From Planctomycetaceae bacterium (lineage in GTDB: Bacteria > Planctomycetota > Planctomycetia > Planctomycetales > Planctomycetaceae), in assembly GCA_021732845.1 (NCBI GenBank), contig JAKFUF010000188.1, positions 1-64,000 of the forward strand: 64,000 nucleotides of DNA, written 5' to 3'. Under the pieces are notes generated by a model. It was not told where the DNA came from. It saw only the letters and a program-made list of their open reading frames with translations, and did not search any database. The translations under genes and the position numbers were made by a program. Shown here one piece after another: positions 1 to 64,000 of this stretch; within the stretch, counting starts at the first letter, position 1; each line of letters starts with the position of its first letter.

Positions 1-105
1 AAGATCCGCACGCTCACCCGCGCCGCCTATGGATACCGCGACCGAAGATTCTTCATCCTCAGGCTCCACGCCCTCCACGAAACCAAGTTCAAACTCGTCG
101 GATAG
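1..105 (+). CDS. C-terminal end of a transposase (probably ISL3-like), cut by the window edge
   Basis: An open frame enters from the left edge and stops at TAG 103-105. The 34 visible residues include AAYGYRDRRFF followed by LRLHALHETKF. A tyrosine/arginine-rich AxGYRxxxxFxLRLxxLH tail is typical of the C-terminus of DDE transposases of the ISL3 type (ends such as RQAYGFRNFxxFxLR). Only the tail is visible, so the family is inferred. The convergent gene on the other strand stops at 108, just beyond this stop. Confidence 0.5.
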   Translation, partial: KIRTLTRAAYGYRDRRFFILRLHALHETKFKLVG

Positions 106-107
106 AA

Positions 108-965
108 CTATCCAGAGACTATCAAACTACGCGCGCAATTGCCGGATGAACCAAGATACAGCTTCCGAATGTTCATCGCATCGAACCGCGGATCATGGCC
201 AAGCAGGGGCCGGCCCGTGTGGGCCAGCATGTATGACGTGATGATCGCAAGGGCCGGGCCAATCCGATGCGTGTTTTGGGAGGCGTCGACAAACGGCACG
301 ATCAAAACGCCGGGAGGCAGCGGGGCTTCCGGCTTGGCAAAGGCCTCGCGCGCCGCCAGAGAAAAGTCCTTCGGCGGCGCCGCCACCGGGGGGCCGAAGT
401 TTGGCGGGACATACCGTTCTCCGGGCTTCAAACCCGGCCCCAGGCCCGAGCGGCCGCGGCTGACAAAAGGCGTGCTCACGTCGTCGTCTTTGACAGACAC
501 CGTATCAATGGCTTGAATCTGGCCCTTTGCCGACATGATCACGCGCAGATGACAGCCGGCAAACAGGCTGGGCCAGGTGAACCCGACCACCTTGCCTTTC
601 CCACGTGGTTCTGTCCATTCACGCGGCGCGAGAATCAGGTGACTCCGGACTTCGTCCATCGTCAGTTCTGGTTCCATGATCCTTTCTGGCGGGACTTGAC
701 CCACCGTGGGCAGAATCTTCACGCGTGCCGACACCAAAGCTTCCAGACGACGCCGCGTGAGCCCAACGCCCAGCCGTCCCCAGGCTTCAATGCCGACGAC
801 CACCAATAGCACACCCAGCACCATCAGCCGGGGCACCCAATAGAACCAGCTCCGCTTGACGCGCTTTGGAAGCGGCTTCGCTGGTCCGCGGACTGGCTTT
901 GACGAATCTGCGGGCTCGGTTTCCTCAAGAAAAAACGGCTCGGTGGAGTTGTCGGCCACGGTCAA
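108..965 (-). CDS. Hypothetical single-pass membrane protein
   Basis: 285 residues. An acidic and proline-rich N-terminal tail leads into a basic stretch (KRVKRSW) and one hydrophobic segment at about residues 43-62. The remaining 220 residues would lie outside the cytoplasm. The soluble part has a proline-rich linker around residues 175-210 (PPNFGPPVAAPPKDF). No family recognised. It stands alone, with the transposase tail on one side and about 390 bp of non-coding DNA on the other. Confidence 0.65.
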   Translation of the reverse strand: MTVADNSTEPFFLEETEPADSSKPVRGPAKPLPKRVKRSWFYWVPRLMVLGVLLVVVGIEAWGRLGVGLTRRRLEALVSARVKILPTVGQVPPERIMEPELTMDEVRSHLILAPREWTEPRGKGKVVGFTWPSLFAGCHLRVIMSAKGQIQAIDTVSVKDDDVSTPFVSRGRSGLGPGLKPGERYVPPNFGPPVAAPPKDFSLAAREAFAKPEAPLPPGVLIVPFVDASQNTHRIGPALAIITSYMLAHTGRPLLGHDPRFDAMNIRKLYLGSSGNCARSLIVSG

Positions 966-1352
966 CCTCCCGCTCAGATTTCAAAATTCGTGAGCGTCTC
1001 GAAATGAGTCTTCGCCCCTGTACTGTGCCGCCCGCCGCTGCCAAAAGCAATCTGGAACGCCATCCCTCGACATGATCGGGAGGAGTGCGGGCAGCATTGC
1101 CGGAATCGCATGGCCGGTCGGACTCCCGAAGAATGCGGCGGCCTGCGTGCTGCGGACTGGAGCCTTCCGGCGTGAGATGCATGTGTGGCGCGCATCTTTG
1201 GACCTGAGGTAAGCGCGGCTGTTCAATGGCCTCCTGCCCGGGTTTTGCGGATGGCACTCCTACCGAACGGCCATTGGTCATTGGGACTTGGTCATTGGGT
1301 CATTGGCCGCAGGAACCTGAGGTTGAGCCGTTTTGGCTGCGGTTGTGGCCCT
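966..1352. other. Intergenic stretch with ATTGGTCATT-type short repeats
   Basis: No convincing gene on either strand. At 1268-1302 the words CATTGGTCATTGG, TTGGTCATTGG and GTCATTGGCC follow each other. The reverse complement of the same word family appears at 13089-13124. This is a short dispersed intergenic repeat of unknown role. Confidence 0.5.
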
Positions 1353-3386
1353 CTAGATGAGCCACAGGGACTTGCAGAGCGAAAGCGTCGCCAGCACGAC
1401 GAAGAACAGGCCGGCGCAGGCCATGGTGATGCGGATGAACCAATTGGGCCGCAGTTCCTTGGGCAGCAGCACCGTGTTGAGAACGAGCGTGTGCCAGCAA
1501 CTGAAACCCAGGGCGTAGTTCATGAAGTTCGTGCCGACCGTCAGCAGTTGAGTGGGCTTGAACGGCAGGCACAGCATCAGGAGTCCAAATGCCAGGTAGC
1601 CACACAGCACGCAGAAGTAGACGTATTTGATCTTGTCCGTGCGCATCTTTCGCAGGGTCGGGCTGCTGGTCCAGAAGACATCGACCCAGCGGCGGATGAC
1701 GCCATCGGCCGTGCTCGCCATGGTGGGAGCCAGCACGAGGAAGCCACAGATCAACGTCAAATACCAGAACGTGCCGCCGATGGCCGAGCCAGAGACCTCG
1801 GTGACGTGCTTGTAAACTCCGCCCGCCGTCATGCCGGCCGCGGTGCTCTGGGACACTTCGGTACCGCGGCTCAGGAACGCGACTGAAAGCATGCTGGGCA
1901 GGGCGATGCCGAAAAAGCAGGCTGGCATCCAGATCACGAGCTGATCGCGCATCACATGCCGATACCAGCGCTTCCAGCGCTGCAGCGCCTCCGGAGTGAC
2001 CAGAAACACCGTGCCCACATGAGAAAGCTGCAGCTCGTGTCCGCCGATCATGCTGGGGATCGCGCCGACATGGTGCCCCATCCCCCAGCCCTGGTCGCGG
2101 GTGTAGTTGCTGGTCGGGGTATTGGAGAGTCCGCCGGACCCGGCAATGGCGGCGAATGCCCCCAGGAAAGCGATCATGCTCAGGTCAACATTCGGAAACC
2201 CCTGGCCTGTCAGAGTGGCGGTAAAGACGTTTTCAATATTGTCGCCATCTCGGATCTTGTCGCCATCGAAATCAAAGTAGCGTCGCGACGGTTTGCCATC
2301 GTCGTTCTTGTCGAGCTTGACCCAAACGTCGGCCTTGCCGTCGCCGTCGGAATCGACATGCACCTTGGTGTCTGGCTTGCCGTCTCCGTCAAGATCAGGC
2401 CAGAGGGTTTGCGGGGACTTGTCGTCCGGCTTTCTCTTCGTGCCAGGAGCCACAACATAAACATCCGGGATTCCATCGGCGTTGATGTCGGTGTTGCGCG
2501 ACGCGGGATTGCTTCGCCGATCAGGCACCCTGTCGCCATCGAGATCAGGTGCGTCGGGGACCCCATCCAGGTCGAGGTCGAGCGTCCACAATTCTGGCTC
2601 GGCGCGATCCAGGCGGCCGTCGCCATCCCAGTCTTCGCCCGGGTCCAAAATCCCGTTGTTGTTCGCATCTTCACCGCGCACGACGGGGACGTTGCCGATC
2701 TTGGCAAAGCCACTGAAAATCTCGACCCAGACGTGGGGCTTGGTGTAGAGCACGCCCAGCACCAACAGGAATGACATGACCGTCACGATCTTGATCGTCA
2801 TGATCAGCTTGAGCGAGTTGTAGATCTTGCCGCCAAACACCAGGGGCACAAATGCCAGCAGGAAGATCGCGATGCCAATTGGCCGCAACAGGAAATGGTT
2901 GTCTTCCGGGATGCGGCCGAGAATGACGGCCGCGACAGGCGTGGCCGCATTGGCGGCGAGGTAGGGAAAGACCGAGCCAAAATCCAGCAAAAGGTATAGA
3001 AAGACCCAGAACGCAGGGCCGGGCAGGGTGCGGAACTTGCCGGTGAAAATCGGTTCCCCGGTGTAGAGCGTGTAGCGGCTGATCTCGATGTTGTAGATCA
3101 CCTGGCCGAGGATGCTGAACGTGGCGAGCCACATGAGTCCGCCGCCATAGCGGGCGGTGACCGCCGGCCCCGCCAGCCACTCGCCGCCGCCGATCGCCGC
3201 GCCGCCCATCAGGAGAGCGGGGCCAAGCATGGCGGTGACGTTTCGCCAGGTGAAAATCGGAGCATCGATCAGCTCTGCCACGTTCCAGCGTGGCATCGCA
3301 TGAGAACCAGGATAAGGCGCGAGGACCGCGGTTCCAGGAGGGGTGGCTAGTTTCTCGTCAGTCTCGGGGGCAAGAGACATCAGCAA
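1353..3386 (-). CDS. Nramp-like membrane transporter with an inserted calcium-binding (thrombospondin type 3/EF-hand-like) repeat domain
   Basis: 677 residues. The N-terminal third has hydrophobic helices and the motif GGAAIGGGEWLAGP, resembling the DPGN-region helix of Nramp-type permeases. The C-terminal third holds about six further helices. Between them, roughly residues 235-410 (about 2160-2680), lies a hydrophilic insert full of DxDxDGxxD units (DWDGDGRLD, DLDLDGVPD, DLDGDGKPD, DSDGDGKAD, DFDGDK). This pattern is typical of thrombospondin type 3 or dockerin-like calcium-binding loops. The reading frame is continuous, so this is one fusion protein. The substrate is unknown: the canonical Nramp metal-site motif is not clearly visible. 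The start at 3386 gives a short polar leader; an internal ATG at residue 31 is possible. Confidence 0.7.
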   Translation of the reverse strand: MLMSLAPETDEKLATPPGTAVLAPYPGSHAMPRWNVAELIDAPIFTWRNVTAMLGPALLMGGAAIGGGEWLAGPAVTARYGGGLMWLATFSILGQVIYNIEISRYTLYTGEPIFTGKFRTLPGPAFWVFLYLLLDFGSVFPYLAANAATPVAAVILGRIPEDNHFLLRPIGIAIFLLAFVPLVFGGKIYNSLKLIMTIKIVTVMSFLLVLGVLYTKPHVWVEIFSGFAKIGNVPVVRGEDANNNGILDPGEDWDGDGRLDRAEPELWTLDLDLDGVPDAPDLDGDRVPDRRSNPASRNTDINADGIPDVYVVAPGTKRKPDDKSPQTLWPDLDGDGKPDTKVHVDSDGDGKADVWVKLDKNDDGKPSRRYFDFDGDKIRDGDNIENVFTATLTGQGFPNVDLSMIAFLGAFAAIAGSGGLSNTPTSNYTRDQGWGMGHHVGAIPSMIGGHELQLSHVGTVFLVTPEALQRWKRWYRHVMRDQLVIWMPACFFGIALPSMLSVAFLSRGTEVSQSTAAGMTAGGVYKHVTEVSGSAIGGTFWYLTLICGFLVLAPTMASTADGVIRRWVDVFWTSSPTLRKMRTDKIKYVYFCVLCGYLAFGLLMLCLPFKPTQLLTVGTNFMNYALGFSCWHTLVLNTVLLPKELRPNWFIRITMACAGLFFVVLATLSLCKSLWLI

Positions 3387-3688
3387 CTCCGCAGGTCTGT
3401 AATCGGGGATCGACGCGTGTGATGGCTTCCGCCTCCCTGCCTTTTAATTCACCGGGACCATTCCGGCGTTTGAGTGGTTCGACAAAGCCTCAGTGCGGAA
3501 CTCGAAACCAGGTCCACGGATTTCTTGAAGCCCGGGTGATGACTGAAGGTTGGTCTACATGAACGGTTCCGCATTGAACTTGACCTGGGTCGACACGACG
3601 ACACGGTTTCGAAGCGAGGATCTGGACACCGGTCGCAGCCTTGTGAGGTTCGTTTGTCTGGAGAAACCCAAAATTCACGGTGTTCAGG
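3387..3688. other. Intergenic, nothing recognised
   Basis: About 300 bp between the transporter start and the UspA stop. I see no supported ORF, RNA or repeat. Confidence 0.5.
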
Positions 3689-4150
3689 TCAGGAGACGAA
3701 CTCGTGTTCGCCGGAACGCACCGTCAGCACCGGACACGGGGCCGCCCGCACCACCCGCTCGGCCACGGAGCCGAGCAACAGGTGCGCCAGGCCCCCCCGG
3801 CCATGTGTGCCAATGATAATGATGTCGCAGCCTTCTTCCTTCGCCGTCCGGACAATCTCGGAATAGGGATTCCCATGTGGCATGATCACGCGGGCATGTG
3901 ACAGGCCGGCTTCCGCCAGCATCTGTTCGCACAGCACGCGGGCGTGCTTCTCCTGGACTTGTGGCAGGTCAGGTGGCAGATAGCCGTCGGAAACCGGGGG
4001 AAGCTGCGAGAGGAAATCGGGCTTTTCCAGCACGTGGCAGACAATGACTTCCGCACCGAAGGCGGTGGCAAAGGCCGAGGCGTACTTCAAGGCGACCTTG
4101 GAGTGCGGGCTGAAGTCGGTTGTGGTCAGGATCCGTTTTAGGGCAATCAT
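3689..4150 (-). CDS. Universal stress protein (UspA family)
   Basis: 153 residues, the usual length of a single-domain Usp. The N-terminus KRILTTTDFSPHSKVALKYA is the classical Usp start. The C-terminal ATP-binding signature G-x2-G-x9-G-S is seen as GTHGRGGLAHLLLGS at residues 114-128, followed by the conserved CPVLTVR strand. Usp proteins are cytoplasmic nucleotide-binding proteins induced by stress or growth arrest. The gene stands alone, so the signal it responds to cannot be read from context. Confidence 0.93.
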   Translation of the reverse strand: MIALKRILTTTDFSPHSKVALKYASAFATAFGAEVIVCHVLEKPDFLSQLPPVSDGYLPPDLPQVQEKHARVLCEQMLAEAGLSHARVIMPHGNPYSEIVRTAKEEGCDIIIIGTHGRGGLAHLLLGSVAERVVRAAPCPVLTVRSGEHEFVS

Positions 4151-4450
4151 CGCGACCTCGCTGGGATCGGGCGAAACCGGCCGCGAAGCGTCTCGTCAGT
4201 TTGCCGCCGGATCGAACACCATACCCCAAAGCCACCGCCTTTCGCCAGTTTACCGGGCAGGGTGAGGCGGAGTTTTTCGGAAATGAAGGGATTGAAAGGT
4301 GGTAACCTTCATCCGTGAGTTCCAACACAGGGAAGATTCACTCGCGCGGCTGTTCCAGAGCAAACTCGCGGTCGACGTCGCGCTGTTCGCTTCCACGGTG
4401 GCGGGGAGTGTCGGTCCGCCCGCGGAAGGCGGGAAGGTCGCGGCAGGCGA
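4151..4450. other. Intergenic, nothing recognised
   Basis: About 300 bp between the UspA start and the stop of the dehydrogenase gene. No supported ORF or repeat. Confidence 0.5.
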
Positions 4451-5182
4451 TCAACTCACTGAATAGCCGCCATCCACGGGCAGCACGACGCCGGTGATGA
4501 ATGCCGCGTGTGGTGAGCAGAGAAACACTGCGGCCGCGGCGACATCGTCGGGCTCGCCCCAGCGGCCCAGTGGCGTGCGGTCGATGATCTTCTGACTGCG
4601 TTCCGGGCTGTCGACCAACGGCTGCGTGAGCGGCGTCCGGATCCAGCCTGGGGCGATGGCATTCACGCGGATGCCTTGGGCCGCCCAGGCGATCGCCAGC
4701 GATTTGGTCAACTGCGCGATCCCGCCCTTGCTGGCACTGTAGGCGGGGGCGAAGCCACTGCCGAAAAAGCTCAGCATGGAGGCGAGATTGACGATCCGAC
4801 CGGCGTTTTCTGCCAGCAGTGGCCGCGCGGCAGCACACATCCGCATCGTGCCGGTCAGGTTCACGTCCAGAACCTGTTCAAACCCGTCGAGCGTGAATTC
4901 CGCGCCGTTGCGGAGAATCATGCCCGCGCAGTTCACCAGCATGTCGAGCCGTGAAAACCGTCCAATCACGTCGTTCACCGCGGCCGCGTCGGCGACATCC
5001 AGCGGAACGGCCTCAATTCCCGGCCTCTCTTCGACAAACCGCGAGACTTCCAAGTCTGTCAGCCCCGTGACCGTCACCGTGGCTCCGGCCTCCCACAGCG
5101 CCAAAGCGATGGCCCGCCCCAGACCGCTCACGCCGCCAGTGACCAGAGCCTGTTGTCCTTGAAACAATCCAGATGCAAACAC
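4451..5182 (-). CDS. Short-chain dehydrogenase/reductase (SDR)
   Basis: 243 residues, a classical SDR. The cofactor motif TGGVSGLG is at residues 15-22, NCAG at 84-87, the catalytic serine near 135 and the YxxxK pair at Y148/K152. The tail ITGVVLPVDGGYS is the usual SDR ending (TGxxxxVDGG). It would catalyse NAD(P)-dependent oxidation or reduction of a sugar, polyol or acyl substrate; the sequence does not tell which. The ABC-2 permease gene ends 3 bp upstream (5186), so the two are probably co-transcribed, permease first. Confidence 0.93.
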   Translation of the reverse strand: MFASGLFQGQQALVTGGVSGLGRAIALALWEAGATVTVTGLTDLEVSRFVEERPGIEAVPLDVADAAAVNDVIGRFSRLDMLVNCAGMILRNGAEFTLDGFEQVLDVNLTGTMRMCAAARPLLAENAGRIVNLASMLSFFGSGFAPAYSASKGGIAQLTKSLAIAWAAQGIRVNAIAPGWIRTPLTQPLVDSPERSQKIIDRTPLGRWGEPDDVAAAAVFLCSPHAAFITGVVLPVDGGYSVS

Positions 5183-5185
5183 GAT

Positions 5186-6016
5186 CTACAGCCAGTCCGC
5201 GAGGGTGGGTTCGGCCCGTTTGAGCAGGGCACCCGCAATGCCGCTCAGCAGCAGCGCCCACAGCACGGAGACAATCAGGCAGGTGGTCAGGTCCCCATGT
5301 TTCCAGTTGGGCCAGTCGGGCATCAGGCATTTACGGTACAGTTCGGTCACCCCGGTCATGGGGTTCAGCCAGATCCATTTGCCAAGCTGCGCGGCCGCAG
5401 CCTTCCGAGGATAGAAAATGGGTGTGGCATAGAACCACGGCAACAGCAGCGCCTGCACCAAAAAGAAGGTGTCGGTGAATTTGACACAGGTCACCGCGGT
5501 GATCAGCGACAGCGCCCCGATGATGATCGACTGCAGGATGATTGGCACGGGCAGTGCCAGGATCCACAGCGACGGGAACTTTTGATACCACAGGTAAAGC
5601 GGGATCAACAGCGGCAGCGTGAGCAACAGATTCACGAGGTGTGCCGCGACCACCCCCAAGGGCAGGACTTCACGGGGGAAACTCGCCAACCGCACCAGTT
5701 TTTGGCTGTTCAGGAATGACGGCGTGGCACTGCTGAAGGCGACCGAGGCAAAGTGCCACGGGAACAGGCCGCTCAGCAGAAACAGCGGATACGGCGACGT
5801 TTCCGGATAGCGGCCGCGGTCCAGGGGCACGACAAAACCAAAGATCACCAGCAGCACGCACATCAGCATCAGCGGCTGCAGCACAGCCCACAAATACCCG
5901 AGCTTCGCGCTGCGGTAACGGATGTGCCACTCTTTGCGGGCCAGGAGCGCGACCAGCTCACACCTCCGCTGAAGGGAGGCCCGGCTGGTGGGAGGTTGCT
6001 CAATGATGCTCGACAT
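5186..6016 (-). CDS. ABC-2 type transporter permease (polysaccharide/teichoic-acid export type)
   Basis: 276 residues with about six membrane helices. The family hallmark KEWHIRYRSAKLGYLWAVLQPLMLM lies near the N-terminus, as in KpsM/Wzm/TagG-type permeases. The middle contains ATPIFYPRKA and the C-terminal part WIWLNPMTGVTELYR, typical of the ABC2_membrane family. These permeases work with a separate ATPase such as KpsT/Wzt/TagH. No ATPase gene is adjacent here; the downstream neighbour is the SDR and the upstream one is ispH. The partner must be encoded elsewhere. Confidence 0.88.
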   Translation of the reverse strand: MSSIIEQPPTSRASLQRRCELVALLARKEWHIRYRSAKLGYLWAVLQPLMLMCVLLVIFGFVVPLDRGRYPETSPYPLFLLSGLFPWHFASVAFSSATPSFLNSQKLVRLASFPREVLPLGVVAAHLVNLLLTLPLLIPLYLWYQKFPSLWILALPVPIILQSIIIGALSLITAVTCVKFTDTFFLVQALLLPWFYATPIFYPRKAAAAQLGKWIWLNPMTGVTELYRKCLMPDWPNWKHGDLTTCLIVSVLWALLLSGIAGALLKRAEPTLADWL

Positions 6017-6097
6017 TCGGACTGATTTTTCCGTGGGCCGTGCCGAACGTGGCTCAGCCGGATTATCAACTTCCGCAAAGATCTAGCCGGACGCGAT

Positions 6098-7060
6098 TCA
6101 CAACGAGGCCGGCTCTGGAGGTCGCCCCGCCGCCTGCAATTGTCGCAGCTCTTTCGGGATCGGAAAATGCACGTGTTCTTCGCGGACGGTCACGGTTTCG
6201 ACAACCCCGTCATAGTTCGCCACGAGGTAGTCGACGCATTCCTGCACAACCACTTCCGGAGCACTGGCGCCAGCGGTGATCAGCACCGTCTTGCAGTTCT
6301 CAAACCATTCGGGACGAATCTCCTGCGCACCGTCGATCAGATACGCCGGCTTCCCGGTCTCTTTGGCCAGTTCCCGCAGACGCTGGCTGTTGGAACTGTT
6401 CTGACTTCCGAGCACCAGCACCACGTCCGAGCGCGGAGCCAGGGCACTCACCGCCTCCTGGCGGTTGGTCGTGGCATAACAAATGTCTTCTTTGGGAGGA
6501 CACGTGATCTCGGGAAACCGCTGCCGCAGAGCCTGAATGACACGATTGGCCTCGTTGACGCTGAGCGTCGTCTGCGTCAGATAAGCCAGCTTGGTCCCGG
6601 AAGGGATCACGAGGTTGTCGACATCCTCCGGCGTCTCCACGAGCAGAATGTTGTCTGGAGCCTCGCCCATCGTGCCGATCACTTCGTCGTGGCCTTCATG
6701 CCCGATCAGCACCAGCCGGTAGCCCTCGCGGGTGAACTTGACCGCTTCGAGATGCACCTTGGTGACCAGCGGACAGGTGGCGTCAATTGTTCGCAGATTC
6801 CGTTCCCGCGCTTCCGCGCGAATGACCGGGGAAACGCCGTGGGCGCTGTACAGCAGGTACGAACCACGGGGCACCTCGGACAGCGCATTGACGAACGTCA
6901 CGCCGACCTTCGTGAAGCGGTCGACCACATACTTGTTGTGAACGATTTCGTGGTAGACGTAGATCTCGGGACCGCACAGCTTGATTGCCAGTTCCAGGCA
7001 CTCAATCGCCATGTTGACGCCCGCACAGAACCCGCGCGGATTCGCGAGAAGGATCTTCAT
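6098..7060 (-). CDS. ispH: 4-hydroxy-3-methylbut-2-enyl diphosphate reductase
   Basis: 320 residues. This is the last enzyme of the MEP isoprenoid pathway, reducing HMBPP to IPP and DMAPP with a [4Fe-4S] cluster. The three cluster cysteines are visible: C12 (PRGFCAGV), C96 (DATCPLVTK) and C194 (EDICYATTNRQ). The substrate-binding H41 (EIVHN), H124 and proton-donor E126 (HEGHDE) are present, as is the SxNS motif (GSQNSSNS). A GGAGG-like ribosome site lies just upstream of the ATG at 7060. Length and motifs are complete. Confidence 0.97.
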   Translation of the reverse strand: MKILLANPRGFCAGVNMAIECLELAIKLCGPEIYVYHEIVHNKYVVDRFTKVGVTFVNALSEVPRGSYLLYSAHGVSPVIRAEARERNLRTIDATCPLVTKVHLEAVKFTREGYRLVLIGHEGHDEVIGTMGEAPDNILLVETPEDVDNLVIPSGTKLAYLTQTTLSVNEANRVIQALRQRFPEITCPPKEDICYATTNRQEAVSALAPRSDVVLVLGSQNSSNSQRLRELAKETGKPAYLIDGAQEIRPEWFENCKTVLITAGASAPEVVVQECVDYLVANYDGVVETVTVREEHVHFPIPKELRQLQAAGRPPEPASL

Positions 7061-7184
7061 AAAGGAGGAGCCAGCTCAATTCCATGAAACGTCCGGTTCG
7101 CGCCGCGAACCACTGCCGGAAGTGTAGCAGTTGCGGCGACAAATCCGAATGCGGCGGTGCCCAAACGCCTGATCCACCGTGCCT

Positions 7185-8630
7185 CTATTTCGATTTCGGC
7201 CGATACATGTGAGTCGCCTGGCCAATCAGGCTTTCGGCGGCTTCCATGATTGTTTCCGAGAGTGTCGGATGGGCGTGAATACTGTCGGCCAGGTCGCGGG
7301 CGACGGTGCCGGTTTCAATGGCAATCACTGCCTCGCCAATCAATTCGCCGGCCCCGGCCCCGACAATGCCGATCCCGAGCACGCGCTGGGTCTTCTTGTC
7401 GATGATGATTTTCGTCATCCCTTCCGTACGCGCGAGCGTCATCGCGCGGCCGGACGCGGCCCACGGAAAACGGCCGATCTCGACATCGCGGCTGTCGGCC
7501 CGGGCCTGCGTTTCGGTCAGGCCCGCCCAGGCAATTTCTGGATCGGTGAACACGACCGCAGGAATGGCGATGTTGTCGAACGATGCCGGTTCTCCCAGCA
7601 GTGCTTCAACGGCGACTTTCGCCTCGCGCGTTGCCTTGTGCGCCAGCATCGGTTCGCCCGCCACGTCGCCGATCGCCAGAATGCTGGGATCGCTCGTGCG
7701 GCATTTGGCGTCGATCTTCACGAAACCCTTGTCGTCGATCTGGGCCTTGGTCTTGTCGAGACCCAGGTTCTGGCTGTTCGGACGGCGGCCAATGGAGATC
7801 AGCACCTTGTCAAAGCGTTCATCCACCGTCTTGCCATCCTCGCCGGTCAGTTTGGCGTAGACGCCCTCCGGGCGGCAGTCGAGGCTGTCGACCTTCGTGT
7901 TGAGGCGAATGGACTCGAACGAGCCTTCGAGCCGCTTTTGCAGCGGCCGCACCAGGTCGCGGTCAGCTCCGGGCAGCAACCCGGCCGTCATTTCGACCAC
8001 CACCACCTTCGATCCCAAAGCCGCGTAGACCGAGCCCATTTCCAGCCCGATGTAGCCGCCGCCCACCACCAGCAGCCGTTCGGGCAGACTCTCCAGATCC
8101 AGCGCGCCGGTCGAATCCATAATCCGCGCGTCCTCCTTCCGGAAGATGGCGGGCATGGCCGGCGAGGAGCCAGTGGCGAGAATCGCCGTTTTGAATTTCA
8201 ACTGGCTCGTCTTGCCGTCGGGATGCGTCAGTTCCAGGGTGTTGGAGTCGACAAAGGTGGCCCGCGCCTGGACATAGTTGACCCCACGTCCCTTGCACAA
8301 CTGGCCGATGCCGCCCGTCAGCTTGTCGATCACGCTGTTCTTGAAGCCCCGCAGGACCGAGAGGTCGATCTTCGGTGGCTGAAACGTCACGCCCCAATGC
8401 GCGGCTTCACGCGTCTCGTTGATCAGCTTGGCGACATGCAGCAGCGCCTTGGAGGGAATGCACCCCCGCTGCAGGCAAACGCCGCCGGCCTTCTCTTCGG
8501 CATTGACCAGCATCACTTTTTTCCCGTGATCCGCCGCCGCGAAGGCGGCGGGATATCCACCCGGGCCGGCACCGATCACCACAATCTCCGTTTCCTGCAC
8601 GCCTGCGGCCGAAGCACCTGTCGTCATCAT
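7185..8630 (-). CDS. lpdA: Dihydrolipoyl dehydrogenase (E3)
   Basis: 481 residues. FAD-binding GAGPGG is at residues 20-25, the redox-active disulfide at C51/C56 ([13 protein letters not shown]), the NAD-binding [10 protein letters not shown] near residue 190, the FAD-contacting [14 protein letters not shown], and the C-terminal [10 protein letters not shown] containing the active-site histidine. It reoxidises dihydrolipoamide for 2-oxoacid dehydrogenase complexes. No E1 or E2 gene lies next to it. An extra dozen residues precede the first beta strand; an internal start is possible but unnecessary. Confidence 0.95.
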
Positions 8631-8918
8631 CGTTCCCTAAAACAAAAACATGCGGATCACTCCCGAATTGTAGTGGAGAGTCAGACGATTGACGAATGAT
8701 GCTGACGCGTCGCCGACGTTGCCAAAAAACTTTGTCCTGGCGAGGACCGGCACAATCTCCGCCGCCAGTTTTTTGGATTTTTATTGATCCACACCTGCGT
8801 CCGGTGCGTCTTTCCCGTCGCGGCGGTACGATGCTCACCTTCTCAACGTTGTGAAGCTTCGCAGCGCCGCAGTTAAAGACCCCCGCAGCTCCCATTTACT
8901 CGGACATAAGAGGATCAC

Positions 8919-9200
8919 ATGCCTGGCTGGACCTTGCTGCTGGCACAAGACGAAGCGGCGGCGGCGGCTGCCACGGGCTTCATGGGCCTGTTTTGCTGCA
9001 TTTGGGTGTTCGCGGCACTGGTGGGGATCGCCTCGTTTGCCATCTGGGTCTGGATGCTGATTGACTGCATCACCAATGAACCGTCGGAAGGCAACGACAA
9101 GGTCATCTGGCTGTTGATCATCCTGCTGCTCCACGGCCTCGGCGCGGTGCTGTACTACTTCATTCGCCGGCCGCAACGCATTGAAAAATACGGCAAGTAG
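8919..9200 (+). CDS. Small two-helix membrane protein, PLDc_N-like
   Basis: 93 residues with two hydrophobic helices (about residues 20-48 and 60-80). Between them lies WMLIDCITNEPSEGNDKVIW, and after them YYFIRRP. This WxxxDxxxxEP...NDKxxW...YYxxR layout matches the short PLDc_N-type integral membrane domain found alone in many bacteria. No catalytic HKD motif is present, so no phospholipase activity is implied. Confidence 0.75.
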   Translation: MPGWTLLLAQDEAAAAAATGFMGLFCCIWVFAALVGIASFAIWVWMLIDCITNEPSEGNDKVIWLLIILLLHGLGAVLYYFIRRPQRIEKYGK

Positions 9201-9259
9201 GCCGTTCCGGTAGATGTCCAAATGGTCTTGAGGTGCGTTTCGCAATCGGCTGGCGTGCT

Positions 9260-10174
9260 TCACGCCAGTCCTTCGCGTGAACGCAGCCATTCGGCGGGAA
9301 TGCCGGAGCCGCCGATACTTGAAGCGACAATTCCACCAATGATGGCGCAGTTGGTGTCGATGTCGCCTTCGACGTGCATCGCTGCCCACAGAGCATCCGC
9401 GTAGGAGTCGAGGTGGGCCGCCGCGCACCACAGGCAGAAGGGAACGGTGTCCGCCGCCGTGAGCTTGTCGCCGTTTCCCAGCAGGTTTGCCGCCGTGTAT
9501 TCCCATTCGTCCAATGGAATGTCGCGGGCTTGCTCGATCCCCAAGCGTGTCGCGCTCTCCGGCGTGTGTTCCAACACGGCTTGAAGCATCTCTCTTCCAT
9601 TGGGTGCGGCCGCACTGACAATCTGGCAACACCATGCAGCAGCCACCGCCACAGCGATCGCCCCGGCGATCCCTTCCGGATGTGCGTGGGTCACCTCGGC
9701 CGACAAGGCCGCTTCCTGCACGACGAGTTGCAAGTCATCAGCGAAGTAGGCCCCCAAGGGAGCTGCGCGCATCGCGCCGCCGTTGCCCCATGAGCCGGAA
9801 TCGGAGAACAGCGCCCGTGACAGCGTTCGCCAATCGCCACCGTTTGCGATCTCACGCAGCAGCTTTTGGGCACCAGCACCGTAGCCACGGGTTGGTTCTT
9901 GGGAATACCGTTCGGCAAATCGACCGGCGAGTGCGTCCTGCTCAATCCTTCCATGCTGCTTGAGCGTTTCGACCACAGCCAGGGCCATGACTGTGTCGTC
10001 GGTATAGCGCCAGCGTGGCGGCGGCGGCCGTCGCCCGATCAGGCAACTCTCCCGCATGCCAGGGATGAAGAACTGTTGGCCAAATGCATCGCCCACAGAC
10101 AAACCGTCGAGCGCCACAAGAGCCCGTTGCAGCCGGTCCGCCGGCTTCGGAGACAATGAGTTCGCTTCGGACAT
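9260..10174 (-). CDS. ADP-ribosylglycohydrolase family protein
   Basis: About 304 residues from the preferred ATG at 10174 (an upstream in-frame start at 10198 would overlap the preceding gene). Family motifs: GLSVGDAFGQQF near the N-terminus, RWRYTDDTVMAL (the magnesium-binding TDDT) and, near the end, GDIDTNCAIIGGIV (second metal-binding DTN). This layout matches DraG/ARH-type hydrolases that remove ADP-ribose from proteins or small molecules. It starts about 20 bp after the stop of the large upstream gene, so they may be co-transcribed. The substrate cannot be read from the sequence. Confidence 0.9.
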   Translation of the reverse strand: MSEANSLSPKPADRLQRALVALDGLSVGDAFGQQFFIPGMRESCLIGRRPPPPRWRYTDDTVMALAVVETLKQHGRIEQDALAGRFAERYSQEPTRGYGAGAQKLLREIANGGDWRTLSRALFSDSGSWGNGGAMRAAPLGAYFADDLQLVVQEAALSAEVTHAHPEGIAGAIAVAVAAAWCCQIVSAAAPNGREMLQAVLEHTPESATRLGIEQARDIPLDEWEYTAANLLGNGDKLTAADTVPFCLWCAAAHLDSYADALWAAMHVEGDIDTNCAIIGGIVASSIGGSGIPAEWLRSREGLA

Positions 10175-10194
10175 GATCCGTCCATGACAGCTCG

Positions 10195-13071
10195 TCAACC
10201 AAACCGCACTTCAATGTCCGCGATCTCGTGGCTCGTCAGATCGACGGAGACGCTGTCCTCGGTGATGGTCAGATCGGCGATCGTTTTGCCGAGAAAATCG
10301 CGCTGCCGGGCCGAGGTGGGCGTGCGGAAGCAGCGCAATTTGACCCGCGTCGGGCGGCCTTCCGTTTCCTGCAGCCTTACGGTGCAGCCAGCACCGCTGG
10401 GGGGAATTGCGGGGGCTGGTGGCTCCCAGTCGCCCACAGGTTCCGGCGGTGGGTTGAGCAGCGGCAGCAGCCCCACGATTTGCACGCTGCGCGAACTGAC
10501 ATGGAAGAACCAGCCCTGCGTGCTGCCGCGCGGCGGGCCTTCGCTCGTCGGGATGACCACCGCCGGAGTGAATGCATCCAAGGCGGCCTGCATGGGATAA
10601 TTCTGGTCAATGGCGATGACGATCTTGAACTTTCGCGCGGTCTCTCGCTGCGTGATCAAGATCGTGTCGACCATTCGCGGGCCGGTTTTGCGATGGAACG
10701 GCAGCCCCATCGGCAGAATTGTGGTCCGCTGCGTTTCTGTGGCAATCTCGAAATAGTGCGGGGCCTCCAGCCGGTCGCCGGACGCTTCGTGAGCCCCCAT
10801 CAGCACTGAGCGTGTGAGCGAGGCGGTCTCGTCATACCACGCAAAGCGCGAGGTGTAATAGTTGTGCCAGGGTTCGGCATCGGGAAGCTTCTGCGGCGTC
10901 AGTTCGATCTCCAGCTCGACGAACGGCCGGGCCCGCCAGACGCGAACGACCTGTTTGAAACTGGCCAAAGATTGGCCGCTCTTCTGGTCGACAATTTCGC
11001 CCTGCGTTTCGATCTCGCCCACAGCCGGGCCGCTGGACAGGATTCGCATCCCTGTGCCACGCATCTCGGCGTAGTACGACTTGATGTCTTCCGCCTGGTC
11101 GCCCTGGCCGACGGTGATTGTCCGCTCGCGGGCGTAGCGATACGTCAACTGCTGGCTGATCCGGTTGGGGCTGCGGTCGTACTTGCTGACCTGCCGGATT
11201 CCACCCGTTTCGGGGCTCAGATGCACCTCAAAAAAATCGTTTCGCAGGAGGTAGTCTTCCGCCATCTTGACAGGAGACGCGTTCGTGGCCGCGTTGGTTC
11301 CGGCGGGCACCCACAGGAAGCCCGAGCCCGCGACATCGACAGTCATGCAATGTCGGTTCCCATCCCACTGCAGGTGCGAGTTCTCGCCCGTAAGCTGTGG
11401 GGGATGTGTTCGATCCGGCAGATCCACCGCGACGACGCGGCGGAAGGCCAGAGGATTGATGATCAAATAGCCGGGCTGAGTGCCGCTGCCATGCATGATC
11501 ACCGTGGCCAGTTGCTTGCCGGCTTCGGTGACAAACTTGGTCAAGTCGGCCTCGATTTGAGCCACCGCTTCCGCGGCCGGTGGCTCATCCAGGGTCTCCA
11601 GTTTTTCTTCCAATGGCGAAGACTGCGGACTCTTGCCGCGGAGGGCCAGGTTTAGGCCGCTCAGCCACAGGCCGGTTTCGAGAGTCTGCCGTCGGGCGAA
11701 CTGGTCGACGAACCGGCTGACCGGCTGCTGCTCCTCGCGGGCCACACTCTGAATCATGTACGGCGCGAGGTACTCCTTGGGCTTGTAGGTTGAGAGCCGC
11801 GTGGAGGAATCAGTGTTGGCAAAGAAATCGGCGAGCGTCACCCAGCGGCCGAGGACCGGCGCGTAGGTGTGCATCCGCCGCAGGTCCTCGAAGAACGGGC
11901 TCTTCGACTCCGGCCAGCGGGCGAAGAACACCGCCGCCACCTGGTCATGATCCATCGACTCCGACATGCGGTCGGCAAACCGCAGGTAGCTGGTGGTCGA
12001 GTCAGCCGCGAGGGGGATCCGCGAGACCGCATCAATCACCGTGCCATCGCTTCCCTCCCAACGAAATTTGCTCTGTTCCGTGTCGGGATAGATGCCGTCG
12101 TCCAGGACGACATGCATCCCGCCGATAAAACCGCCGCGTTTCAGCAATTGTGGGAGCTGCGCGAACATCCCATACCGGCGGCGGCCCCAGCTCACGGAGT
12201 GCTTCTGGAACAACTTTTCGAGCCCCGCCCGGCCGCGCTCGAAGTGCCACAAGATGGACCCCAACGGCCACAGCGCCGTCGGTGGCTCAGCGTACTCGCC
12301 GCTGATGATGTCCAGCGAACCCCTGTGCCACGCCTCGCGCAGCGCACTCTGAATTTCAGGGTGTTCCGCAGCGATCTGCTCCAGATCCTTGACGGATGCC
12401 AGCACGTTCATCGGCTTGAGCGTCAACAGGCTGTTGACGAGGTTTTGATCCGCCAGCCGGGGAATCAACAGGCAGATGTCGATCAGGTAACAATCAACAG
12501 GATAGAATTTTTCACGGGCTTCGGTCAGCTTTTCGAAGCACAATCGCAGTTTGGATCGCGCTAGGTCTTCCTCACCCGCCACAGCGGCCTCCGCCGCGGT
12601 GATCGCCTCGCGCTTCAACAGTTCTTCGTCCAGATTGGCATAGTTCCGCATCTTGCGGGACAGCAGCTCCAACTGCAGATGGCAGAACCCCAGAGCCATG
12701 AAGTCGGCAGCGAGTTCGGCCGACAGGCTTTCCACGGGTGTCAAGACAGCGAGCGCCTCGCGGAGCATCGCCTCGCGATCCGAGAGGTTCCGCAGGACAA
12801 CCGAACCGTCCATCACCAGCCGATCCGCCCAGCCAGCGGGGATCCAGCTTTCGCACATCTTGGGCACGATGACGAGCCGCTTTTTGGCGGTCTCCGGCGG
12901 ACTGTCCGCCCGGCTCCATGACGGGAGCACCTTCGACGTGGCCAGCAACTGCGGATGCCACAGCACGGCAAACGCGTTCAACAGAGACGCGGCCTCTTCC
13001 TCGCCCTGCTCCTGCGGAAAGTCCTCCAGGCTGTGGCTCGGAATCAGGACGAGCAGTTCTTCAAACGACAT
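10195..13071 (-). CDS. Large protein with glycoside hydrolase 38-like N-terminal region
   Basis: 958 residues, no signal peptide. The first 450 residues contain a polysaccharide-deacetylase/GH38-like layout: PVDCYLIDICLLIP, a segment around GSLDIISGEYAEPP, FERGRAGLEKLF and VLDDGIYPDTEQSKFRWEGSDGT. The second half is rich in beta strands (MRILSSGPAVGEIETQGEIV, RVWRARPFVELEIELTP), like the C-terminal domains of GH38 alpha-mannosidases. The exact catalytic residues could not be identified, so hydrolase activity is an inference and the protein could be a non-catalytic relative. It sits upstream of the ADP-ribosylglycohydrolase on the same strand. Confidence 0.5.
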   Translation of the reverse strand: MSFEELLVLIPSHSLEDFPQEQGEEEAASLLNAFAVLWHPQLLATSKVLPSWSRADSPPETAKKRLVIVPKMCESWIPAGWADRLVMDGSVVLRNLSDREAMLREALAVLTPVESLSAELAADFMALGFCHLQLELLSRKMRNYANLDEELLKREAITAAEAAVAGEEDLARSKLRLCFEKLTEAREKFYPVDCYLIDICLLIPRLADQNLVNSLLTLKPMNVLASVKDLEQIAAEHPEIQSALREAWHRGSLDIISGEYAEPPTALWPLGSILWHFERGRAGLEKLFQKHSVSWGRRRYGMFAQLPQLLKRGGFIGGMHVVLDDGIYPDTEQSKFRWEGSDGTVIDAVSRIPLAADSTTSYLRFADRMSESMDHDQVAAVFFARWPESKSPFFEDLRRMHTYAPVLGRWVTLADFFANTDSSTRLSTYKPKEYLAPYMIQSVAREEQQPVSRFVDQFARRQTLETGLWLSGLNLALRGKSPQSSPLEEKLETLDEPPAAEAVAQIEADLTKFVTEAGKQLATVIMHGSGTQPGYLIINPLAFRRVVAVDLPDRTHPPQLTGENSHLQWDGNRHCMTVDVAGSGFLWVPAGTNAATNASPVKMAEDYLLRNDFFEVHLSPETGGIRQVSKYDRSPNRISQQLTYRYARERTITVGQGDQAEDIKSYYAEMRGTGMRILSSGPAVGEIETQGEIVDQKSGQSLASFKQVVRVWRARPFVELEIELTPQKLPDAEPWHNYYTSRFAWYDETASLTRSVLMGAHEASGDRLEAPHYFEIATETQRTTILPMGLPFHRKTGPRMVDTILITQRETARKFKIVIAIDQNYPMQAALDAFTPAVVIPTSEGPPRGSTQGWFFHVSSRSVQIVGLLPLLNPPPEPVGDWEPPAPAIPPSGAGCTVRLQETEGRPTRVKLRCFRTPTSARQRDFLGKTIADLTITEDSVSVDLTSHEIADIEVRFG

Positions 13072-13150
13072 GTTAATCCTGCGGAAAATGACTCAATGAC
13101 CAATGAAGCAATGACCAATGAGTCAGCGGCTTCAGTACGCACTTCAAATT

Positions 13151-13492
13151 TCAGATCTCAACATTCACAGTCGCTTGCCATGGAGATTCGTCATCTACCG
13201 TTCGCCGGACCTGCGTCTGCTTTGGAAAATCGAATCCCAACCATACTTTGTCACCTTGCCGTGAGATGAACACAATTAAGAGATCGACAGTGATCTGCAC
13301 GCGTTCCTGAGGCACCAACGTCACAAGGCGCTTTCGACCTTCGAATTCTGAAATCTGGATGTCAACGAAGTCAGAGCCGACCACGGCAACTGTCAGGGCA
13401 ATTGACTCGTCGAACACAACCGATTGTCCAATCTCGCGAGTCAGCAGCGGCAAATCGCCCTCGCAGTCCGTCCGATACTGATTCCTCGTCAC
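13151..13492 (-). CDS. CsrA-like protein with an internal insertion
   Basis: 113 residues. The first strand pair reads LLTREIGQSVVFDESIALTV and the last part reads GDKVWLGFDFPKQTQVRR. In ordinary CsrA (about 60-70 residues) the matching pieces, LxRKxGExIxIGDxIxVTV and GDxVRLGIxAPxxxxVxR, are nearly contiguous. Here about 40 extra residues (SDFVDIQISEFEGRKRLVTL and following) separate them and look like a second copy of the central strands. CsrA binds GGA motifs in mRNA leaders as a dimer. Whether this variant still binds RNA is unknown. It lies just downstream of the serine hydrolase on the same strand. Confidence 0.6.
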   Translation of the reverse strand: MTRNQYRTDCEGDLPLLTREIGQSVVFDESIALTVAVVGSDFVDIQISEFEGRKRLVTLVPQERVQITVDLLIVFISRQGDKVWLGFDFPKQTQVRRTVDDESPWQATVNVEI

Positions 13493-13500
13493 CTGCGGCT

Positions 13501-14649
13501 CTACTTCTCCACGGCCGCCAGCACCTTCATCACCAGGTCTTTCTCAAAATCCTTCGGAAACTGCTGCCCGTCTCCCAGGCGGACGAACACCAGATCGAGG
13601 CTCGGGACGACCCAGCCATTGTTAAAGTCTTTGCCACGGGTGATGACCAGATCGGCGGGGCCGTTCGGGAGGCCGGGGAAGGTCCACCACTGTGCGCCGT
13701 AGTCGTTCTTTACGTCGGTCGGCTTCCAGGCGAAATCGTAGTACGAGGCGGGAACGATCCGCTTGCCGGCCCATTCGCCCTTGTGTAGTGCCAGGTAGCA
13801 GAACCGCGCGTGTTCACGCGGGACGGTATGCACTCCGCTGTAGCCCTGGTTGTATGGACCGATGCCGCCTTCGCCGCCGATCTTCATCCACGAAACGTTC
13901 TTCATCCCGACGGGATCAAACAGTTTGGCCTTCATGAACGGGAACAGATCACTGCTCTGGGCATGCTGGAACAGCAGCGTCAGGTGCGAGACCCCGGCGT
14001 TGCTGTAATTGAACACCTTGCCAGGTTCACCTTTGAGCATCGCAAAGGGAGAACCCGATGTATGGCCCAACGACGTCTCGAAGGGCTGCTTCATGGGAAC
14101 CGGCTCCGAACCGATACCCGACGCCATGTTCAGCAGGTGCCGCACGGTAATCGCGGATTTCCGCGGGTCTGACAGTGGCAGCGATTCCGGAATCCACTCT
14201 TCATTGCAGACCTTGGTGTCGAGCGTCAGCTTCTTGCCGTTGGGCAACGGCCCCGCGCCGAAGTCATCGAGAATCAGCCCGAACGCGGTGCTGGTGTAGG
14301 CCTTGCTGCTGGAGTAGATGTTGAACGCCTTGTTCACATCGCCGCCGCGGTACCATTCGCCCGCGACCTGTCCCTTGCGGATCACCAGCAGACCCGTGGC
14401 TCCCGGCGCACTTGTGTTGTGCTTCCATGCTTCAGTCAGCTTGTCCCAGTTGATCCCCGCCACCTCGCGAATTTTGGCTTTCTCCGCATCATTCGGCTCG
14501 CCCGATTTCGGCAGCAGCGTCCGCCAGCCACCCTGGTCTTCTGGTGGCGGGAAATAGTCGGAGAGCCCCTTGTCCTGAGCCACCACGAATGACGGCAGCA
14601 TGCACACGAAAAGCAGCCAGGCGATTGAGCCACGGGTCGCATGTCGCAT
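13501..14649 (-). CDS. Secreted serine hydrolase of the beta-lactamase/class C family
   Basis: About 382 residues from the preferred ATG at 14649, which is followed by a signal peptide (RGSIAWLLFVCMLPSFVVAQ). The SxxK nucleophile motif is seen as YSSSKAYTS, followed by TVRHLLNMASGIG, a standard landmark of the beta-lactamase-related family. A YSN motif (FNYSNAGVSHL) supplies the second catalytic box. The family includes esterases, D-aminopeptidases and penicillin-binding proteins; activity on beta-lactams should not be assumed. The upstream in-frame ATG at 14700 would add residues ahead of the signal peptide. Confidence 0.88.
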   Translation of the reverse strand: MRHATRGSIAWLLFVCMLPSFVVAQDKGLSDYFPPPEDQGGWRTLLPKSGEPNDAEKAKIREVAGINWDKLTEAWKHNTSAPGATGLLVIRKGQVAGEWYRGGDVNKAFNIYSSSKAYTSTAFGLILDDFGAGPLPNGKKLTLDTKVCNEEWIPESLPLSDPRKSAITVRHLLNMASGIGSEPVPMKQPFETSLGHTSGSPFAMLKGEPGKVFNYSNAGVSHLTLLFQHAQSSDLFPFMKAKLFDPVGMKNVSWMKIGGEGGIGPYNQGYSGVHTVPREHARFCYLALHKGEWAGKRIVPASYYDFAWKPTDVKNDYGAQWWTFPGLPNGPADLVITRGKDFNNGWVVPSLDLVFVRLGDGQQFPKDFEKDLVMKVLAAVEK

Positions 14650-15001
14650 GAATTGGTCTCTCAGCAGAGTGGCGGGGGAGGGAATCGTGTCACGCAACAT
14701 ACGCGTTGCCGGAATTGGTCGTCAAGGAGGTGAACTCTGGATGATTCTCGGACTGTCTGCCTGCAGAATGCGTGTCGTGTGCGTCCCTTTTGCGAACTCT
14801 GGCCTCGGCGATGTTGTGCATCGAGCGGTGTCCCGACATGGCTTGGGTTGTACTTTTGATTACACTATGGAGGTGAACTCAGCAGCCAATTCGTGGCGAT
14901 CATCAGCGATTTTTCAGTTCACTTTGCCGCACCACAATCGCGCAGGCCAAACCGTCACCTCCGTGCGGTGAGTGGTAAGCAACGCGTTAGGAGCATTCAA
15001 C
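14650..15001. other. Divergent intergenic region, promoters expected but not resolved
   Basis: About 350 bp between two divergent starts. No ORF or repeat is supported. It must carry promoters for both genes, but I cannot assign -35/-10 boxes with confidence. Confidence 0.4.
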
Positions 15002-15769
15002 ATGCCGCCTGCAAAGCCCACCCGTTTTGAAAAAGTCACTTGGAGTCTGGTGACGCAGCTTCTCCCTGGGATGTTCCTCGCTTATGTCATTGTCAGTTGG
15101 TGCGAGGTGATGCCGCCCTGGTACGTCAACCTGGTCGCCATGCTGGGAGCTACCGGTGTGGTCGTATGCCATGCTTTCGAATTTGACCGCACCGCCATAG
15201 GCATTGCCTGCGTGGCAGCCCCTGTGGCCATCAATCTTTGCCTTTGGCCAGTCGTCCATGTCCGCAGTGCTGTTGAAGCGGACAAGGTTCACAGTGACTA
15301 CCTTGGCCACCGGAGGGAGAATTTCACAGCTCGGAACATTGCGATTGTCAATGGCTCGTTCACGCTGGCGATGCGGTTCAAAGCGGATCTTTATTGCGTG
15401 TCTGATGGACGCGTTCAGTGGATCAACGGATTCGCTGCCGGTCGGAGCTGGGGGCGAATCCCTCATTACCTCTGGACAGACCTGCACATGACTATGGCCT
15501 TGGTCAAGTCTCCGTCGAAGGAAGGATCAATAACGGAGCTTGGATGCTGGGGCTATTCCAGCGCCCACTCTGCTTCCGCTGAGATTGCAACGACGGTCAA
15601 TCCCCTTCACTCGCGTCTAGCAGGTGGTTTTTTGCTTTCCGGTCAGTCGCGAATTCTCTATGTCGAAGGCGATGTACCTTTTCAACTCCGGCCTGACATG
15701 ACCGTCGAGTCCTTTGCGGAGTCGAACAAAGGGCATTTTTATGTCGTCTGCGTCAAGTTGCGAGGCTGA
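15002..15769 (+). CDS. Hypothetical membrane protein
   Basis: About 255 residues from the ATG at 15002, preferred because AGGAG lies 8 bases upstream; an in-frame start at 14972 lacks this. Three hydrophobic segments fill the first 90 residues, followed by a soluble C-terminal domain of about 160 residues with several tryptophans (WINGFAAGRSWGRIPHYLW). No family recognised. The + strand position opposite the hydrolase gene suggests independent transcription. Confidence 0.65.
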   Translation: MPPAKPTRFEKVTWSLVTQLLPGMFLAYVIVSWCEVMPPWYVNLVAMLGATGVVVCHAFEFDRTAIGIACVAAPVAINLCLWPVVHVRSAVEADKVHSDYLGHRRENFTARNIAIVNGSFTLAMRFKADLYCVSDGRVQWINGFAAGRSWGRIPHYLWTDLHMTMALVKSPSKEGSITELGCWGYSSAHSASAEIATTVNPLHSRLAGGFLLSGQSRILYVEGDVPFQLRPDMTVESFAESNKGHFYVVCVKLRG

Positions 15770-16010
15770 GCCGACTGCGATGGCTGGTGTTTGCATCGGC
15801 GCGAAATGCGAGCCCGATTGAGACCACACCAGCGTTCTCGCCATTTCTTCGGCATTGAACAACATCCAGTTGCCGTCAATTCCCGACTCAGTTAAACTTC
15901 AATTGATGGATGGCAACATCCACTCCCACCCGGTGGCACACGAGACAACTCCCCCGTCTCTGTGACACATGACAACCTGCCTGCGATTCCTCCCATTGAA
16001 TTGAGGAACC

Positions 16011-19000
16011 ATGACCGCCAATTTTGGCCGACAGATTCGGTTTTTGGGTCTGTATGCGCTACTTTTCGTGCTGTTTTTTGCCTGTTGCGGCCAGGCACAG
16101 GCCGCAGATGCCACGGCGGCTCCGGCAGGCCAGACGGCGGAAGAGTTGACGTTTGAGAAGCAGATTCGGCCGGTGTTGAAGGCGTACTGTCTGGACTGTC
16201 ATGGCGGCGGTGACAAGCTGGAGGCCAATCTCGACCTGAGGCTCAAGCGGTTCGCGCTCAAGGGCGGTGATATGGGGGCGGCCCTCGTTCCCGGTGACGC
16301 GGCTGGCAGCCTGATGTTGCAGCGGATGAAGAGCGGCGAGATGCCGCCGACCGAGAAGAAGGTGCCGGCCGACAAGATCGCTCTTGTGGAACAGTGGATC
16401 GCCGCCGGTGCCAAGACCGCGCGCGATGAACCGGAGTCGCTGCCCGCCGGAACCATCGGCATCAGCGCCGACGACCGTGCCTACTGGTTCTTCCAGCCGT
16501 TGGAAACTCCGGCCGTTCCTGTCGTCACCAATACAGTGACCGATGAGACGCTGCGGGCTCAACAGCCGGCCTCCGACCTGATCCGCACACCAATTGACGC
16601 GTTCGTGCTGGCGAAGCTGCGGGAGAAAGGGTTGCGTTACGCACCCGACGCCGACCGCCTGACCTACATTCGCCGTGCGGCGTTTGATCTGACAGGCCTG
16701 CCGCCTTCACTCACCGAGATCGAACAGTTTTTGGCGGACACAAGCCCCAATGCCTACGAAAGCCTCCTCGACCGGCTACTGGCGACTTCGCAGTACGGCG
16801 AACGCTGGGGCCGGCACTGGCTGGATGTGGCCGGTTACGCGGAATCGGAAGGCAATGGCAGCGAAGACACACCGCGAAATTATGCCTATAAATATCGCGA
16901 CTATGTGATCCGCAGCCTCAACGCCGACAAGCCCTTCGACCAGTTCCTGATCGAGCAGCTCGCCGGTGACGAACTGGTCCCGCAGCCGTGGGCCAACCTC
17001 ACACCCGAGCAGATAGACAAGCTGGCGGCAACGGGATTCCTGAAGATGGCGGTCGATGCCACCGCGACGGGTGGAGTCGACGAGGCGTTCGCCAGCAATC
17101 AGGTGGTGGCCGACACCATCAAGATTGTCAGCTCGTCGCTGCTGGGGCTGAGCGTCGGTTGTGCGCAGTGCCACGACCATCGCTACGACCCGATCTCACA
17201 GGCCGACTACTTTCGGCTGCGGGCAGTGTTTGAACCCGCTCTCGATCCCAACCATTGGCGGCGTCCTGGCCAGCGGCTGATCTCACTGTACACCGATGCC
17301 GACCGGGCGAAGGCCGCTGAAGTGGCTGCCGAAGCGGGGAAACTGCAGGAAGCGTACAACGCGAAGCAGGCAAAGTTCATGGCCGCCGCGTTTGATGTGG
17401 AACTGGCCAAATTCCCCGCGGACCAGCAGCCGCTGCTTCGCGCCGCCTATGAAACACCTGCCGACAAGCGCACCGAAGATCAGAAGAAGTTGTTGGACGC
17501 CAACCCGAAGATCAACATCAGCCCGGGTGTGCTTTACCAGTACAACATGGCCGCCGCCGACGAATTGAAGAAGGACGCCGGAGTCATCGCCGCGAAGCAC
17601 GCCGAACGCCCCTTCGAAGATTACGTCAGCGTCCTCAACGAACTGCCAGGGGTCATTCCCGAGACCAAGATCTTTTACCGCGGCGACCACCGCGACCCGC
17701 GCAAGCCGGTGCTGCCGGGTGATCTCACCATTGCCGCGCCCGATGGACAGCGGCTAGAGATTCCGGCAGACGACCCAAATCTTCCTACCAGCGGCCGCCG
17801 TCTGGCCTTCGCCAAGCACCTCGTGAACGGCAAGCACCCGCTGTTGGGCCGGGTGATGGCCAACCGTTTGTGGCTTCATCATTTCGGCCGGGGCATTGTC
17901 GATACACCGGGCGAGTTCGGCATCCTCGGCGTCCGGCCGACGCATCCCGAACTGCTTGACTGGCTGGCGACCGAACTGGTTCGCCAGGGCTGGAGCCTGA
18001 AGAAGATGCACAAGCAGATCATGCTGTCTTCGGTCTATCGGCAGTCCTCCGTCTGGCACACGCCTGAGGCCCAGCCGGTCGCCGGGGCGACGGGAATGGT
18101 TGAGCCACGCAAGGTGGATACGGACAACTCGTTCTATTGGCACTTCCCGATTCGGCGGCTGGAGGCCGAGGCACTGCGGGATCGGATGCTGGCCACCAGC
18201 GGACGGCTTGACCGAACGGCGTTTGGGCCGTCGGTCGCCATTGAGGAGGACTTTGTGGGACAGGTGGTCGCCAAGGTCGAAGTTCCCCGCCGCAGCGTCT
18301 ATGTCCAAGTCCGCCGCAGTAAGCCGGTTTCGTTTCTGTCGACGTTTGACCTGCCGGTGATGATGGTCAATTGCGAAAGGCGGGTGCTTAGCACGGGCGC
18401 ACCACAGTCGCTGATGTTGATGAACAGCGATTTCGTCCTCAAGGAAGCTGGCCATTTTGCGGCACGGGTGCGGAAGGAAACGCCTGCTGATTATTTGAAG
18501 GAGATTTCGGCACCCTTGGCGGCGAAGTATGCCAGCCCGCACCGGGCCTGGCAGTACGGCTATGGCCGATATGACGAAGCCACCAAGAAAGTTGCCATTT
18601 TTGCCACACTGCCGCACTACACCGGGGACGCTTGGCAGGGCGGCCCGACGCTGCCCGATCCGAACACCACATGGGCGATGCTGCGGGCGGCAGGTGGCCA
18701 TGCCGGCAGCACTTCCGAACAGGCCGCAATTCGCCGATGGACCGCCCCGCGAAGCGGAACCCTGACGATCGTCGGACAGCTCAAGCATGGCTCAGAGAGC
18801 GGCAATGGCGTCAGCGGACGGGTGGTTTCATCCCGCTTTGGGCTGGCAGCGGAATGGGCCGTGAAGAATTCCGGCAGTGCGACGGAAGTCCCGACGCTGG
18901 CGGTCGAGGCCGGTGATACGGTCGACTTTGTCCTCGATTCCGTGAACGACGATCCGAATGCCGACTCCTTTGAATGGATCGTCCAGTTGAATCTTGCTCC

Positions 19001-19289
19001 GGCTACAGGGGCCACGGTGAACGTCGGCGAGGCCTCCCAATGGGATTCCTCAGCCGACTTTCATGGTCCGCTGCCAGAACTGACGCTCGCGCAGCAGGTG
19101 GCCTTTGCCTGGCCGATCGCCTACCAGCGGCCCATCACGCTTGAAGAACTCGAACTGGCGTGCCAGTTTTTGAGCAACCAGTTGGTCGGACTCAAAGCGG
19201 CGGGCGACAAGACGGACCACGAACTGTCGGCCCTTACCAACCTCTGTCAGCAACTCCTCAGTTCCAACGAGTTTCTCCATGTTGACTGA
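16011..19289 (+). CDS. Planctomycete cytochrome C / DUF1549 / DUF1553 protein
   Basis: 1092 residues with a hydrophobic signal segment at about 10-30. A haem-binding CLDCH (C60-C63-H64) lies in the cytochrome-C region with the following MPPxEKKVP motif. DUF1549 follows (about 190-400, with ERWGRHWLDVAGYAESEG and QCHDHRYDPISQADYF), and DUF1553 (about 610-860, with VMANRLWLHHFGRGIVDTPGEFG and RRLEAEALRDRML). A beta-rich segment near 900-1010 interrupts before the C-terminal part. This architecture is expanded in Planctomycetota, secreted or periplasmic, function unproven. GAGGA precedes the ATG. The DUF1501 gene overlaps its end by 11 bp, the usual paired arrangement. Confidence 0.93.
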   Translation: MTANFGRQIRFLGLYALLFVLFFACCGQAQAADATAAPAGQTAEELTFEKQIRPVLKAYCLDCHGGGDKLEANLDLRLKRFALKGGDMGAALVPGDAAGSLMLQRMKSGEMPPTEKKVPADKIALVEQWIAAGAKTARDEPESLPAGTIGISADDRAYWFFQPLETPAVPVVTNTVTDETLRAQQPASDLIRTPIDAFVLAKLREKGLRYAPDADRLTYIRRAAFDLTGLPPSLTEIEQFLADTSPNAYESLLDRLLATSQYGERWGRHWLDVAGYAESEGNGSEDTPRNYAYKYRDYVIRSLNADKPFDQFLIEQLAGDELVPQPWANLTPEQIDKLAATGFLKMAVDATATGGVDEAFASNQVVADTIKIVSSSLLGLSVGCAQCHDHRYDPISQADYFRLRAVFEPALDPNHWRRPGQRLISLYTDADRAKAAEVAAEAGKLQEAYNAKQAKFMAAAFDVELAKFPADQQPLLRAAYETPADKRTEDQKKLLDANPKINISPGVLYQYNMAAADELKKDAGVIAAKHAERPFEDYVSVLNELPGVIPETKIFYRGDHRDPRKPVLPGDLTIAAPDGQRLEIPADDPNLPTSGRRLAFAKHLVNGKHPLLGRVMANRLWLHHFGRGIVDTPGEFGILGVRPTHPELLDWLATELVRQGWSLKKMHKQIMLSSVYRQSSVWHTPEAQPVAGATGMVEPRKVDTDNSFYWHFPIRRLEAEALRDRMLATSGRLDRTAFGPSVAIEEDFVGQVVAKVEVPRRSVYVQVRRSKPVSFLSTFDLPVMMVNCERRVLSTGAPQSLMLMNSDFVLKEAGHFAARVRKETPADYLKEISAPLAAKYASPHRAWQYGYGRYDEATKKVAIFATLPHYTGDAWQGGPTLPDPNTTWAMLRAAGGHAGSTSEQAAIRRWTAPRSGTLTIVGQLKHGSESGNGVSGRVVSSRFGLAAEWAVKNSGSATEVPTLAVEAGDTVDFVLDSVNDDPNADSFEWIVQLNLAPATGATVNVGEASQWDSSADFHGPLPELTLAQQVAFAWPIAYQRPITLEELELACQFLSNQLVGLKAAGDKTDHELSALTNLCQQLLSSNEFLHVD

Positions 19290-20739
19290 CCAGATTCCCA
19301 CCCGCCGCGAGTTCCTCGCCAATTCCGCTTTCGGTGTCGGCGCGTTTGCCCTCGCGCACCTGATGGGTCAGGACAAGCTGTTGTCAGCCGCCGAAGCGGC
19401 CAAAGCACCGGGCAAGCCGGGTGAAAATCTGCCGCTGGACCTGCGAACCCGCATGCCGCACTTCGCTCCGAAGGCGAATGCCATGATCTCGCTGTTCATG
19501 CATGGCGGGCCATCGCACGTCGACCTGCTGGACCCCAAGCCGGAGCTGACGGCCAACAACGGCAAAGACTACAACAGCGACGTCGTATTCAGTTTTGTGA
19601 ACCGCGCCAGCAAGAAGCTGTTTGGCAGCCCCTACAAGTTCGCCAAGCATGGGCAGTGCGGAACGGATGTCTCCGAACTGCTGCCGAAGATTGCCGAAAT
19701 CGTCGACGACATGTGCGTCATCCGTTCGATGCACACCGGCCACAACGGGCACGAAGTCTCCATCCGTTACTTTCATGGCGGCATCGCCGGCGTCACCGGC
19801 CGCCCGACGATGGGCAGTTGGATCGTGTACGGTCTCGGCTCCGAATCGCAGAATCTGCCGGCCTACATGGTGCTGTCCGATCCCGGCGGACACCCGGTGG
19901 ATGGCACGCACAACTGGTCCAGTGGCTTCATGCCGCCGCTCTATCAGGGGACAGTCCTGCGGGCGGAAGAGCCCCGCATTTTGAACCTTGATCCACCTCC
20001 CCAACTCCGTGGCTCACTCCAGCAGCAGAACCTGGCGTTCCTCGAACAACTCAACCGCCGCCACCTGCAGCAGCACCCTGGCGAAACTGAACTCGAAGCC
20101 CGCATCGCCAGCTACGAACTGGCCGCGGCGATGCAGACCGCCGCCAAAGAGGCTCTCGATATCTCCAAAGAGCCCGCCCACATTCACACTCTCTACGGAC
20201 TCGACCGCCCCGAAACAAAATCCTACGGCGAACGCTGCCTAATTTCCCGCCGCCTCGTGGAGCGCGGCGTGCGGTTCGTCCAAATGTTCTTGGGCGGTCA
20301 GCCGTGGGACAACCACCAAAGCCTCAAGACCGGCCTGCCCGCTATCTGCAAGGCCACCGACCAGCCCGCTGCGGCCCTGGTCAAGGACCTCAAGCAACGG
20401 GGCATGCTGGATTCCACCATCGTTCACTGGGGCGGCGAGATCGGCCGCTTGCCGGTCTGCGAAGGCGAACTCAACGACAATGCCGGACGCGACCACAACG
20501 GCCAGGGGTTTTCGATTTGGCTGGCCGGCGGGGGCATCAAGGGCGGCATGACCTACGGCCAGACCGACGAAGTCGGCCACAAAGCCGCCGTCGACATCGT
20601 CACCCCCAACGACTATCAGGCGACGCTGCTGCAACTGCTGGGACTGGACCACACGAAGCTCGTCTACCACAGCAACGGCCGCGAACAACGGCTGATCGAT
20701 GGCCGGCCGGCACGGGTGATCAAGGAGATTCTGGCTTAA
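19279..20739 (+). CDS. DUF1501 family protein with Tat signal
   Basis: 486 residues. The N-terminus TRREFLANSAFGVGAFALA is a twin-arginine export signal. The body has the sulfatase/alkaline-phosphatase-like DUF1501 layout, with FMHGGPSHVDLLDPKP near residue 75, GRDHNGQGFSIWLAGGGIKGG near 410, and LLQLLGLDH at the end. It is almost always encoded directly behind a DUF1549/DUF1553 gene in planctomycetes, as here, with an 11-bp overlap suggesting translational coupling. The pair presumably acts together in the cell envelope; the substrate is unknown. Confidence 0.93.
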   Translation: MLTDQIPTRREFLANSAFGVGAFALAHLMGQDKLLSAAEAAKAPGKPGENLPLDLRTRMPHFAPKANAMISLFMHGGPSHVDLLDPKPELTANNGKDYNSDVVFSFVNRASKKLFGSPYKFAKHGQCGTDVSELLPKIAEIVDDMCVIRSMHTGHNGHEVSIRYFHGGIAGVTGRPTMGSWIVYGLGSESQNLPAYMVLSDPGGHPVDGTHNWSSGFMPPLYQGTVLRAEEPRILNLDPPPQLRGSLQQQNLAFLEQLNRRHLQQHPGETELEARIASYELAAAMQTAAKEALDISKEPAHIHTLYGLDRPETKSYGERCLISRRLVERGVRFVQMFLGGQPWDNHQSLKTGLPAICKATDQPAAALVKDLKQRGMLDSTIVHWGGEIGRLPVCEGELNDNAGRDHNGQGFSIWLAGGGIKGGMTYGQTDEVGHKAAVDIVTPNDYQATLLQLLGLDHTKLVYHSNGREQRLIDGRPARVIKEILA

Positions 20740-20745
20740 CTGGAT

Positions 20746-21315
20746 TCAACCTCTTGGAGGCCAGGGCCTGGTTATTCCATAGGCACTTCGTTGCCCCTCA
20801 TCTGCAAGCATTGGTTTGCAGGTCACGAGGATGCAATTGAATGTTCCATCCAGACCAAACTCAACCTGCCATTCAATCCAGGGAAATTCGTAGAACAAAA
20901 TGAATTCGCTCTCGTCCTCGTCCCTCCAAAATGGCGGGCCGAACGCATCCACAAAATGCTGTTCTCTCAATTGAGGCAAGTCAAATGTCTGTTCTCGACA
21001 ACGCATTTGGCCGGGAAACGGACGGGACAGTGGCGAGAATTTGTCGTAATGCCCAATATGAAATGAATCAATCGTGTTTTCATCGCAACCAATCGACAGC
21101 CCCAGCGAAGGATAAGAGTACTCCCGATCCTGCAACGGCTTTAGTTCCTCGACTGGACCAAGAAAGGAAATGGTTTCCAGCGGATCGCCGAACCGCGCCC
21201 CATTGAGCGATCCGCGTTCCAGATCAAAATTGAGTCGCAAATCCTTCGCTCGCTGCCACAGTTTCGTTGGATTCTTCGGGCAGAAGAAGGCTTCGAACAT
21301 TGCCGTCCCTTTCAT
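20746..21315 (-). CDS. Unrecognised 189-residue protein (intact copy of a duplicated gene)
   Basis: A soluble protein with several acidic and aromatic stretches (FWRDEDESEFILFYEFPWIEWQVEF). It closely matches the broken gene at 22960-23629 over almost its whole length, so the pair is a tandem duplication separated by the HEAT-repeat-like gene. Its start overlaps the stop of the small gene at 21312 in an ATGA arrangement, indicating translational coupling. It converges with the DUF1501 gene, their stops lying only a few bases apart. No family recognised; size and neighbourhood would fit a contact-system immunity-type protein, but nothing proves this. Confidence 0.7.
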   Translation of the reverse strand: MKGTAMFEAFFCPKNPTKLWQRAKDLRLNFDLERGSLNGARFGDPLETISFLGPVEELKPLQDREYSYPSLGLSIGCDENTIDSFHIGHYDKFSPLSRPFPGQMRCREQTFDLPQLREQHFVDAFGPPFWRDEDESEFILFYEFPWIEWQVEFGLDGTFNCILVTCKPMLADEGQRSAYGITRPWPPRG

Positions 21316-21494
21316 GTCGGCTCTGATTCCGGATGCGTCTTGATTTCCTCGCTCTTCCCCACATCCAATTCGGTCATTTCTCCGAATCGCGCTGCGGTCT
21401 GCGCCTGGGAATGCTGAGCGTACTCCATCGTCGGGCCAACAAGCCGAATTGCATCTTCAGTTGAATTAATGAGCATCCCCAAGTCAGAAGCCAT
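21312..21494 (-). CDS. Small hypothetical protein, possibly a fragment
   Basis: From the ATG at 21494 this gives about 60 residues (MASDLGMLINSTEDAIRLV...), ending in ATGA overlap with the downstream 189-residue gene. The frame stays open upstream to 21674, but that part overlaps the 3' end of the HEAT-like gene. It could be a genuine small coupled gene, or the remaining C-terminus of a larger protein. No family recognised. Confidence 0.4.
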   Translation of the reverse strand: MASDLGMLINSTEDAIRLVGPTMEYAQHSQAQTAARFGEMTELDVGKSEEIKTHPESEPT

Positions 21495-21597
21495 TCCTCG
21501 GGGGCAGATGTAGGGCACGCATTCCTGGGCCGGCCGAGGCGTCGCGAAACCGTCCCAGCCGCTACTTGTGGAGTCATCACTCCATGTAGTTCTTATA

Positions 21598-22932
21598 TCA
21601 AGTCTCCTCGTCGGATTGGTCCGGCATATCGACGGTGTGACAGTCTTCATTGGCATCACCGCGACATTCGTCAACGAGCCAGGCCGGCGCGTTATTCACG
21701 CGGCACAACAAGCGTGCCATCCAATAACGGCAGCTTTGGCAGGGCGTGTGGAAATAGACGATGAGACCAAGTTCGGAGCTATCGGCGGATTCGTTAGTTT
21801 CGAGCAGCGCGAGGAGATCCATCAACAGGCCATGACGATCGCACGGATCCAATGGCAAGTCGACTTGGTCCAGTAATCGCTGCTCATCCCCGGACTCGAA
21901 GTTCCTCACCAGTAATTTGACCACTGCACCATCAGTTCGATCGATTTCGAGTTTTTGAAGGGCCAATCGTCGCACAAGCGGGTGTGAATTCTGCCCGAGA
22001 GCACGGATTGCCCATCGACGAACTTCAGCGTCGCCATGATTCGCAAAAGCAATCAGACGCGCGTCAACCTGTGGCAACTCGCGGTTTGAGAACGTGCGCA
22101 GCACTTTGGCAATCACCGCCGGGTTCTGCTCGCGCCACAACCGCTTCAGGATCGGATGCAATGACGACTCTTCGGCCCGCATTCCCCACCCGCGCAGCCA
22201 ATACCCGTTGTCCGTCAAGTTGTGCGGGCTAAACAGTGTGTCGAGATCGAGAGGCTCCGAGACAGCGCGCGTGGCTCGCGAACTATTGTCGTCGGTTGGC
22301 AGATTTGCCTTTTGCTTCCAAGCCGCGGCAAAGCGAACCATTCCTGGATCGGTAACGTCAGTAAGAATCTCCCGTACCCGAGCCTCTCCCAAATTGTCCA
22401 CGGCACGTTGAATGACTTGATCGTCATCCCAATCCCAATCGTACGACTCTCGTTGCTTGCCGCGCCCGCTGGCGATCAGCCTCAGAGCGGCTTCGCCTTC
22501 CAGGTCGATCAGTTCCGACTCGCCGATCCAGAGGGAACTCGGAAAGTGCCGGTGGCTCACGAAATCATGAAGTTGTCTCCGAAGGTGTACGTCGCCATGC
22601 CGGGCGAAGTGATAGGCGATTTCACAATGTTGAGCGGCATTCCGGTCATTTTCAGGTGATTTCAAGGCCAACAGGATCGGGCCACGAAACTTCTGTGTCA
22701 TGCCCATTTTGGCGATCATCGTCCACAACCACTCGCCACGGCTGCTCTCACATTCGCGGTCATAGCGCTGGTCGGTCAGGCACGCTTTCAACAGGGAGTC
22801 TGGGTCCAAAATCCCCATTCCAGCCCATTGAAATGCCCGGCCCAATCCCTTTTGCAGCGCGTCCCGCTGTTGCTCGAGGGTCGGGCTGTCAGGTGGTGAG
22901 AAATTCTCGGGATACACAGTCGGAGCGGCCAA
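21598..22932 (-). CDS. HEAT-repeat-like protein
   Basis: 444 residues, no signal peptide. The C-terminal half has helical repeat units of the HEAT/PBS-lyase kind, for example DARLIAFANHGDAEVRRWAIRALGQNSHPLVRRLALQKL at about residues 290-330. The N-terminal half carries several WxW and EL-rich helices. Such repeats are protein-interaction scaffolds. It lies between the two copies of the 189-residue gene on the same strand. Confidence 0.6.
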   Translation of the reverse strand: MAAPTVYPENFSPPDSPTLEQQRDALQKGLGRAFQWAGMGILDPDSLLKACLTDQRYDRECESSRGEWLWTMIAKMGMTQKFRGPILLALKSPENDRNAAQHCEIAYHFARHGDVHLRRQLHDFVSHRHFPSSLWIGESELIDLEGEAALRLIASGRGKQRESYDWDWDDDQVIQRAVDNLGEARVREILTDVTDPGMVRFAAAWKQKANLPTDDNSSRATRAVSEPLDLDTLFSPHNLTDNGYWLRGWGMRAEESSLHPILKRLWREQNPAVIAKVLRTFSNRELPQVDARLIAFANHGDAEVRRWAIRALGQNSHPLVRRLALQKLEIDRTDGAVVKLLVRNFESGDEQRLLDQVDLPLDPCDRHGLLMDLLALLETNESADSSELGLIVYFHTPCQSCRYWMARLLCRVNNAPAWLVDECRGDANEDCHTVDMPDQSDEET

Positions 22933-22959
22933 GATTTGTTGGTGAACCGGGGTTATTCG

Positions 22960-23629
22960 TCACCATTCGCCTGTGAGATCAGAACACAGCCCCGCCAAGA
23001 TCGCAAACGACCGCAGCCGCGAATGTTGGTCGAAAATGGACACGGTCGCCATGATTTGGTCCGCATCGAAATGGCGGATCGAATTCAACCTCTTGCGGCC
23101 AGAGATGGGTAACGCCATGGGCTGTCCGCTGCGCCTCATTGGTTTGGAAGTCACAAGGATGCAGTTGAACGATCCATCCAGTTGAAACTCAACCTGCCAA
23201 TCGATCCAGGGAAATTCGTAGAACAGGAGGACTTCGCTCTCGTCCTCGTCCCTCCAATGGCGACCCGAACGCATCCAAGAAATGCTGCTCCGTCAGCTTG
23301 GCCAGGTCAAATGTCTTTTCTCACCAATGCAATTGGCCAGAATATGGGCCGAACAATGGCGAGTAATAGTCGTGTTGGACAATTTCAAACGAATCAACCA
23401 TGCACTCATCGCAGCCGATGGACAGCCCCAGCGAAGAGTAGGAGTACTCCCGATCCTGCAACTGCCTCAAATCTTCAACTGGACCGAGGAAAGAAATGGC
23501 CTCCAGCGGATCGCCCAGCCGCACTCCATTGAGCGATCCGAGTTCCAGATCAAAATCCAGTTGCAGATCATTCGCCCGCGCCCACAATTTCGTGGGGTAC
23601 TTCGGCCCGAAGAATGACATGTCTCGCAA
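22960..23629 (-). pseudogene. Degenerate tandem paralogue of the gene at 20746-21315
   Basis: The N-terminal half (from 23629) matches the intact copy closely, including SFLGPVEDLRQLQDREYSYSSLGLSIGCDE. At about 23318 the frame meets a TGA where the intact copy has CGA (SGQLHW-stop versus SGQMRC-R). Similarity resumes after it (EKTFDLAKLTEQHFLDAFG), then shifts frame before WRDEDESEVLLFYEFPWIDW. One nonsense change plus one frameshift makes it a pseudogene unless the sequence has errors. A short downstream ORF (23274-22960) covers the second half. Confidence 0.75.
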
Positions 23630-23642
23630 TCGCGAGTAGGGG

Positions 23643-24065
23643 CTAATTGGGTATGACCTTCGCTGACTTCAGAAAAAGCGCCCCCGCCCCTCGCATTTCC
23701 CCCATTCCGGCGCCTGGCTCGCCCTCGAGAATCGCGGGACCTCCGATCTTGAGCGCCAAGGCCTTTTCCTGTTCCGCTGGGTCGGTGACAGTAGCGTCGA
23801 TCACGATATAGCCGACTTGCCCTTGAACCGTGACATACTCCAAGCCGTTTATTGATATTCTGTGGGATGCGGTGACCTTCTCCACGCTCAGCCGCACGTT
23901 CTTTCCCTGGTACTTCTTGCTGGCTGCACTGCTGTCCTTTTGAAAGTCGATGAGGATCGCTTTGGGATCACCCGTCGCGCTGCCGCCGCAACCAACGGTA
24001 CACAGTGACATTCCGACTGCCAACCCGACGATTGCCGGTCCCACGAACAGACGTTCCCGCAACAT
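23643..24065 (-). CDS. Small lipoprotein, OB-fold tRNA_anti-like
   Basis: About 140 residues from the ATG at 24065, chosen because it opens a signal peptide ending in a lipobox-like CTVGCGG. The mature part has the spacing of the OB-fold tRNA_anti-like family: a helix with AILIDFQKD, then KKYQGKNVRLSVEKV and GLEYVTVQGQVGYIVI. It lies at the left border of the cassette array: the degenerate attC at 24136-24225 is upstream of its start, but I find no attC downstream of its stop. Confidence 0.6.
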   Translation of the reverse strand: MLRERLFVGPAIVGLAVGMSLCTVGCGGSATGDPKAILIDFQKDSSAASKKYQGKNVRLSVEKVTASHRISINGLEYVTVQGQVGYIVIDATVTDPAEQEKALALKIGGPAILEGEPGAGMGEMRGAGALFLKSAKVIPN

Positions 24066-24135
24066 GTTGTTCTCCTTGAGTGGCACGGGTATACTCACCC
24101 GTGTCTTCCCTAGTCTTATGAGGTAACGCGAACCT

Positions 24136-24225
24136 GCCGAATGTTACCGTTCACCGGGCTGCGGCAAACGACGTTGATTTAGGAACCAGCGCTGCCTGCA
24201 GCTCGGGTGCAACGGATTGTTCGGG
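24136..24225 (-). repeat. Degenerate attC (family 3), probable left end of the integron array
   Basis: The right core is GTTCGGG and the left core GCCGAAT. The interior shares CACCGGGCTGCGGC and CTCGGGTGCAACG-like blocks with the family-3 sites at 31684, 32683 and 33142. Both cores deviate from the consensus, so it may be inactive. Nothing attC-like is found further left. Confidence 0.5.
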
Positions 24226-24312
24226 GGCATCGGGCCGCCTCGTCAACGCCGACCGATCAGTCGTGCAACATTAGAGGCATGGCACACTGCCCTACTTATC
24301 CTTCTGCTTAAG

Positions 24313-25122
24313 TCAGTGGGCTGGAGCGACCCGGATCAGCAATTGAGCAAGCAATTCGTTGTTTGGCAGCATGTTGGGATCGATTGAGCACCACGGCAAG
24401 AGCGCCCCTTGCTTGCGGAACTCGAGCGTACTGCCTCCCAGCACCACGAAAATACTGCTGACCTCCGACCAGTCAAGTCGCTTGTCCTTGTACCGCAGAC
24501 CATCCTCGCGAATCCCTAGCTTTCCAAACATCACCGTCTCGCCGGCGCTTACGGCCTCAAGTGCCGCTGGAAGCATTTCAGCGGCGACGCGCTGCACCAT
24601 CGATTGGATGAACTGGCCACCGTCTTCGACATCCCGAGTAATGTCGAAGGCTCTTCCATCTTCGGCAATAAGTCGAAATTTGCCGCCAGCAGCGGCGGGC
24701 GAAAGCAATTCCGTGATGTCAGACCATCGCAGCACGTCGATGGCATTACCTACTTTGATGACCAGAGCGTCATTGTAGACGGTATATCCGGGGCGAGCGA
24801 TCACTTTTGGCGGCATTCGGACTGCGCGCCAAGCCAGCACTGCGGAGCCGATACCGATTGCGAAAGCGACTGCGGCCGCCGCCAGCATCACAAAGGGCGG
24901 AAACTCTGCCGGGACACGACCACTGAGGTGGAGCCAGACGAAATAGACCGCCAACGCCGGGAATGCCACTGCCAGGACGCAGGGTACTACCCTTTCGACG
25001 TCCGTAAGCTGATCGACGTAACCCAACCATCCCGCCGGCGGGTGGACGCTGACCGGTTCGCCGAGGTCCGACGTTCTGTCGCGCTGATGTTCGTCCACCA
25101 CTCGTAAACCCTCCGCCGCCAA
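24313..25122 (-). CDS. Membrane protein, DUF6585-like, in the last recognisable cassette
   Basis: 269 residues with two membrane helices at about residues 50-100 and a cytoplasmic C-terminal domain. That domain contains paired beta strands VYNDALVIKVGNAIDVLRWSDI and EDGLRYKDKRLDWSEVSSIFV, a PH-like repeat layout seen in DUF6585 proteins. Unlike the other cassette genes, its start is 87 bp from the nearest core site (25209), leaving room for its own promoter. A degenerate attC follows its stop at 24136-24225. Confidence 0.5.
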   Translation of the reverse strand: MAAEGLRVVDEHQRDRTSDLGEPVSVHPPAGWLGYVDQLTDVERVVPCVLAVAFPALAVYFVWLHLSGRVPAEFPPFVMLAAAAVAFAIGIGSAVLAWRAVRMPPKVIARPGYTVYNDALVIKVGNAIDVLRWSDITELLSPAAAGGKFRLIAEDGRAFDITRDVEDGGQFIQSMVQRVAAEMLPAALEAVSAGETVMFGKLGIREDGLRYKDKRLDWSEVSSIFVVLGGSTLEFRKQGALLPWCSIDPNMLPNNELLAQLLIRVAPAH

Positions 25123-25208
25123 ACAGGTATTCGACCGCCGAAGTGCGGTAGAATATCACCGTAGTTTGGCCGTGTAGTATGGACCTGTCGATTTCGATTT
25201 GTCAATCA

Positions 25209-25295
25209 GCAAAACGAGTTGCGGCGGGGCACCGGAGAGTTTGAAGGCCCAGAAGCGAATCATGCCCCGCAGTCTGCTGCAGCACCTGGTTCGGC
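25209..25295 (-). repeat. attC, family 2 (degenerate left core)
   Basis: Right core GTTCGGC at 25289-25295 with the family-2 flank CTGCTGCAGCACCTG. The left core is GCAAAAC rather than GCCGAAC or GCCTAAC, so the cut site facing the array end looks decayed. Confidence 0.65.
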
Positions 25296-25799
25296 GTCTG
25301 GGGCATTCCCAGCGAGCAACCCGCTGGCGAGGACCGCAGTCGCCACCTCCGCGTACAGCCCGAAACCCTCGGCCAGCACCCATCGCAACTCAGCCGCGCC
25401 TTGATACCACGGCTCCGGGTACACCGGTGCCTCGGACAGCACCGGGCCGAACCGCTGGTCGGCTTTCCGCATGAGCAACCCGAATGGGTCGCCGATGTGC
25501 CCGGTTGGCACCCGCGCCACCAAGATGAACTCAGCCACGCCAAGCCGGAGCACGAGGTTCACGCCCAGTTCGCCAGGCACGCCGGCCTCGCGGGTTGCGT
25601 AGAACTTTTCCCGCCGGCCGAACCGGAACGCACGCCCGGTGGTAGCCAGCGCGGCTTCCTGTTCCGCGGCGGGTAGGTCGCGCGCCGGCGGCCTGCCGCC
25701 GCCCCGGCTGGCAGCGCACAGGTCGTACCATCGCCGGGAAAAGTCGAGCCGGTGAAGTAGCCCGAGCAACCTCTCATGTGCGGCGTTCTTGTCTTGCAT
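25260..25799 (-). CDS. Cassette gene, hypothetical 179-residue protein
   Basis: Starts 17 bp from the core site at 25816 and runs into its own attC, where the stop codon lies. The product is soluble, alanine- and glycine-rich, with VNLVLRLGVAEFILVARVPTG and YPEPWYQGAAELRWVLAEG stretches. No family recognised. The C-terminal residues are encoded by attC sequence. Confidence 0.6.
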   Translation of the reverse strand: MQDKNAAHERLLGLLHRLDFSRRWYDLCAASRGGGRPPARDLPAAEQEAALATTGRAFRFGRREKFYATREAGVPGELGVNLVLRLGVAEFILVARVPTGHIGDPFGLLMRKADQRFGPVLSEAPVYPEPWYQGAAELRWVLAEGFGLYAEVATAVLASGLLAGNAPDAEPGAAADCGA

Positions 25800-25815
25800 T
25801 CGGGCGCTCTCCGCC

Positions 25816-25912
25816 GCCGAACGATCAAGCTCACCGGCCCGGCGGCATCAGGGGCCGATGAAGTATCAGAAACGAATCATGCCGCCGGGTCTGGTGCAGC
25901 ACCTGGTTCGGC
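25816..25912 (-). repeat. attC, family 2
   Basis: Left core GCCGAAC (25816-25822), right core GTTCGGC (25906-25912). The interior inverted arms are GATCAAGCTCACC... and GGTGCAGCACCTG. Confidence 0.85.
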
Positions 25913-26251
25913 ATCTCGGCCCTGCTTTGGATACCCGAACTCCACTTGGCATGTGCCATCCGACCCAACTCGAAGAAGCAGTTCATCCCAGGGCTTTGCC
26001 CAGCGGCGCTGGACGGCTGACAACTCCGTCACAACGTGGATCGCTGTCATCGGCGGGGAGTGATACCGCTCGCTGGTGCCATGAACCGAGGCAACGATGA
26101 TGTCACAATGCCCGCTCGTGGTGTCGGCCCACTTCACGGAGATGACATCCTGATCCCACGCGCGCGGCTTGGTCGGGACGGCCGCCACGACTGTCTGGGC
26201 CAGCCGCTTGAGCACAACGTCAAGCTGTGTGAGTGCTTCTGCCTCGCCCAC
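25877..26251 (-). CDS. Cassette gene, hypothetical 124-residue protein
   Basis: Starts 17 bp after the core at 26268. A soluble alpha/beta-looking protein with VISVKWADTTSGHCDIIVASV and ELLLRVGSDGTCQVEFGYP. Its stop lies inside its attC, as for its neighbour. No family recognised. Confidence 0.6.
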   Translation of the reverse strand: MGEAEALTQLDVVLKRLAQTVVAAVPTKPRAWDQDVISVKWADTTSGHCDIIVASVHGTSERYHSPPMTAIHVVTELSAVQRRWAKPWDELLLRVGSDGTCQVEFGYPKQGRDAEPGAAPDPAA

Positions 26252-26267
26252 TCCAACGCCCTCCGCC

Positions 26268-26363
26268 GCCTAACGACAAAGCTCAGCAGCGGCGGGGCAC
26301 CAGTGAGCTATGAATCCCAGTAACGAATCATGCCCCGCCGTCTGCTGCAGCGCCTGGTTCGGC
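26268..26363 (-). repeat. attC, family 2
   Basis: Left core GCCTAAC (26268-26274), right core GTTCGGC (26357-26363). The mixed core types suggest recombination between a GTTAGGC and a GTTCGGC site. Confidence 0.85.
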
Positions 26364-26369
26364 GCTCGC

Positions 26370-26834
26370 CTACCTGCGGAGGTTCTTGAACGTGAACCAC
26401 GCTTTGATTTCCACCTTCGTGTCGGGCTTGCTACCGTCGTAGTAGTTCACGTCCGTGGTCGTCGCAGTCCAGTGAACGAGGAACTTGTTGCCCTGGCGCT
26501 CCAGGAACCGCACCACGTTCTTGTTCAGGTCGCCGTGCTCGCAGTAGTACAGGCAGGAGACATGATCCTGCTTCTCGTCGTCCCAAGCGGCTGGGATGGA
26601 GAACTGGCGGCCAACCATTTTGGACACGTCGAGCTTCTTCAGGGAGACCTCCGCGTTGGGCTGCGGGGCCAGTTCGGCCGTGTCCGGTAGCGTCTGAATT
26701 GGCTTCACCTTCGTGTACATGTACAGGAGCAACTCGACTGCACCATCCCGCTCAACACTTGGATGGTCGGGTGCTTCACGACGTAAATCTCGTCGCCGTT
26801 GAAGCCGTGCAACACAAGCGTTCCCACCTCCATC
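26370..26834 (-). pseudogene. Cassette gene broken by a probable frameshift
   Basis: An ATG at 26834, 13 bp after the core site, opens a plausible protein (MEVGTLVLHGFNGDEIYVVK...HPTIQVLSG) that stops after about 42 codons. From about 26760 a second frame continues smoothly as DGAVELLLYMYTKVKPIQTL to the end at 26370 (IKAWFTFKNLRR). The upstream part of that second frame is arginine-rich nonsense lying over the first frame. A one-base shift near 26745-26765 would join them into one protein of about 155 residues. Either a real mutation or a sequencing error. No family recognised. Confidence 0.6.
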
Positions 26835-26846
26835 GCTGCTCCTTCG

Positions 26847-26943
26847 CCGAACGAGTGCGTTCACTTGCCGGGCCGGCTGCAAGGAACGTGATGTCTCGAA
26901 ATACCGTCATGCCGGCCCGGTCAAGTGCAACGCTTAGTTCGGC
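26847..26943 (-). repeat. attC, family 2
   Basis: Left core GCCGAAC (26847-26853), right core GTTCGGC (26937-26943). Interior arms TGCCGGGCCGGC and GCCGGCCCGGTCAAGTGCA can pair. Confidence 0.85.
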
Positions 26944-26990
26944 GTCCACCTGAGCCACACGAGCTATCACGGGCACGTCCATTGCATGCT

Positions 26991-27437
26991 CTATTTCTTT
27001 TCCTCTTGCTCCCTGAACTGGAAGTAGCCGATTCGCCACTTGCCATTCGCCTTGTCCTTGACAACGCGAAGTGAAAACTGGAATCCCTTCTCTTTAGTCT
27101 TGAAGGTGCCCTTGAAGAATGCCTCATCCTGGTCCGGGGCAATCTCCTCTGACTGGAAAACAGGATCGACAAATCCCCGGATGGCAATGCTGTTGTTTAG
27201 CCACTCGCGCAAACGAGTCTCCCCGTCCTTGGCAAAGGCCATCTGCAGCGATGAGTCGATCAGGCTTTCGGCCTGCTCGAGTTTGCCGGTGAAAGCGACG
27301 TCAAAAAAGTCCGTCGCCACGCCCTTGGCCCATTTCAATTCCGCCGCCTTTTTCTCGTTCGCATCGGCTCCGTCAGCAGGTGGAATGAACCAAGTCAGCA
27401 GCAAAAGTCCAGCGGCGAGAGCGTACAATCGGATCAT
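26991..27437 (-). CDS. Cassette gene, secreted NTF2-like protein
   Basis: About 148 residues from the ATG at 27437, which opens a clear signal peptide (MIRLYALAAGLLLLTWFIPPADG). The mature part (AKGVATDFFDVAFTGKLEQA ... GKWRIGYFQFREQ) has the helix-then-sheet order of DUF4878/NTF2-like proteins. An alternative in-frame start at 27452 touches the core site. Function unknown; the fold assignment is tentative. Confidence 0.6.
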   Translation of the reverse strand: MIRLYALAAGLLLLTWFIPPADGADANEKKAAELKWAKGVATDFFDVAFTGKLEQAESLIDSSLQMAFAKDGETRLREWLNNSIAIRGFVDPVFQSEEIAPDQDEAFFKGTFKTKEKGFQFSLRVVKDKANGKWRIGYFQFREQEEKK

Positions 27438-27452
27438 ACGTCGTCCTTTCAA

Positions 27453-27550
27453 GCCGAACGAACAAGCTCACCCGCGGCGACCCCTGGGTGAGACAGTGAA
27501 ATCCCGAAAGCAGTAGTGCGGCCGCCGTCGGGTGCAGCAACTGGTTCGGC
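27453..27550 (-). repeat. attC, family 2
   Basis: Left core GCCGAAC (27453-27459), right core GTTCGGC (27544-27550). Arms CAAGCTCACCCGCGGCG and CGCCGTCGGGTGCAGC pair with one or more extrahelical bases. Confidence 0.88.
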
Positions 27551-27574
27551 CAATCCGGCGCAATTGCCCCTTGA

Positions 27575-27919
27575 TTATCGGTATGGACCAAAGCCGCCGA
27601 CAAAACCCAAGCGGCCGGCATATCCGTTTTCTTCACAATGCTTCAAGAGCTTGCCGAGTAAATCCGGTTCAGGCGGGTCAAATGTGAGATCAAAGTTGAT
27701 TTTGTTTCCTGCCCGACTCACCTCCGCTTTCTGATACCCAGGTTGTTTCGTCAGCCAATCTAAAACCTCGTGATCGTCGGGTGGAAGAGCCTGGTATTCG
27801 ACCCGAAGCGTGTAGTTCGAGTAAATGGTTCGCCTGCGAGCCTGATCCCAGAAGTAAACACTTCCGATTAGGCTCACGATTCCGACTACGAACACCACCC
27901 ATGCAAGTCGAGACTTCAT
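27575..27919 (-). CDS. Cassette gene, membrane-anchored hypothetical protein
   Basis: 114 residues, start 20 bp after the core at 27939. One N-terminal membrane helix (LAWVVFVVGIVSLIGSVYFW), then a soluble domain of about 85 residues (YSNYTLRVEYQALPPDDHEV). No family recognised. Confidence 0.65.
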   Translation of the reverse strand: MKSRLAWVVFVVGIVSLIGSVYFWDQARRRTIYSNYTLRVEYQALPPDDHEVLDWLTKQPGYQKAEVSRAGNKINFDLTFDPPEPDLLGKLLKHCEENGYAGRLGFVGGFGPYR

Positions 27920-27938
27920 AGAGTGTCCCCTTCTTGTG

Positions 27939-28035
27939 GCCGAACGCCCAGGTTAACCCGTGTGTGCCGCGGGCGGGATTGAACTCACAGCAAAAGCCGC
28001 CTGCGGCACACCTCGGGTTGAACCGCTTGTTAGGC
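27939..28035 (-). repeat. attC, family 1
   Basis: Left core GCCGAAC (27939-27945), right core GTTAGGC (28029-28035). The bottom strand folds as R''-L''-distal stem-L'-R', with L'' carrying one extra C relative to L' (extrahelical base). A conserved flank block follows at about 28036-28093. Confidence 0.93.
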
Positions 28036-28607
28036 AAGACGGCCCGGCTTGACATGAGCGCTGACGACACGGCACGAGGTGAATGCTACCACGCGGCCAC
28101 GGGGTTGGGAATGGTTTTGTAGGGCTGGTGGATGACGGACGAGAGCCCGACGGCAGGGGCCGAAGCCGACCGCGCCCGTGCCGCGCAACTGCGGACTCCG
28201 GGGAAACGCCCGGCTTCGCGACCGCACAGCCGGCGTTCCCAGTGCTAAAACGACCGGCGTGGCTTCAATACTGAACAGGCGGCATGCCCCGGACACGCCA
28301 AGGTGACGCTGCTTGCCGATTGCCCACGACAGCTACCGGCGCGGCCAAACGGGAGGGAGCGCGGACAGCGAGGCACGGGGTGGAGGCCGCGGATGGAGCC
28401 ACGGGGTTGGGATTGGTTGGTGTGGATGATGGACAAGCAACAGCGGCGCAGGTCGGAGCCGATCACGCGAGAGGCGGCGCAACCGTGGAGAAGCGCAGAA
28501 CTGTCGGCCTCCCAGCACCCCGGCGTTCCTGTATCTGAAACAACCGCCGTGGCTTCGCGATGCTGACAGCCAAAGCGCCCCGCACACCACCCAGAGCAGC
28601 GATGCTT
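28036..28607 (-). other. Gene-less cassette (long form)
   Basis: About 570 bp with no ORF of coding character in cassette orientation. It begins with the attC-flank block (28036-28093). The rest is closely related to 36665-37135, including the shared runs GCGCCCGTGCCGC, GGATGATGGACAAGCA and GCCGATCACGCGAGAGGCGG. The flank-block motif recurs inside (about 28366-28420), as if the cassette grew by internal duplication. Confidence 0.75.
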
Positions 28608-28705
28608 GCCTAACACCAAGGTTAACCCGCGTGTGCCGCGGGCGGGATTGAACTCACGGGAAAATGCCGACTGCGGCACACGTCGGGTTGAACCGCTTGT
28701 TAGGC
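28608..28705 (-). repeat. attC, family 1
   Basis: Cores GCCTAAC (28608-28614) and GTTAGGC (28699-28705). One of three family-1 sites without the flank block: the stop codon of the next gene follows directly. Confidence 0.93.
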
Positions 28706-28706
28706 G

Positions 28707-29285
28707 TTACGGCTGATCTTCGTATTCAACTGTAGGAGGAGGGACGTATGGTTCTGCTTTTCGATATTCACTGCCCAATTCAAACCAAACGTCTGGAAAT
28801 TCGTCCCGAGTCCATGACAATTGAGGAGAGAGCAATTCGACGAGGAATTGCGTCAGCGACATCGGAAGTTCATAAACCACAATGCCCCAAGTAGACCAGT
28901 AGAGCAATGTCCATTCATTGCAATTGCCTTGCGTGACCCAGCAGACAAGATCGTTCTCGCGCTGAATGATGGGAAAGAGTCCTCCGGGGGTTGGATAATT
29001 CGGGTACGGAACTCGATCGCGCCCCCTATTTACAGAATCGATAACGTCTGTCAACAGCCGAGCGGAATCAGCGGCCCAATCGCCATTCTCAGGGTGCAAG
29101 ACTGCCAGAGTATGACAGATCGTGCAGTTGCCGTATGTTTCGATGAACCTCTTGTAGTCATCAGGCAACTGCAGCCGCAAATTGTTCTCTACCGCATCCC
29201 AGTCAACAACCGTCGCATGAGGCGTCGCCGGAGGTGGAAGCAACTCGATTAAGTCTGCCAATGCGGACGTCACGTTGAACCTCAA
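28707..29285 (-). CDS. Cassette gene, SMI1/KNR4 (SUKH) family protein
   Basis: 192 residues, starting 30 bp after the core at 29315. The N-terminal helix-loop segment VDWDAVENNLRLQLPDDYKRFIETYGN is the signature of the SMI1/KNR4 (SUKH) superfamily. Later landmarks are GGLFPIIQRENDLVCWVTQG and WTLLYWSTWGIVVYELP. Many bacterial SUKH proteins are immunity partners of contact or Rhs toxins; no toxin gene is visible here, so a stand-alone immunity or regulatory role is only an inference. Confidence 0.82.
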   Translation of the reverse strand: MRFNVTSALADLIELLPPPATPHATVVDWDAVENNLRLQLPDDYKRFIETYGNCTICHTLAVLHPENGDWAADSARLLTDVIDSVNRGRDRVPYPNYPTPGGLFPIIQRENDLVCWVTQGNCNEWTLLYWSTWGIVVYELPMSLTQFLVELLSPQLSWTRDEFPDVWFELGSEYRKAEPYVPPPTVEYEDQP

Positions 29286-29314
29286 TCTGACTGATGCAAG
29301 AGTGTGTTACCACA

Positions 29315-29412
29315 GCCTAACGACCAGGTTAACCCGCGTGTGCCGCGGGCGGGATTGAACTCACGGGAAAATGCCGACTGCGGCACACGTCGGGTTGAAC
29401 CGCTTGTTAGGC
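29315..29412 (-). repeat. attC, family 1
   Basis: Cores GCCTAAC (29315-29321) and GTTAGGC (29406-29412). Flank block at about 29413-29470. Confidence 0.93.
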
Positions 29413-29589
29413 AGTGCGGCCCGGCTTGATATGAGCGCTGACGACGCCATCGACGGGTGAATTGTACCACGGAATTACCGGTGTTGGGAATTGTCCCTTG
29501 GAAACACGGGAGAAGCGGGAATGTTCACCAGCAGATTCCTCCACCGCATCCACCATCGCCTACGCCTCGCGGGCGAATGCCGCGCACTC

Positions 29590-30003
29590 TCACCGCAGTT
29601 CCTTGCGTATAACGAGTTTCAAGCCAGACCATACCTCGCTTACGGCACAGACCTTCACATCGACAAGTCCGAGAGGCAACGCCAACTCGCGGATCGTGTC
29701 TTCGGTAATGTCGGTTGCCACTTTCGACGCCTTCTTAGGCCAAGACACCCAGATTGCTGCGTCGGCTCGGATTTCATCCCTCAAGTCTTTCAATTCCCCA
29801 GCGAGCCGCGACTTCTCGACTGTGAAGACATGTACGACGTCGGTGCTGCTCGATACCTTCTTCTCAATCTTGACGCCCGGAGGAATAGGTTCCAGAAGTT
29901 TGGCATAGTCATCTGGAGCCCACCGTGTCACGATGCGCACGTTGGCGAGGATGCCCAGCTTCTTGGCGAGAGGTGTTCCCGAGTATCCGGCGGGCGAAGG
30001 CAT
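29590..30003 (-). CDS. Cassette gene, DUF3052 family protein
   Basis: About 138 residues from the ATG at 30003. The N-terminus AGYSGTPLAKKLGI and the later WVSWPKKASKVATDITEDTI ... GLVDVKVCAVSEVWSGLKLV match the conserved landmarks of DUF3052, a small family of unknown function. The frame stays open upstream through the attC (to 30240), but that part is attC sequence, so the ATG at 30003 is preferred; it lies 66 bp from the core at 30069. Confidence 0.85.
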   Translation of the reverse strand: MPSPAGYSGTPLAKKLGILANVRIVTRWAPDDYAKLLEPIPPGVKIEKKVSSSTDVVHVFTVEKSRLAGELKDLRDEIRADAAIWVSWPKKASKVATDITEDTIRELALPLGLVDVKVCAVSEVWSGLKLVIRKELR

Positions 30004-30068
30004 TCTTGGTGTCGGTTGTGATCGAGGAGTATTCTGACGGTGGGCCAACAATGGGTGGTTCTTGTGCT

Positions 30069-30166
30069 GCCTAACGCCAAGGTTAACCCGCGTGTGCCGC
30101 GGGCGGGATTGACTGCCAGGGAAAATGCCGACTGCGGCACACGTCGGGTTGAACCGCTTGTTAGGC
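30069..30166 (-). repeat. attC, family 1
   Basis: Cores GCCTAAC (30069-30075) and GTTAGGC (30160-30166). Flank block at about 30167-30222, partly degraded. Confidence 0.93.
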
Positions 30167-30243
30167 AAGACGGCCCTGATAGACATACGCGCGGGCGACA
30201 CCGCACGGGGTGAATGCTGCGATACGCTGCTTGCACGCATTTT

Positions 30244-30618
30244 CTACCAGAACTGCCACCATGGCTTACTTCGCGCATGGGTGATGGGTTCCGGTGCCGC
30301 GCTCAGGCTGTACTCCTTCACCGGTTTGCCGCTTGAGTCTAGCAATGCAACATCGACGTTGACAGACTTCAACAAAGGCGACAAGTCCTGTTCGCTGTCG
30401 TACGTCTGTTTCAACGCGGATTCGATTGCCTCGTGGTTGTCCAGGGAGCACACGACTGTAAAAATGACTCGCTCGCAGCGATCTTGGTGCTTTGCCTTCC
30501 AGTCCAACAATGCGGCCTTCACATTGCGGAGCTCTGCGAGAAACGCATCGACAGATTCCGGAGCAACCGTGATTCCGAGCGCCACATGTCGCCCCTTCGA
30601 GAACTCCATCACCCGCAT
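30244..30618 (-). CDS. Cassette gene, hypothetical 124-residue protein
   Basis: Starts 11 bp after the core at 30629. A soluble alpha/beta protein (HVALGITVAPESVDAFLAEL ... CERVIFTVVCSLDNHEAIES) of macro- or von Willebrand-like size, ending in the tryptophan-rich SKPWWQFW. No family recognised. The stop lies about 20 bp before the flank block. Confidence 0.65.
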   Translation of the reverse strand: MRVMEFSKGRHVALGITVAPESVDAFLAELRNVKAALLDWKAKHQDRCERVIFTVVCSLDNHEAIESALKQTYDSEQDLSPLLKSVNVDVALLDSSGKPVKEYSLSAAPEPITHARSKPWWQFW

Positions 30619-30628
30619 GGAAACTCCA

Positions 30629-30726
30629 GCCTAACGCCCAGGTTAACCCGCGTGTGCCGCGGGCGGGATTGAACTCACGGGAAAATGCCGCCTGCGGCAC
30701 ATGTCGGGTTGAACCGCTTGTTAGGC
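30629..30726 (-). repeat. attC, family 1
   Basis: Cores GCCTAAC (30629-30635) and GTTAGGC (30720-30726). Flank block at about 30727-30783. Confidence 0.93.
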
Positions 30727-31011
30727 ACGGCGACCCTGCTGGACATGAGCGCCACCGACACGGCACGAAGTGAATGCTACCACGGGACCGGTGGCTTGTG
30801 AATTGAATTTAGGTGCGCGGCCGGTAACTGCGGTGGTGCGGAACTGGAATCGCGCGGCGCGTCAGAACCGGTGGCGGGGACTGCGGACGGGAGCGTAACG
30901 CATGGCTTCGCGACTATGTGACCGATATACCTTGAGCCACGACAGGAGCGGCGTGGCCCAGTGGCGTGGAACATCCGACGTGCCAAGCAAACGCTCGCAG
31001 TGGCGGCGCTG
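30727..31011 (-). other. Gene-less cassette (short form), fused to the PP2C cassette
   Basis: No ORF in cassette orientation. The left end is the flank block; the right end (about 30950-31011) resembles the right ends of the gene-less cassette at 38986-39206 and of the segment at 35242-35335. Its right border is the bare double core at 31012-31025. Confidence 0.65.
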
Positions 31012-31025
31012 GCCTAACGTTCGGC
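31012..31025 (-). repeat. Back-to-back core sites, remnant of a deleted attC
   Basis: GCCTAAC (31012-31018) is joined directly to GTTCGGC (31019-31025). These are the two outer cores of an attC with its whole interior missing. The PP2C stop codon lies within the left core. Confidence 0.6.
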
Positions 31026-31667
31026 CGGGGCCTCCAACACGACAACAGTGAAGTCGTCTTGGAGGCCACCACTTCCAGGCAGGCGTGCCAACCGCTGCAG
31101 TTCGTTGATCATTGCCGACCCGCAGGCTCGAGCTGCGACCTCGACCACGCGATCCCACCCGACATACTTCCACACCCCATCAGACATCACCAGCACCCGC
31201 CAGGGTTCCTTGACCGCCGCCTCGAAGGAAACGGCCACCGCCGCCCCTGAACCAACGGGCGGATTCTTGTGCTGGCCGGCGGTCAGTTCGTTGGCCTTCC
31301 CCCTGCTGACCAGGAGAGCGGCCGAATCCCCGCTGGACGCGCCCACCACGCGGCCCCGGCTGACGCACAGACCCACCAGCGTAGTGAACCCAGCGTCGGC
31401 GTCGGCTGCGACAGCCGCGTCGGCCTGCCGCAGAACGCCCGACCAAGTAGACGGGTCGGTCAACTCGGCGGGCCGACAGCCGAGGGCCGCGGCCAAGGCG
31501 CTGTGGCACGCGAGCCGCGCAGCCGGGCCGCCGCCCGCCTGTCCGCCCTGCCCATCGGCGAGAAACGCAAACCAGCAGTCGGCGTCGAGTGGGTGAGCTT
31601 GGACGCAGAAAGCGTCTTCGTTTAAGCGGTGGCCACCCACTTCAGAGTATGACTGGACGCCAACCAT
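31014..31667 (-). CDS. Cassette gene, PP2C-like protein phosphatase
   Basis: 217 residues, starting 17 bp after the core at 31684. PP2C metal-site landmarks are present in order: RLNEDAFCV near the N-terminus, FLADGQGGQAGG (for the usual xDGxGGH), SGDSAALLVSRG, VLVMSDGVWKYV and the C-terminal DDFTVVVLE. The usual histidine after DGxGG is replaced by glutamine. It would dephosphorylate phosphoserine or phosphothreonine in the cytoplasm. No kinase is adjacent. Its attC is deleted, so it can move only together with the following gene-less cassette. Confidence 0.85.
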   Translation of the reverse strand: MVGVQSYSEVGGHRLNEDAFCVQAHPLDADCWFAFLADGQGGQAGGGPAARLACHSALAAALGCRPAELTDPSTWSGVLRQADAAVAADADAGFTTLVGLCVSRGRVVGASSGDSAALLVSRGKANELTAGQHKNPPVGSGAAVAVSFEAAVKEPWRVLVMSDGVWKYVGWDRVVEVAARACGSAMINELQRLARLPGSGGLQDDFTVVVLEAPAER

Positions 31668-31683
31668 TGCTCCGTCTCAAGCA

Positions 31684-31775
31684 GCCTAACGCCCAAAATC
31701 ACCGGGCTGCGGCGAGTGACTTGGCAAAGTGTAAACAACGCACCACCGCAGCTCCGGTGCATTTTATCGTTAGGA
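31684..31775 (-). repeat. attC, family 3
   Basis: Cores GCCTAAC (31684-31690) and GTTAGGA (31769-31775). Arms CACCGGGCTGCGG and CCGCAGCTCCGGTG pair imperfectly. Belongs to copy 1 of the triplicated cassette. Confidence 0.88.
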
Positions 31776-32142
31776 CAAGTGAGCCACGACGATTACCAAC
31801 TGTGCTTCAACAAGAAACGCGAAGCGGATCGCGACCGTCGTGGGAGTTCCTGCCGTTGATCAAACGATATCGACCAAAAGCCTTCGAGACAAGATGCAGA
31901 TCGCGATTGTGAATCCGCACTGACATTCATGTTAGAAAACAGCCAACGCAAAGCCGAGTGAGAAACGCCCGTTGCGAAACAACCGCAGATCTGGAAAGCG
32001 TAAGCGAAACAAAGCCGACAAACGCCGGAAATGGAACGACTGATCTGCATCCCATCACAACCGACAAACACAACGAAACCCAAACGCAGTCAGATCCGCC
32101 CTCCACGCGGCACTGAATGCGATTATCAAACGATCTAAGCTG
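31776..32142 (-). other. Triplicated gene-poor cassette, copy 1 (body)
   Basis: About 367 bp between family-3 and family-4 attC sites, nearly identical to 32775-33141 and 33234-33600. A minus-strand ORF with a TTG start (32083-31793, 96 codons, cysteine-rich) exists here and in copy 2 but is cut by an early TGA in copy 3, so coding is doubtful. Confidence 0.75.
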
Positions 32143-32234
32143 TCCTAACGACTGCGTTAACCGGGTGTGGCTGAACCCGGCAACCATTTCAGACCCGGCA
32201 AGTAGCCACACTCCGGTTCAACGCTTTGTTCGTC
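32143..32234 (-). repeat. attC, family 4
   Basis: Left core TCCTAAC (32143-32149), right core GTTCGTC (32228-32234). Interior arms GTTAACCGGGTGTGGCT and AGCCACACTCCGGTTCAAC pair well with an extra base. The only member of its family in the window. Confidence 0.88.
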
Positions 32235-32661
32235 AACGTCGTCGCCACTTTGACGCAATCAGAATCTGATCACAAGTGGCGCATACCCACAGAGTACATG
32301 TTCTTCCGGTGTAATCAGGGGATACCATGATTTGTTCAAACGTAGCGTGCGGAAACCGTTCGACCATGTCTTGCTCGAATTCTCGACTGTAATCGATGCA
32401 CCCATGAAAAACGCGGACTTCTTTCGGGAAGAGTTCATCCTCATGCAGCTCGCAAATCCGCAGTGCATCAACCAATGCGTCTTCGGACAGCAGGAAGTCC
32501 GGATTGGCTGAGATGAATGATTGCCAAAGATCCTGTTGCCAGAATCGAAGACGCGAGTCTTTGCGTCGCGCTGTTTGATGAAGTGCTTGGACGAATCGCT
32601 TATACGTCTCAGCGCCAGTGTATTCCTTGAATCGCGTTCGGAATTCAATTGTCGTGTGCAT
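32233..32661 (-). CDS. Cassette gene, hypothetical 142-residue protein
   Basis: Starts 22 bp after the core at 32683 and its stop overlaps the right core of its attC. A soluble protein rich in charged helices in the N-terminal half (FVQALHQTARRKDSRLRFW). The C-terminal half contains CTLWVCATCDQI, a possible metal-binding cysteine pair. No family recognised. Confidence 0.65.
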   Translation of the reverse strand: MHTTIEFRTRFKEYTGAETYKRFVQALHQTARRKDSRLRFWQQDLWQSFISANPDFLLSEDALVDALRICELHEDELFPKEVRVFHGCIDYSREFEQDMVERFPHATFEQIMVSPDYTGRTCTLWVCATCDQILIASKWRRR

Positions 32662-32682
32662 TCACGTTGGGGTTCTTGAATT

Positions 32683-32774
32683 GACGAACGCCCAAAATCA
32701 CCGGGCTGCGGCGAGTGATTTGGCAAAGTGTAAACAACGCACCACCGCAGCTCCGGTGCATTTTATCGTTAGGA
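32683..32774 (-). repeat. attC, family 3
   Basis: Left core GACGAAC (32683-32689), right core GTTAGGA (32768-32774). The left core matches the neighbouring family-4 site, showing the exchange point of an attC x attC recombination. Confidence 0.88.
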
Positions 32775-33141
32775 CAAGTGAGCCACGACGTTTACCAACG
32801 GTGCTTCAACAAGAAACGCGAAGCGGATCGCGGCCGTCGTGGGAACTCCTGCCGTTGATCAAACGATATCGCCCAAAAGCCTTCAAAACAAGGTGCAGAT
32901 CGCGATTGTGAATCCGCCCCGACATTCATGTTAGAAAACAGCCAACGCAAAGCCGAGTGAGAAACGCCCGTTGCGAAACAACCGCAGATCTGGAAAGCGT
33001 AAGTGAAACAAAGCCGACAAACGCCAGAAATGGAACGACTGATCCGCATTCCATCACAACCGACAAACACAACGAAACCCAAACACAGTCAGATCCGCCC
33101 TCAGCACAGCACTGAATGCGATTTTCAAACGACCTAAGCTG
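32775..33141 (-). other. Triplicated gene-poor cassette, copy 2 (body)
   Basis: Near-identical to copies 1 and 3 over about 367 bp. The minus-strand ORF (33082-32792, 96 codons) is open here. Confidence 0.75.
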
Positions 33142-33233
33142 TCCTAACGTCCAAAATCACCGGGCTGCGGCGAGTGATTTTGTAAAGTGTAAAAAGCGCA
33201 CCACCGCAGCTCCGGTGGATTTTATCGTTAGGA
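33142..33233 (-). repeat. attC, family 3
   Basis: Cores TCCTAAC (33142-33148) and GTTAGGA (33227-33233). Joins copies 2 and 3 in direct tandem. Confidence 0.88.
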
Positions 33234-33600
33234 CAAGTGAGCCACGACGATTACCAACTGTGCTTCAACAAGAAACGCGAAGCGGATCGCGGCCGTCGTG
33301 GGAGTTCCTGCCGTTGATCAAACGATATCGACCAAAAGCCTTCGAGACAAGGTGCAGATCTCGATTGTCAATCCGCACTCGCATTCAGGTTAGAAAACAG
33401 CCAACGCAAAGCCGAGTGAGAAACGCCCGTGGCGAAACAACCGCAGATCTGGAAAGCGTAAGTGAAACAAAGCCGACAAACGCCGGAAACGTAACGACTG
33501 ATCTGCATTCCATCACAACCAACAAACACAACGAAACCCAAACACAGTCAGATCCGCCCTCAGCACTGCACTGAATGCGATTAACAAACGATCTAAGCTG
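33234..33600 (-). other. Triplicated gene-poor cassette, copy 3 (body)
   Basis: Near-identical to copies 1 and 2. The shared minus-strand ORF meets a TGA at about 33378 (sequence ATTGACAATC where the others read ATTCACAATC or CGATTGTGAAT-equivalent). No other gene seen. Confidence 0.7.
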
Positions 33601-33698
33601 TCCTAACACCAAGGTTAACCCGCGTGTGCCGCGGGCGGGATTGAACTCACGGGAAAATGCCGACTGCGGCACACGTCGGGTTGAACCGCTTGTTAGGC
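33601..33698 (-). repeat. attC, family 1
   Basis: Left core TCCTAAC (33601-33607), right core GTTAGGC (33692-33698). Flank block at about 33699-33755. Confidence 0.93.
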
Positions 33699-33862
33699 AG
33701 AGCGACCTGACGGGAGGGCGCTGACGACACGGCACGGGGTGAATCCTACCACGCGACCAGCGGATTGAGAAATGCTCTTGCTTGATTGCCGGAGTGTGTT
33801 TTTGCTGCGGCGGTGTGGCTTCGGACACACGTAAACGACTTGCAGCGCCTTGATGGCAGAGT

Positions 33863-34129
33863 TCAGGGGACGCCGAACTCTGCGAGGAACCGGTCAATCT
33901 GCTCGTCCGATGCACGCCACTCTCTGCCGCGTATCTCATACAGGGCGACAAGCCCCAGCAGCGTCACGAGGTCTTCGGCAACAAATCGGTGGCCCGAATC
34001 TTCGGCCACCCAACACGCCGCCGAGCCGGTCTTCATAACTGGGTCTTGGAGAACTGTGAAACCACGCTCCAGGAGCGCGAGATATGCCGGAATTATGACG
34101 TTCCCGGCGTTCGCAAGCGTCGACTTCAT
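33863..34129 (-). CDS. Cassette gene, hypothetical 88-residue protein
   Basis: Starts 17 bp after the core at 34146. Small and mostly helical (NAGNVIIPAYLALLERGFTV ... GREWRASDEQIDRFLAEFG). The layout of one helix, a beta hairpin and a C-terminal helix would suit a small immunity-type protein, but no family is recognised. Confidence 0.65.
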   Translation of the reverse strand: MKSTLANAGNVIIPAYLALLERGFTVLQDPVMKTGSAACWVAEDSGHRFVAEDLVTLLGLVALYEIRGREWRASDEQIDRFLAEFGVP

Positions 34130-34145
34130 GATCCACGGTCCCGCT

Positions 34146-34202
34146 GCCTAACGCCAAGGTTAACCCGCGTGTGCCGCGGGCGGGTTGAACCGCTTGTTAG
34201 GC
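34146..34202 (-). repeat. attC, family 1, internally shortened to 57 bp
   Basis: Both cores are intact (GCCTAAC 34146-34152; GTTAGGC 34196-34202) and so are both L arms. The 41 bp forming the distal stem in the other family-1 sites are missing, apparently by deletion between two CGGG words. A short flank block follows (34203-34243). Confidence 0.88.
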
Positions 34203-34293
34203 GGGGCGACCTGACGTGACACGGCACGGGGTGAATGCTACCACTCACGCACGGGAAATGGGAACTGTTTCAAGGGGTCCGTCTAATTTGAGA

Positions 34294-34545
34294 TTAGGCA
34301 TCGGACTCGACCAGCGTATCGGATTTGCATCGAGGGCAGGTGTACAAGTAGCGGGCGGCTGGGACATCCCCTAACCATAAACTACCCATTCCAACGTAAC
34401 CAGCTGCTGCGGTCTCCGCATCCGCTATCGCAGTCAGGCCAAGTATCGGGCCATGCGTTTCGACGTGCGCGGCGGCATCCATCATAGCGCCTGAAATCAG
34501 AGTCAGTCCGCACTGAGGGCAATTGTCAGGCAGCCTAAGGGCCAT
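34294..34545 (-). CDS. Cassette gene, small zinc-ribbon-like protein
   Basis: 83 residues, starting 11 bp after the core at 34556. Two cysteine pairs, CPQC near residues 9-12 and CPRC near 70-73, could bind one zinc ion. Between them lies a helix with AAAHVETHGP. No family recognised. An attC family-1 site follows after the short flank block. Confidence 0.7.
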   Translation of the reverse strand: MALRLPDNCPQCGLTLISGAMMDAAAHVETHGPILGLTAIADAETAAAGYVGMGSLWLGDVPAARYLYTCPRCKSDTLVESDA

Positions 34546-34555
34546 GGGACCACCA

Positions 34556-34653
34556 GCCTAACGCCCAGGTTAACCCGCGTGTGCCGCGGGCGGGATTGAC
34601 TTCACGGGAAAATGCCGACTGCGGCACACGTCGGGTTGAACCGCTTGTTAGGC
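34556..34653 (-). repeat. attC, family 1
   Basis: Cores GCCTAAC (34556-34562) and GTTAGGC (34647-34653). Flank block at about 34654-34711. Confidence 0.93.
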
Positions 34654-34770
34654 AAGACGGCCCGGCTTGACATGAGCGCTGACGACACGGCACGGGTTGA
34701 ATGCTACCACGGAGCCACGGGGGGTGGAATTGATTGTGGTGGTGCCCGAGCGAAGGTAGGCCGCGGAGAG

Positions 34771-35241
34771 TTACACCGATGACTCCCATTTCAAAGTTGG
34801 ATCGAAGCCGCCGTGATCGCAATAGTATCGCGCGGCGCGAATCACCGCTTCAATGTCGCGACAAATGTGACGCTCCGCGTCGGTGAACCCTTGGTCGCTC
34901 GTCCAAACAGCGACTTCTGCCTCGCCTTGTTCAGGATTATTCAGCCTACGCTGGAAAAACCCGTCGAAGGTTCCAGCCAGCCAGTATGCGCCATTGCCTC
35001 CCATGATCTCAAACAAACCGCCATCGTCATAAGTGTGCTTGCGTTCGTCTTCGGTTGCCCACAAGGACAAGAACGGATACTCGAAGCGGTTCAATCGATG
35101 AATGGCGTGCCAGACATCGTCCCATGTCGGATTTGCAACTTTGTGGGACTTCCATCCCCATCCGGATGCATCGTACACGGTGTAGCCAAGGGACTTGACG
35201 TGCATCAGTGCTTCGACTCCAACGCGTGGCTTCTCGACCAC
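34771..35241 (-). CDS. Cassette gene, hypothetical 156-residue protein inside scaffold-like flanks
   Basis: Soluble, aromatic-rich (SGWGWKSHKVANPTWDDVWHA ... GGLFEIMGGNGAYWLAGTFD). It resembles in style Imm1-type immunity proteins, but the match is only by eye. Unlike other cassette genes, its start lies 94 bp from the core at 35336. The intervening 35242-35335 is homologous to the right end of gene-less cassettes, and the flank block lies behind the stop. Confidence 0.6.
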   Translation of the reverse strand: MVEKPRVGVEALMHVKSLGYTVYDASGWGWKSHKVANPTWDDVWHAIHRLNRFEYPFLSLWATEDERKHTYDDGGLFEIMGGNGAYWLAGTFDGFFQRRLNNPEQGEAEVAVWTSDQGFTDAERHICRDIEAVIRAARYYCDHGGFDPTLKWESSV

Positions 35242-35335
35242 AGAACCAACATGCCCGGAACGGCAACAAGACCGGCGTGGCTCATGATGGATGAACAGCC
35301 GACGTGCCCCGCAGATGCTCGGAGTGGCGACGCCA

Positions 35336-35433
35336 GCCTAACGCCAAGGTTAACCCGCGTGTGCCGCGGGCGGGATTGACTTCACGGGATAATGCCGACT
35401 GCGGCACACGTCGGGTTGAACCGCTTGTTAGGC
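35336..35433 (-). repeat. attC, family 1
   Basis: Cores GCCTAAC (35336-35342) and GTTAGGC (35427-35433). Flank block at about 35434-35491. Confidence 0.93.
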
Positions 35434-35537
35434 AAGACGGCCCTGCTGGACAGACGCGCGGACGGCACCGCACGGGGTGAATGCTACCACAGAGCGACAA
35501 GCTTCAAAATGAGCGACAAGCACAAAGTACCCCGCAA

Positions 35538-35846
35538 CTACTGCCTCTCAGGAACAAAGTCAATTGGTGGGTCTGCAACGTGTTTCAACCATAGAGCGAG
35601 GTCTTCGGCAGTGTGAGTGTAGCCGAGATCACCACAGGCTATACCGTGCTTCGATTCGATCAATTTACTGCGAACCCACGACTCCAGTTCTGCGACTGTT
35701 GCCTTCCGGTCAGACCGAGCATGAAGTGTATAAGAAGTGACTGTGCTGTTGTGGAAATAGACATCGTGAAAGGCATATTCGATGCGGCCCTCTCCTTCAG
35801 AGTGGCGCATGATCTGTGGACGCCAATACGTCATGCCATCATCCAC
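35538..35846 (-). CDS. Cassette gene, hypothetical 102-residue protein
   Basis: Starts 10 bp after the core at 35856. A soluble protein with IEYAFHDVYFHNSTVTSYTL strands and a C-terminal helix (TAEDLALWLKHVAD). No family recognised. Confidence 0.65.
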   Translation of the reverse strand: MDDGMTYWRPQIMRHSEGEGRIEYAFHDVYFHNSTVTSYTLHARSDRKATVAELESWVRSKLIESKHGIACGDLGYTHTAEDLALWLKHVADPPIDFVPERQ

Positions 35847-35855
35847 TGCTTTAAT

Positions 35856-35953
35856 GCCTAACGCTCAGGTTAACCCGCGTGTGCCGCAGGCGGGTTTGAC
35901 TGCCAGGGAAAAAGCCGACTGCGGCACACGTCGGGTTGAACCGTTTGTTGGGC
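35856..35953 (-). repeat. attC, family 1
   Basis: Left core GCCTAAC (35856-35862), right core GTTGGGC (35947-35953). Flank block at about 35954-36011. Confidence 0.92.
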
Positions 35954-36138
35954 GGGGCGGCCCTGGTGGACATACGCGCGGACGACACGGCACGGGGTGA
36001 ATGCTACCACGGGACCACGGGGTTGAGAACTGCATTTGTGCGGATCGTGAAAGGGCGGCGGATATAGCACAGTTGAATGCATTGGCGAGGCCCGTTGCCC
36101 GCGGCTGAGGGCCCGAGTCCCCAATTAGTCACGTCATG

Positions 36139-36531
36139 TCACGTGCCGCTCCTTCTCAGTGCGTCGGGGAGTCGCTTGATAATCTCCTCGGCTGGCTGAG
36201 GCTGCAAGACAATGACCTGCGTCTGATTAGCGTCATATCCATACTGAAGAGCGATACCTATCGTCTTGGGAGAATACCAGCCCAGCTTGCCACCATCGGT
36301 GGATTCCGTGGCCTCTTGCGCTGGAGTGCCGAAGGCTTTTATTAGAAACGACTCCACCTCAGTAAAACGGTCTCGAGGCATATGCACGACTACCCCATAC
36401 TGGTCCTCCGAGTAACTCCATTCTCCTGCGATCACTGGGAGTCCGTCGGTGGCCACAGGACGAGCGCCTCGTTTGAGCGTCTGCTGCATTAGGAATTGTC
36501 CCATGTCGCCGGCGCCCTTCGTAAACCGCAT
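36139..36531 (-). CDS. Cassette gene, probable 5'-truncated lipoprotein
   Basis: From the first ATG inside the cassette (36531) the product has about 130 residues (MRFTKGAGDMGQFLMQQTL...). Just upstream in the same frame, between core and ATG, the DNA encodes LAILCGCSRAGE, which looks like the end of a lipoprotein signal with its cysteine, but no start codon lies between it and the core at 36567. The frame is open back through the attC to 36699. The gene seems to have lost its true start at the cassette border, or relies on read-through translation. Confidence 0.6.
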   Translation of the reverse strand: MRFTKGAGDMGQFLMQQTLKRGARPVATDGLPVIAGEWSYSEDQYGVVVHMPRDRFTEVESFLIKAFGTPAQEATESTDGGKLGWYSPKTIGIALQYGYDANQTQVIVLQPQPAEEIIKRLPDALRRSGT

Positions 36532-36566
36532 TTCGCCGGCTCGGGAGCATCCGCAAAGGATCGCGA

Positions 36567-36664
36567 GCCCAACGCCAAGGTTAACCCGCGTGTGCCGCAG
36601 GCGGGTTTGACTGCCAGGGAAAAAGCCGACTGCGGCACACGTCGGGTTGAACCGCTTGTTAGGC
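36567..36664 (-). repeat. attC, family 1
   Basis: Left core GCCCAAC (36567-36573), right core GTTAGGC (36658-36664). Flank block at about 36665-36721. Confidence 0.92.
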
Positions 36665-37135
36665 AAGACGGCCCTGATGGACATACGCGCGGACGACACG
36701 GCACGGGTTGAATGCTACCACGATGCCACGGGGATGGGAATGCTTTTGTAGGGATGATGGATGACGGACGAGAGCCGGACGGCACGGGCCGAAGCGGACC
36801 GCGCCCGTGCCGCACAACTGCGGACTACGGGGAAACGCCCAGCTTCGCGACCACACAATTGGCGTTCCCAGTACGGAATCGACCGGCGTGGCTCCGGTGC
36901 GGAACAGCCGACGTGCCCCGGACGCTCCAATGTGACGACGTTTGCCGATCGACCAAAACAACTGCCGGCGCCGCCAGAGGGGAGGGAGCGCGGACAGCGT
37001 GGCACAGGGTGGATGCCGCCGACGGAGCCACGGGATTGGGGATGGTTTGTGTGGATGATGGACAAGCAGCAGCGGCGCAGGTCAGAGCCGATCACGCGAG
37101 AGGCGGTGCAACTGCGGAGAAGCGCAGAACCGTTG
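36665..37135 (-). other. Gene-less cassette (long form), fused to the LRR cassette
   Basis: Begins with the flank block, then about 410 bp closely related to 28094-28500. No ORF of coding character in cassette orientation. Similarity to the other copy stops at about 37135, where a fragment of a family-2 attC begins. Confidence 0.72.
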
Positions 37136-37168
37136 GCGGCCGGTGTCTGCTGCAGCGCCTGGTTCGGC
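37136..37168 (-). repeat. Half of a family-2 attC (chimeric junction)
   Basis: Only the right half is present: GTCTGCTGCAGCGCCTG then core GTTCGGC (37162-37168), identical in style to 26336-26363. The left half is replaced by gene-less cassette sequence. Confidence 0.65.
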
Positions 37169-37204
37169 GTTCGCTCTCGCCGGGAGCCGTTCTACACGGC
37201 TTGC

Positions 37205-37828
37205 TTAACGCGTGATCCGGCATTCCGGCAGTGCTTTCTGAACTTTCGCGGCCCCCGCGTCGGTCACTTTGGTATCCCTCAAGACGAGGGTAGTCAGTCC
37301 CTTGAGTCGGGCAAGATCCTCGACTCCCTCATCCGTCACCAGAGTGCCGTCGAGGAGGAGGGTGGCCAGCTTCTTGTGCGCAGCAAGTTCCTTCAGGCCT
37401 GCGTCCGTGACCTTGGTCCCCCCGAGGCTGAGGTACACCAGCCCCTTCACCTGTGCGAGTTCCTTCAGGCCCGCATCGGTCACCTTCGTCCCGTTCAGTG
37501 AGAGCGAGCCCAGGTCCTTGAACCGAACGATGTTCTTGAGGCCCGCGTCCGTCACTTGCGTGTCGTTCAGGGTGAGCGAGCCCAGTTCCTTGAACCCCGC
37601 GAGGTCTTTGAGGTCCGCGTCTGTCACTTCCTTGCCGAGCAGCGTCACCGAGTACACCGGCTTGTCCGCCTTGCCTTCGACCCGAAGAACCTGGCCGCCG
37701 AGCCTCTCCACCGTCGCGAGCGCTTTCTTCTCGGCTTCCTCGTAGCCGGCAAGGGCGGCGGGAGCCAGTACAAGCACAGCGACGGAAAGCAAAACGACCG
37801 CTTGCTTCTGACCACGGCACAGCATCAT
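37205..37828 (-). CDS. Cassette gene, secreted leucine-rich-repeat protein
   Basis: About 207 residues from the ATG at 37828 (GGAGAAA upstream). A signal peptide (QAVVLLSVAVLVLAPAALAG) is followed by five or six repeats of 24 residues with the pattern VTDAGLKELAxxKxLxxLxLxxTx, a plant/bacterial-type LRR common in planctomycetes. The repeats are very regular at the DNA level. Such repeats bind proteins; the target is unknown. Its attC is only half present (37136-37168). Confidence 0.85.
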   Translation of the reverse strand: MMLCRGQKQAVVLLSVAVLVLAPAALAGYEEAEKKALATVERLGGQVLRVEGKADKPVYSVTLLGKEVTDADLKDLAGFKELGSLTLNDTQVTDAGLKNIVRFKDLGSLSLNGTKVTDAGLKELAQVKGLVYLSLGGTKVTDAGLKELAAHKKLATLLLDGTLVTDEGVEDLARLKGLTTLVLRDTKVTDAGAAKVQKALPECRITR

Positions 37829-37910
37829 TTTCTCCTTCGTGTAGGATGATCGGTTCACGCTGTCCGACGAGTTACCCCAGTTACCGGATTGGCCCACTGC
37901 CGTTTCCGTC

Positions 37911-38008
37911 GCCGAACGCCCAGGTTAACCCGCGTGTGCCGCGGGCGGGATTGAACTCACGGGAAAATGCCGACTGCGGCACACGTCGGGTTGAACCGCT
38001 TGTTAGGC
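37911..38008 (-). repeat. attC, family 1
   Basis: Left core GCCGAAC (37911-37917), right core GTTAGGC (38002-38008). No flank block: the next gene's stop overlaps the right core. Confidence 0.92.
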
Positions 38009-38347
38009 ACGTTTGTTGATCTGTGGATGCCATTGCCTGAGCTGTCGATTGAACGCTTCCCGCACGATTGACACGCCGTCATGCCAGTCTTCAAAGAAAC
38101 CCCTTCTGCCCCAATCAACCGGGTATGCATAGCGAACCCCTTCAGCAAACTCCGACACCCAATTAACTGGCTCGTCCGTTTCAACGACATGGAAGCAGGC
38201 TGGATCGTAAAGAACTGGTTCGTGGCGGTCGTTTAGAAGGCGGTACCAATCTGCCTCGATCCCGAGAACGTCATAGAGTCGTCCCAACGTGAGTGACGAA
38301 TAAACACTTTCGTCGGGCGCATGCCGTGACATCAGCTTGACCCTCAT
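38003..38347 (-). CDS. Cassette gene, hypothetical 114-residue protein
   Basis: Starts 18 bp after the core at 38365 and ends inside its own attC core. It contains LTLGRLYDVLGIEADWYRLLNDRHEPVLYDPACFHVVE, an SH3-like beta layout, and a basic C-terminal helix. No family recognised. Confidence 0.68.
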   Translation of the reverse strand: MRVKLMSRHAPDESVYSSLTLGRLYDVLGIEADWYRLLNDRHEPVLYDPACFHVVETDEPVNWVSEFAEGVRYAYPVDWGRRGFFEDWHDGVSIVREAFNRQLRQWHPQINKRA

Positions 38348-38364
38348 ATTGGAACGCCTTCACC

Positions 38365-38464
38365 GCCTAACGCCCAGGTTAACCCGCGTGTGCCGCGCGG
38401 GCGGGATTGAAGAACACGGCAAAAGCCACCTGCGGCACACGTCGGGTTGAACCGCTTGTTAGGC
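38365..38464 (-). repeat. attC, family 1
   Basis: Cores GCCTAAC (38365-38371) and GTTAGGC (38458-38464), 100 bp. Flank block at about 38465-38522. Confidence 0.93.
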
Positions 38465-38584
38465 GGGACGGCCCTGGTGGACATAAGCGCGGGCGACACG
38501 GCACGGGGTGAATGCTACCACGAGACCACGGGGTTGAGAACTGCATTTGTGTCAATGATGGGGGTGCGGCCATCTGCGTGAGGA

Positions 38585-38872
38585 TTAATCAAGAAACGGT
38601 GTAAAAGACAGTACGTTTCCTGGTTCATCACGGCAGCGAACGGCGAGCGAAATGATTTCCCGTATATGGTCGAAGTCGTCTGGTGCCAGGTCATGCAATT
38701 CCGTCAGCAATTGCGGCATGTCGGTGTGGTCGAAAACGTCGTAACTGCAATTGTCGAGCTGCGAGAGGAGGGGAAAACGCGATTCGTCCGACTGGCAAAG
38801 GTATGCTTCATTGCCTTCGCGTCCAATCTCCACCACTTTGCCTGCAGACGATTCTAGGATGACTCGAATCAT
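38585..38872 (-). CDS. Cassette gene, hypothetical 95-residue protein
   Basis: Starts 16 bp after the core at 38888. Small and acidic (VVEIGREGNEAYLCQSDESR ... LLTELHDLAPDDFDHIREII). Size and charge resemble small immunity-type proteins; no family recognised. Confidence 0.65.
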   Translation of the reverse strand: MIRVILESSAGKVVEIGREGNEAYLCQSDESRFPLLSQLDNCSYDVFDHTDMPQLLTELHDLAPDDFDHIREIISLAVRCRDEPGNVLSFTPFLD

Positions 38873-38887
38873 GAGGGTGATTCACCG

Positions 38888-38985
38888 GCCTAACGCCAAG
38901 GTTAACCCGCGTGTGCCGCGGGAGGGATTGAACAGCACAGCAAAAGCCGCCTGCGGCACACGTCGGGTTGAACCGCTTGTTAGGC
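38888..38985 (-). repeat. attC, family 1
   Basis: Cores GCCTAAC (38888-38894) and GTTAGGC (38979-38985). Flank block at about 38986-39042. Confidence 0.93.
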
Positions 38986-39206
38986 GGGGGTGACTTGACG
39001 CGAGGGAGCGCGGACGACACGGCACGGGGTGAATGATACCACGGAGCCACGGGAGTTGGAAACTGATTGCGGTGGACGGAGGAACCGAGCCACGGGAGGC
39101 GGCACACGGGAGCGGCGGCTCTCGGGACAAGTTTCGGTGCCGACCGCGTGGCTCACAACCGATGGACAGGCAACGTGCCCCGCACAACGCTCGGAGTGGC
39201 GACGCA
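38986..39206 (-). other. Gene-less cassette (short form)
   Basis: 221 bp, flank block at the left end, no ORF in cassette orientation. The right end (AACGTGCCCCGCACAACGCT... to 39206) is shared with 35242-35335 and, less closely, with 30950-31011. This is the smallest complete member of the gene-less family. Confidence 0.75.
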
Positions 39207-39275
39207 GCCTAACGACCAAGCTCACCTGCCCGGCCCGGCTTTGAGGGGCGGGGAAGGTGCACCGCCTGGTTCGAC
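39207..39275 (-). repeat. attC, family 2 (short, 69 bp)
   Basis: Left core GCCTAAC (39207-39213), right core GTTCGAC (39269-39275). Arms CAAGCTCACCTGCC and GGAAGGTGCACCGCCTG. A family-2 site within the family-1 stretch. Confidence 0.82.
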
Positions 39276-39278
39276 GCA

Positions 39279-39626
39279 TTACTGCTGGTTCGACGGCGGC
39301 TGTGATTCGGGACGCACTGCCGAGTCCTGCGGCTCGTCTGGCGAAGAGGCGGTTACGGCAACAAGTCGCCGGTGAGCAATGAACGCAGCCAAAGCGCCGG
39401 ACACGAGACCCAACCCAATTCCCAAGATCGGCAATTCGATGGCAGCCCATGACGCGCCCGGCGTCGAGATGAACGGGATCATAACGAGAGCCGTCACAAA
39501 CGCCATGACGGGCGTGGCAAGCCACCCCAAGACAAACGCGCTCTGCGGCCGTCGGGCACGCGAGCCCAGCCACGTGCCGAGCAGAATCGGCGTAAGCAGC
39601 GCGAACGATCCGGTGATGACTTGCAT
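39279..39626 (-). CDS. Cassette gene, hypothetical membrane protein
   Basis: 115 residues, starting 17 bp after the core at 39643. Three predicted hydrophobic segments (GSFALLTPILLGTWLG, FVLGWLATPVMAFVTALVMI, ELPILGIGLGLVSGALAAF) and a polar proline-rich tail. No family recognised. Confidence 0.7.
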   Translation of the reverse strand: MQVITGSFALLTPILLGTWLGSRARRPQSAFVLGWLATPVMAFVTALVMIPFISTPGASWAAIELPILGIGLGLVSGALAAFIAHRRLVAVTASSPDEPQDSAVRPESQPPSNQQ

Positions 39627-39642
39627 AAGTTTGCCCCGAGCC

Positions 39643-39742
39643 GCCTAACGACCAGGTTAACCCGCGTGTGCCGCGTGGGCGGGATTGAACAACACGAAAA
39701 AGGCCGCCTGCGGCACACGTCGGGTTGAACCGCTTGTTAGGC
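39643..39742 (-). repeat. attC, family 1
   Basis: Cores GCCTAAC (39643-39649) and GTTAGGC (39736-39742), 100 bp. Flank block at about 39743-39795. Confidence 0.93.
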
Positions 39743-39882
39743 AAGACGACCCTGCTGGACATACGCGCGGACTACATGGGGTGAATGCCACCACGGAATC
39801 ACGGTGTTGGGAACTGCTATTGTGCGGATAGTTGAGGGCGGCGAATGTGTGTGGATTTGCGGAGGGCGGCACTACATCTCAC

Positions 39883-40374
39883 TTACCGTTCATCATTTTC
39901 GTCGCTTCCGCCGCCGTCCACACCTGATGAGCTGGCCACAGGTGCCATGCCTGCCATTGCCGTGCGCTTAGGCAACGGGAATATTGGAGGCGGCGGGAAA
40001 TACTGAACTGTACACCGAGTACAACATAGCACCACCCTTCCACGAATGACTTCGAGATCATTATGTACGGGCCAATAGCCATTGAAATGTTGTCGGCCAT
40101 AGACGACATCCTGCCACGACCGGCGATCGGCAACAGGATCGCTCCGCCACCACTTGGGCTCCTTTGAACTATCGGCAAATCCGTCGGCGGGATATCCGTA
40201 ATGCGATGCATCCCAGAGCTTCTTTGCATCTGCAATACGCCCCTCTGATAGAGCCTTGGCAAACGCATTCGCAGTCCGTTGTGGCCACGTCACCCAATTC
40301 CACACCGCAAGCGTCAGCAAGGCGATAATCGACACGACCAGGCAGAGGAAAAGACGACTACTACCTATTGTCAT
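39883..40374 (-). CDS. Cassette gene, membrane-anchored hypothetical protein
   Basis: About 163 residues from the ATG at 40374, 13 bp after the core. One N-terminal membrane helix (LFLCLVVSIIALLTLAVWNWV), a soluble domain with WPVHNDLEVIRGRVVLCCTRC, and a proline- and glycine-rich tail. The frame runs on upstream through the attC but that part is attC-encoded. No family recognised. Confidence 0.65.
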   Translation of the reverse strand: MTIGSSRLFLCLVVSIIALLTLAVWNWVTWPQRTANAFAKALSEGRIADAKKLWDASHYGYPADGFADSSKEPKWWRSDPVADRRSWQDVVYGRQHFNGYWPVHNDLEVIRGRVVLCCTRCTVQYFPPPPIFPLPKRTAMAGMAPVASSSGVDGGGSDENDER

Positions 40375-40386
40375 TGGTGGCTCACC

Positions 40387-40484
40387 GCCTAACGACCAGG
40401 TTAACCCGCGTGTGTCGCAGGCGGGATTGAACAGCACGGCAAAAGCCGCCTGCGGCACACGTCGGGTTGAACCACTTGTTAGGC
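40387..40484 (-). repeat. attC, family 1
   Basis: Cores GCCTAAC (40387-40393) and GTTAGGC (40478-40484). Flank block at about 40485-40541, partly diverged. Confidence 0.93.
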
Positions 40485-40541
40485 ACGACAGTCTCGACGG
40501 GGCTGCACTCGGACACACGGCACGGGATGATGCTACCACAC

Positions 40542-40637
40542 AACCGATGGCCTGAAAACACTGGCAAAGTCAGTGGCACACTCCCAAATACGAATTTCGC
40601 TCATTCCGCCAGTGCCACACCCGCCGCCTGGCTCGGC
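40542..40637 (-). repeat. Degenerate attC-like remnant
   Basis: Between the flank block and the lipoprotein stop lies a pair CAGTGGCACAC / CAGTGCCACAC in imperfect inverted relation, then GCCTGGCTCGGC (40626-40637), which is one base off a family-2 right core. No left core is recognisable. A third example of a cassette fused to block sequence. Confidence 0.4.
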
Positions 40638-40646
40638 GTGCCTTTG

Positions 40647-40991
40647 TTAATGTGGCGGGTCCGACTTGTACTTGTACCGTCGGCCTGCCGGCCGCTGTTC
40701 GAATCCGTCCGGGTACAGTTGTTGGCGCAACAGCTCGTCGACCACGAGAGTCATGGCCAAGTTCTGTGTCACTGGCTGCCCTTGCCAAGTGAGATCCTGC
40801 GGCACAAACAACTCGAACGTAGTCGTACCTTTCGGCAGGTCAGTGGCCTGAGCGAGCAGTGCCTCAAGTGTGCCCGACGACGATTCGGTCACCGATTTCT
40901 CCTGCGGGGCGGTCGGCGGAGCGGCGGGCGGGGTGTTTGAGCCGCCGCAACCGAGCGCGAGGATTGCAAGGAACGGTAAATGCCTCAACAC
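40647..40991 (-). CDS. Cassette gene, small lipoprotein
   Basis: 114 residues, starting 17 bp after the core at 41008. A lipoprotein signal with LAILALGCGGS at the N-terminus is followed by a proline-rich linker (NTPPAAPPTAPQEK), then a domain of about 80 residues (TTTFELFVPQDLTWQGQPV). Expected to be anchored in the cell envelope. No family recognised. Confidence 0.72.
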   Translation of the reverse strand: MLRHLPFLAILALGCGGSNTPPAAPPTAPQEKSVTESSSGTLEALLAQATDLPKGTTTFELFVPQDLTWQGQPVTQNLAMTLVVDELLRQQLYPDGFEQRPAGRRYKYKSDPPH

Positions 40992-41007
40992 GCCCGCGAC
41001 CTCCGTC

Positions 41008-41105
41008 GCCTAACGCCCAGGTTAACCCGCGTGTGCCGCAGGCGGGATTGAACTCACGGGAAAATGCCGACTGCGGCACACGTCGGGTTGAACCGCTTGT
41101 TAGGC
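41008..41105 (-). repeat. attC, family 1
   Basis: Cores GCCTAAC (41008-41014) and GTTAGGC (41099-41105). Flank block at about 41106-41162. Confidence 0.93.
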
Positions 41106-41295
41106 AAGACGGCCCTGCTGGACATACGCGCGGGCGACACGGCACGGGATGAATGCTACCACGGGGTCATAAGAGTGGGAACTGAATGTGTTGGGCTAGG
41201 ATCCGAATGTGTGGTGCAAGACGAGGCCTTGCTTGAGGGGGCGACGCCCACCTTTATCAGGGTCCGCTCGGCAAACCCTGTTGGTTCGCTCAGGC

Positions 41296-41748
41296 TCACG
41301 CCAACTCTGGGAACATCTCTCGGAGAAGCCGCGCCTGGTCTTCGCGTGCATCTACTACCAGATTGCTGTAGTGCAGGAAGTAATCGAGCGATTCAAACCG
41401 ACCAATTCGCTGTGGCTCACCCTCGCGGTGTTCCCAGTCATCGGGATATAACAAGCAGATCAACGCGCGAACTGCAGCGACTTTTGGGTTGACGACTTCG
41501 CAGGAAGCCGTTCCGAGATATTTCCACGCCGCAACCCGCGCAGCCTCCAACTCGCTTGCGGTCGCCGCGCCAATTCGGTAGTCCCGCGCCACACTGAGCC
41601 ATTGTTCGGAATCGCGTGGTAGGAAGCCAACAAGGCTTTGGCAGCAGGCTTCCTGAAACTGTCGCAGGCGGCCGATTTCGCCGGAAATGTCGCCATGGCG
41701 CTCCAAGTCATAGAGCAACTGCCAGGGTGTTTTGGCATGTTCCATCAA
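41296..41748 (-). CDS. Cassette gene, hypothetical 150-residue protein
   Basis: Starts 12 bp after the core at 41760. Helical and tryptophan-containing (TPWQLLYDLERHGDISGEIGRL ... NSEQWLSVARD-like segment, then AVRALICLLYPDDWEHREGE). No family recognised; soluble, no signal peptide. Confidence 0.65.
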   Translation of the reverse strand: MMEHAKTPWQLLYDLERHGDISGEIGRLRQFQEACCQSLVGFLPRDSEQWLSVARDYRIGAATASELEAARVAAWKYLGTASCEVVNPKVAAVRALICLLYPDDWEHREGEPQRIGRFESLDYFLHYSNLVVDAREDQARLLREMFPELA

Positions 41749-41759
41749 GGAACTCGGCC

Positions 41760-41857
41760 GCCTAACGCCAAGGTTAACCCGCGTGTGCCGCGGGCGGGAT
41801 TGACTTCACGGAAAAATGCCGGCTGCGGCACACGTCGGGTTGAACCGCTTGTTAGGA
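41760..41857 (-). repeat. attC, family 1 (attC of the first cassette)
   Basis: Left core GCCTAAC (41760-41766), right core GTTAGGA (41851-41857). No flank block follows: this is the cassette nearest the integrase. Confidence 0.92.
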
Positions 41858-41904
41858 CCGCGGCAAAAATAAGTGTCGGTTTTCGACACGTTATTCAGCC
41901 AATG

Positions 41905-41967
41905 AGCCGGCACGCGTTAGCGTCCGGTTTGATGTCGCCAAGAACCGGACGCTAACGCGTGCCGGCT
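41905..41967. repeat. Perfect 25-bp palindromic repeat (dispersed element)
   Basis: Arms 41905-41929 and 41943-41967 are exact inverted copies with a 13-base loop. The words ACGCGTTAGCGTCCGGTT also occur in single-arm form at 44308-44342 and, diverged, at 45826-45850. It could act as a transcription stop for the first cassette, but the lack of a T-tract makes a simple terminator unlikely. Confidence 0.8.
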
Positions 41968-42035
41968 GATGGAACTGGCCCTTGTCGCGGGACCAACTCC
42001 CAATCAAAATCACTAACTTATTGTTGCTGCGATCC

Positions 42036-42476
42036 TTAGCTGCGTGGTTCGTGCTTCGGGAACACGATCGCGAAGGGCTCTGGGTCCGGTAGGTCAATGT
42101 TAATGCGCCGGTCGTAAACGTTCACTGGAGCGAGCAACAACTCGGCTATGTATTGTGGCAGCCAAACAGGAAGTGCGTCAACGTAGTCATTGGCAATTTG
42201 GTCCCAGCCGAAGATGTAGATCGGACCGGGAGTCACGAGACCCTTCAACGCCTCTGGAGCGATGCCGGCGTCGATGTCAAGAACATCGTCATCAATGTCG
42301 GCCCAGCCATGCTCACGTGAGATATTCAGCGCAAATGGGATGCTTGGAATTGTGACGTGCATCCATTCGTAGACATTCTCAGAGCCATGGTCGAACGATT
42401 CTGTTGTGGCACCGGGCGACAGCAGCAGGCCGAGCTGAGGAAACGCAAGAGTGCAATTGACCTTTAGGTACACCAT
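42036..42476 (-). CDS. First cassette gene, hypothetical protein
   Basis: About 146 residues from the ATG at 42476, 9 bp after the putative attI core. Soluble, with FALNISREHGWADIDDDVLDIDAGIAPEALKGL and a proline-rich end. No family recognised. As the most recent arrival next to attI it would be the best expressed cassette if the usual integron promoter exists here. Confidence 0.65.
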   Translation of the reverse strand: MVYLKVNCTLAFPQLGLLLSPGATTESFDHGSENVYEWMHVTIPSIPFALNISREHGWADIDDDVLDIDAGIAPEALKGLVTPGPIYIFGWDQIANDYVDALPVWLPQYIAELLLAPVNVYDRRINIDLPDPEPFAIVFPKHEPRS

Positions 42477-42485
42477 GTCTTTCAC

Positions 42486-42651
42486 GGCTAACAATCAATT
42501 ATCCACGATGCATCGCGGATAACACATTCTCTGGGAAAAATTATCCCCCGATAGTATCGTGCATAATCGCTTTTACCCTCTGGTAGGCTGGGTGTCAATC
42601 GTTTATCGTGGATAGTGAGTTTCAACGCGCGATGGCCGACCTGGGAGCAGG
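42486..42651. promoter_or_regulatory. Putative attI and integrase/array control region
   Basis: The minus-strand core GTTAGCC (42486-42492) borders the first cassette. Next to it is a 22-bp imperfect palindrome (42500-42521: TATCCACGAT, GC, ATCGCGGATA), and the word ATCGTGGATA returns at 42605-42614. Repeats of this kind in attI regions are usually integrase or regulator binding sites. The A+T-rich centre (42521-42590) should carry the divergent promoters, but I cannot assign boxes reliably. Confidence 0.6.
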
Positions 42652-44085
42652 ATGCCGATGTCTGTGGAGTCGTTTTTGAAGTCCGTGGGGATGTGCGGGC
42701 TGGTGCCGAATGTGGCTGAGCGGCATGCGACCTGGATCGGGCGGTATGCCGGTTACAGTCGGGCCGGTCGGCAATGGAGGCTGGTGGTTGAGCGGGAGCG
42801 GGTGATCGATTTCCTGCGGTCGCTGCGCGATACTGGTGTACCGGCACGCGAGCGGCGGGAGGCGGTGCTGGCGATCGCGTGCTATCGCGACGTGGTCCTG
42901 TGCGTGGCTGAGCCACGGCTGGGTGATCTGGCGGACACGCTGGAGGGCTTGGCTCAGCGGGAAGAACAGGCCAGGGCCGGCTTGTCCACAAAGGCCACCG
43001 GGATGCGCCAAAGCGGCGGCGAAGCTTTGGTGTTGAGCCACGCCGTCGCGAAGCTGCAATCCACGCCGGGACCGCGGTATTCTGAACAGACCGCGCCCAT
43101 TGGCCAGCTCGACCCCACGGAGCGGGGGGAGATTCAGCAGTTGCGGCGGGAATGCCGGATTCTGCACTACTCGCTGCGAACCGAGAAGGCGTACGTGGGC
43201 TGGGTGGAGCGGTTTTTGAAGCGATATGTGCCGGAGGCGAGAGCCACGCCTGACAAGGTCGGCGAGAAAGAGGTCACCGAGTTTCTCTCTGAACTGGCGG
43301 TAACCGACAACGTTTCGGCGAGCACGCAGAACCAGGCGCTGTGCGCGCTGGTGTTTTTCTTTGACAGGATCCTGCGGCGGAAACTCAAGTTCGTGAGCGC
43401 GGTGCGGGCGAAGCAGCCACGGCGGCTGCCGACGGTGCTGAGTGTCCAGGAGACGCAGCGGCTGCTGGCGGCAATGGAGGGCCGTGAAAAGCTGATGGCG
43501 CAACTGATGTACGGGGCGGGCCTGCGGCTGATGGAATGCCTGCGGCTGCGGGTCAAGGATGTGGTGTTTGAGCTGGGGCAGATTGTGGTTCGGGAGGGGA
43601 AGGGGAACAAAGACCGTGTGACGGTTTTGCCGCAGGCCGCCCGGGACGGTTTGCTGGCGCAGATCGAAGCGGCGAGGCATCAGCACGAACGGGATTTGCA
43701 GAAGGGTTACGGCCAGGTGTGGCTCCCGCATGCCCTGGCAGAGAAATATCCGAACGCCGACCGCGAACCGGGCTGGCAGTTTCTGTTTCCCGCGCTGAAG
43801 CTGTCGCGCGATCCGCGGAGCGAGAGCGTGCGGCGGCATCATCTGCATGAAGGGGTGCTGGCGCTGGCCCTGAAGAAGGCGGCGAAAAAGGTGGGAATCG
43901 TGCGACCGTTTTCGTCGCACGCGCTGCGGCATTCGTTCGCCACGCACCTGCTGGAATCCGGCTCGGACATCCGCACCGTCCAGGATCTGCTGGGCCACGC
44001 CGATGTTTCAACAACCATGATTTACACACATGTGCTGAACCGGCCGGGATTGGCGGTGCAGAGTCCGCTGGACCGGATGGCGTGA
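42652..44085 (+). CDS. intI: Integron integrase (tyrosine recombinase) with a long N-terminal extension
   Basis: 477 residues, against about 320-340 for typical IntI. Catalytic residues: R292 (GAGLRLME), K317 (GKGNKDR), H423 and R426 (SSHALRHSFATHLL), H449 (LLGHADVST) and Y458 (MIYTHV). The IntI-specific patch absent from XerC/D is seen at about 377-416 (FLFPALKLSRDPRSESVRRHHLHE). The core-binding domain starts near residue 160 (LRRECRILHYSLRTEKAYVGW). Residues 1-150 are extra and resemble another helical core-binding-like domain (ERHATWIGRYAGYSRAGRQW). It excises and inserts cassettes at folded attC and attI. It diverges from the array, the normal layout. Confidence 0.95.
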   Translation: MPMSVESFLKSVGMCGLVPNVAERHATWIGRYAGYSRAGRQWRLVVERERVIDFLRSLRDTGVPARERREAVLAIACYRDVVLCVAEPRLGDLADTLEGLAQREEQARAGLSTKATGMRQSGGEALVLSHAVAKLQSTPGPRYSEQTAPIGQLDPTERGEIQQLRRECRILHYSLRTEKAYVGWVERFLKRYVPEARATPDKVGEKEVTEFLSELAVTDNVSASTQNQALCALVFFFDRILRRKLKFVSAVRAKQPRRLPTVLSVQETQRLLAAMEGREKLMAQLMYGAGLRLMECLRLRVKDVVFELGQIVVREGKGNKDRVTVLPQAARDGLLAQIEAARHQHERDLQKGYGQVWLPHALAEKYPNADREPGWQFLFPALKLSRDPRSESVRRHHLHEGVLALALKKAAKKVGIVRPFSSHALRHSFATHLLESGSDIRTVQDLLGHADVSTTMIYTHVLNRPGLAVQSPLDRMA

Positions 44086-44519
44086 CTTTGACGTTTCTGG
44101 CAAACGCCCGCCTGACTTTTGTTGAATGTCAGATTTGACGAGTCCGACAGAAGTTGATTTCAAATCTCAAATTTCAGATTTCACAGTCTGTGCGACCACA
44201 TCGAACGATCGGCCACGCCTCCACAGCGAAGTACGTAAGGGTCGCGGCAATAATAACATGGTGAAGTTGATTAGTTAGGATGGACGCCGACTGAGGGCAG
44301 ATTCATCAGCCGGTACGCGTTAGCGCGCGTTAGCGTCCGGTTCGTGGCGCTGGCGTCTTACGATTATCCTCCAACCGGGGGCTCATTGGCTGTACGGCTT
44401 GTCAAAAGTCGACAGTTATTCTTGCCGCGGTCCTAACTCTCGCCCGGAAGGCCAGATGTCGCGAAAAAGTATTTTGGCGACATTCAATATGGGTCTTGCG
44501 GCGTTCACCACGCCGCTCA
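44086..44519. other. Repeat-rich intergenic region
   Basis: No gene. Holds one unit of an A+T-rich repeat (about 44121-44245: AGTCCGACAGAAG..., TTTCAAATCTCAAATTTCAG, then ATCGAACGATCGGCCACGCC), a single arm of the GCGTTAGCGTCCGGTT palindrome (44308-44342), and a CGCCCGGAAGGCCAGATG segment (44440-44480), all with relatives at 45826-46400. Confidence 0.7.
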
Positions 44520-45638
44520 TCACGTGGTGGGATATCCCCACGCTTCGAAGCAGGGCTGCCATTCCTTGGCGATGCGCGCCTTCAGGTCGGCCGGCAGATC
44601 GGTGTGACGGTTCTTCTGATAGTCCTTGACCTTTGTCAGGTACGCCTGCAGCTTTGGCTCCAGCGTGGCATAGTCTGGCAGGTTGAGGGCTTCGTAGATT
44701 CGCCGCATCTCGGCTTCGGGATTCTTTTCCAGGTCCTCATACGCCAACTCGTGAAGGTTCCCCGGGGGAATGAGGCCCTTCTCCTCGAAGTAGGCGTCGT
44801 AGACTGACCGGTACTGGCGCAGGATGCGTTCGTCCGCGTCATCGACGCCGACTTTCTGCAACTGGCAGAAGGGACGGACTTTGGCCCACAAATGCCGCGT
44901 CGACTGGAACACCGCGAAGGGGTCGCGGCGGATGCTGACAAACTTGGCGTTGGGGAACATCTCCAGGAGCAGTTTGATGCGGCAGGTGTGCGGCGGCGAC
45001 TTCAGGATCAGCGGTTTTTTGTATTTGATGGTCACTTTCTTGAGAAAGTGCATCAGCCCGTTCTTCCAGCGGTCCACCTCGCGCTGCGGCAGATCCCGCA
45101 GCGTCCAGTACTTTTCGTAGTGGTCAAGCCGCCGGGTGAACGTCCAGCCGACATACGGCGACTGGGTGGTGATCATGCACATCGCCCACTCTTCTTCGTA
45201 GGGCACGGCCGCGCTCTGGCTCATGTTGTCCATGAACCGCTGCTTGGGGACGAAAATCTCCACCAGGCGCGCCGCCCAGGGCTCGCCCAGAAGAAATGTG
45301 CTGGGGTAGTTGACCTCAAAAAAATTCGGGTAGGCGTACCGGTCGTCGAGTGACAGCAGATTGTGCAGATGCGACGTGCCGCTGCGCGGATGACCGAGAA
45401 TAAACAGCGGCTGTTCGACCTCAGTGCGGCGGATCTTGCCGGAATAGACCAGTGTCTCGGGCCATCGGACCATGGTGTTGATGAGACTGGCCATGGAGAT
45501 GACCGCCGCCCGCGGCCAGTAGGGGATGTCGACCGCGAAGTTGTTGTCGTACAACAACTTGAGCCAGTCACCCGTGGTGATGCCTGCGTACCAGCCGGGA
45601 CCCAGAAGCAACAGTAAACGGTCCCGTGCCGTGGCCAT
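44520..45638 (-). CDS. Sulfotransferase family protein
   Basis: About 372 residues from the ATG at 45638 (an in-frame start at 45728 adds an unlikely leader). The PAPS 5'-phosphosulfate-binding loop is FILGHPRSGTSHLHNLLS, and the 3'-phosphate region fits FVSIRRDPFAVFQSTRHLW. These match the bacterial sulfotransferase_3 type. It would transfer sulfate from PAPS to a carbohydrate or other acceptor. Planctomycetes encode many sulfatases and some sulfotransferases. A hydrophobic start (RDRLLLLLGPGWY) suggests membrane association. Confidence 0.87.
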   Translation of the reverse strand: MATARDRLLLLLGPGWYAGITTGDWLKLLYDNNFAVDIPYWPRAAVISMASLINTMVRWPETLVYSGKIRRTEVEQPLFILGHPRSGTSHLHNLLSLDDRYAYPNFFEVNYPSTFLLGEPWAARLVEIFVPKQRFMDNMSQSAAVPYEEEWAMCMITTQSPYVGWTFTRRLDHYEKYWTLRDLPQREVDRWKNGLMHFLKKVTIKYKKPLILKSPPHTCRIKLLLEMFPNAKFVSIRRDPFAVFQSTRHLWAKVRPFCQLQKVGVDDADERILRQYRSVYDAYFEEKGLIPPGNLHELAYEDLEKNPEAEMRRIYEALNLPDYATLEPKLQAYLTKVKDYQKNRHTDLPADLKARIAKEWQPCFEAWGYPTT

Positions 45639-45728
45639 GCGCGTCAAAATCCTTGAGTTTGGGGAATAGACAGTGGCCGGCTGCGGAGGCTGGTGATCCA
45701 GCCACGCCTTCGGCGCGGATTCCTCCAC

Positions 45729-46567
45729 GCTCGCGGAGAAAACAAGCGGGCAGCTTAGCGGAAGATTCGGCGATTGAAAAGCGCGCCTGTGTCAGCGCTG
45801 AGGGCTGGCCAATTTTCCCAAAATCAGCCGGAACGCATTGGCGTCCGGTTCAGAACTTCTTGCGATTGTTGACCCGCACCGCGACGGGAACCGGGGCCGA
45901 ATGGCCTTTGGCTGATCTGACGTATCCGACAAAAACCAATTTCAATTCAAAATTTCAAATTTCACAGTCTGTCGAATTGCGTCGAACTGGCAGTATCATC
46001 TCCGCGGCGCACGACATAAGTCTCGCCGCGCCAATTGAATGTCATCGAACGACGTTTTACTGTGAGACCACATCGAACGATCGGCCACGCCTCCACAGCG
46101 AAGTACGTAACTCTGGCCCGGAAGGCCAGATGTCGCTAAAAAGTATTTTACTGTTAAATTTGAAATCTGAAATTTGACGTGTCCGACAAAAGCCGATTTC
46201 AAATCTCAAATTTCAAATTTCACAGTCTGTGCAGCCACACCGAACTGTCGACTGTGCTTCAAGGGGGCGAACGTAACTACTGCCCTGCAGAGTGGATATT
46301 GCGAAAAATCATTTTACTGTGAGATTTGAAATCTGAAATTTGAAATTACATCGAATTCAGAGACGGGACTTTTGTCGGACACGTCAGATTTGAAATACAC
46401 TTCTGCCGAAGACCTCGAAGTTCAGCTCTGGCCTGACAGACTTTCGCATCAACGATCCCGACGGAAATCGCCTCGGGATCGGACAAGACACAAGCGATGC
46501 CTGACGGCTCTGCAGCTCATGGCGACCAGCAGGTCTCAAGCCAATCGAAAATCGAAAAATATCCCCC
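45729..46567. other. Intergenic region with MITE-like A+T-rich repeats
   Basis: No supported gene. Copies of a repeat bounded by GTCCGACA-type ends and runs of AAATTTCAAATCTGAAATTT occur at about 45918-45975, 46070-46200 and 46175-46400. A diverged GCGTCCGGTT palindrome arm lies at 45826-45850. Inverted ends (ACGTGTCCGACAAAAG at 46177-46192 and CTTTTGTCGGACACGT at 46369-46384) suggest a short mobile or REP-like element. Confidence 0.65.
46177..46384. repeat. Possible MITE-like element with terminal inverted repeats
   Basis: The ends ACGTGTCCGACAAAAG and CTTTTGTCGGACACGT are exact inverted copies of 16 bp. The inside is A+T-rich without ORF. Parts recur at 44121-44245 and 45918-46100. Confidence 0.55.
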
Positions 46568-47659
46568 ATGACCAACGCGGCGACTCAGATCGAACTCCTC
46601 CCGCCTCCGATTCGAACTCGGCGCCCCGTGGCTCAGTCGCCGCTTCGAGACTTGAAGATTGGCAATGTCCCGGTCGGCTTTCCCGTTGTTCAGGCCGCGT
46701 TGAGCGGCTACAGCGACGGGCCGATGCGGCTTGTGGCCCGCAGCCTCGGAGCTTCGTATGCATTGGCCGAGGTGATGATTGACCGGTTTGTGCTGAGTCT
46801 GAAGAACCGGGAGCGGACGCGGTATCACCTGCACCTGGATGACGAAGACCACCCCGTGGGCGGTCAGCTCATGGGTTCCGATCCGCTGCAGTTCGGTCCC
46901 GCGGCGCGGAAGCTGGTGGAGGCGGGCTTTGATGTCATTGACATCAATTTTGGCTGTCCGGTGAAGTCCGCCGTCGGTGGCTGTCGGGGTGGCTATCACC
47001 TGAGCCAGCCGGCGGTCGCGCTGGAGATTGTGAGCCACGTCCGCGAGGCGGTGGCCAGCCACATTCCGGTCACGCTCAAGATGCGGCGGGGAATGGATGA
47101 TTCCTCAGCCAGCCGCGACAATTTTTTCGAGATCCTGGAAGGAGCATTCGCGCGGGGCGTGGCGGCGATCACCGTGCATGGCCGGACCGTCGAGCAGAAA
47201 TACATCGGCCCCAGCAACTGGGATTTTTTGCGGGCGGTGAAGCAGCATGCCGGAACCAAGACCATCCTGGGCAGCGGCGACCTGTTCACGCCACAAGCCT
47301 GCCTGGAGATGCTGGCCGACACCGGGGTCGACGGCGTCACCGTGGCTCGCGGAGCGATCGGAAACCCATGGATCTTTCAGCAATGCCGCGAACTCGCCGC
47401 GGGACAGCCGCCCTCATTCCCGGATATCGCCGAACAACGGCGCGTCCTTGCGATGCATCTGGATCTGTGCGTGGCGATGGGTGAAGCCAAAAGCACCGTC
47501 GCCACCATGCGCACCTTCGGCATCAAGTTCGCCCGCCTGCACCCGCGCCACGAGGATGTCCGCAACGCTTTCGCGCGTGTCAAGACGGTTGAGGAATGGG
47601 CTGCAGTACTAGCAGGCTGGTACACACACGGTATTGAGCCGCGTCAAGAACAACCGTGA
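46568..47659 (+). CDS. tRNA-dihydrouridine synthase
   Basis: 363 residues with a TIM-barrel layout. Near the N-terminus AALSGYSDGPMRLVARSLGASYALAEVM corresponds to the FMN-binding start of Dus proteins. The active-site region is DVIDINFGCPVKSAVGG with the GCP cysteine. Further landmarks are VTLKMRRGMDDS, ITVHGRTVEQKY, ILGSGDLFTP and VTVARGAIGNPWIF, all typical of the family. It reduces specific uridines in tRNA with NADPH and FMN. The Dus subtype (A, B or C) cannot be settled by eye. Confidence 0.93.
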   Translation: MTNAATQIELLPPPIRTRRPVAQSPLRDLKIGNVPVGFPVVQAALSGYSDGPMRLVARSLGASYALAEVMIDRFVLSLKNRERTRYHLHLDDEDHPVGGQLMGSDPLQFGPAARKLVEAGFDVIDINFGCPVKSAVGGCRGGYHLSQPAVALEIVSHVREAVASHIPVTLKMRRGMDDSSASRDNFFEILEGAFARGVAAITVHGRTVEQKYIGPSNWDFLRAVKQHAGTKTILGSGDLFTPQACLEMLADTGVDGVTVARGAIGNPWIFQQCRELAAGQPPSFPDIAEQRRVLAMHLDLCVAMGEAKSTVATMRTFGIKFARLHPRHEDVRNAFARVKTVEEWAAVLAGWYTHGIEPRQEQP

Positions 47660-47678
47660 CAAATGCACCCTTCGCGCG

Positions 47679-48797
47679 TCAGCGGTGATCTGATTCATTC
47701 TCATCCAGTTGTTCCCCGCCGTCCGCGGTGAGCAGAGCCCGCAGGACACGTGGATCGATGCGCGGACTCAGCGAGCGGACGCCCCCATCGGCAAAGGCAG
47801 TCATGGCACCTCCTTGATGATACGACGACCAGACGGCGGGCGAGTGACCGAGTCGGCTGCCGGGCAGATTGAAGCCGACGTTGGTGGAGGTGACCTCAAT
47901 ATCGCGTGGCTCAGTCCACACGATCTGCTGACCGCAGGCCTCGGCGAGCAAGACCGTATGCGACAACCCGTCTGGGAAGTTCTCGAGACTGCGCCGCTTG
48001 TCGATGGGAAACGCGGTGTTCGGGCCGGTGATCGCCGCGTAGGCGGTGTACCAGCGGCCGGCGGGATCCTGCCGATATCCGGGCACGACTGACGGGCACA
48101 AATACATTTGAGGTGTGGAATGCTGAGCCACGAGGGTGTTGAAGGACGAAACCCAAGGCTCGGCTGCGTTGTAGCTGTAGGCCTGCCGGGGCAGTTCCAG
48201 AAAAGGCAGAACGGCGACGCGCCAACTCTGGTCGGGCTGATGGTCGGTGTGGATGCGCGCCGCCGGGAGTATTGAGTTATTCACTGTGGCGTGATTGATG
48301 AGCGCGAGACTGACATTTTTCAGATTGTTCTGGCACTGCAATCGCGCTCGTGCTTCGTGAGGTGTCCAAAGACCAACGCCACTGCATTGCATCACAAAAA
48401 TAAAGGCGAGAAGGGATACCATCGCACCCCAAGTCAGAAGATCATGAAAACCATGCGGAGCCTGACATTTGCCTTCGATCTCCCGAAACGCTGCCGCGAG
48501 CGCCGGCAGCGGCATCCCGACGATGACAATCATCGTGGGAATGAAGATGAGGGGTGGTACGTCCTGCAGGAGAATCTGCGATCGTTCACGGACAGCGATG
48601 GTTGCGACAATCGAAATGACAGGCACGAACCACAAAGCCCCCACGACCCACCAATTCGCTGGCGAGCGCGGCGGCCAATTCCAGAGGTACACGACGCTTC
48701 CCACCATGCTGATCGCAGTGACGGACAGCGCGATGCACAGCCAGATCAATGACGCAGAGCCGGCAGCAAACCAGATCGGCGGGAATTTGTAGGTCAT
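47679..48797 (-). CDS. DUF1559-type protein with an N-terminal membrane region
   Basis: 372 residues. Four hydrophobic segments fill the first 145 residues. The C-terminal part has the DUF1559 landmarks: ARLQCQNNLKNVSLALINH, WRVAVLPFLE, FNTLVAQHSTPQMYLCPSV, TAYAAITGPNTAF, DGLSHTVLLAEA and SSYHQGGAMTAFADGGVRSL. DUF1559 proteins usually begin with a type-IV-pilin-like N-methylation signal; here that is replaced by a multi-pass membrane domain. This family is strongly expanded in planctomycetes, function unknown. Confidence 0.85.
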   Translation of the reverse strand: MTYKFPPIWFAAGSASLIWLCIALSVTAISMVGSVVYLWNWPPRSPANWWVVGALWFVPVISIVATIAVRERSQILLQDVPPLIFIPTMIVIVGMPLPALAAAFREIEGKCQAPHGFHDLLTWGAMVSLLAFIFVMQCSGVGLWTPHEARARLQCQNNLKNVSLALINHATVNNSILPAARIHTDHQPDQSWRVAVLPFLELPRQAYSYNAAEPWVSSFNTLVAQHSTPQMYLCPSVVPGYRQDPAGRWYTAYAAITGPNTAFPIDKRRSLENFPDGLSHTVLLAEACGQQIVWTEPRDIEVTSTNVGFNLPGSRLGHSPAVWSSYHQGGAMTAFADGGVRSLSPRIDPRVLRALLTADGGEQLDENESDHR

Positions 48798-48972
48798 GGC
48801 GCTGCCTCAGCAAATTGCGATGTGGCTCGAGCGAACTTCAAGGCTGGTATTTGCGTCTGTACCTTGCCCTCGATCGCGTTCAACTCTGCTTTCGACTTTC
48901 CGCATACCTGCTACGATACCGACTTCAAAATCGTTGACACAGAAAACGCACGCTCGGAACGATTGACGACTC

Positions 48973-51936
<2,964 letters not shown>

Positions 51937-52018
51937 TTGGCAATTACTGTCACCTGGATGCCCGCCAGCCAGTGAATTTTTATTTCAGCGCGGATGAGGC
52001 AATCGCCTCAACCGCGCC

Positions 52019-53071
52019 GTGAGGTTGCGAATGCGCAAGCCATCGTCGCGACAATTCAGGCAGTTGCTCGCGTTGGCGGGGGGAATGCTGCTCATTTTGG
52101 GCTTGATCACAGTCTGTATTCCTGAATACCGACGTTCCGCGGCGCTTGAAGCCTTCTTGCTTCAAGGAGGCATGCGTTCCGGGTCGTTATCGGATTGGAA
52201 TTCGCAGGCTCGTCTCGCAGTTTTTTGTACAGAAGATCGACTGCCCGGATGGTTCAGGCCACCACTTCCTGAGCCTCTCAAAAGCAATCTGTTTGTTGCC
52301 GCCAGAGAGGTCCGGTTTTCTTCCGTCAGTTCTTTGCGCACACTAACCGACGCAGAGCGCCGCTGTCTGGAACTGTTCCCCGAACTGCGGGTGATACAAC
52401 TGAATGTTGCGTTGTCCGAGGACGACTATCGTCGACTCTCAGGATTGCCATGCCTGACCGAAATCTCATTGAGAATGGAGGCCGGAGCAGCGGGATTCGA
52501 GCAACTTCGGAATAGGCAGCGGCTCAGGAACATCGATTTGACCTGTGAACAATTTGAGAACCGCGACATGCAGGTGTTGGCGAGTTGTCTCAACTTGGAG
52601 CGGGTCTCGCTAAATGGACATCTCCAGTTGCAAACCATCGCGACGCTGGCGCGGCTTCCACGGCTGATGACGCTGGAATTGAGACATGTAACGATAGTCA
52701 AGAATTCCACGTCGGAGATCTTGAACCCAAGCCTCTCAGGCGACGACTTGCGACCTCTGTCTGCATTTGCAGCATTGAGGTCGCTGGATCTGGCGTATTT
52801 GGAAACCGGAGCCTTGGCGTCACTGCCTACCTTGCCCGCGCTGAAGGAATTAACTTTGCACGGCGACATCGGATTCTTGGACCTTGAGGAATTGAAGCGA
52901 TTCCCCCAACTGGACTCAGTTCGCGTTGAGTCATATTGGCTGTCCGAAGAATGCCTCCAGCGTCACGAGACGGATCCGGCGCAGTTCGAGGGATGGCATG
53001 AAGAGCCGAAACAGACCGGTAGATTCATTTTCCGCGGCCATGCAAACCGTAAGGTGGAGGTTGAATTCTAA
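52019..53071 (+). CDS. Membrane-anchored leucine-rich-repeat-like protein
   Basis: 350 residues; an ATG at 52031 (four codons in) is an alternative start. One membrane helix near the N-terminus (LLALAGGMLLILGLITVCI). From about residue 130 follow LRR-like units with LTEISLRMEAG, LRNIDLTCEQF, LERVSLNGHLQ, LMTLELRHV and LKELTLHG. The repeats are irregular, unlike the cassette LRR gene. Likely exposed outside the membrane; partner unknown. Confidence 0.7.
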   Translation: MRLRMRKPSSRQFRQLLALAGGMLLILGLITVCIPEYRRSAALEAFLLQGGMRSGSLSDWNSQARLAVFCTEDRLPGWFRPPLPEPLKSNLFVAAREVRFSSVSSLRTLTDAERRCLELFPELRVIQLNVALSEDDYRRLSGLPCLTEISLRMEAGAAGFEQLRNRQRLRNIDLTCEQFENRDMQVLASCLNLERVSLNGHLQLQTIATLARLPRLMTLELRHVTIVKNSTSEILNPSLSGDDLRPLSAFAALRSLDLAYLETGALASLPTLPALKELTLHGDIGFLDLEELKRFPQLDSVRVESYWLSEECLQRHETDPAQFEGWHEEPKQTGRFIFRGHANRKVEVEF

Positions 53072-53167
53072 AGGATGGAGTGAGGCATTTCGCCATGGCG
53101 ACTTTGTACTCTGCGGTTAGGTTTTCTCGCATGATGGCTCTAACCGGCCCGTTGCGAAAGCAACAGG

Positions 53168-56100
53168 CTAATTTGAACTCCGCCCATCGTGTGCTGCTAT
53201 AGCCTCCTCCGGCGGAGCAAAACCCCGGCGAAGTGTATTCTCTGACACCGCCATCGGGATCAAAAACTGCAGCAGGTAATCTGGTCCGCCAGCTTTCGAA
53301 CCTATGCCGGACATCTTGAAGCCACCGAAGGGGTGGCGTTCGACCAGAGCGCCGGTAATCGGGCGGTTGAGGTAGAGATTGCCGACGGCGAACTCCTGCC
53401 GGGCCTTTCTGAGATTGGCGGGGCTGCGGGAATAGACGCCGCCGGTCAGGGCATAGCGGGTGCCATTGGCGATCTGCAGTGCCTCGTCGAAGGTGCGGGC
53501 CTTGATGACCGCCAGAATCGGCCCAAAGATCTCCTGCTGGGCGATTTTGGCGGTCGGTGGCACGTCCACAAAGACATGCGGAGCAATGAAGTAACCCTGC
53601 GTGAGTGCGGTCACGTCGCCAGCAACGGCCAGTTTTCCCTCTTCGTGGCCGAGGGCGATGTAGTCGTCGATGCGGGATTTGGCTTCGGCGTCGATCACGG
53701 GACCGATGAAGGTACCGGGCAGTTCCGGCTGGCCGATTTTCAGGCTCTTGACCGCCTGTACCAGCCGCTTGACGAAATCGTCGTAAGCCGATTCCAGCAC
53801 GACCGCCCGTGAGCACGCTGAACACTTCTGGCCGGCGTAGCCGAAGGCGCTGGCGATCACCCCCTGAACGGCCTCGTCCAGGTTCGCGTCGTCGTCGACA
53901 ATGATGGCGTTTTTGCCGCCCATTTCGGCAATCACCCGCTTCACCGAATCCTGGGCCGGCAGCGTGTGGGCGGCCTGCTCGTTGATTGCCAGACCAACTG
54001 GCTGTGAACCGGTGAAGGCGATGAGATTCACATCGGGATGGTTCACCAGTTCCACGCCGACCTCTTCGCCAACTCCCGGCAAGAAATTGAGCACCCCCGG
54101 CGGCAGCCGCACGTCGTCAAAAATTTCCTGCAGTTTGGCAGCGATGACCGGCGACTGCTCGGCCGGCTTCATGATGACGGTGTTGCCGGTGACGATCGCC
54201 GCCACGGTCATCCCGGTCAGGATTGCGAGCGGAAAATTCCACGGGGCAATGACCACACACACGCCGCGTGGGCGATAGAAATATTCGTTCTCTTCTCCCG
54301 GCACATCAAAACTGCGGGGAACGCCCAGCAGCCGCATCTGGGCCGCGTAGTACTCGCAGAAATCGATGGCTTCCGCCACATCCGCATCTGCTTCCGCCCA
54401 CGGCTTGCCGCATTCGTAAACTTCCCACGCCGCCAGTTCGAACCGTCGGTCACGCATCTGCGCGGCAACCAGTTCCAGGTATTCGGTGCGGTACTGCGCA
54501 TCGGTGCGAGACCAAGCGGGGAACGCCTTGCGGGCCGCAGCCACGGCGAGTTGGGCGTGGTCCTTCGTCGCCCGCGCGGCTCGTCCCACAATCTGCTTCG
54601 AGCGGGCGGGGTTGCGCGATTCGATGAACACCTTCGTGGCGATCGATTGGCCGCCGATCACCAAGGGATAGTCGCGGCCGAATTCGTTGACCACTGCTTC
54701 CAGAGCGTCCTGCATGGCTGTGCGGGAGGCCTCCAGGCTAAAGTCCGTCAGGGGCTCGTTGGTAAATCCTTCGGTGTCCTCAAGCGCGGGCAGCGGCGGC
54801 TGGGCGGCGGCGTGGTCGGCGGGCTTCATCAACAACTCCTTCAGGGACACGTTCTCGGCGAAGCTCGCCCGCAAAAATGAATCGTTCGAGGTGTTTTCCA
54901 GCAGCCGCCGTACCAGGTAGGCCATGCCGGGAATCAGTTCGCCAAACGGCGTGTAGACGCGGACCCGGTGCCCCTGTTCGCTCAGCAGTTGGGCCTGCTC
55001 GGTGCCCATGCCGAACAGCATCTGGATTTCGTAGTCGGCCTGCGGAACCTTGAGTTCCCGCGCCCAGGCAATGCCGTGCGCCAGGCTCCGCATGTTGTGG
55101 CTCGCCAGCGCTGGCCGCAGTGTCTGGTAGTTTTCCATCAGGAAGCGCGACTGCCGTTCGTAGTTGTCGTCCGACTGCCACTTTCGCTGAAAGACGGGAA
55201 TCGGCCAGCCACGCTGCTTGGCGATGACGGTCTCGAAATCCCAATAGGCCCCCTTCACGAGCCGCACCCAGATCGGCGTGCCCCGCGCCGCCACCCATTC
55301 CCGCAACGCAAGCAAGTCGCGCTCGGCATCGGGCAGGTAGGCCTGAATGACGATTCCCACGTCCTCAAAATCGCGGAACTCCTTTTCGTTGAGGACCTCC
55401 TTGAAGATCGAAAGCGTCAAATCCTTGAAGGCAAAGTGTTCCATGTCGACATGGACATAGGCCCCATGCTCCTGGGCGCACCGCAGGATCCGCTCCAGCC
55501 GGGGGCGAACTCCGGCCAGCGTGCCGGCAGGGTCTGTCGGATTGAACTGGCTGTAGAGGGCGGACAGCTTGATGGAGACGTTGATCCGCGGGATCGGTCC
55601 GTGCGAATCCCGGTCGAGACGCACGACTTCGTGCCAAGACTCGACATCGGCCGCCAGTCCGCTGATCAGCTTGGTGTAGGACTGCTCGTAAACATCGGCT
55701 TCATCCTCGCTGATGATCGCCTCGCCCAGCAGATCGAGCGTGAACGCATAACCCTGCTTCCGCAGCTTCTTGACCGACTGCAGCACCTCGTCGACCTCGG
55801 TGCCGGCAATGAACCGCTTGGCCATCCGCATGGCATTGCGGCGCGCGGTCATCGCCAGGGCGCGGCCCAGGATCGACTCCGGCTGGCTGACCTCAAGGGC
55901 CAGCCGCACCGCGCCCGGCAAATGCTCATTGACCTCGTCGAAGTATTCCTGCAGGTGCCGCGTGATCGCGTCCCGGTTGCGGAGCGTGGGCAGCACATCA
56001 ATGAAGCGGAACATCTGGACTTTGACCGACTCGTCCTGCATCGCCCACGAGAGGATGCGGTCGTCCCACCAGCGGCGTTCAAGAATGGAGGGCGTGCGCC

Positions 56101-56173
56101 GCTCCAGATGTTGCCAGAGAGATCGGCCGATCTCCTGTGTCGCCGCTTCAACGGCGTCTTCAAGCGATCCCAT
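53168..56173 (-). CDS. putA: Bifunctional proline dehydrogenase / L-glutamate gamma-semialdehyde dehydrogenase
   Basis: About 1001 residues from ATG 56173 (ATG 56209 possible). The N-terminal half is a proline dehydrogenase barrel: [46 protein letters not shown] and [10 protein letters not shown] with the flavin-site residues. The C-terminal half is an aldehyde dehydrogenase: [39 protein letters not shown], catalytic cysteine in [12 protein letters not shown], and [17 protein letters not shown]. It oxidises proline to glutamate in two steps with substrate channelling. No DNA-binding domain precedes the first domain, so it is not the trifunctional enterobacterial form. Confidence 0.96.
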   Translation of the reverse strand: [1001 protein letters not shown]

Positions 56174-56385
56174 CCTTGTGAGTTCCCGCGTCAAATTCCC
56201 GGTCAACAAAGTTTCATGCTGAGTTCAACACCTGGGAATTCTATCCGCGAACGCTGGTCAGCACACACCCTCCGGGATGATCCGGTCGCATCGTCGCCCG
56301 CGAGGCGCATCGGCTCTCACGAAAAAATGCGACAGACATCTAAGATTCTGCCAATCGCGGCTGGCAGACCTGCCGGAAAGGCGGC

Positions 56386-56613
56386 TTAGGGCAGCGCGGC
56401 ATGCATCACGGGCGGGCTGTCCAGCAGAGGGGCGGTGTCGTCGACACGCAGCAGCGACAGCACGGCTGCCAGACCGAAAACGAGAACCGCCGAAGCCATC
56501 GCGGTGTATTCGACGGAGCTGAGGTCGGATTCCTGGGAACCCGGATCCGCATTGAGCCGAAACCCGCCAAGGCGGCGACAGATTCGAAGGGACAACTGGT
56601 ACATTCCGCCCAA
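56386..56613 (-). CDS. Small membrane protein, possibly Flp-pilin-like
   Basis: 75 residues with one hydrophobic segment, SSVEYTAMASAVLVFGLAAVLSLL. The glutamate and tyrosine at the start of the helix recall the ExY of Flp/class III pilins (AxxIEYxL), but no clear cleavage glycine precedes it. A neighbouring frame also encodes a short arginine-rich ORF, so coding status is uncertain. Confidence 0.4.
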   Translation of the reverse strand: MGGMYQLSLRICRRLGGFRLNADPGSQESDLSSVEYTAMASAVLVFGLAAVLSLLRVDDTAPLLDSPPVMHAALP

Positions 56614-56688
56614 CCCGACAATTCTGGTGGCCCGATTGTGACGGTCGCAACGGACCGATAAGGAACCTTAGGTCGCGAATTGGGGGCG

Positions 56689-57870
56689 TCAAGAAATTTT
56701 GGCCACCTTCATCGAGCCGTGGCTCGCTTTTTCGCGGGCCAATCGGCGCAGTTCGGCAAGTTGGCGGATGATCCGGGCGGCGTCGTGGCGGTGCAGCAGG
56801 TCGTTGTTCGCCCCGTCCTCGGCCTCCAGAAACATCCGCCGAACATCCACGACCGGCTGTCCAATCCGGCGGGCAAACGCATCGATGTCCGCCTCTTCAC
56901 GTTTGCCCGTGGAGATTTTGAGTTCGCCGCGAAGCTGCTCGAGATACATTTTGACCGCGCCCGCCGCGTTGTGCCGCTTGTAGTACAGGTTGCCCAGGGC
57001 GTTGGTATGGTCGGCAATGTCCCGCCGTGGCGGAACAGCGATGGGCAACGCCGCGCCAAAGCGGCGGTTGCCCCACCAGGCAAACACCACCAGCAGGACC
57101 ATCAGTTGCAGCGTGATCGGCCGCAGCACTTCGTCCAGCAGCAGGCCTTCGATGGTCGGGGCGGCGATGGCATTGAGATGTTCGTCGAAGGACAGGACAT
57201 CATCGACCGCGATCAGGCTCAGCAGCCGATAGGCGAGCACGCCATTGTCGTTTTTGCGGTACAGGGAGTTGTTCGAGAACACATAGTCGGAAGCCACGAC
57301 AATGATCTGTCCCATGCCATGGCGGAGCCGCACGACTTCCGGTGCCGTGTCGGCCCGAACGAGCACATCGGTGTTGGCCGGAGCTTCGATTTTGCCACCG
57401 ACCCACCATTCAATGTTCTTGCCGCCCAGAACGGTCTCGATCTTGGTGGCTTTGGGCTGCGGTGTCGACGCGCTGCGGGGTGTGACGCCCGTCACCTTGC
57501 AGTCGAGGCCGGGGATCTCCAACGGTTCCGTGGCATCCAGCCGCGCGGCAATCAGCAGCCTGCCGCCGCCATTGACCCAGGCGAGCAAGGCCTCCCACTC
57601 CTTCTTGGTCGGATAACGGGCCGGACCGAGGAGTGCCAGGGCTCCGCTTTCGCCCACCGATGTCGCCAACCGGTTGAACGGCTGCCGGTTGCGTTTGACC
57701 AGCGTGAACATCTGCTCGGAAAGCTGATAGATCGCCTTGCGTCCGCTGACCTCGACGCTGTAGGTGTCATTCAACGGCCCGGCACGCATTTCCGGAAACC
57801 ACAAGTGCATCGTGAGGACGACCACCAGCACCAGCAGCCAGATCGAATAGCTTTGTAGGATGCGTGACAT
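56689..57870 (-). CDS. DUF4350 domain membrane protein
   Basis: 393 residues. An N-terminal membrane helix (IWLLVLVVVLTMHLWF) is followed by a DUF4350-like domain: FNRLATSVGESGALALLGPARYPTKKEWEALLAWVNGGGRLLIAAR. A second helix lies near residue 260 (ITLQLMVLLVVFAWW) and a C-terminal cytoplasmic domain follows (LGNLYYKRHNAAGAVKMYLEQLRGEL). In other bacteria DUF4350 genes often accompany MoxR ATPase and vWA genes; here such partners are not directly adjacent. Confidence 0.8.
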   Translation of the reverse strand: MSRILQSYSIWLLVLVVVLTMHLWFPEMRAGPLNDTYSVEVSGRKAIYQLSEQMFTLVKRNRQPFNRLATSVGESGALALLGPARYPTKKEWEALLAWVNGGGRLLIAARLDATEPLEIPGLDCKVTGVTPRSASTPQPKATKIETVLGGKNIEWWVGGKIEAPANTDVLVRADTAPEVVRLRHGMGQIIVVASDYVFSNNSLYRKNDNGVLAYRLLSLIAVDDVLSFDEHLNAIAAPTIEGLLLDEVLRPITLQLMVLLVVFAWWGNRRFGAALPIAVPPRRDIADHTNALGNLYYKRHNAAGAVKMYLEQLRGELKISTGKREEADIDAFARRIGQPVVDVRRMFLEAEDGANNDLLHRHDAARIIRQLAELRRLAREKASHGSMKVAKIS

Positions 57871-57959
57871 GAAGCGGGCTGGCCGGTGGGAAAGGTGACA
57901 AGCCGATTATCGCGACCTTTTCGCGTTTGAAAAGGACGAGGACAAACAATGAGTTTCGT

Positions 57960-58898
57960 TCAACTCGACTCACTGAGACTCGCCAAGAGTTCGGCGACTT
58001 GAGTGGCCTCCTTCGTTGTCACTGGCGACGGGGTTCCATGCCGCAGGTGTGAAGCCAGCACCGTGTAAAATGAATCCTTGCCGCCAGTCTCGGCCGGCAG
58101 CGGGACATCCTCGATTTCTTGTTGGGCGGTGATGAAGTATTGGGTTCCGCGCGCGTAGCCGCCGCGGGTGCCGGTCAGCATCCAGCCGCTGTCCACGGGT
58201 GGCAATGCAGAACGGTGCAGTTCCAGCCGGGCCATCGCACCGGAGTCGAATTGGATGATCGCCAGCAGTCCGTAATCTGCCCCCGGACCCGGGTGTTTCA
58301 ATGGATAGGCGGTCACACCAATCGGCTTGCTGTCAGCCAGCAGCAGCAGTTGATCGCAAAAATCTGGTGCAAAGTTCCAGAGGGTTGTTCCCTGCAATGG
58401 AGCGGGGTGCTGTTGCCAGAGCGTCAGGGTCAGCAGTTCGAGCGACCCCAATTCGCCCTCGCGCACGAGCCGCAGTGGAGTCTGAAAATCGGGATCGAAC
58501 CGGCGGGAATGAGCCACGGTTATCGATCTGCCGCGAGACTCGGCGACCCTCAACACCTTGTCGAACTCAGCCATAGTGGAAGCCAGCGGAGGTTCGACGA
58601 CGACATGCTTGCCGGCTTCCAGGGCGGCGGTGGCCAGTTCGACGCGTGTTTCGAAGGGGGTCGCCAGCCAGACCACATCGACGTGCTGATCCCGCAACAC
58701 GCTCGCCCAGTGGCGTGGCTCACCGAGCGTGGCACAGCGCTCGAGTGCCGCCGCGTCGAGATCGCACAGGCCCGCCACCCGCCAGTCGGAAAGCAGCCGG
58801 AGTTGCTCGGTCCGATGCTGTCCATGTCGGCCCATTCCGACAACAACGACGCGGAGAGGGGCGGCAATGGATTCGGTTGGTGACGTCATGATTCGCAA
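57960..58898 (-). CDS. Gfo/Idh/MocA-type oxidoreductase
   Basis: 312 residues. N-terminal Rossmann fold with VVVVGMGRHGQHR (GxGxxG-type) and later DVVWLATPFETRVELATAALEAGKHVVVEPPLA, the family's usual EKP-like landmark replaced by EPP. The C-terminal substrate domain is short and ends in LLASLSES. It would oxidise or reduce a sugar-like substrate with NAD(P). The lysine of the common EKP motif is a proline here, so activity is uncertain. Confidence 0.85.
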   Translation of the reverse strand: MRIMTSPTESIAAPLRVVVVGMGRHGQHRTEQLRLLSDWRVAGLCDLDAAALERCATLGEPRHWASVLRDQHVDVVWLATPFETRVELATAALEAGKHVVVEPPLASTMAEFDKVLRVAESRGRSITVAHSRRFDPDFQTPLRLVREGELGSLELLTLTLWQQHPAPLQGTTLWNFAPDFCDQLLLLADSKPIGVTAYPLKHPGPGADYGLLAIIQFDSGAMARLELHRSALPPVDSGWMLTGTRGGYARGTQYFITAQQEIEDVPLPAETGGKDSFYTVLASHLRHGTPSPVTTKEATQVAELLASLSESS

Positions 58899-58960
58899 TT
58901 GAGGGACGCAAGATGGGCTTCCCGGAACTCGACAGTCACCGGAAAGCCCATCCTAGGAAT

Positions 58961-59878
58961 TCACTTCGCCAGCAGCTTCGCCATCAGGAATTCTCTGGCA
59001 TCCTTAAACTGCTTGGACTCCGAGGTCCCTGGGATCAGCAGGTGGCACTCGCTGCCCGCGCCGTCGCATTTTTCTTTCAATTTCACACCGTAAACCGGGT
59101 GATGAATGCCATGTCCGGCATTCTTGGAAGGCAGCGTCATGTCGGGCGGGTAGGTCATGAACAGCGGCGGGTCTTTGGCATCGACATGGTTGTAGGGCGA
59201 GAACTCGACGTACAGGGCATGATGCTTGTCGTAGTTCTTGAGCGCCCCTTCGATCGTGGCTTCGCCCACCGCCATGTTGATCATCCGGTGTTTGAGGACA
59301 TTGGGCCCCAGCCAGGGCTCGATCACCTTGGGGTCGATCGAGGTCTGGCCGGAGGTGACCGCCGCGGCACAGACGCGGGTCGACTCGCGCAGGACCGGAT
59401 CGGTCGCCTTCGGGTCGGCCAGGTCGTCATGGAACAACAGCCACATGGAGGTGCAGGCCCCGGCGCTGCCGCCGGTCAGGGCGATGTGCTGCGTGTCGAT
59501 TTTCCAATCTGCCGCCTTGGCGCGGAGGAACTGAATCGCCCGGGCGGCGTCGTGCACGGGGGCCGGGAGCGGCACTTCGGCCGTCAGCCGGTAGTTGATG
59601 GCGGCGCAGGAAATTCCTTTTGCGAGAAACGGTTTGTACATCTCGGTGTTCGTCTTCTTGTCACCCGCCACCCAACCACCGCCATGAATGTAAACCAGCA
59701 GTGGACGCGGACCGTCGCCGGGGGCCTCCCAGAAATCCAGCACATTGCGTGGATGCGGGCCATAGGAGACATCGGCGTGTGTCGGCGGAACGGGCTTCGG
59801 CGGATCTTCGGCAAGCAGCGGGGAAGAGACCAGGAGGACGGCGTACAACACAATCAGCAGTGGCTTCTGCAACTTCAT
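58961..59878 (-). CDS. Secreted alpha/beta-hydrolase (esterase/lipase family)
   Basis: About 305 residues from ATG 59878. A signal peptide (LLIVLYAVLLVSSPLLAED) precedes an HSL-like hydrolase: the oxyanion-hole motif YIHGGGW (HGGG) is followed by the nucleophile elbow GGSAGAC. A candidate acid and histidine lie near the C-terminus (GHGIHHPVYG). It would hydrolyse ester bonds in the periplasm. It is not operonic with the neighbours. Confidence 0.88.
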   Translation of the reverse strand: MKLQKPLLIVLYAVLLVSSPLLAEDPPKPVPPTHADVSYGPHPRNVLDFWEAPGDGPRPLLVYIHGGGWVAGDKKTNTEMYKPFLAKGISCAAINYRLTAEVPLPAPVHDAARAIQFLRAKAADWKIDTQHIALTGGSAGACTSMWLLFHDDLADPKATDPVLRESTRVCAAAVTSGQTSIDPKVIEPWLGPNVLKHRMINMAVGEATIEGALKNYDKHHALYVEFSPYNHVDAKDPPLFMTYPPDMTLPSKNAGHGIHHPVYGVKLKEKCDGAGSECHLLIPGTSESKQFKDAREFLMAKLLAK

Positions 59879-60228
59879 GGGAGACTCCACGGGTGGTGAG
59901 ACTCTGGGCGCTACCTGAGGGAAGAGTACAGGACGGCTCAGGCCGGGCCAACCGTTGCGGAGAACTCCGCCTGACGCAACTCCAAGGGGTTTAGAAGTTG
60001 GCGAAGGCCGAATCAGCCGGAGGCCGCTAGGCCCCGGTTCTGGTTAAACAGCAGCGATTGCGCAAGCTCGGGAACCGGGCGCTACGGCGTTCCGGCTGAA
60101 TTTTTGAGAACGGAGCAGCCTCGACACACTTTCCGGGCAGGACTCCCCGTCCGTCAGATCGCGGAGTATTCTTAATGGACAGCACAACGTCCCATCTCGT
60201 CACCGCTCCAACGCAGCCTCGGACCGTT

Positions 60229-61125
60229 ATGGAATTTTTCAAGCGATTGTTCGACCGGACGCCAAAGGTCGTCAAAACGGACATTACCAAGCGTTTTGAA
60301 CTGATTGGCCGGGTCGGACAGGGAAGCATGTCCAAGGTCTGGCGGGCGCGGGACACCAAGTCGGGCAGGATGGTGGCGCTGAAGGTTTTGGACAAGGTCA
60401 AGACGCAGAAGTTTGAGGCCCGGTTTGATCCCAAACTGAAAAAGCCCACCGAAGGCGACATTTCCTTGACGCTCAAGCATCCCAATGTCGTGCAAACCTG
60501 GGAGTTTGGCTGGACGACCCAGGGTGAACAGTTCCTGGTGATGGAGTTCGTCGAGGGGGTCGGCATGACATACCTTGTCGACGTGCAGAACGAACAGATG
60601 CAGCGCAACCGCCTGTGGTACATGATTCAGCTTGGCGAGGCGATCCGCTACGTCCACGAGCAGAAGTGGATTCACCGCGACCTCTGCCCGCGGAACATCA
60701 TGGTCAGCGACGAGAACGTGGTGAAGCTGATCGACTTCGGGCTGATGGTGCCCAACACGGCCCCCTTTCAGGCACCGGGCAACCGCACCGGCACGGCGAA
60801 CTACATGGCCCCGGAACTCATCAAGCGGCAGCGGACGGACCAGCGGATCGACATCTTTTCCTATTCAATCACCTGCTTTGAGATGTTCACCCGCCGCTAT
60901 CCGTGGGAGGCCGGGGAAACTCTGGAAATGGTCATGCACCACATCAATTCCCCGCCGGAGGACCTGGAAAAGCTGGTTCCGGGGGTCGACAAGCAGGTGG
61001 CCAAGGCGATCATGAAGGGTCTTGCCCAGCAGCCCTCCGACCGCTGGCAAAAAATCGAAGACATGATCGACGAATTCCGTCAGGCGAGGTCGCGGCTGGA
61101 ATCGAAACCGGATGCCAAGAAATAA
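60229..61125 (+). CDS. Serine/threonine protein kinase
   Basis: About 298 residues from the ATG at 60229 (an in-frame start at 60175 is possible). Kinase motifs in order: glycine-rich loop GRVGQGSMSKVW, VALKVLDK with the ATP-binding lysine, HRDLCPRN catalytic loop, DFG in VKLIDFGLMV, and APE as MAPEL. The usual HRDLKxxN lysine is cysteine. No membrane helix, so it is cytoplasmic. The TPR-like protein gene follows 18 bp downstream on the same strand and may be co-expressed. Confidence 0.93.
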   Translation: MEFFKRLFDRTPKVVKTDITKRFELIGRVGQGSMSKVWRARDTKSGRMVALKVLDKVKTQKFEARFDPKLKKPTEGDISLTLKHPNVVQTWEFGWTTQGEQFLVMEFVEGVGMTYLVDVQNEQMQRNRLWYMIQLGEAIRYVHEQKWIHRDLCPRNIMVSDENVVKLIDFGLMVPNTAPFQAPGNRTGTANYMAPELIKRQRTDQRIDIFSYSITCFEMFTRRYPWEAGETLEMVMHHINSPPEDLEKLVPGVDKQVAKAIMKGLAQQPSDRWQKIEDMIDEFRQARSRLESKPDAKK

Positions 61126-61143
61126 CCACGGAGAGACTGCGGT

Positions 61144-63684
61144 TTGATGAAGCTCCGCCGAACATTTCTGCATGTCGTCGCGTTCACGACCGCAATTTCG
61201 CTCGGCACTCTGCATGCCGCTGACGAATCCACGCTGAAATTCTTCCGCGAACTGCGGGGGCGGCGGCTGTACAGCTTGGCGGAACGCTACTGTCTGGACC
61301 GCCTGGGCCGCCCGGGCTTGTCGGGGGTGGACCGGGCCGACCTGACCATCGAACTGGCCGACACCCTCGTCGAACACTCGGCGTATGTGAGCGACGACCA
61401 GCAGGAGGAGATGTGGCGGAAGGCCAAGGCGGGGCTCAACGAGTTGCTGCAAAACGATCCCGAGAATCCCCGGCGGCTGCTGCTGGATTCGCATGCGGCG
61501 ATGATCCCGGCAGCGGAGGGGCATTGGAGCCGCTGGCAGGCCGAGTTGCAGCCGGATGTTGCCGAAGAGCTGGAGCGTGCCCAGGCGGCGTTGAATGAAG
61601 CGATTCCGCGGCTGACAGAGGTGGAAGGCAAGCTGCGGGCGCGGCTGAACGGCCCGAAACGCGTGGTGGGTGAGGGTGAGCCACAGCCGTTTGAACTGCA
61701 GGATCTGCTGGTCCGGATCGGTTTTCAACGGGCACAGGCACTGGTGGATCTGGCACGTCTGCCAACAACTGCAACGGCGGACCGCGCGGATCATCTCGTC
61801 CGGGCCGAAAAGCTGCTGCGGACTGTCGACGAGGACTCGGATCTGGTCTGGGAAAACCGGGTGCTGCATGTGGAGTGCCTGCGGCTGATGGGCGAGACGG
61901 TGCGGGCGCGGCGGGCACTGACAGGCTACATCGCCCAGGACCCGCCAGAAGCGGTCGCCGACCGCCTGACGGTCGAGAAAATTCAACTTTTGTTGGCGGA
62001 GGGGCAGACGGACGAGGCGGAACTGCAACTGGAGGCAGCCCTCAAGAGACGCGGCGCGGCGGCCGGTGAACTCGCATTGGTGCAGGTTCAACGGATGGCC
62101 GCGAAATGGACCAGCGCTCATGCCAACGGCGAGTCGGGTTCGGCCGCGCTGGCTCTGAGCCACCTGGAAGAGCGGGTCGAGGAGATTCAGCGTGAAGTGG
62201 CCGGTTATTGGGCCTACCGCTGCAGTCTCGTGCTGCAGCAGGTTCTGCTGCAAAAGCGGTTCGGCGTGGCGGTCGCACCACTGGTGCGCCGGGCCGAGAC
62301 CGCGTTTTCCCGCAACCAGCAGGATCAGGCGGCAAAACTCTATGCCGAGGCAGAAGCGGCCGTCCGCTCCGCCGGAAAGCTGGCGCTGGCCTTTGATCTG
62401 GGTTATACGCGCGCGTCAATCCTGGCCCAATCTCAAGATTGGCAAGCCTGTGCCGAGGCGCTCCGAACTCTGCTGACGGATGAAGTCGTGGCCTCGGCCC
62501 TCAACGAGCCCAGCACGCGCGACAAGACTCCGGATGCGCTGCTGCTGCACGGCTTTGCCCTGGGAAAGCTGTTTGGCGACAAGCCGACACAATCGCGGCG
62601 CGTGGCTTACTCCAAGTCTCTGGAGCGGATTCGCGCGGAGTTCGCCGACAAGCCACAGGCCCACGAGGCGGCCTGGATGCTGGGCGATCTGGAAGAACGC
62701 CGCGATCAGACCACCGCCGCCTTGCAGTTGTACGACGGCATTCCGTTCAGTCATCCCCGTGGCCCGGCGGCCGAGGTCCGCGTTGGCGAATGCTACGTCG
62801 AAATTCTCCGCCGACTCGTGGAACTGAAACGGCCCGCTCACGCGTGGGAGGCCGAAGCGATCAAGACCCTCACGGGAAAACTGCCCAGTTCCCCCGAGGG
62901 GATGCTGTCCCGCACACAGGCCGAAGTGGCGATCATTCTCGCTCAAATTTTGCTGCAGAAACACGAACCCGATTATTCCACCGCCGACCAGTGGCTCGCC
63001 CGCGCGAGCGACAGTTTGAAGGGGCAGGCCGACGGGGCCTCCCTGTCGGCCCGGGCCATGCGGCTGCGTGTGGTGTCATTGGCCGGCCAGGGCAGCCCTC
63101 CCGCAGCCCGCAGCCTGCTGGACCAACTTTCGGTGGCCGAACCGCAGGAACTTTTGGCGGTGCTGGAAGGGTTGATGCCGCTGGCCAAGTCGGCACCCGA
63201 GGGTCTCAAGCGCGACCTGGGCGCGCTGCAGGTGCAGGCCGCGCTCAAGCTGCGGGACAAGGCCGCGCAACTCTCCGCCGCCGAACAGGCCCGCCTTGAG
63301 GAGTGCCTGGCGTTGGCTTATGTCGCCACGGACCAGTTTGCCGCCGCGCGGGACATTTACGCGGTCCGCCTGAAAGCCGCGCCCCGCGACAAGCAGCTTC
63401 TGCAGTCTCAGGGCGAATTGCTGGAACGGACTGGCACCGTTGCCGATCAGGAACTGGCCCTGGAACTCTGGAAGCGGCTCGAGTCGCTGGAGAAGGCGGG
63501 CACTCCAGCGTGGCTCGCGGCACGGTTGCGTGTCTGTCAGGCATTGACGCGGCTGAAACGCATGCCCGAAGCCATGAAACTTGTGACCGTCACCAAGCTG
63601 CTGTACCCCAAGCTTGGCGACGAGGCGACAGCCAGGGGCTATGCGAACCTGGAGGCAAAGCTGAAAGAGACGAAGGAGAAATGA
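61144..63684 (+). CDS. Large secreted helical-repeat (TPR-like) protein
   Basis: 846 residues. A signal peptide (RRTFLHVVAFTTAISLGTLHA) is followed by continuous amphipathic helices with TPR-style spacing, for example AARDIYAVRLKAAPRDKQLLQSQGELLERTG and AAKLYAEAEAAVRSAGKLAL. No catalytic motif. Probably a periplasmic scaffold. It directly follows the protein kinase gene, and the vWA gene converges from the right. Confidence 0.75.
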   Translation: MMKLRRTFLHVVAFTTAISLGTLHAADESTLKFFRELRGRRLYSLAERYCLDRLGRPGLSGVDRADLTIELADTLVEHSAYVSDDQQEEMWRKAKAGLNELLQNDPENPRRLLLDSHAAMIPAAEGHWSRWQAELQPDVAEELERAQAALNEAIPRLTEVEGKLRARLNGPKRVVGEGEPQPFELQDLLVRIGFQRAQALVDLARLPTTATADRADHLVRAEKLLRTVDEDSDLVWENRVLHVECLRLMGETVRARRALTGYIAQDPPEAVADRLTVEKIQLLLAEGQTDEAELQLEAALKRRGAAAGELALVQVQRMAAKWTSAHANGESGSAALALSHLEERVEEIQREVAGYWAYRCSLVLQQVLLQKRFGVAVAPLVRRAETAFSRNQQDQAAKLYAEAEAAVRSAGKLALAFDLGYTRASILAQSQDWQACAEALRTLLTDEVVASALNEPSTRDKTPDALLLHGFALGKLFGDKPTQSRRVAYSKSLERIRAEFADKPQAHEAAWMLGDLEERRDQTTAALQLYDGIPFSHPRGPAAEVRVGECYVEILRRLVELKRPAHAWEAEAIKTLTGKLPSSPEGMLSRTQAEVAIILAQILLQKHEPDYSTADQWLARASDSLKGQADGASLSARAMRLRVVSLAGQGSPPAARSLLDQLSVAEPQELLAVLEGLMPLAKSAPEGLKRDLGALQVQAALKLRDKAAQLSAAEQARLEECLALAYVATDQFAAARDIYAVRLKAAPRDKQLLQSQGELLERTGTVADQELALELWKRLESLEKAGTPAWLAARLRVCQALTRLKRMPEAMKLVTVTKLLYPKLGDEATARGYANLEAKLKETKEK

Positions 63685-63698
63685 GCCCCCGCCTGCGT

Positions 63699-64000
63699 TC
63701 AGGGGGCTTCGGCAGTCACATCGCGATAAACAGCGGTGCCGCCTGTCAGCCGCGACAAGGTTCCCAGAAACGATTCGCCGCCGAGCGGCTCACCAACGCC
63801 AAACTCCACGGTGTGGATGATGCAGCGGCCCTCGCAGCGGCGGCGGATGCGGTCGAGGTCGGCCCGCGAAAGGAGCTGGCGGCCATCCGCCAACATGAAG
63901 ATCAAGTCTGGCTGCAGCTCAAGGGCGGCTTCCAACCCCAGCAGATGCTGTGTCCCCCCCTTGGCGGACTGTCGGCGAATGAACTGGCGGACCAGGTTCT
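63699..64000 (-). CDS. vWA-domain protein, C-terminal part (continues past the window)
   Basis: The minus-strand frame is open to the window end. Visible residues include GLEAALELQPDLIFMLADG, CIIHTVEFGVGE and LSRLTGGTAVYRD, matching the end of a von Willebrand A domain (conserved xxLADG and LAxxTGGxYR). The MIDAS DxSxS would lie beyond the edge. A TTG at 63935 is not the true start. Confidence 0.75.
   Translation of the reverse strand, partial: NLVRQFIRRQSAKGGTQHLLGLEAALELQPDLIFMLADGRQLLSRADLDRIRRRCEGRCIIHTVEFGVGEPLGGESFLGTLSRLTGGTAVYRDVTAEAP

Follow-up and report, generated by a model that had tools for sequence, protein, structure and literature searches.

Why should cassettes that carry unrelated genes end in the same stretch of DNA? 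The window analysed here, a stretch of 64,000 nucleotides from a Planctomycetaceae genome, contains an integron in which a conserved block lies immediately outside the R'' core of most attC sites of one family. The integrase (42652–44085, plus strand) matched TIGR02249 with 424 bits against a cutoff of 265, identifying it as the integron integrase IntI, and the attC array, with complementary R''/R' cores and folding arms, contained 23 sites in 22.7 kb, compared with none in the reversed control. A putative attI and Pc were read by eye. The 18 family-1 attC sites span positions 27938–41857 on the minus strand, and 15 of them have the block on the R'' (gene-3') side, at coordinates that match those of the original prediction. 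The cassette ORFs were mutually dissimilar (best pair among the 16 compared, E 0.099). Thirteen dissimilar genes in the array, counted from ORFs picked by the analyst, were joined to the block; a Pfam family scored above the cut-off for three of the 12 block-joined ORFs searched, a set from which the ORF at 33863 was left out. In 11 gene cassettes, the block lies between the stop codon and R'', which are 77–190 nt apart.

The 15 copies in the window, all on the minus strand, are located at 28036–28123, 29415–29501, 30167–30225, 30728–30815, 33701–33784, 34203–34277, 34654–34739, 35435–35510, 35956–36042, 36665–36753, 38467–38553, 38994–39068, 39743–39826, 40487–40560, and 41106–41192. The length first given for the block, 55–60 bp, was too short: conservation extends to approximately 90 bp, with a peak at 31–60 bp from the attC, and fades outward. 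The three block-less sites had been described as followed directly by a gene stop or by the first cassette. A gene stop does lie 1 nt from R'' at 28608, and at 37911 the gene enters R'', but at 41760 approximately 178 nt containing an inverted repeat separate the attC from the first-cassette gene. Among the 18 window sites, the 90 nt outside R'' were alike (local score of at least 25) in 55% of the site pairs, compared with 1% for the sequence outside R'.

Elsewhere in the genome, the block was found at eight further attC sites, one of which (C43) is only a half attC. A 21-bp core, allowing up to three mismatches, occurred at 23 places in the 9.25-Mb genome (reversed pattern: 0), and 22 of these, in the analyst's reading, adjoin an intact, partial, or collapsed attC. 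At the one place away from an attC (C98:25563), the block copy stands ahead of a broken ORF that we take to be hicA-like, a name for which Pfam and NCBIfam gave no support. The tallies of 23 copies used below exclude C98:25563, C13:69953 (attC half lost), C56:22017, and the internal copies at 28359 and 36981. In 21 of these 23 copies, the distance between blocks averaged 28%, compared with 13% for their own attC sites, and the two sets of distances were uncorrelated (Mantel r 0.11, p 0.28), so the attC and the block have not simply co-diverged. The original prediction held that the block lies outside the standard attC but moves together with it, and this is borne out; its alternative, a carry-over from one recent cassette expansion, is contradicted by the difference in divergence and by homologues in two other genera.

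The block also forms the 3' end of gene-less cassettes of approximately 220–285 bp (hereafter shells), which occur at several places in the same array. One shell of 285 bp (30727–31011, minus strand) ends at a collapsed attC, GCCTAACGTTCGGCC (31011–31025), which by eye is joined to the PP2C-like gene at 31014. A second (38986–39206, minus strand, 221 bp without its attC) has an attC on both sides and is therefore bounded as a mobile cassette would be. Two shells are fused at 28036–28607, and two more at 36665–37139 are fused and joined to the gene at 37205–37897 (both pairs on the minus strand). The second shell of the latter pair contains a decayed internal block copy without its own attC (36981–37053, minus strand), and another, more decayed internal copy lies at 28359–28418. 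The cassette at 34654–35335 retains both shell ends around its gene (34771–35208), with the 5' end at 35221–35336 (minus strand) ahead of the gene. The evidence on whether the shells are truly free of coding sequence is mixed. When two shells were compared, the mismatches were spread 19/23/25 across the three codon positions, which gives no codon signature of a coding remnant, and stops occurred in all 12 frames; in the comparison with a copy in another genome (G211), the gaps do not come in threes. On the other side, two of six frames of the 38986 shell are stop-free, and the shells hold ORFs of 67–126 aa, chance-like in appearance, some of which exceed the 210-bp limit given in PMC11014356.

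Some gene–block junctions contain what appear to be attC scars. A near-perfect remnant of a family-2 attC R'' half (37145–37174, minus strand; score 28, whereas none of 500 random sequences scored as high) lies between the gene at 37205–37897 and its shells, 30 nt from the gene's stop, and a weaker remnant (40625–40643, p 0.028) is separated by 3 nt from the stop codon at 40647. The search of gene–block gaps gave p < 0.05 in three of the 14 tested; the third match (39832–39849, p 0.010) was not counted as a scar because it adjoins the block in shell-like sequence, and in all, 12 of the 14 gaps contained no convincing attC remnant. Two or three junctions thus bear scars suggesting that gene and block were fused when an attC was lost, and the same process may be the general origin of the gene–block junctions.

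Read in the cassette direction, the block follows sigma-70 promoter grammar, with TT in the −35 position, then a spacer of 16–18 bp whose sequence varies, and TGGTAnnAT. In the part of the alignment upstream of the core (35 positions), conservation is strongest at three places of the −35 hexamer, 17 bp from TAnnAT: place 1 (T, 22 of 22 copies), place 2 (T, 22 of 22), and place 6 (A, 20 of 22). Without alignment, TT was found at a spacer of 17 or 18 bp in 21 of the 23 copies and at 16–18 bp in 22, agreement that does not amount to 23 independent tests because the copies are homologous; TT at this spacing was commoner than any other scanned combination of dinucleotide and place. The best sigma-70 score, computed with assumed sigma-70 frequencies, exceeded that of composition-matched random sequence (p < 0.05) on the cassette strand in 20/23 copies and on the other strand in 1/23. 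Sites with a strong promoter-like match (9 of 12 or more) numbered only six in 27800–42660, and three of them are block copies. Examples are TTCCCA-18-TACAAT at 29490–29461, with TG before the −10, TTCACA-17-TAGCAT at 30802–30774, and TTTCCA-18-TATCAT at 39062–39033. The spacer is 16–18 bp in the 22 TT-bearing copies, while the stretch from the −10 to R'', usually 47 nt, is shortened to 32, 32, and 23 nt in three; in the copy at 34203–34277, approximately 15 bp are absent there. The motif is lost or weakened in 3/23 copies, among them 30167–30225, which is shortened at the −10 region and has lost it, and 39743–39826, with the −10 weakened to TGGCAT. The promoter-like copy at 28036–28123 reads leftward through the attC at 27938–28035, and in the analyst's tally the next downstream cassette has a same-strand ORF for 14 of the 15 window blocks, the exception (33699) facing a gene-less cassette. 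The 15-mer core was rejected as a promoter motif common throughout the class, with exact matches in 2 of 396 other genomes compared with 3 hits for the reversed control.

Searching further integrons, as had been recommended, revealed homologues beside an attC or half attC in two other genera. A DNA query with the block had no match among 58 relatives, and only a profile later found them. In a genome of another family (G211), a copy 70% identical to the 30727 shell over 266 bp (C3:316016–316279, E 5.5e-29) runs from an R' boundary to a half attC, again bounded as a mobile unit would be. In a genome of another genus (G188), the block lies beside an attC (E 3.5e-8) with −35 TTGCCA, a spacer of 18, and −10 TAACAT; the −10 is no longer preceded by TG there, and the −35, the spacing, and the −10 are retained in both genomes. 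A core ahead of an ORF start (G409:C271) and weaker family or class matches (E > 1e-5) were not counted as evidence. The 30727 shell with its attC had no match in plasmids or phages, and the exact core patterns were absent from GTDB-220 contigs and IMG/VR, sets from which records near the window's genome were possibly left out. A viral contig with the core and GCCTAAC was dismissed as chance-like; on inspection, the region reads as common phage-like coding sequence, and it was not matched by the block model. Among 132 sources including the window, surveyed with a strict attC detector on contigs that often break off inside arrays, the R'' flanks gave no alike pairs in the four other arrays of at least four sites; in an Agitococcus lubricus array (L303) obtained under another search setting, 17% of the R''-flank pairs were alike.

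It is probable, in our view, that a gene-less promoter cassette left the block behind as a portable promoter, which would drive the next cassette or, in the excised state, its own gene. A mobile shell of approximately 220–285 bp plus a family-1 attC would have the block with its sigma-70-type promoter as its 3' end, and this promoter would aim outward via its own attC into the gene of the next cassette; in an excised circle, it would aim through the attC at the gene of its own cassette. Such promoter cassettes would have been inserted behind many gene cassettes, and loss of the intervening attC would have fused gene and promoter into units of gene, block, and attC that remain mobile as a single cassette, with selection perhaps maintaining the promoter. 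Unrelated cassettes may thus each bring along a portable switch that acts on the neighbouring cassette. The earlier suggestion that the block may mark how cassettes are made is in line with these observations. A bolder version, which we put forward only tentatively, is that the attC-plus-promoter end is a reusable building part, with genes repeatedly fused to one promoter cassette lineage and each cassette switching on its neighbour and, once circular, its own gene. Expression would in that case be passed from cassette to cassette along the array and would not hinge on the single promoter Pc.

A rather doubtful alternative is that the block is a passive relic, only the 3' end of a gene-less cassette that used to be common, kept beside the attC by linkage, with no present function and a promoter look derived from one ancestor. 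All copies are indeed homologous, the block fades outward, the motif has decayed in three copies, and in a related genome (G114) the same attC family occurs with the block at 0 of the 12 sites examined, in a genome that may hold more attC sites than these (5 of 114 candidates were scored). However, mere linkage sits poorly with a conservation peak away from the attC, a −35 TT fixed within a variable-spacer context, a spacer that stays at 16–18 bp although sequence closer to R'' was deleted, and the preserved promoter elements in G188 and G211. Conservation also extends approximately 25 bp beyond the −10 and reaches roughly position 70 of 92, more than a bare promoter would explain. This would suit a regulator or other DNA-binding protein that recognises the core GTGGTAGCATTCACCCCGTG and might control recombination or array silencing, but a palindromic core was not evident by eye, and 23 genome places with 22 beside an attC is not what one would expect of sites for a host regulator; we regard this explanation as unlikely.

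Roles in RNA structure or attC folding fared worse. The position of the block between the gene stop and R'' in 11 cassettes would be appropriate for a terminator or a 3'-UTR RNA structure closing each cassette transcript, and it had been proposed to end transcription. Against this very improbable role, the fold was no better than that of shuffled sequences in all six copies folded (z-scores −0.58 to +1.38), no T run was seen by eye, and across six shells the covariation term was unfavourable, with no conserved RNA structure. The scan found 20 terminator-like sites against 17.1 expected, of which only one (30781–30800) overlaps a block, on the opposite strand. An intrinsic terminator, with a stable hairpin and a U run, was rejected on these six copies and the scan. 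An Rfam scan of 20000–46500 to E 1 matched no group II intron RNA, and a group IIC-attC intron was accordingly rejected. What the scan did return fell below the gathering scores throughout: attC hairpins matched miRNA families weakly in 12 cases, and intI contained one match to Chlorobi-1. The other proposed role, a recombination-site extension that helps the attC bottom strand to fold, would explain the fixed position beside R'' but is scarcely credible: adding the block kept all attC pairs in two of the three block-bearing sites folded and broke 9 of 37 in the third, the attC pairs of two sites lacking the block were unchanged when these were folded together with their natural flanks, and the block is missing at 3 of the 18 window sites and all 12 examined in G114.

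If the portable-promoter reading is correct, the position of a cassette would matter less to its expression in such arrays. The genome has 23 natural copies of one 3' module; 15 belong to the array, where 13 dissimilar genes adjoin them and a few scars are readable. With this material, the expression of distant cassettes in long arrays and the way in which genes join attC sites become testable.

Promoter cassettes are known in Vibrio superintegrons and among the ORF-less cassettes of oral Treponema (PMC11014356, PMC6557892). As far as these reports describe them, they resemble the shells in having no evident gene, an attC at the end, and, as the putative promoter of the shells would be, a sense-strand promoter serving downstream cassettes; they differ from the apparent situation here, in which one homologous family, with members in two bacterial families, has a fixed 3' promoter-like module that gene-bearing cassettes share. 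In Vibrio sp. DAT722, a sigma-70 promoter at the junction of cassettes 20 and 21 likewise serves the next cassette, but the account concerns a single junction with a promoter bridging the attC (PMC2945992), whereas here 23 homologous copies lie outside the attC in one genome. Fused cassettes such as blaGES-1/aacA4 have been described (PMC4670013; PMC8876359); in the present array, many genes would share a single second partner, namely a gene-less promoter cassette. Group IIC-attC introns, which PMC8876359 describes as having outward promoters, also place a mobile promoter between gene and attC, although the Rfam scan matched no such intron here. The qacE-101 segment at the 5' end of several resistance cassettes is, in the same account, a promoter segment reused by unrelated cassettes, as the block would be here, but it lies upstream of the gene that it drives, whereas the block lies behind the gene. 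Promoter cassettes themselves are thus known, and what is new, judging from the sequences compared, is a shared 3' module on gene cassettes.

The conserved block was found immediately outside the R'' core, on the gene-3' side, at 15 of the 18 family-1 attC sites, and the original observation was borne out in both counts. In an alignment of 23 copies, comprising the 15 copies in the window and eight on contigs C22, C205, C43, C56, C35, and C13, conservation extended over approximately 90 bp. The mean information peaked at 31–60 bp from R'' (1.37–1.73 bits per position) and was lower in the part adjoining R'' (1.09–1.30 bits per position). The flanks of R'' were alike in 55% of the site pairs in the window, compared with 0% in four other arrays, and in 17% of the pairs in a fifth array, which was compared under a different setting of the analysis. 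A copy of the 21-bp core of the block also occurs without an attC at C98:25563 (L036:6561–6586), upstream of a broken hicA-like ORF, although family searches did not confirm the hicA-like name. Immediately to the left of C56:22017, in locus L025, a miniature attC-like site (GCCTAACGACCAGGTTGACCTTGTTAGGT) is followed by a decayed block.

The block is most likely a portable promoter. When read on the cassette strand, most copies contain TTnnnA and TGGTAnnAT separated by 16–18 bp, resembling −35 and −10 elements of the sigma-70 type. Upstream of the core, just three of 35 positions were at least 90% conserved, and these are the two T residues and the A that define the −35 element; an alignment-free count located the TT at a spacer of 17 or 18 bp in 21 of the 23 copies. 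The spacer between the two elements is variable in sequence but nearly constant in length. The best promoter score exceeded that of composition-matched random sequence (p<0.05) in 20 of the 23 copies on the cassette strand and in one of the 23 on the other strand. A promoter scan of 14.9 kb detected six strong promoter-like sites, which is about equal to the 4.8 obtained from shuffled sequences; three of the six were copies of the block, each with a TG ahead of the −10 element. Three copies contain deletions of 15–24 bp between the −10 element and R'', with the promoter motif intact, and the motif was lost or weakened in the copies at 30167, 39743, and C56:23340.

Other readings of the block were also considered. 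The block is not a constant feature of the family-1 attC: in a genome from another genus (G114), 12 examined sites of this type, nine in locus L158 and three in L215, lack the block; a search of the same genome with the block profile gave no match. No unusual structure was seen in any of the six copies folded, and no supporting covariation was found across six shells (the gene-less cassettes described below). As for a role in attC folding, when the attC was folded together with the block at three block-bearing sites, two structures were unchanged and the third lost 9 of its 37 pairs.

The contig containing the window (C28) belongs to a 9.25-Mb genome in 262 contigs, for which 58 relatives were sampled, none of them from the same genus. 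The integron integrase IntI is encoded at 42652–44085 on the forward strand (TIGR02249, 424 bits), and the cassettes lie to the left of its gene and read leftward. IntI is 477 amino acids in length, of which the integron-integrase model spans only residues 161–476, and nearly full-length matches to it occur in four genomes (G066, G152, G154, and G158). An inverted-repeat element, GCCGGCACGCGTTAGCGTCCGGT, is located near the first attC (41901–41965), and again at approximately 44301–44350 and 45830, behind intI. A terminator-like hairpin at 41889–41873 on the reverse strand may halt Pc transcripts past the first cassette. The array also includes three gene-less cassettes of approximately 459 bp each (31684–33600), which have a different attC type and share 95–96% identity across 300 bp, and a cassette without the block that carries a SUKH/SMI1-KNR4 family gene (28707–29285).

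The block is a real module, common to several genera and cassettes. In the shells, which are cassettes of approximately 220–285 bp with no evident gene (e.g., 30727–31011 and 38986–39206), the block forms the 3' end, and the 5' end, adjoining the R' boundary, holds another conserved part. A genome from another family (G211) contains one shell, extending from an R' boundary to half an attC, with 70% identity across 266 bp; this was the only match outside the shells' own genome in a search of 397 genomes at E 1e-4. The block together with an attC is also present in a genome from another genus of the same family (G188). In another family, a block core (L250; G409:C271:8083–8131) lies a few tens of bases upstream of an ORF start, where it is possibly in use as an ordinary promoter.

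Thirteen ORFs are joined to the same module, and they are not convincingly similar to each other. The stop codon lies 77–190 nt ahead of R'' in 11 gene cassettes, with the block within that interval; in two block-less cassettes, the gene reaches or enters R''. A long tail is not diagnostic in itself, because the distance from stop to R'' ranges from −6 to 140 nt in 10 cassettes of G114. A few junctions retain what may be traces of an earlier boundary. Between a gene and a shell, at 37145–37174, lies half of an attC of a different type, nearly perfect in sequence; a weaker attC remnant lies 3 nt past the stop at 40647, and at 31011–31025 an attC has shrunk to GCCTAACGTTCGGCC. Tandem-fused shells have a degenerate attC-like stretch between them, as read by eye, and in the cassette at 34654–35335 both shell ends are kept around the gene. 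Loss of attC is a known route to fused cassettes, and here a promoter cassette would have become fused to a gene cassette through loss of the attC between them; the junction scars and retained shell ends are consistent with such a loss. Because a scar is absent at most gene–block junctions, routes other than attC loss may also have contributed.

The part of the literature covered contained no description of gene cassettes that share a promoter module at their 3' ends, which does not prove its absence from print. The same literature describes promoter cassettes, as well as promoters at cassette junctions and fused cassettes.
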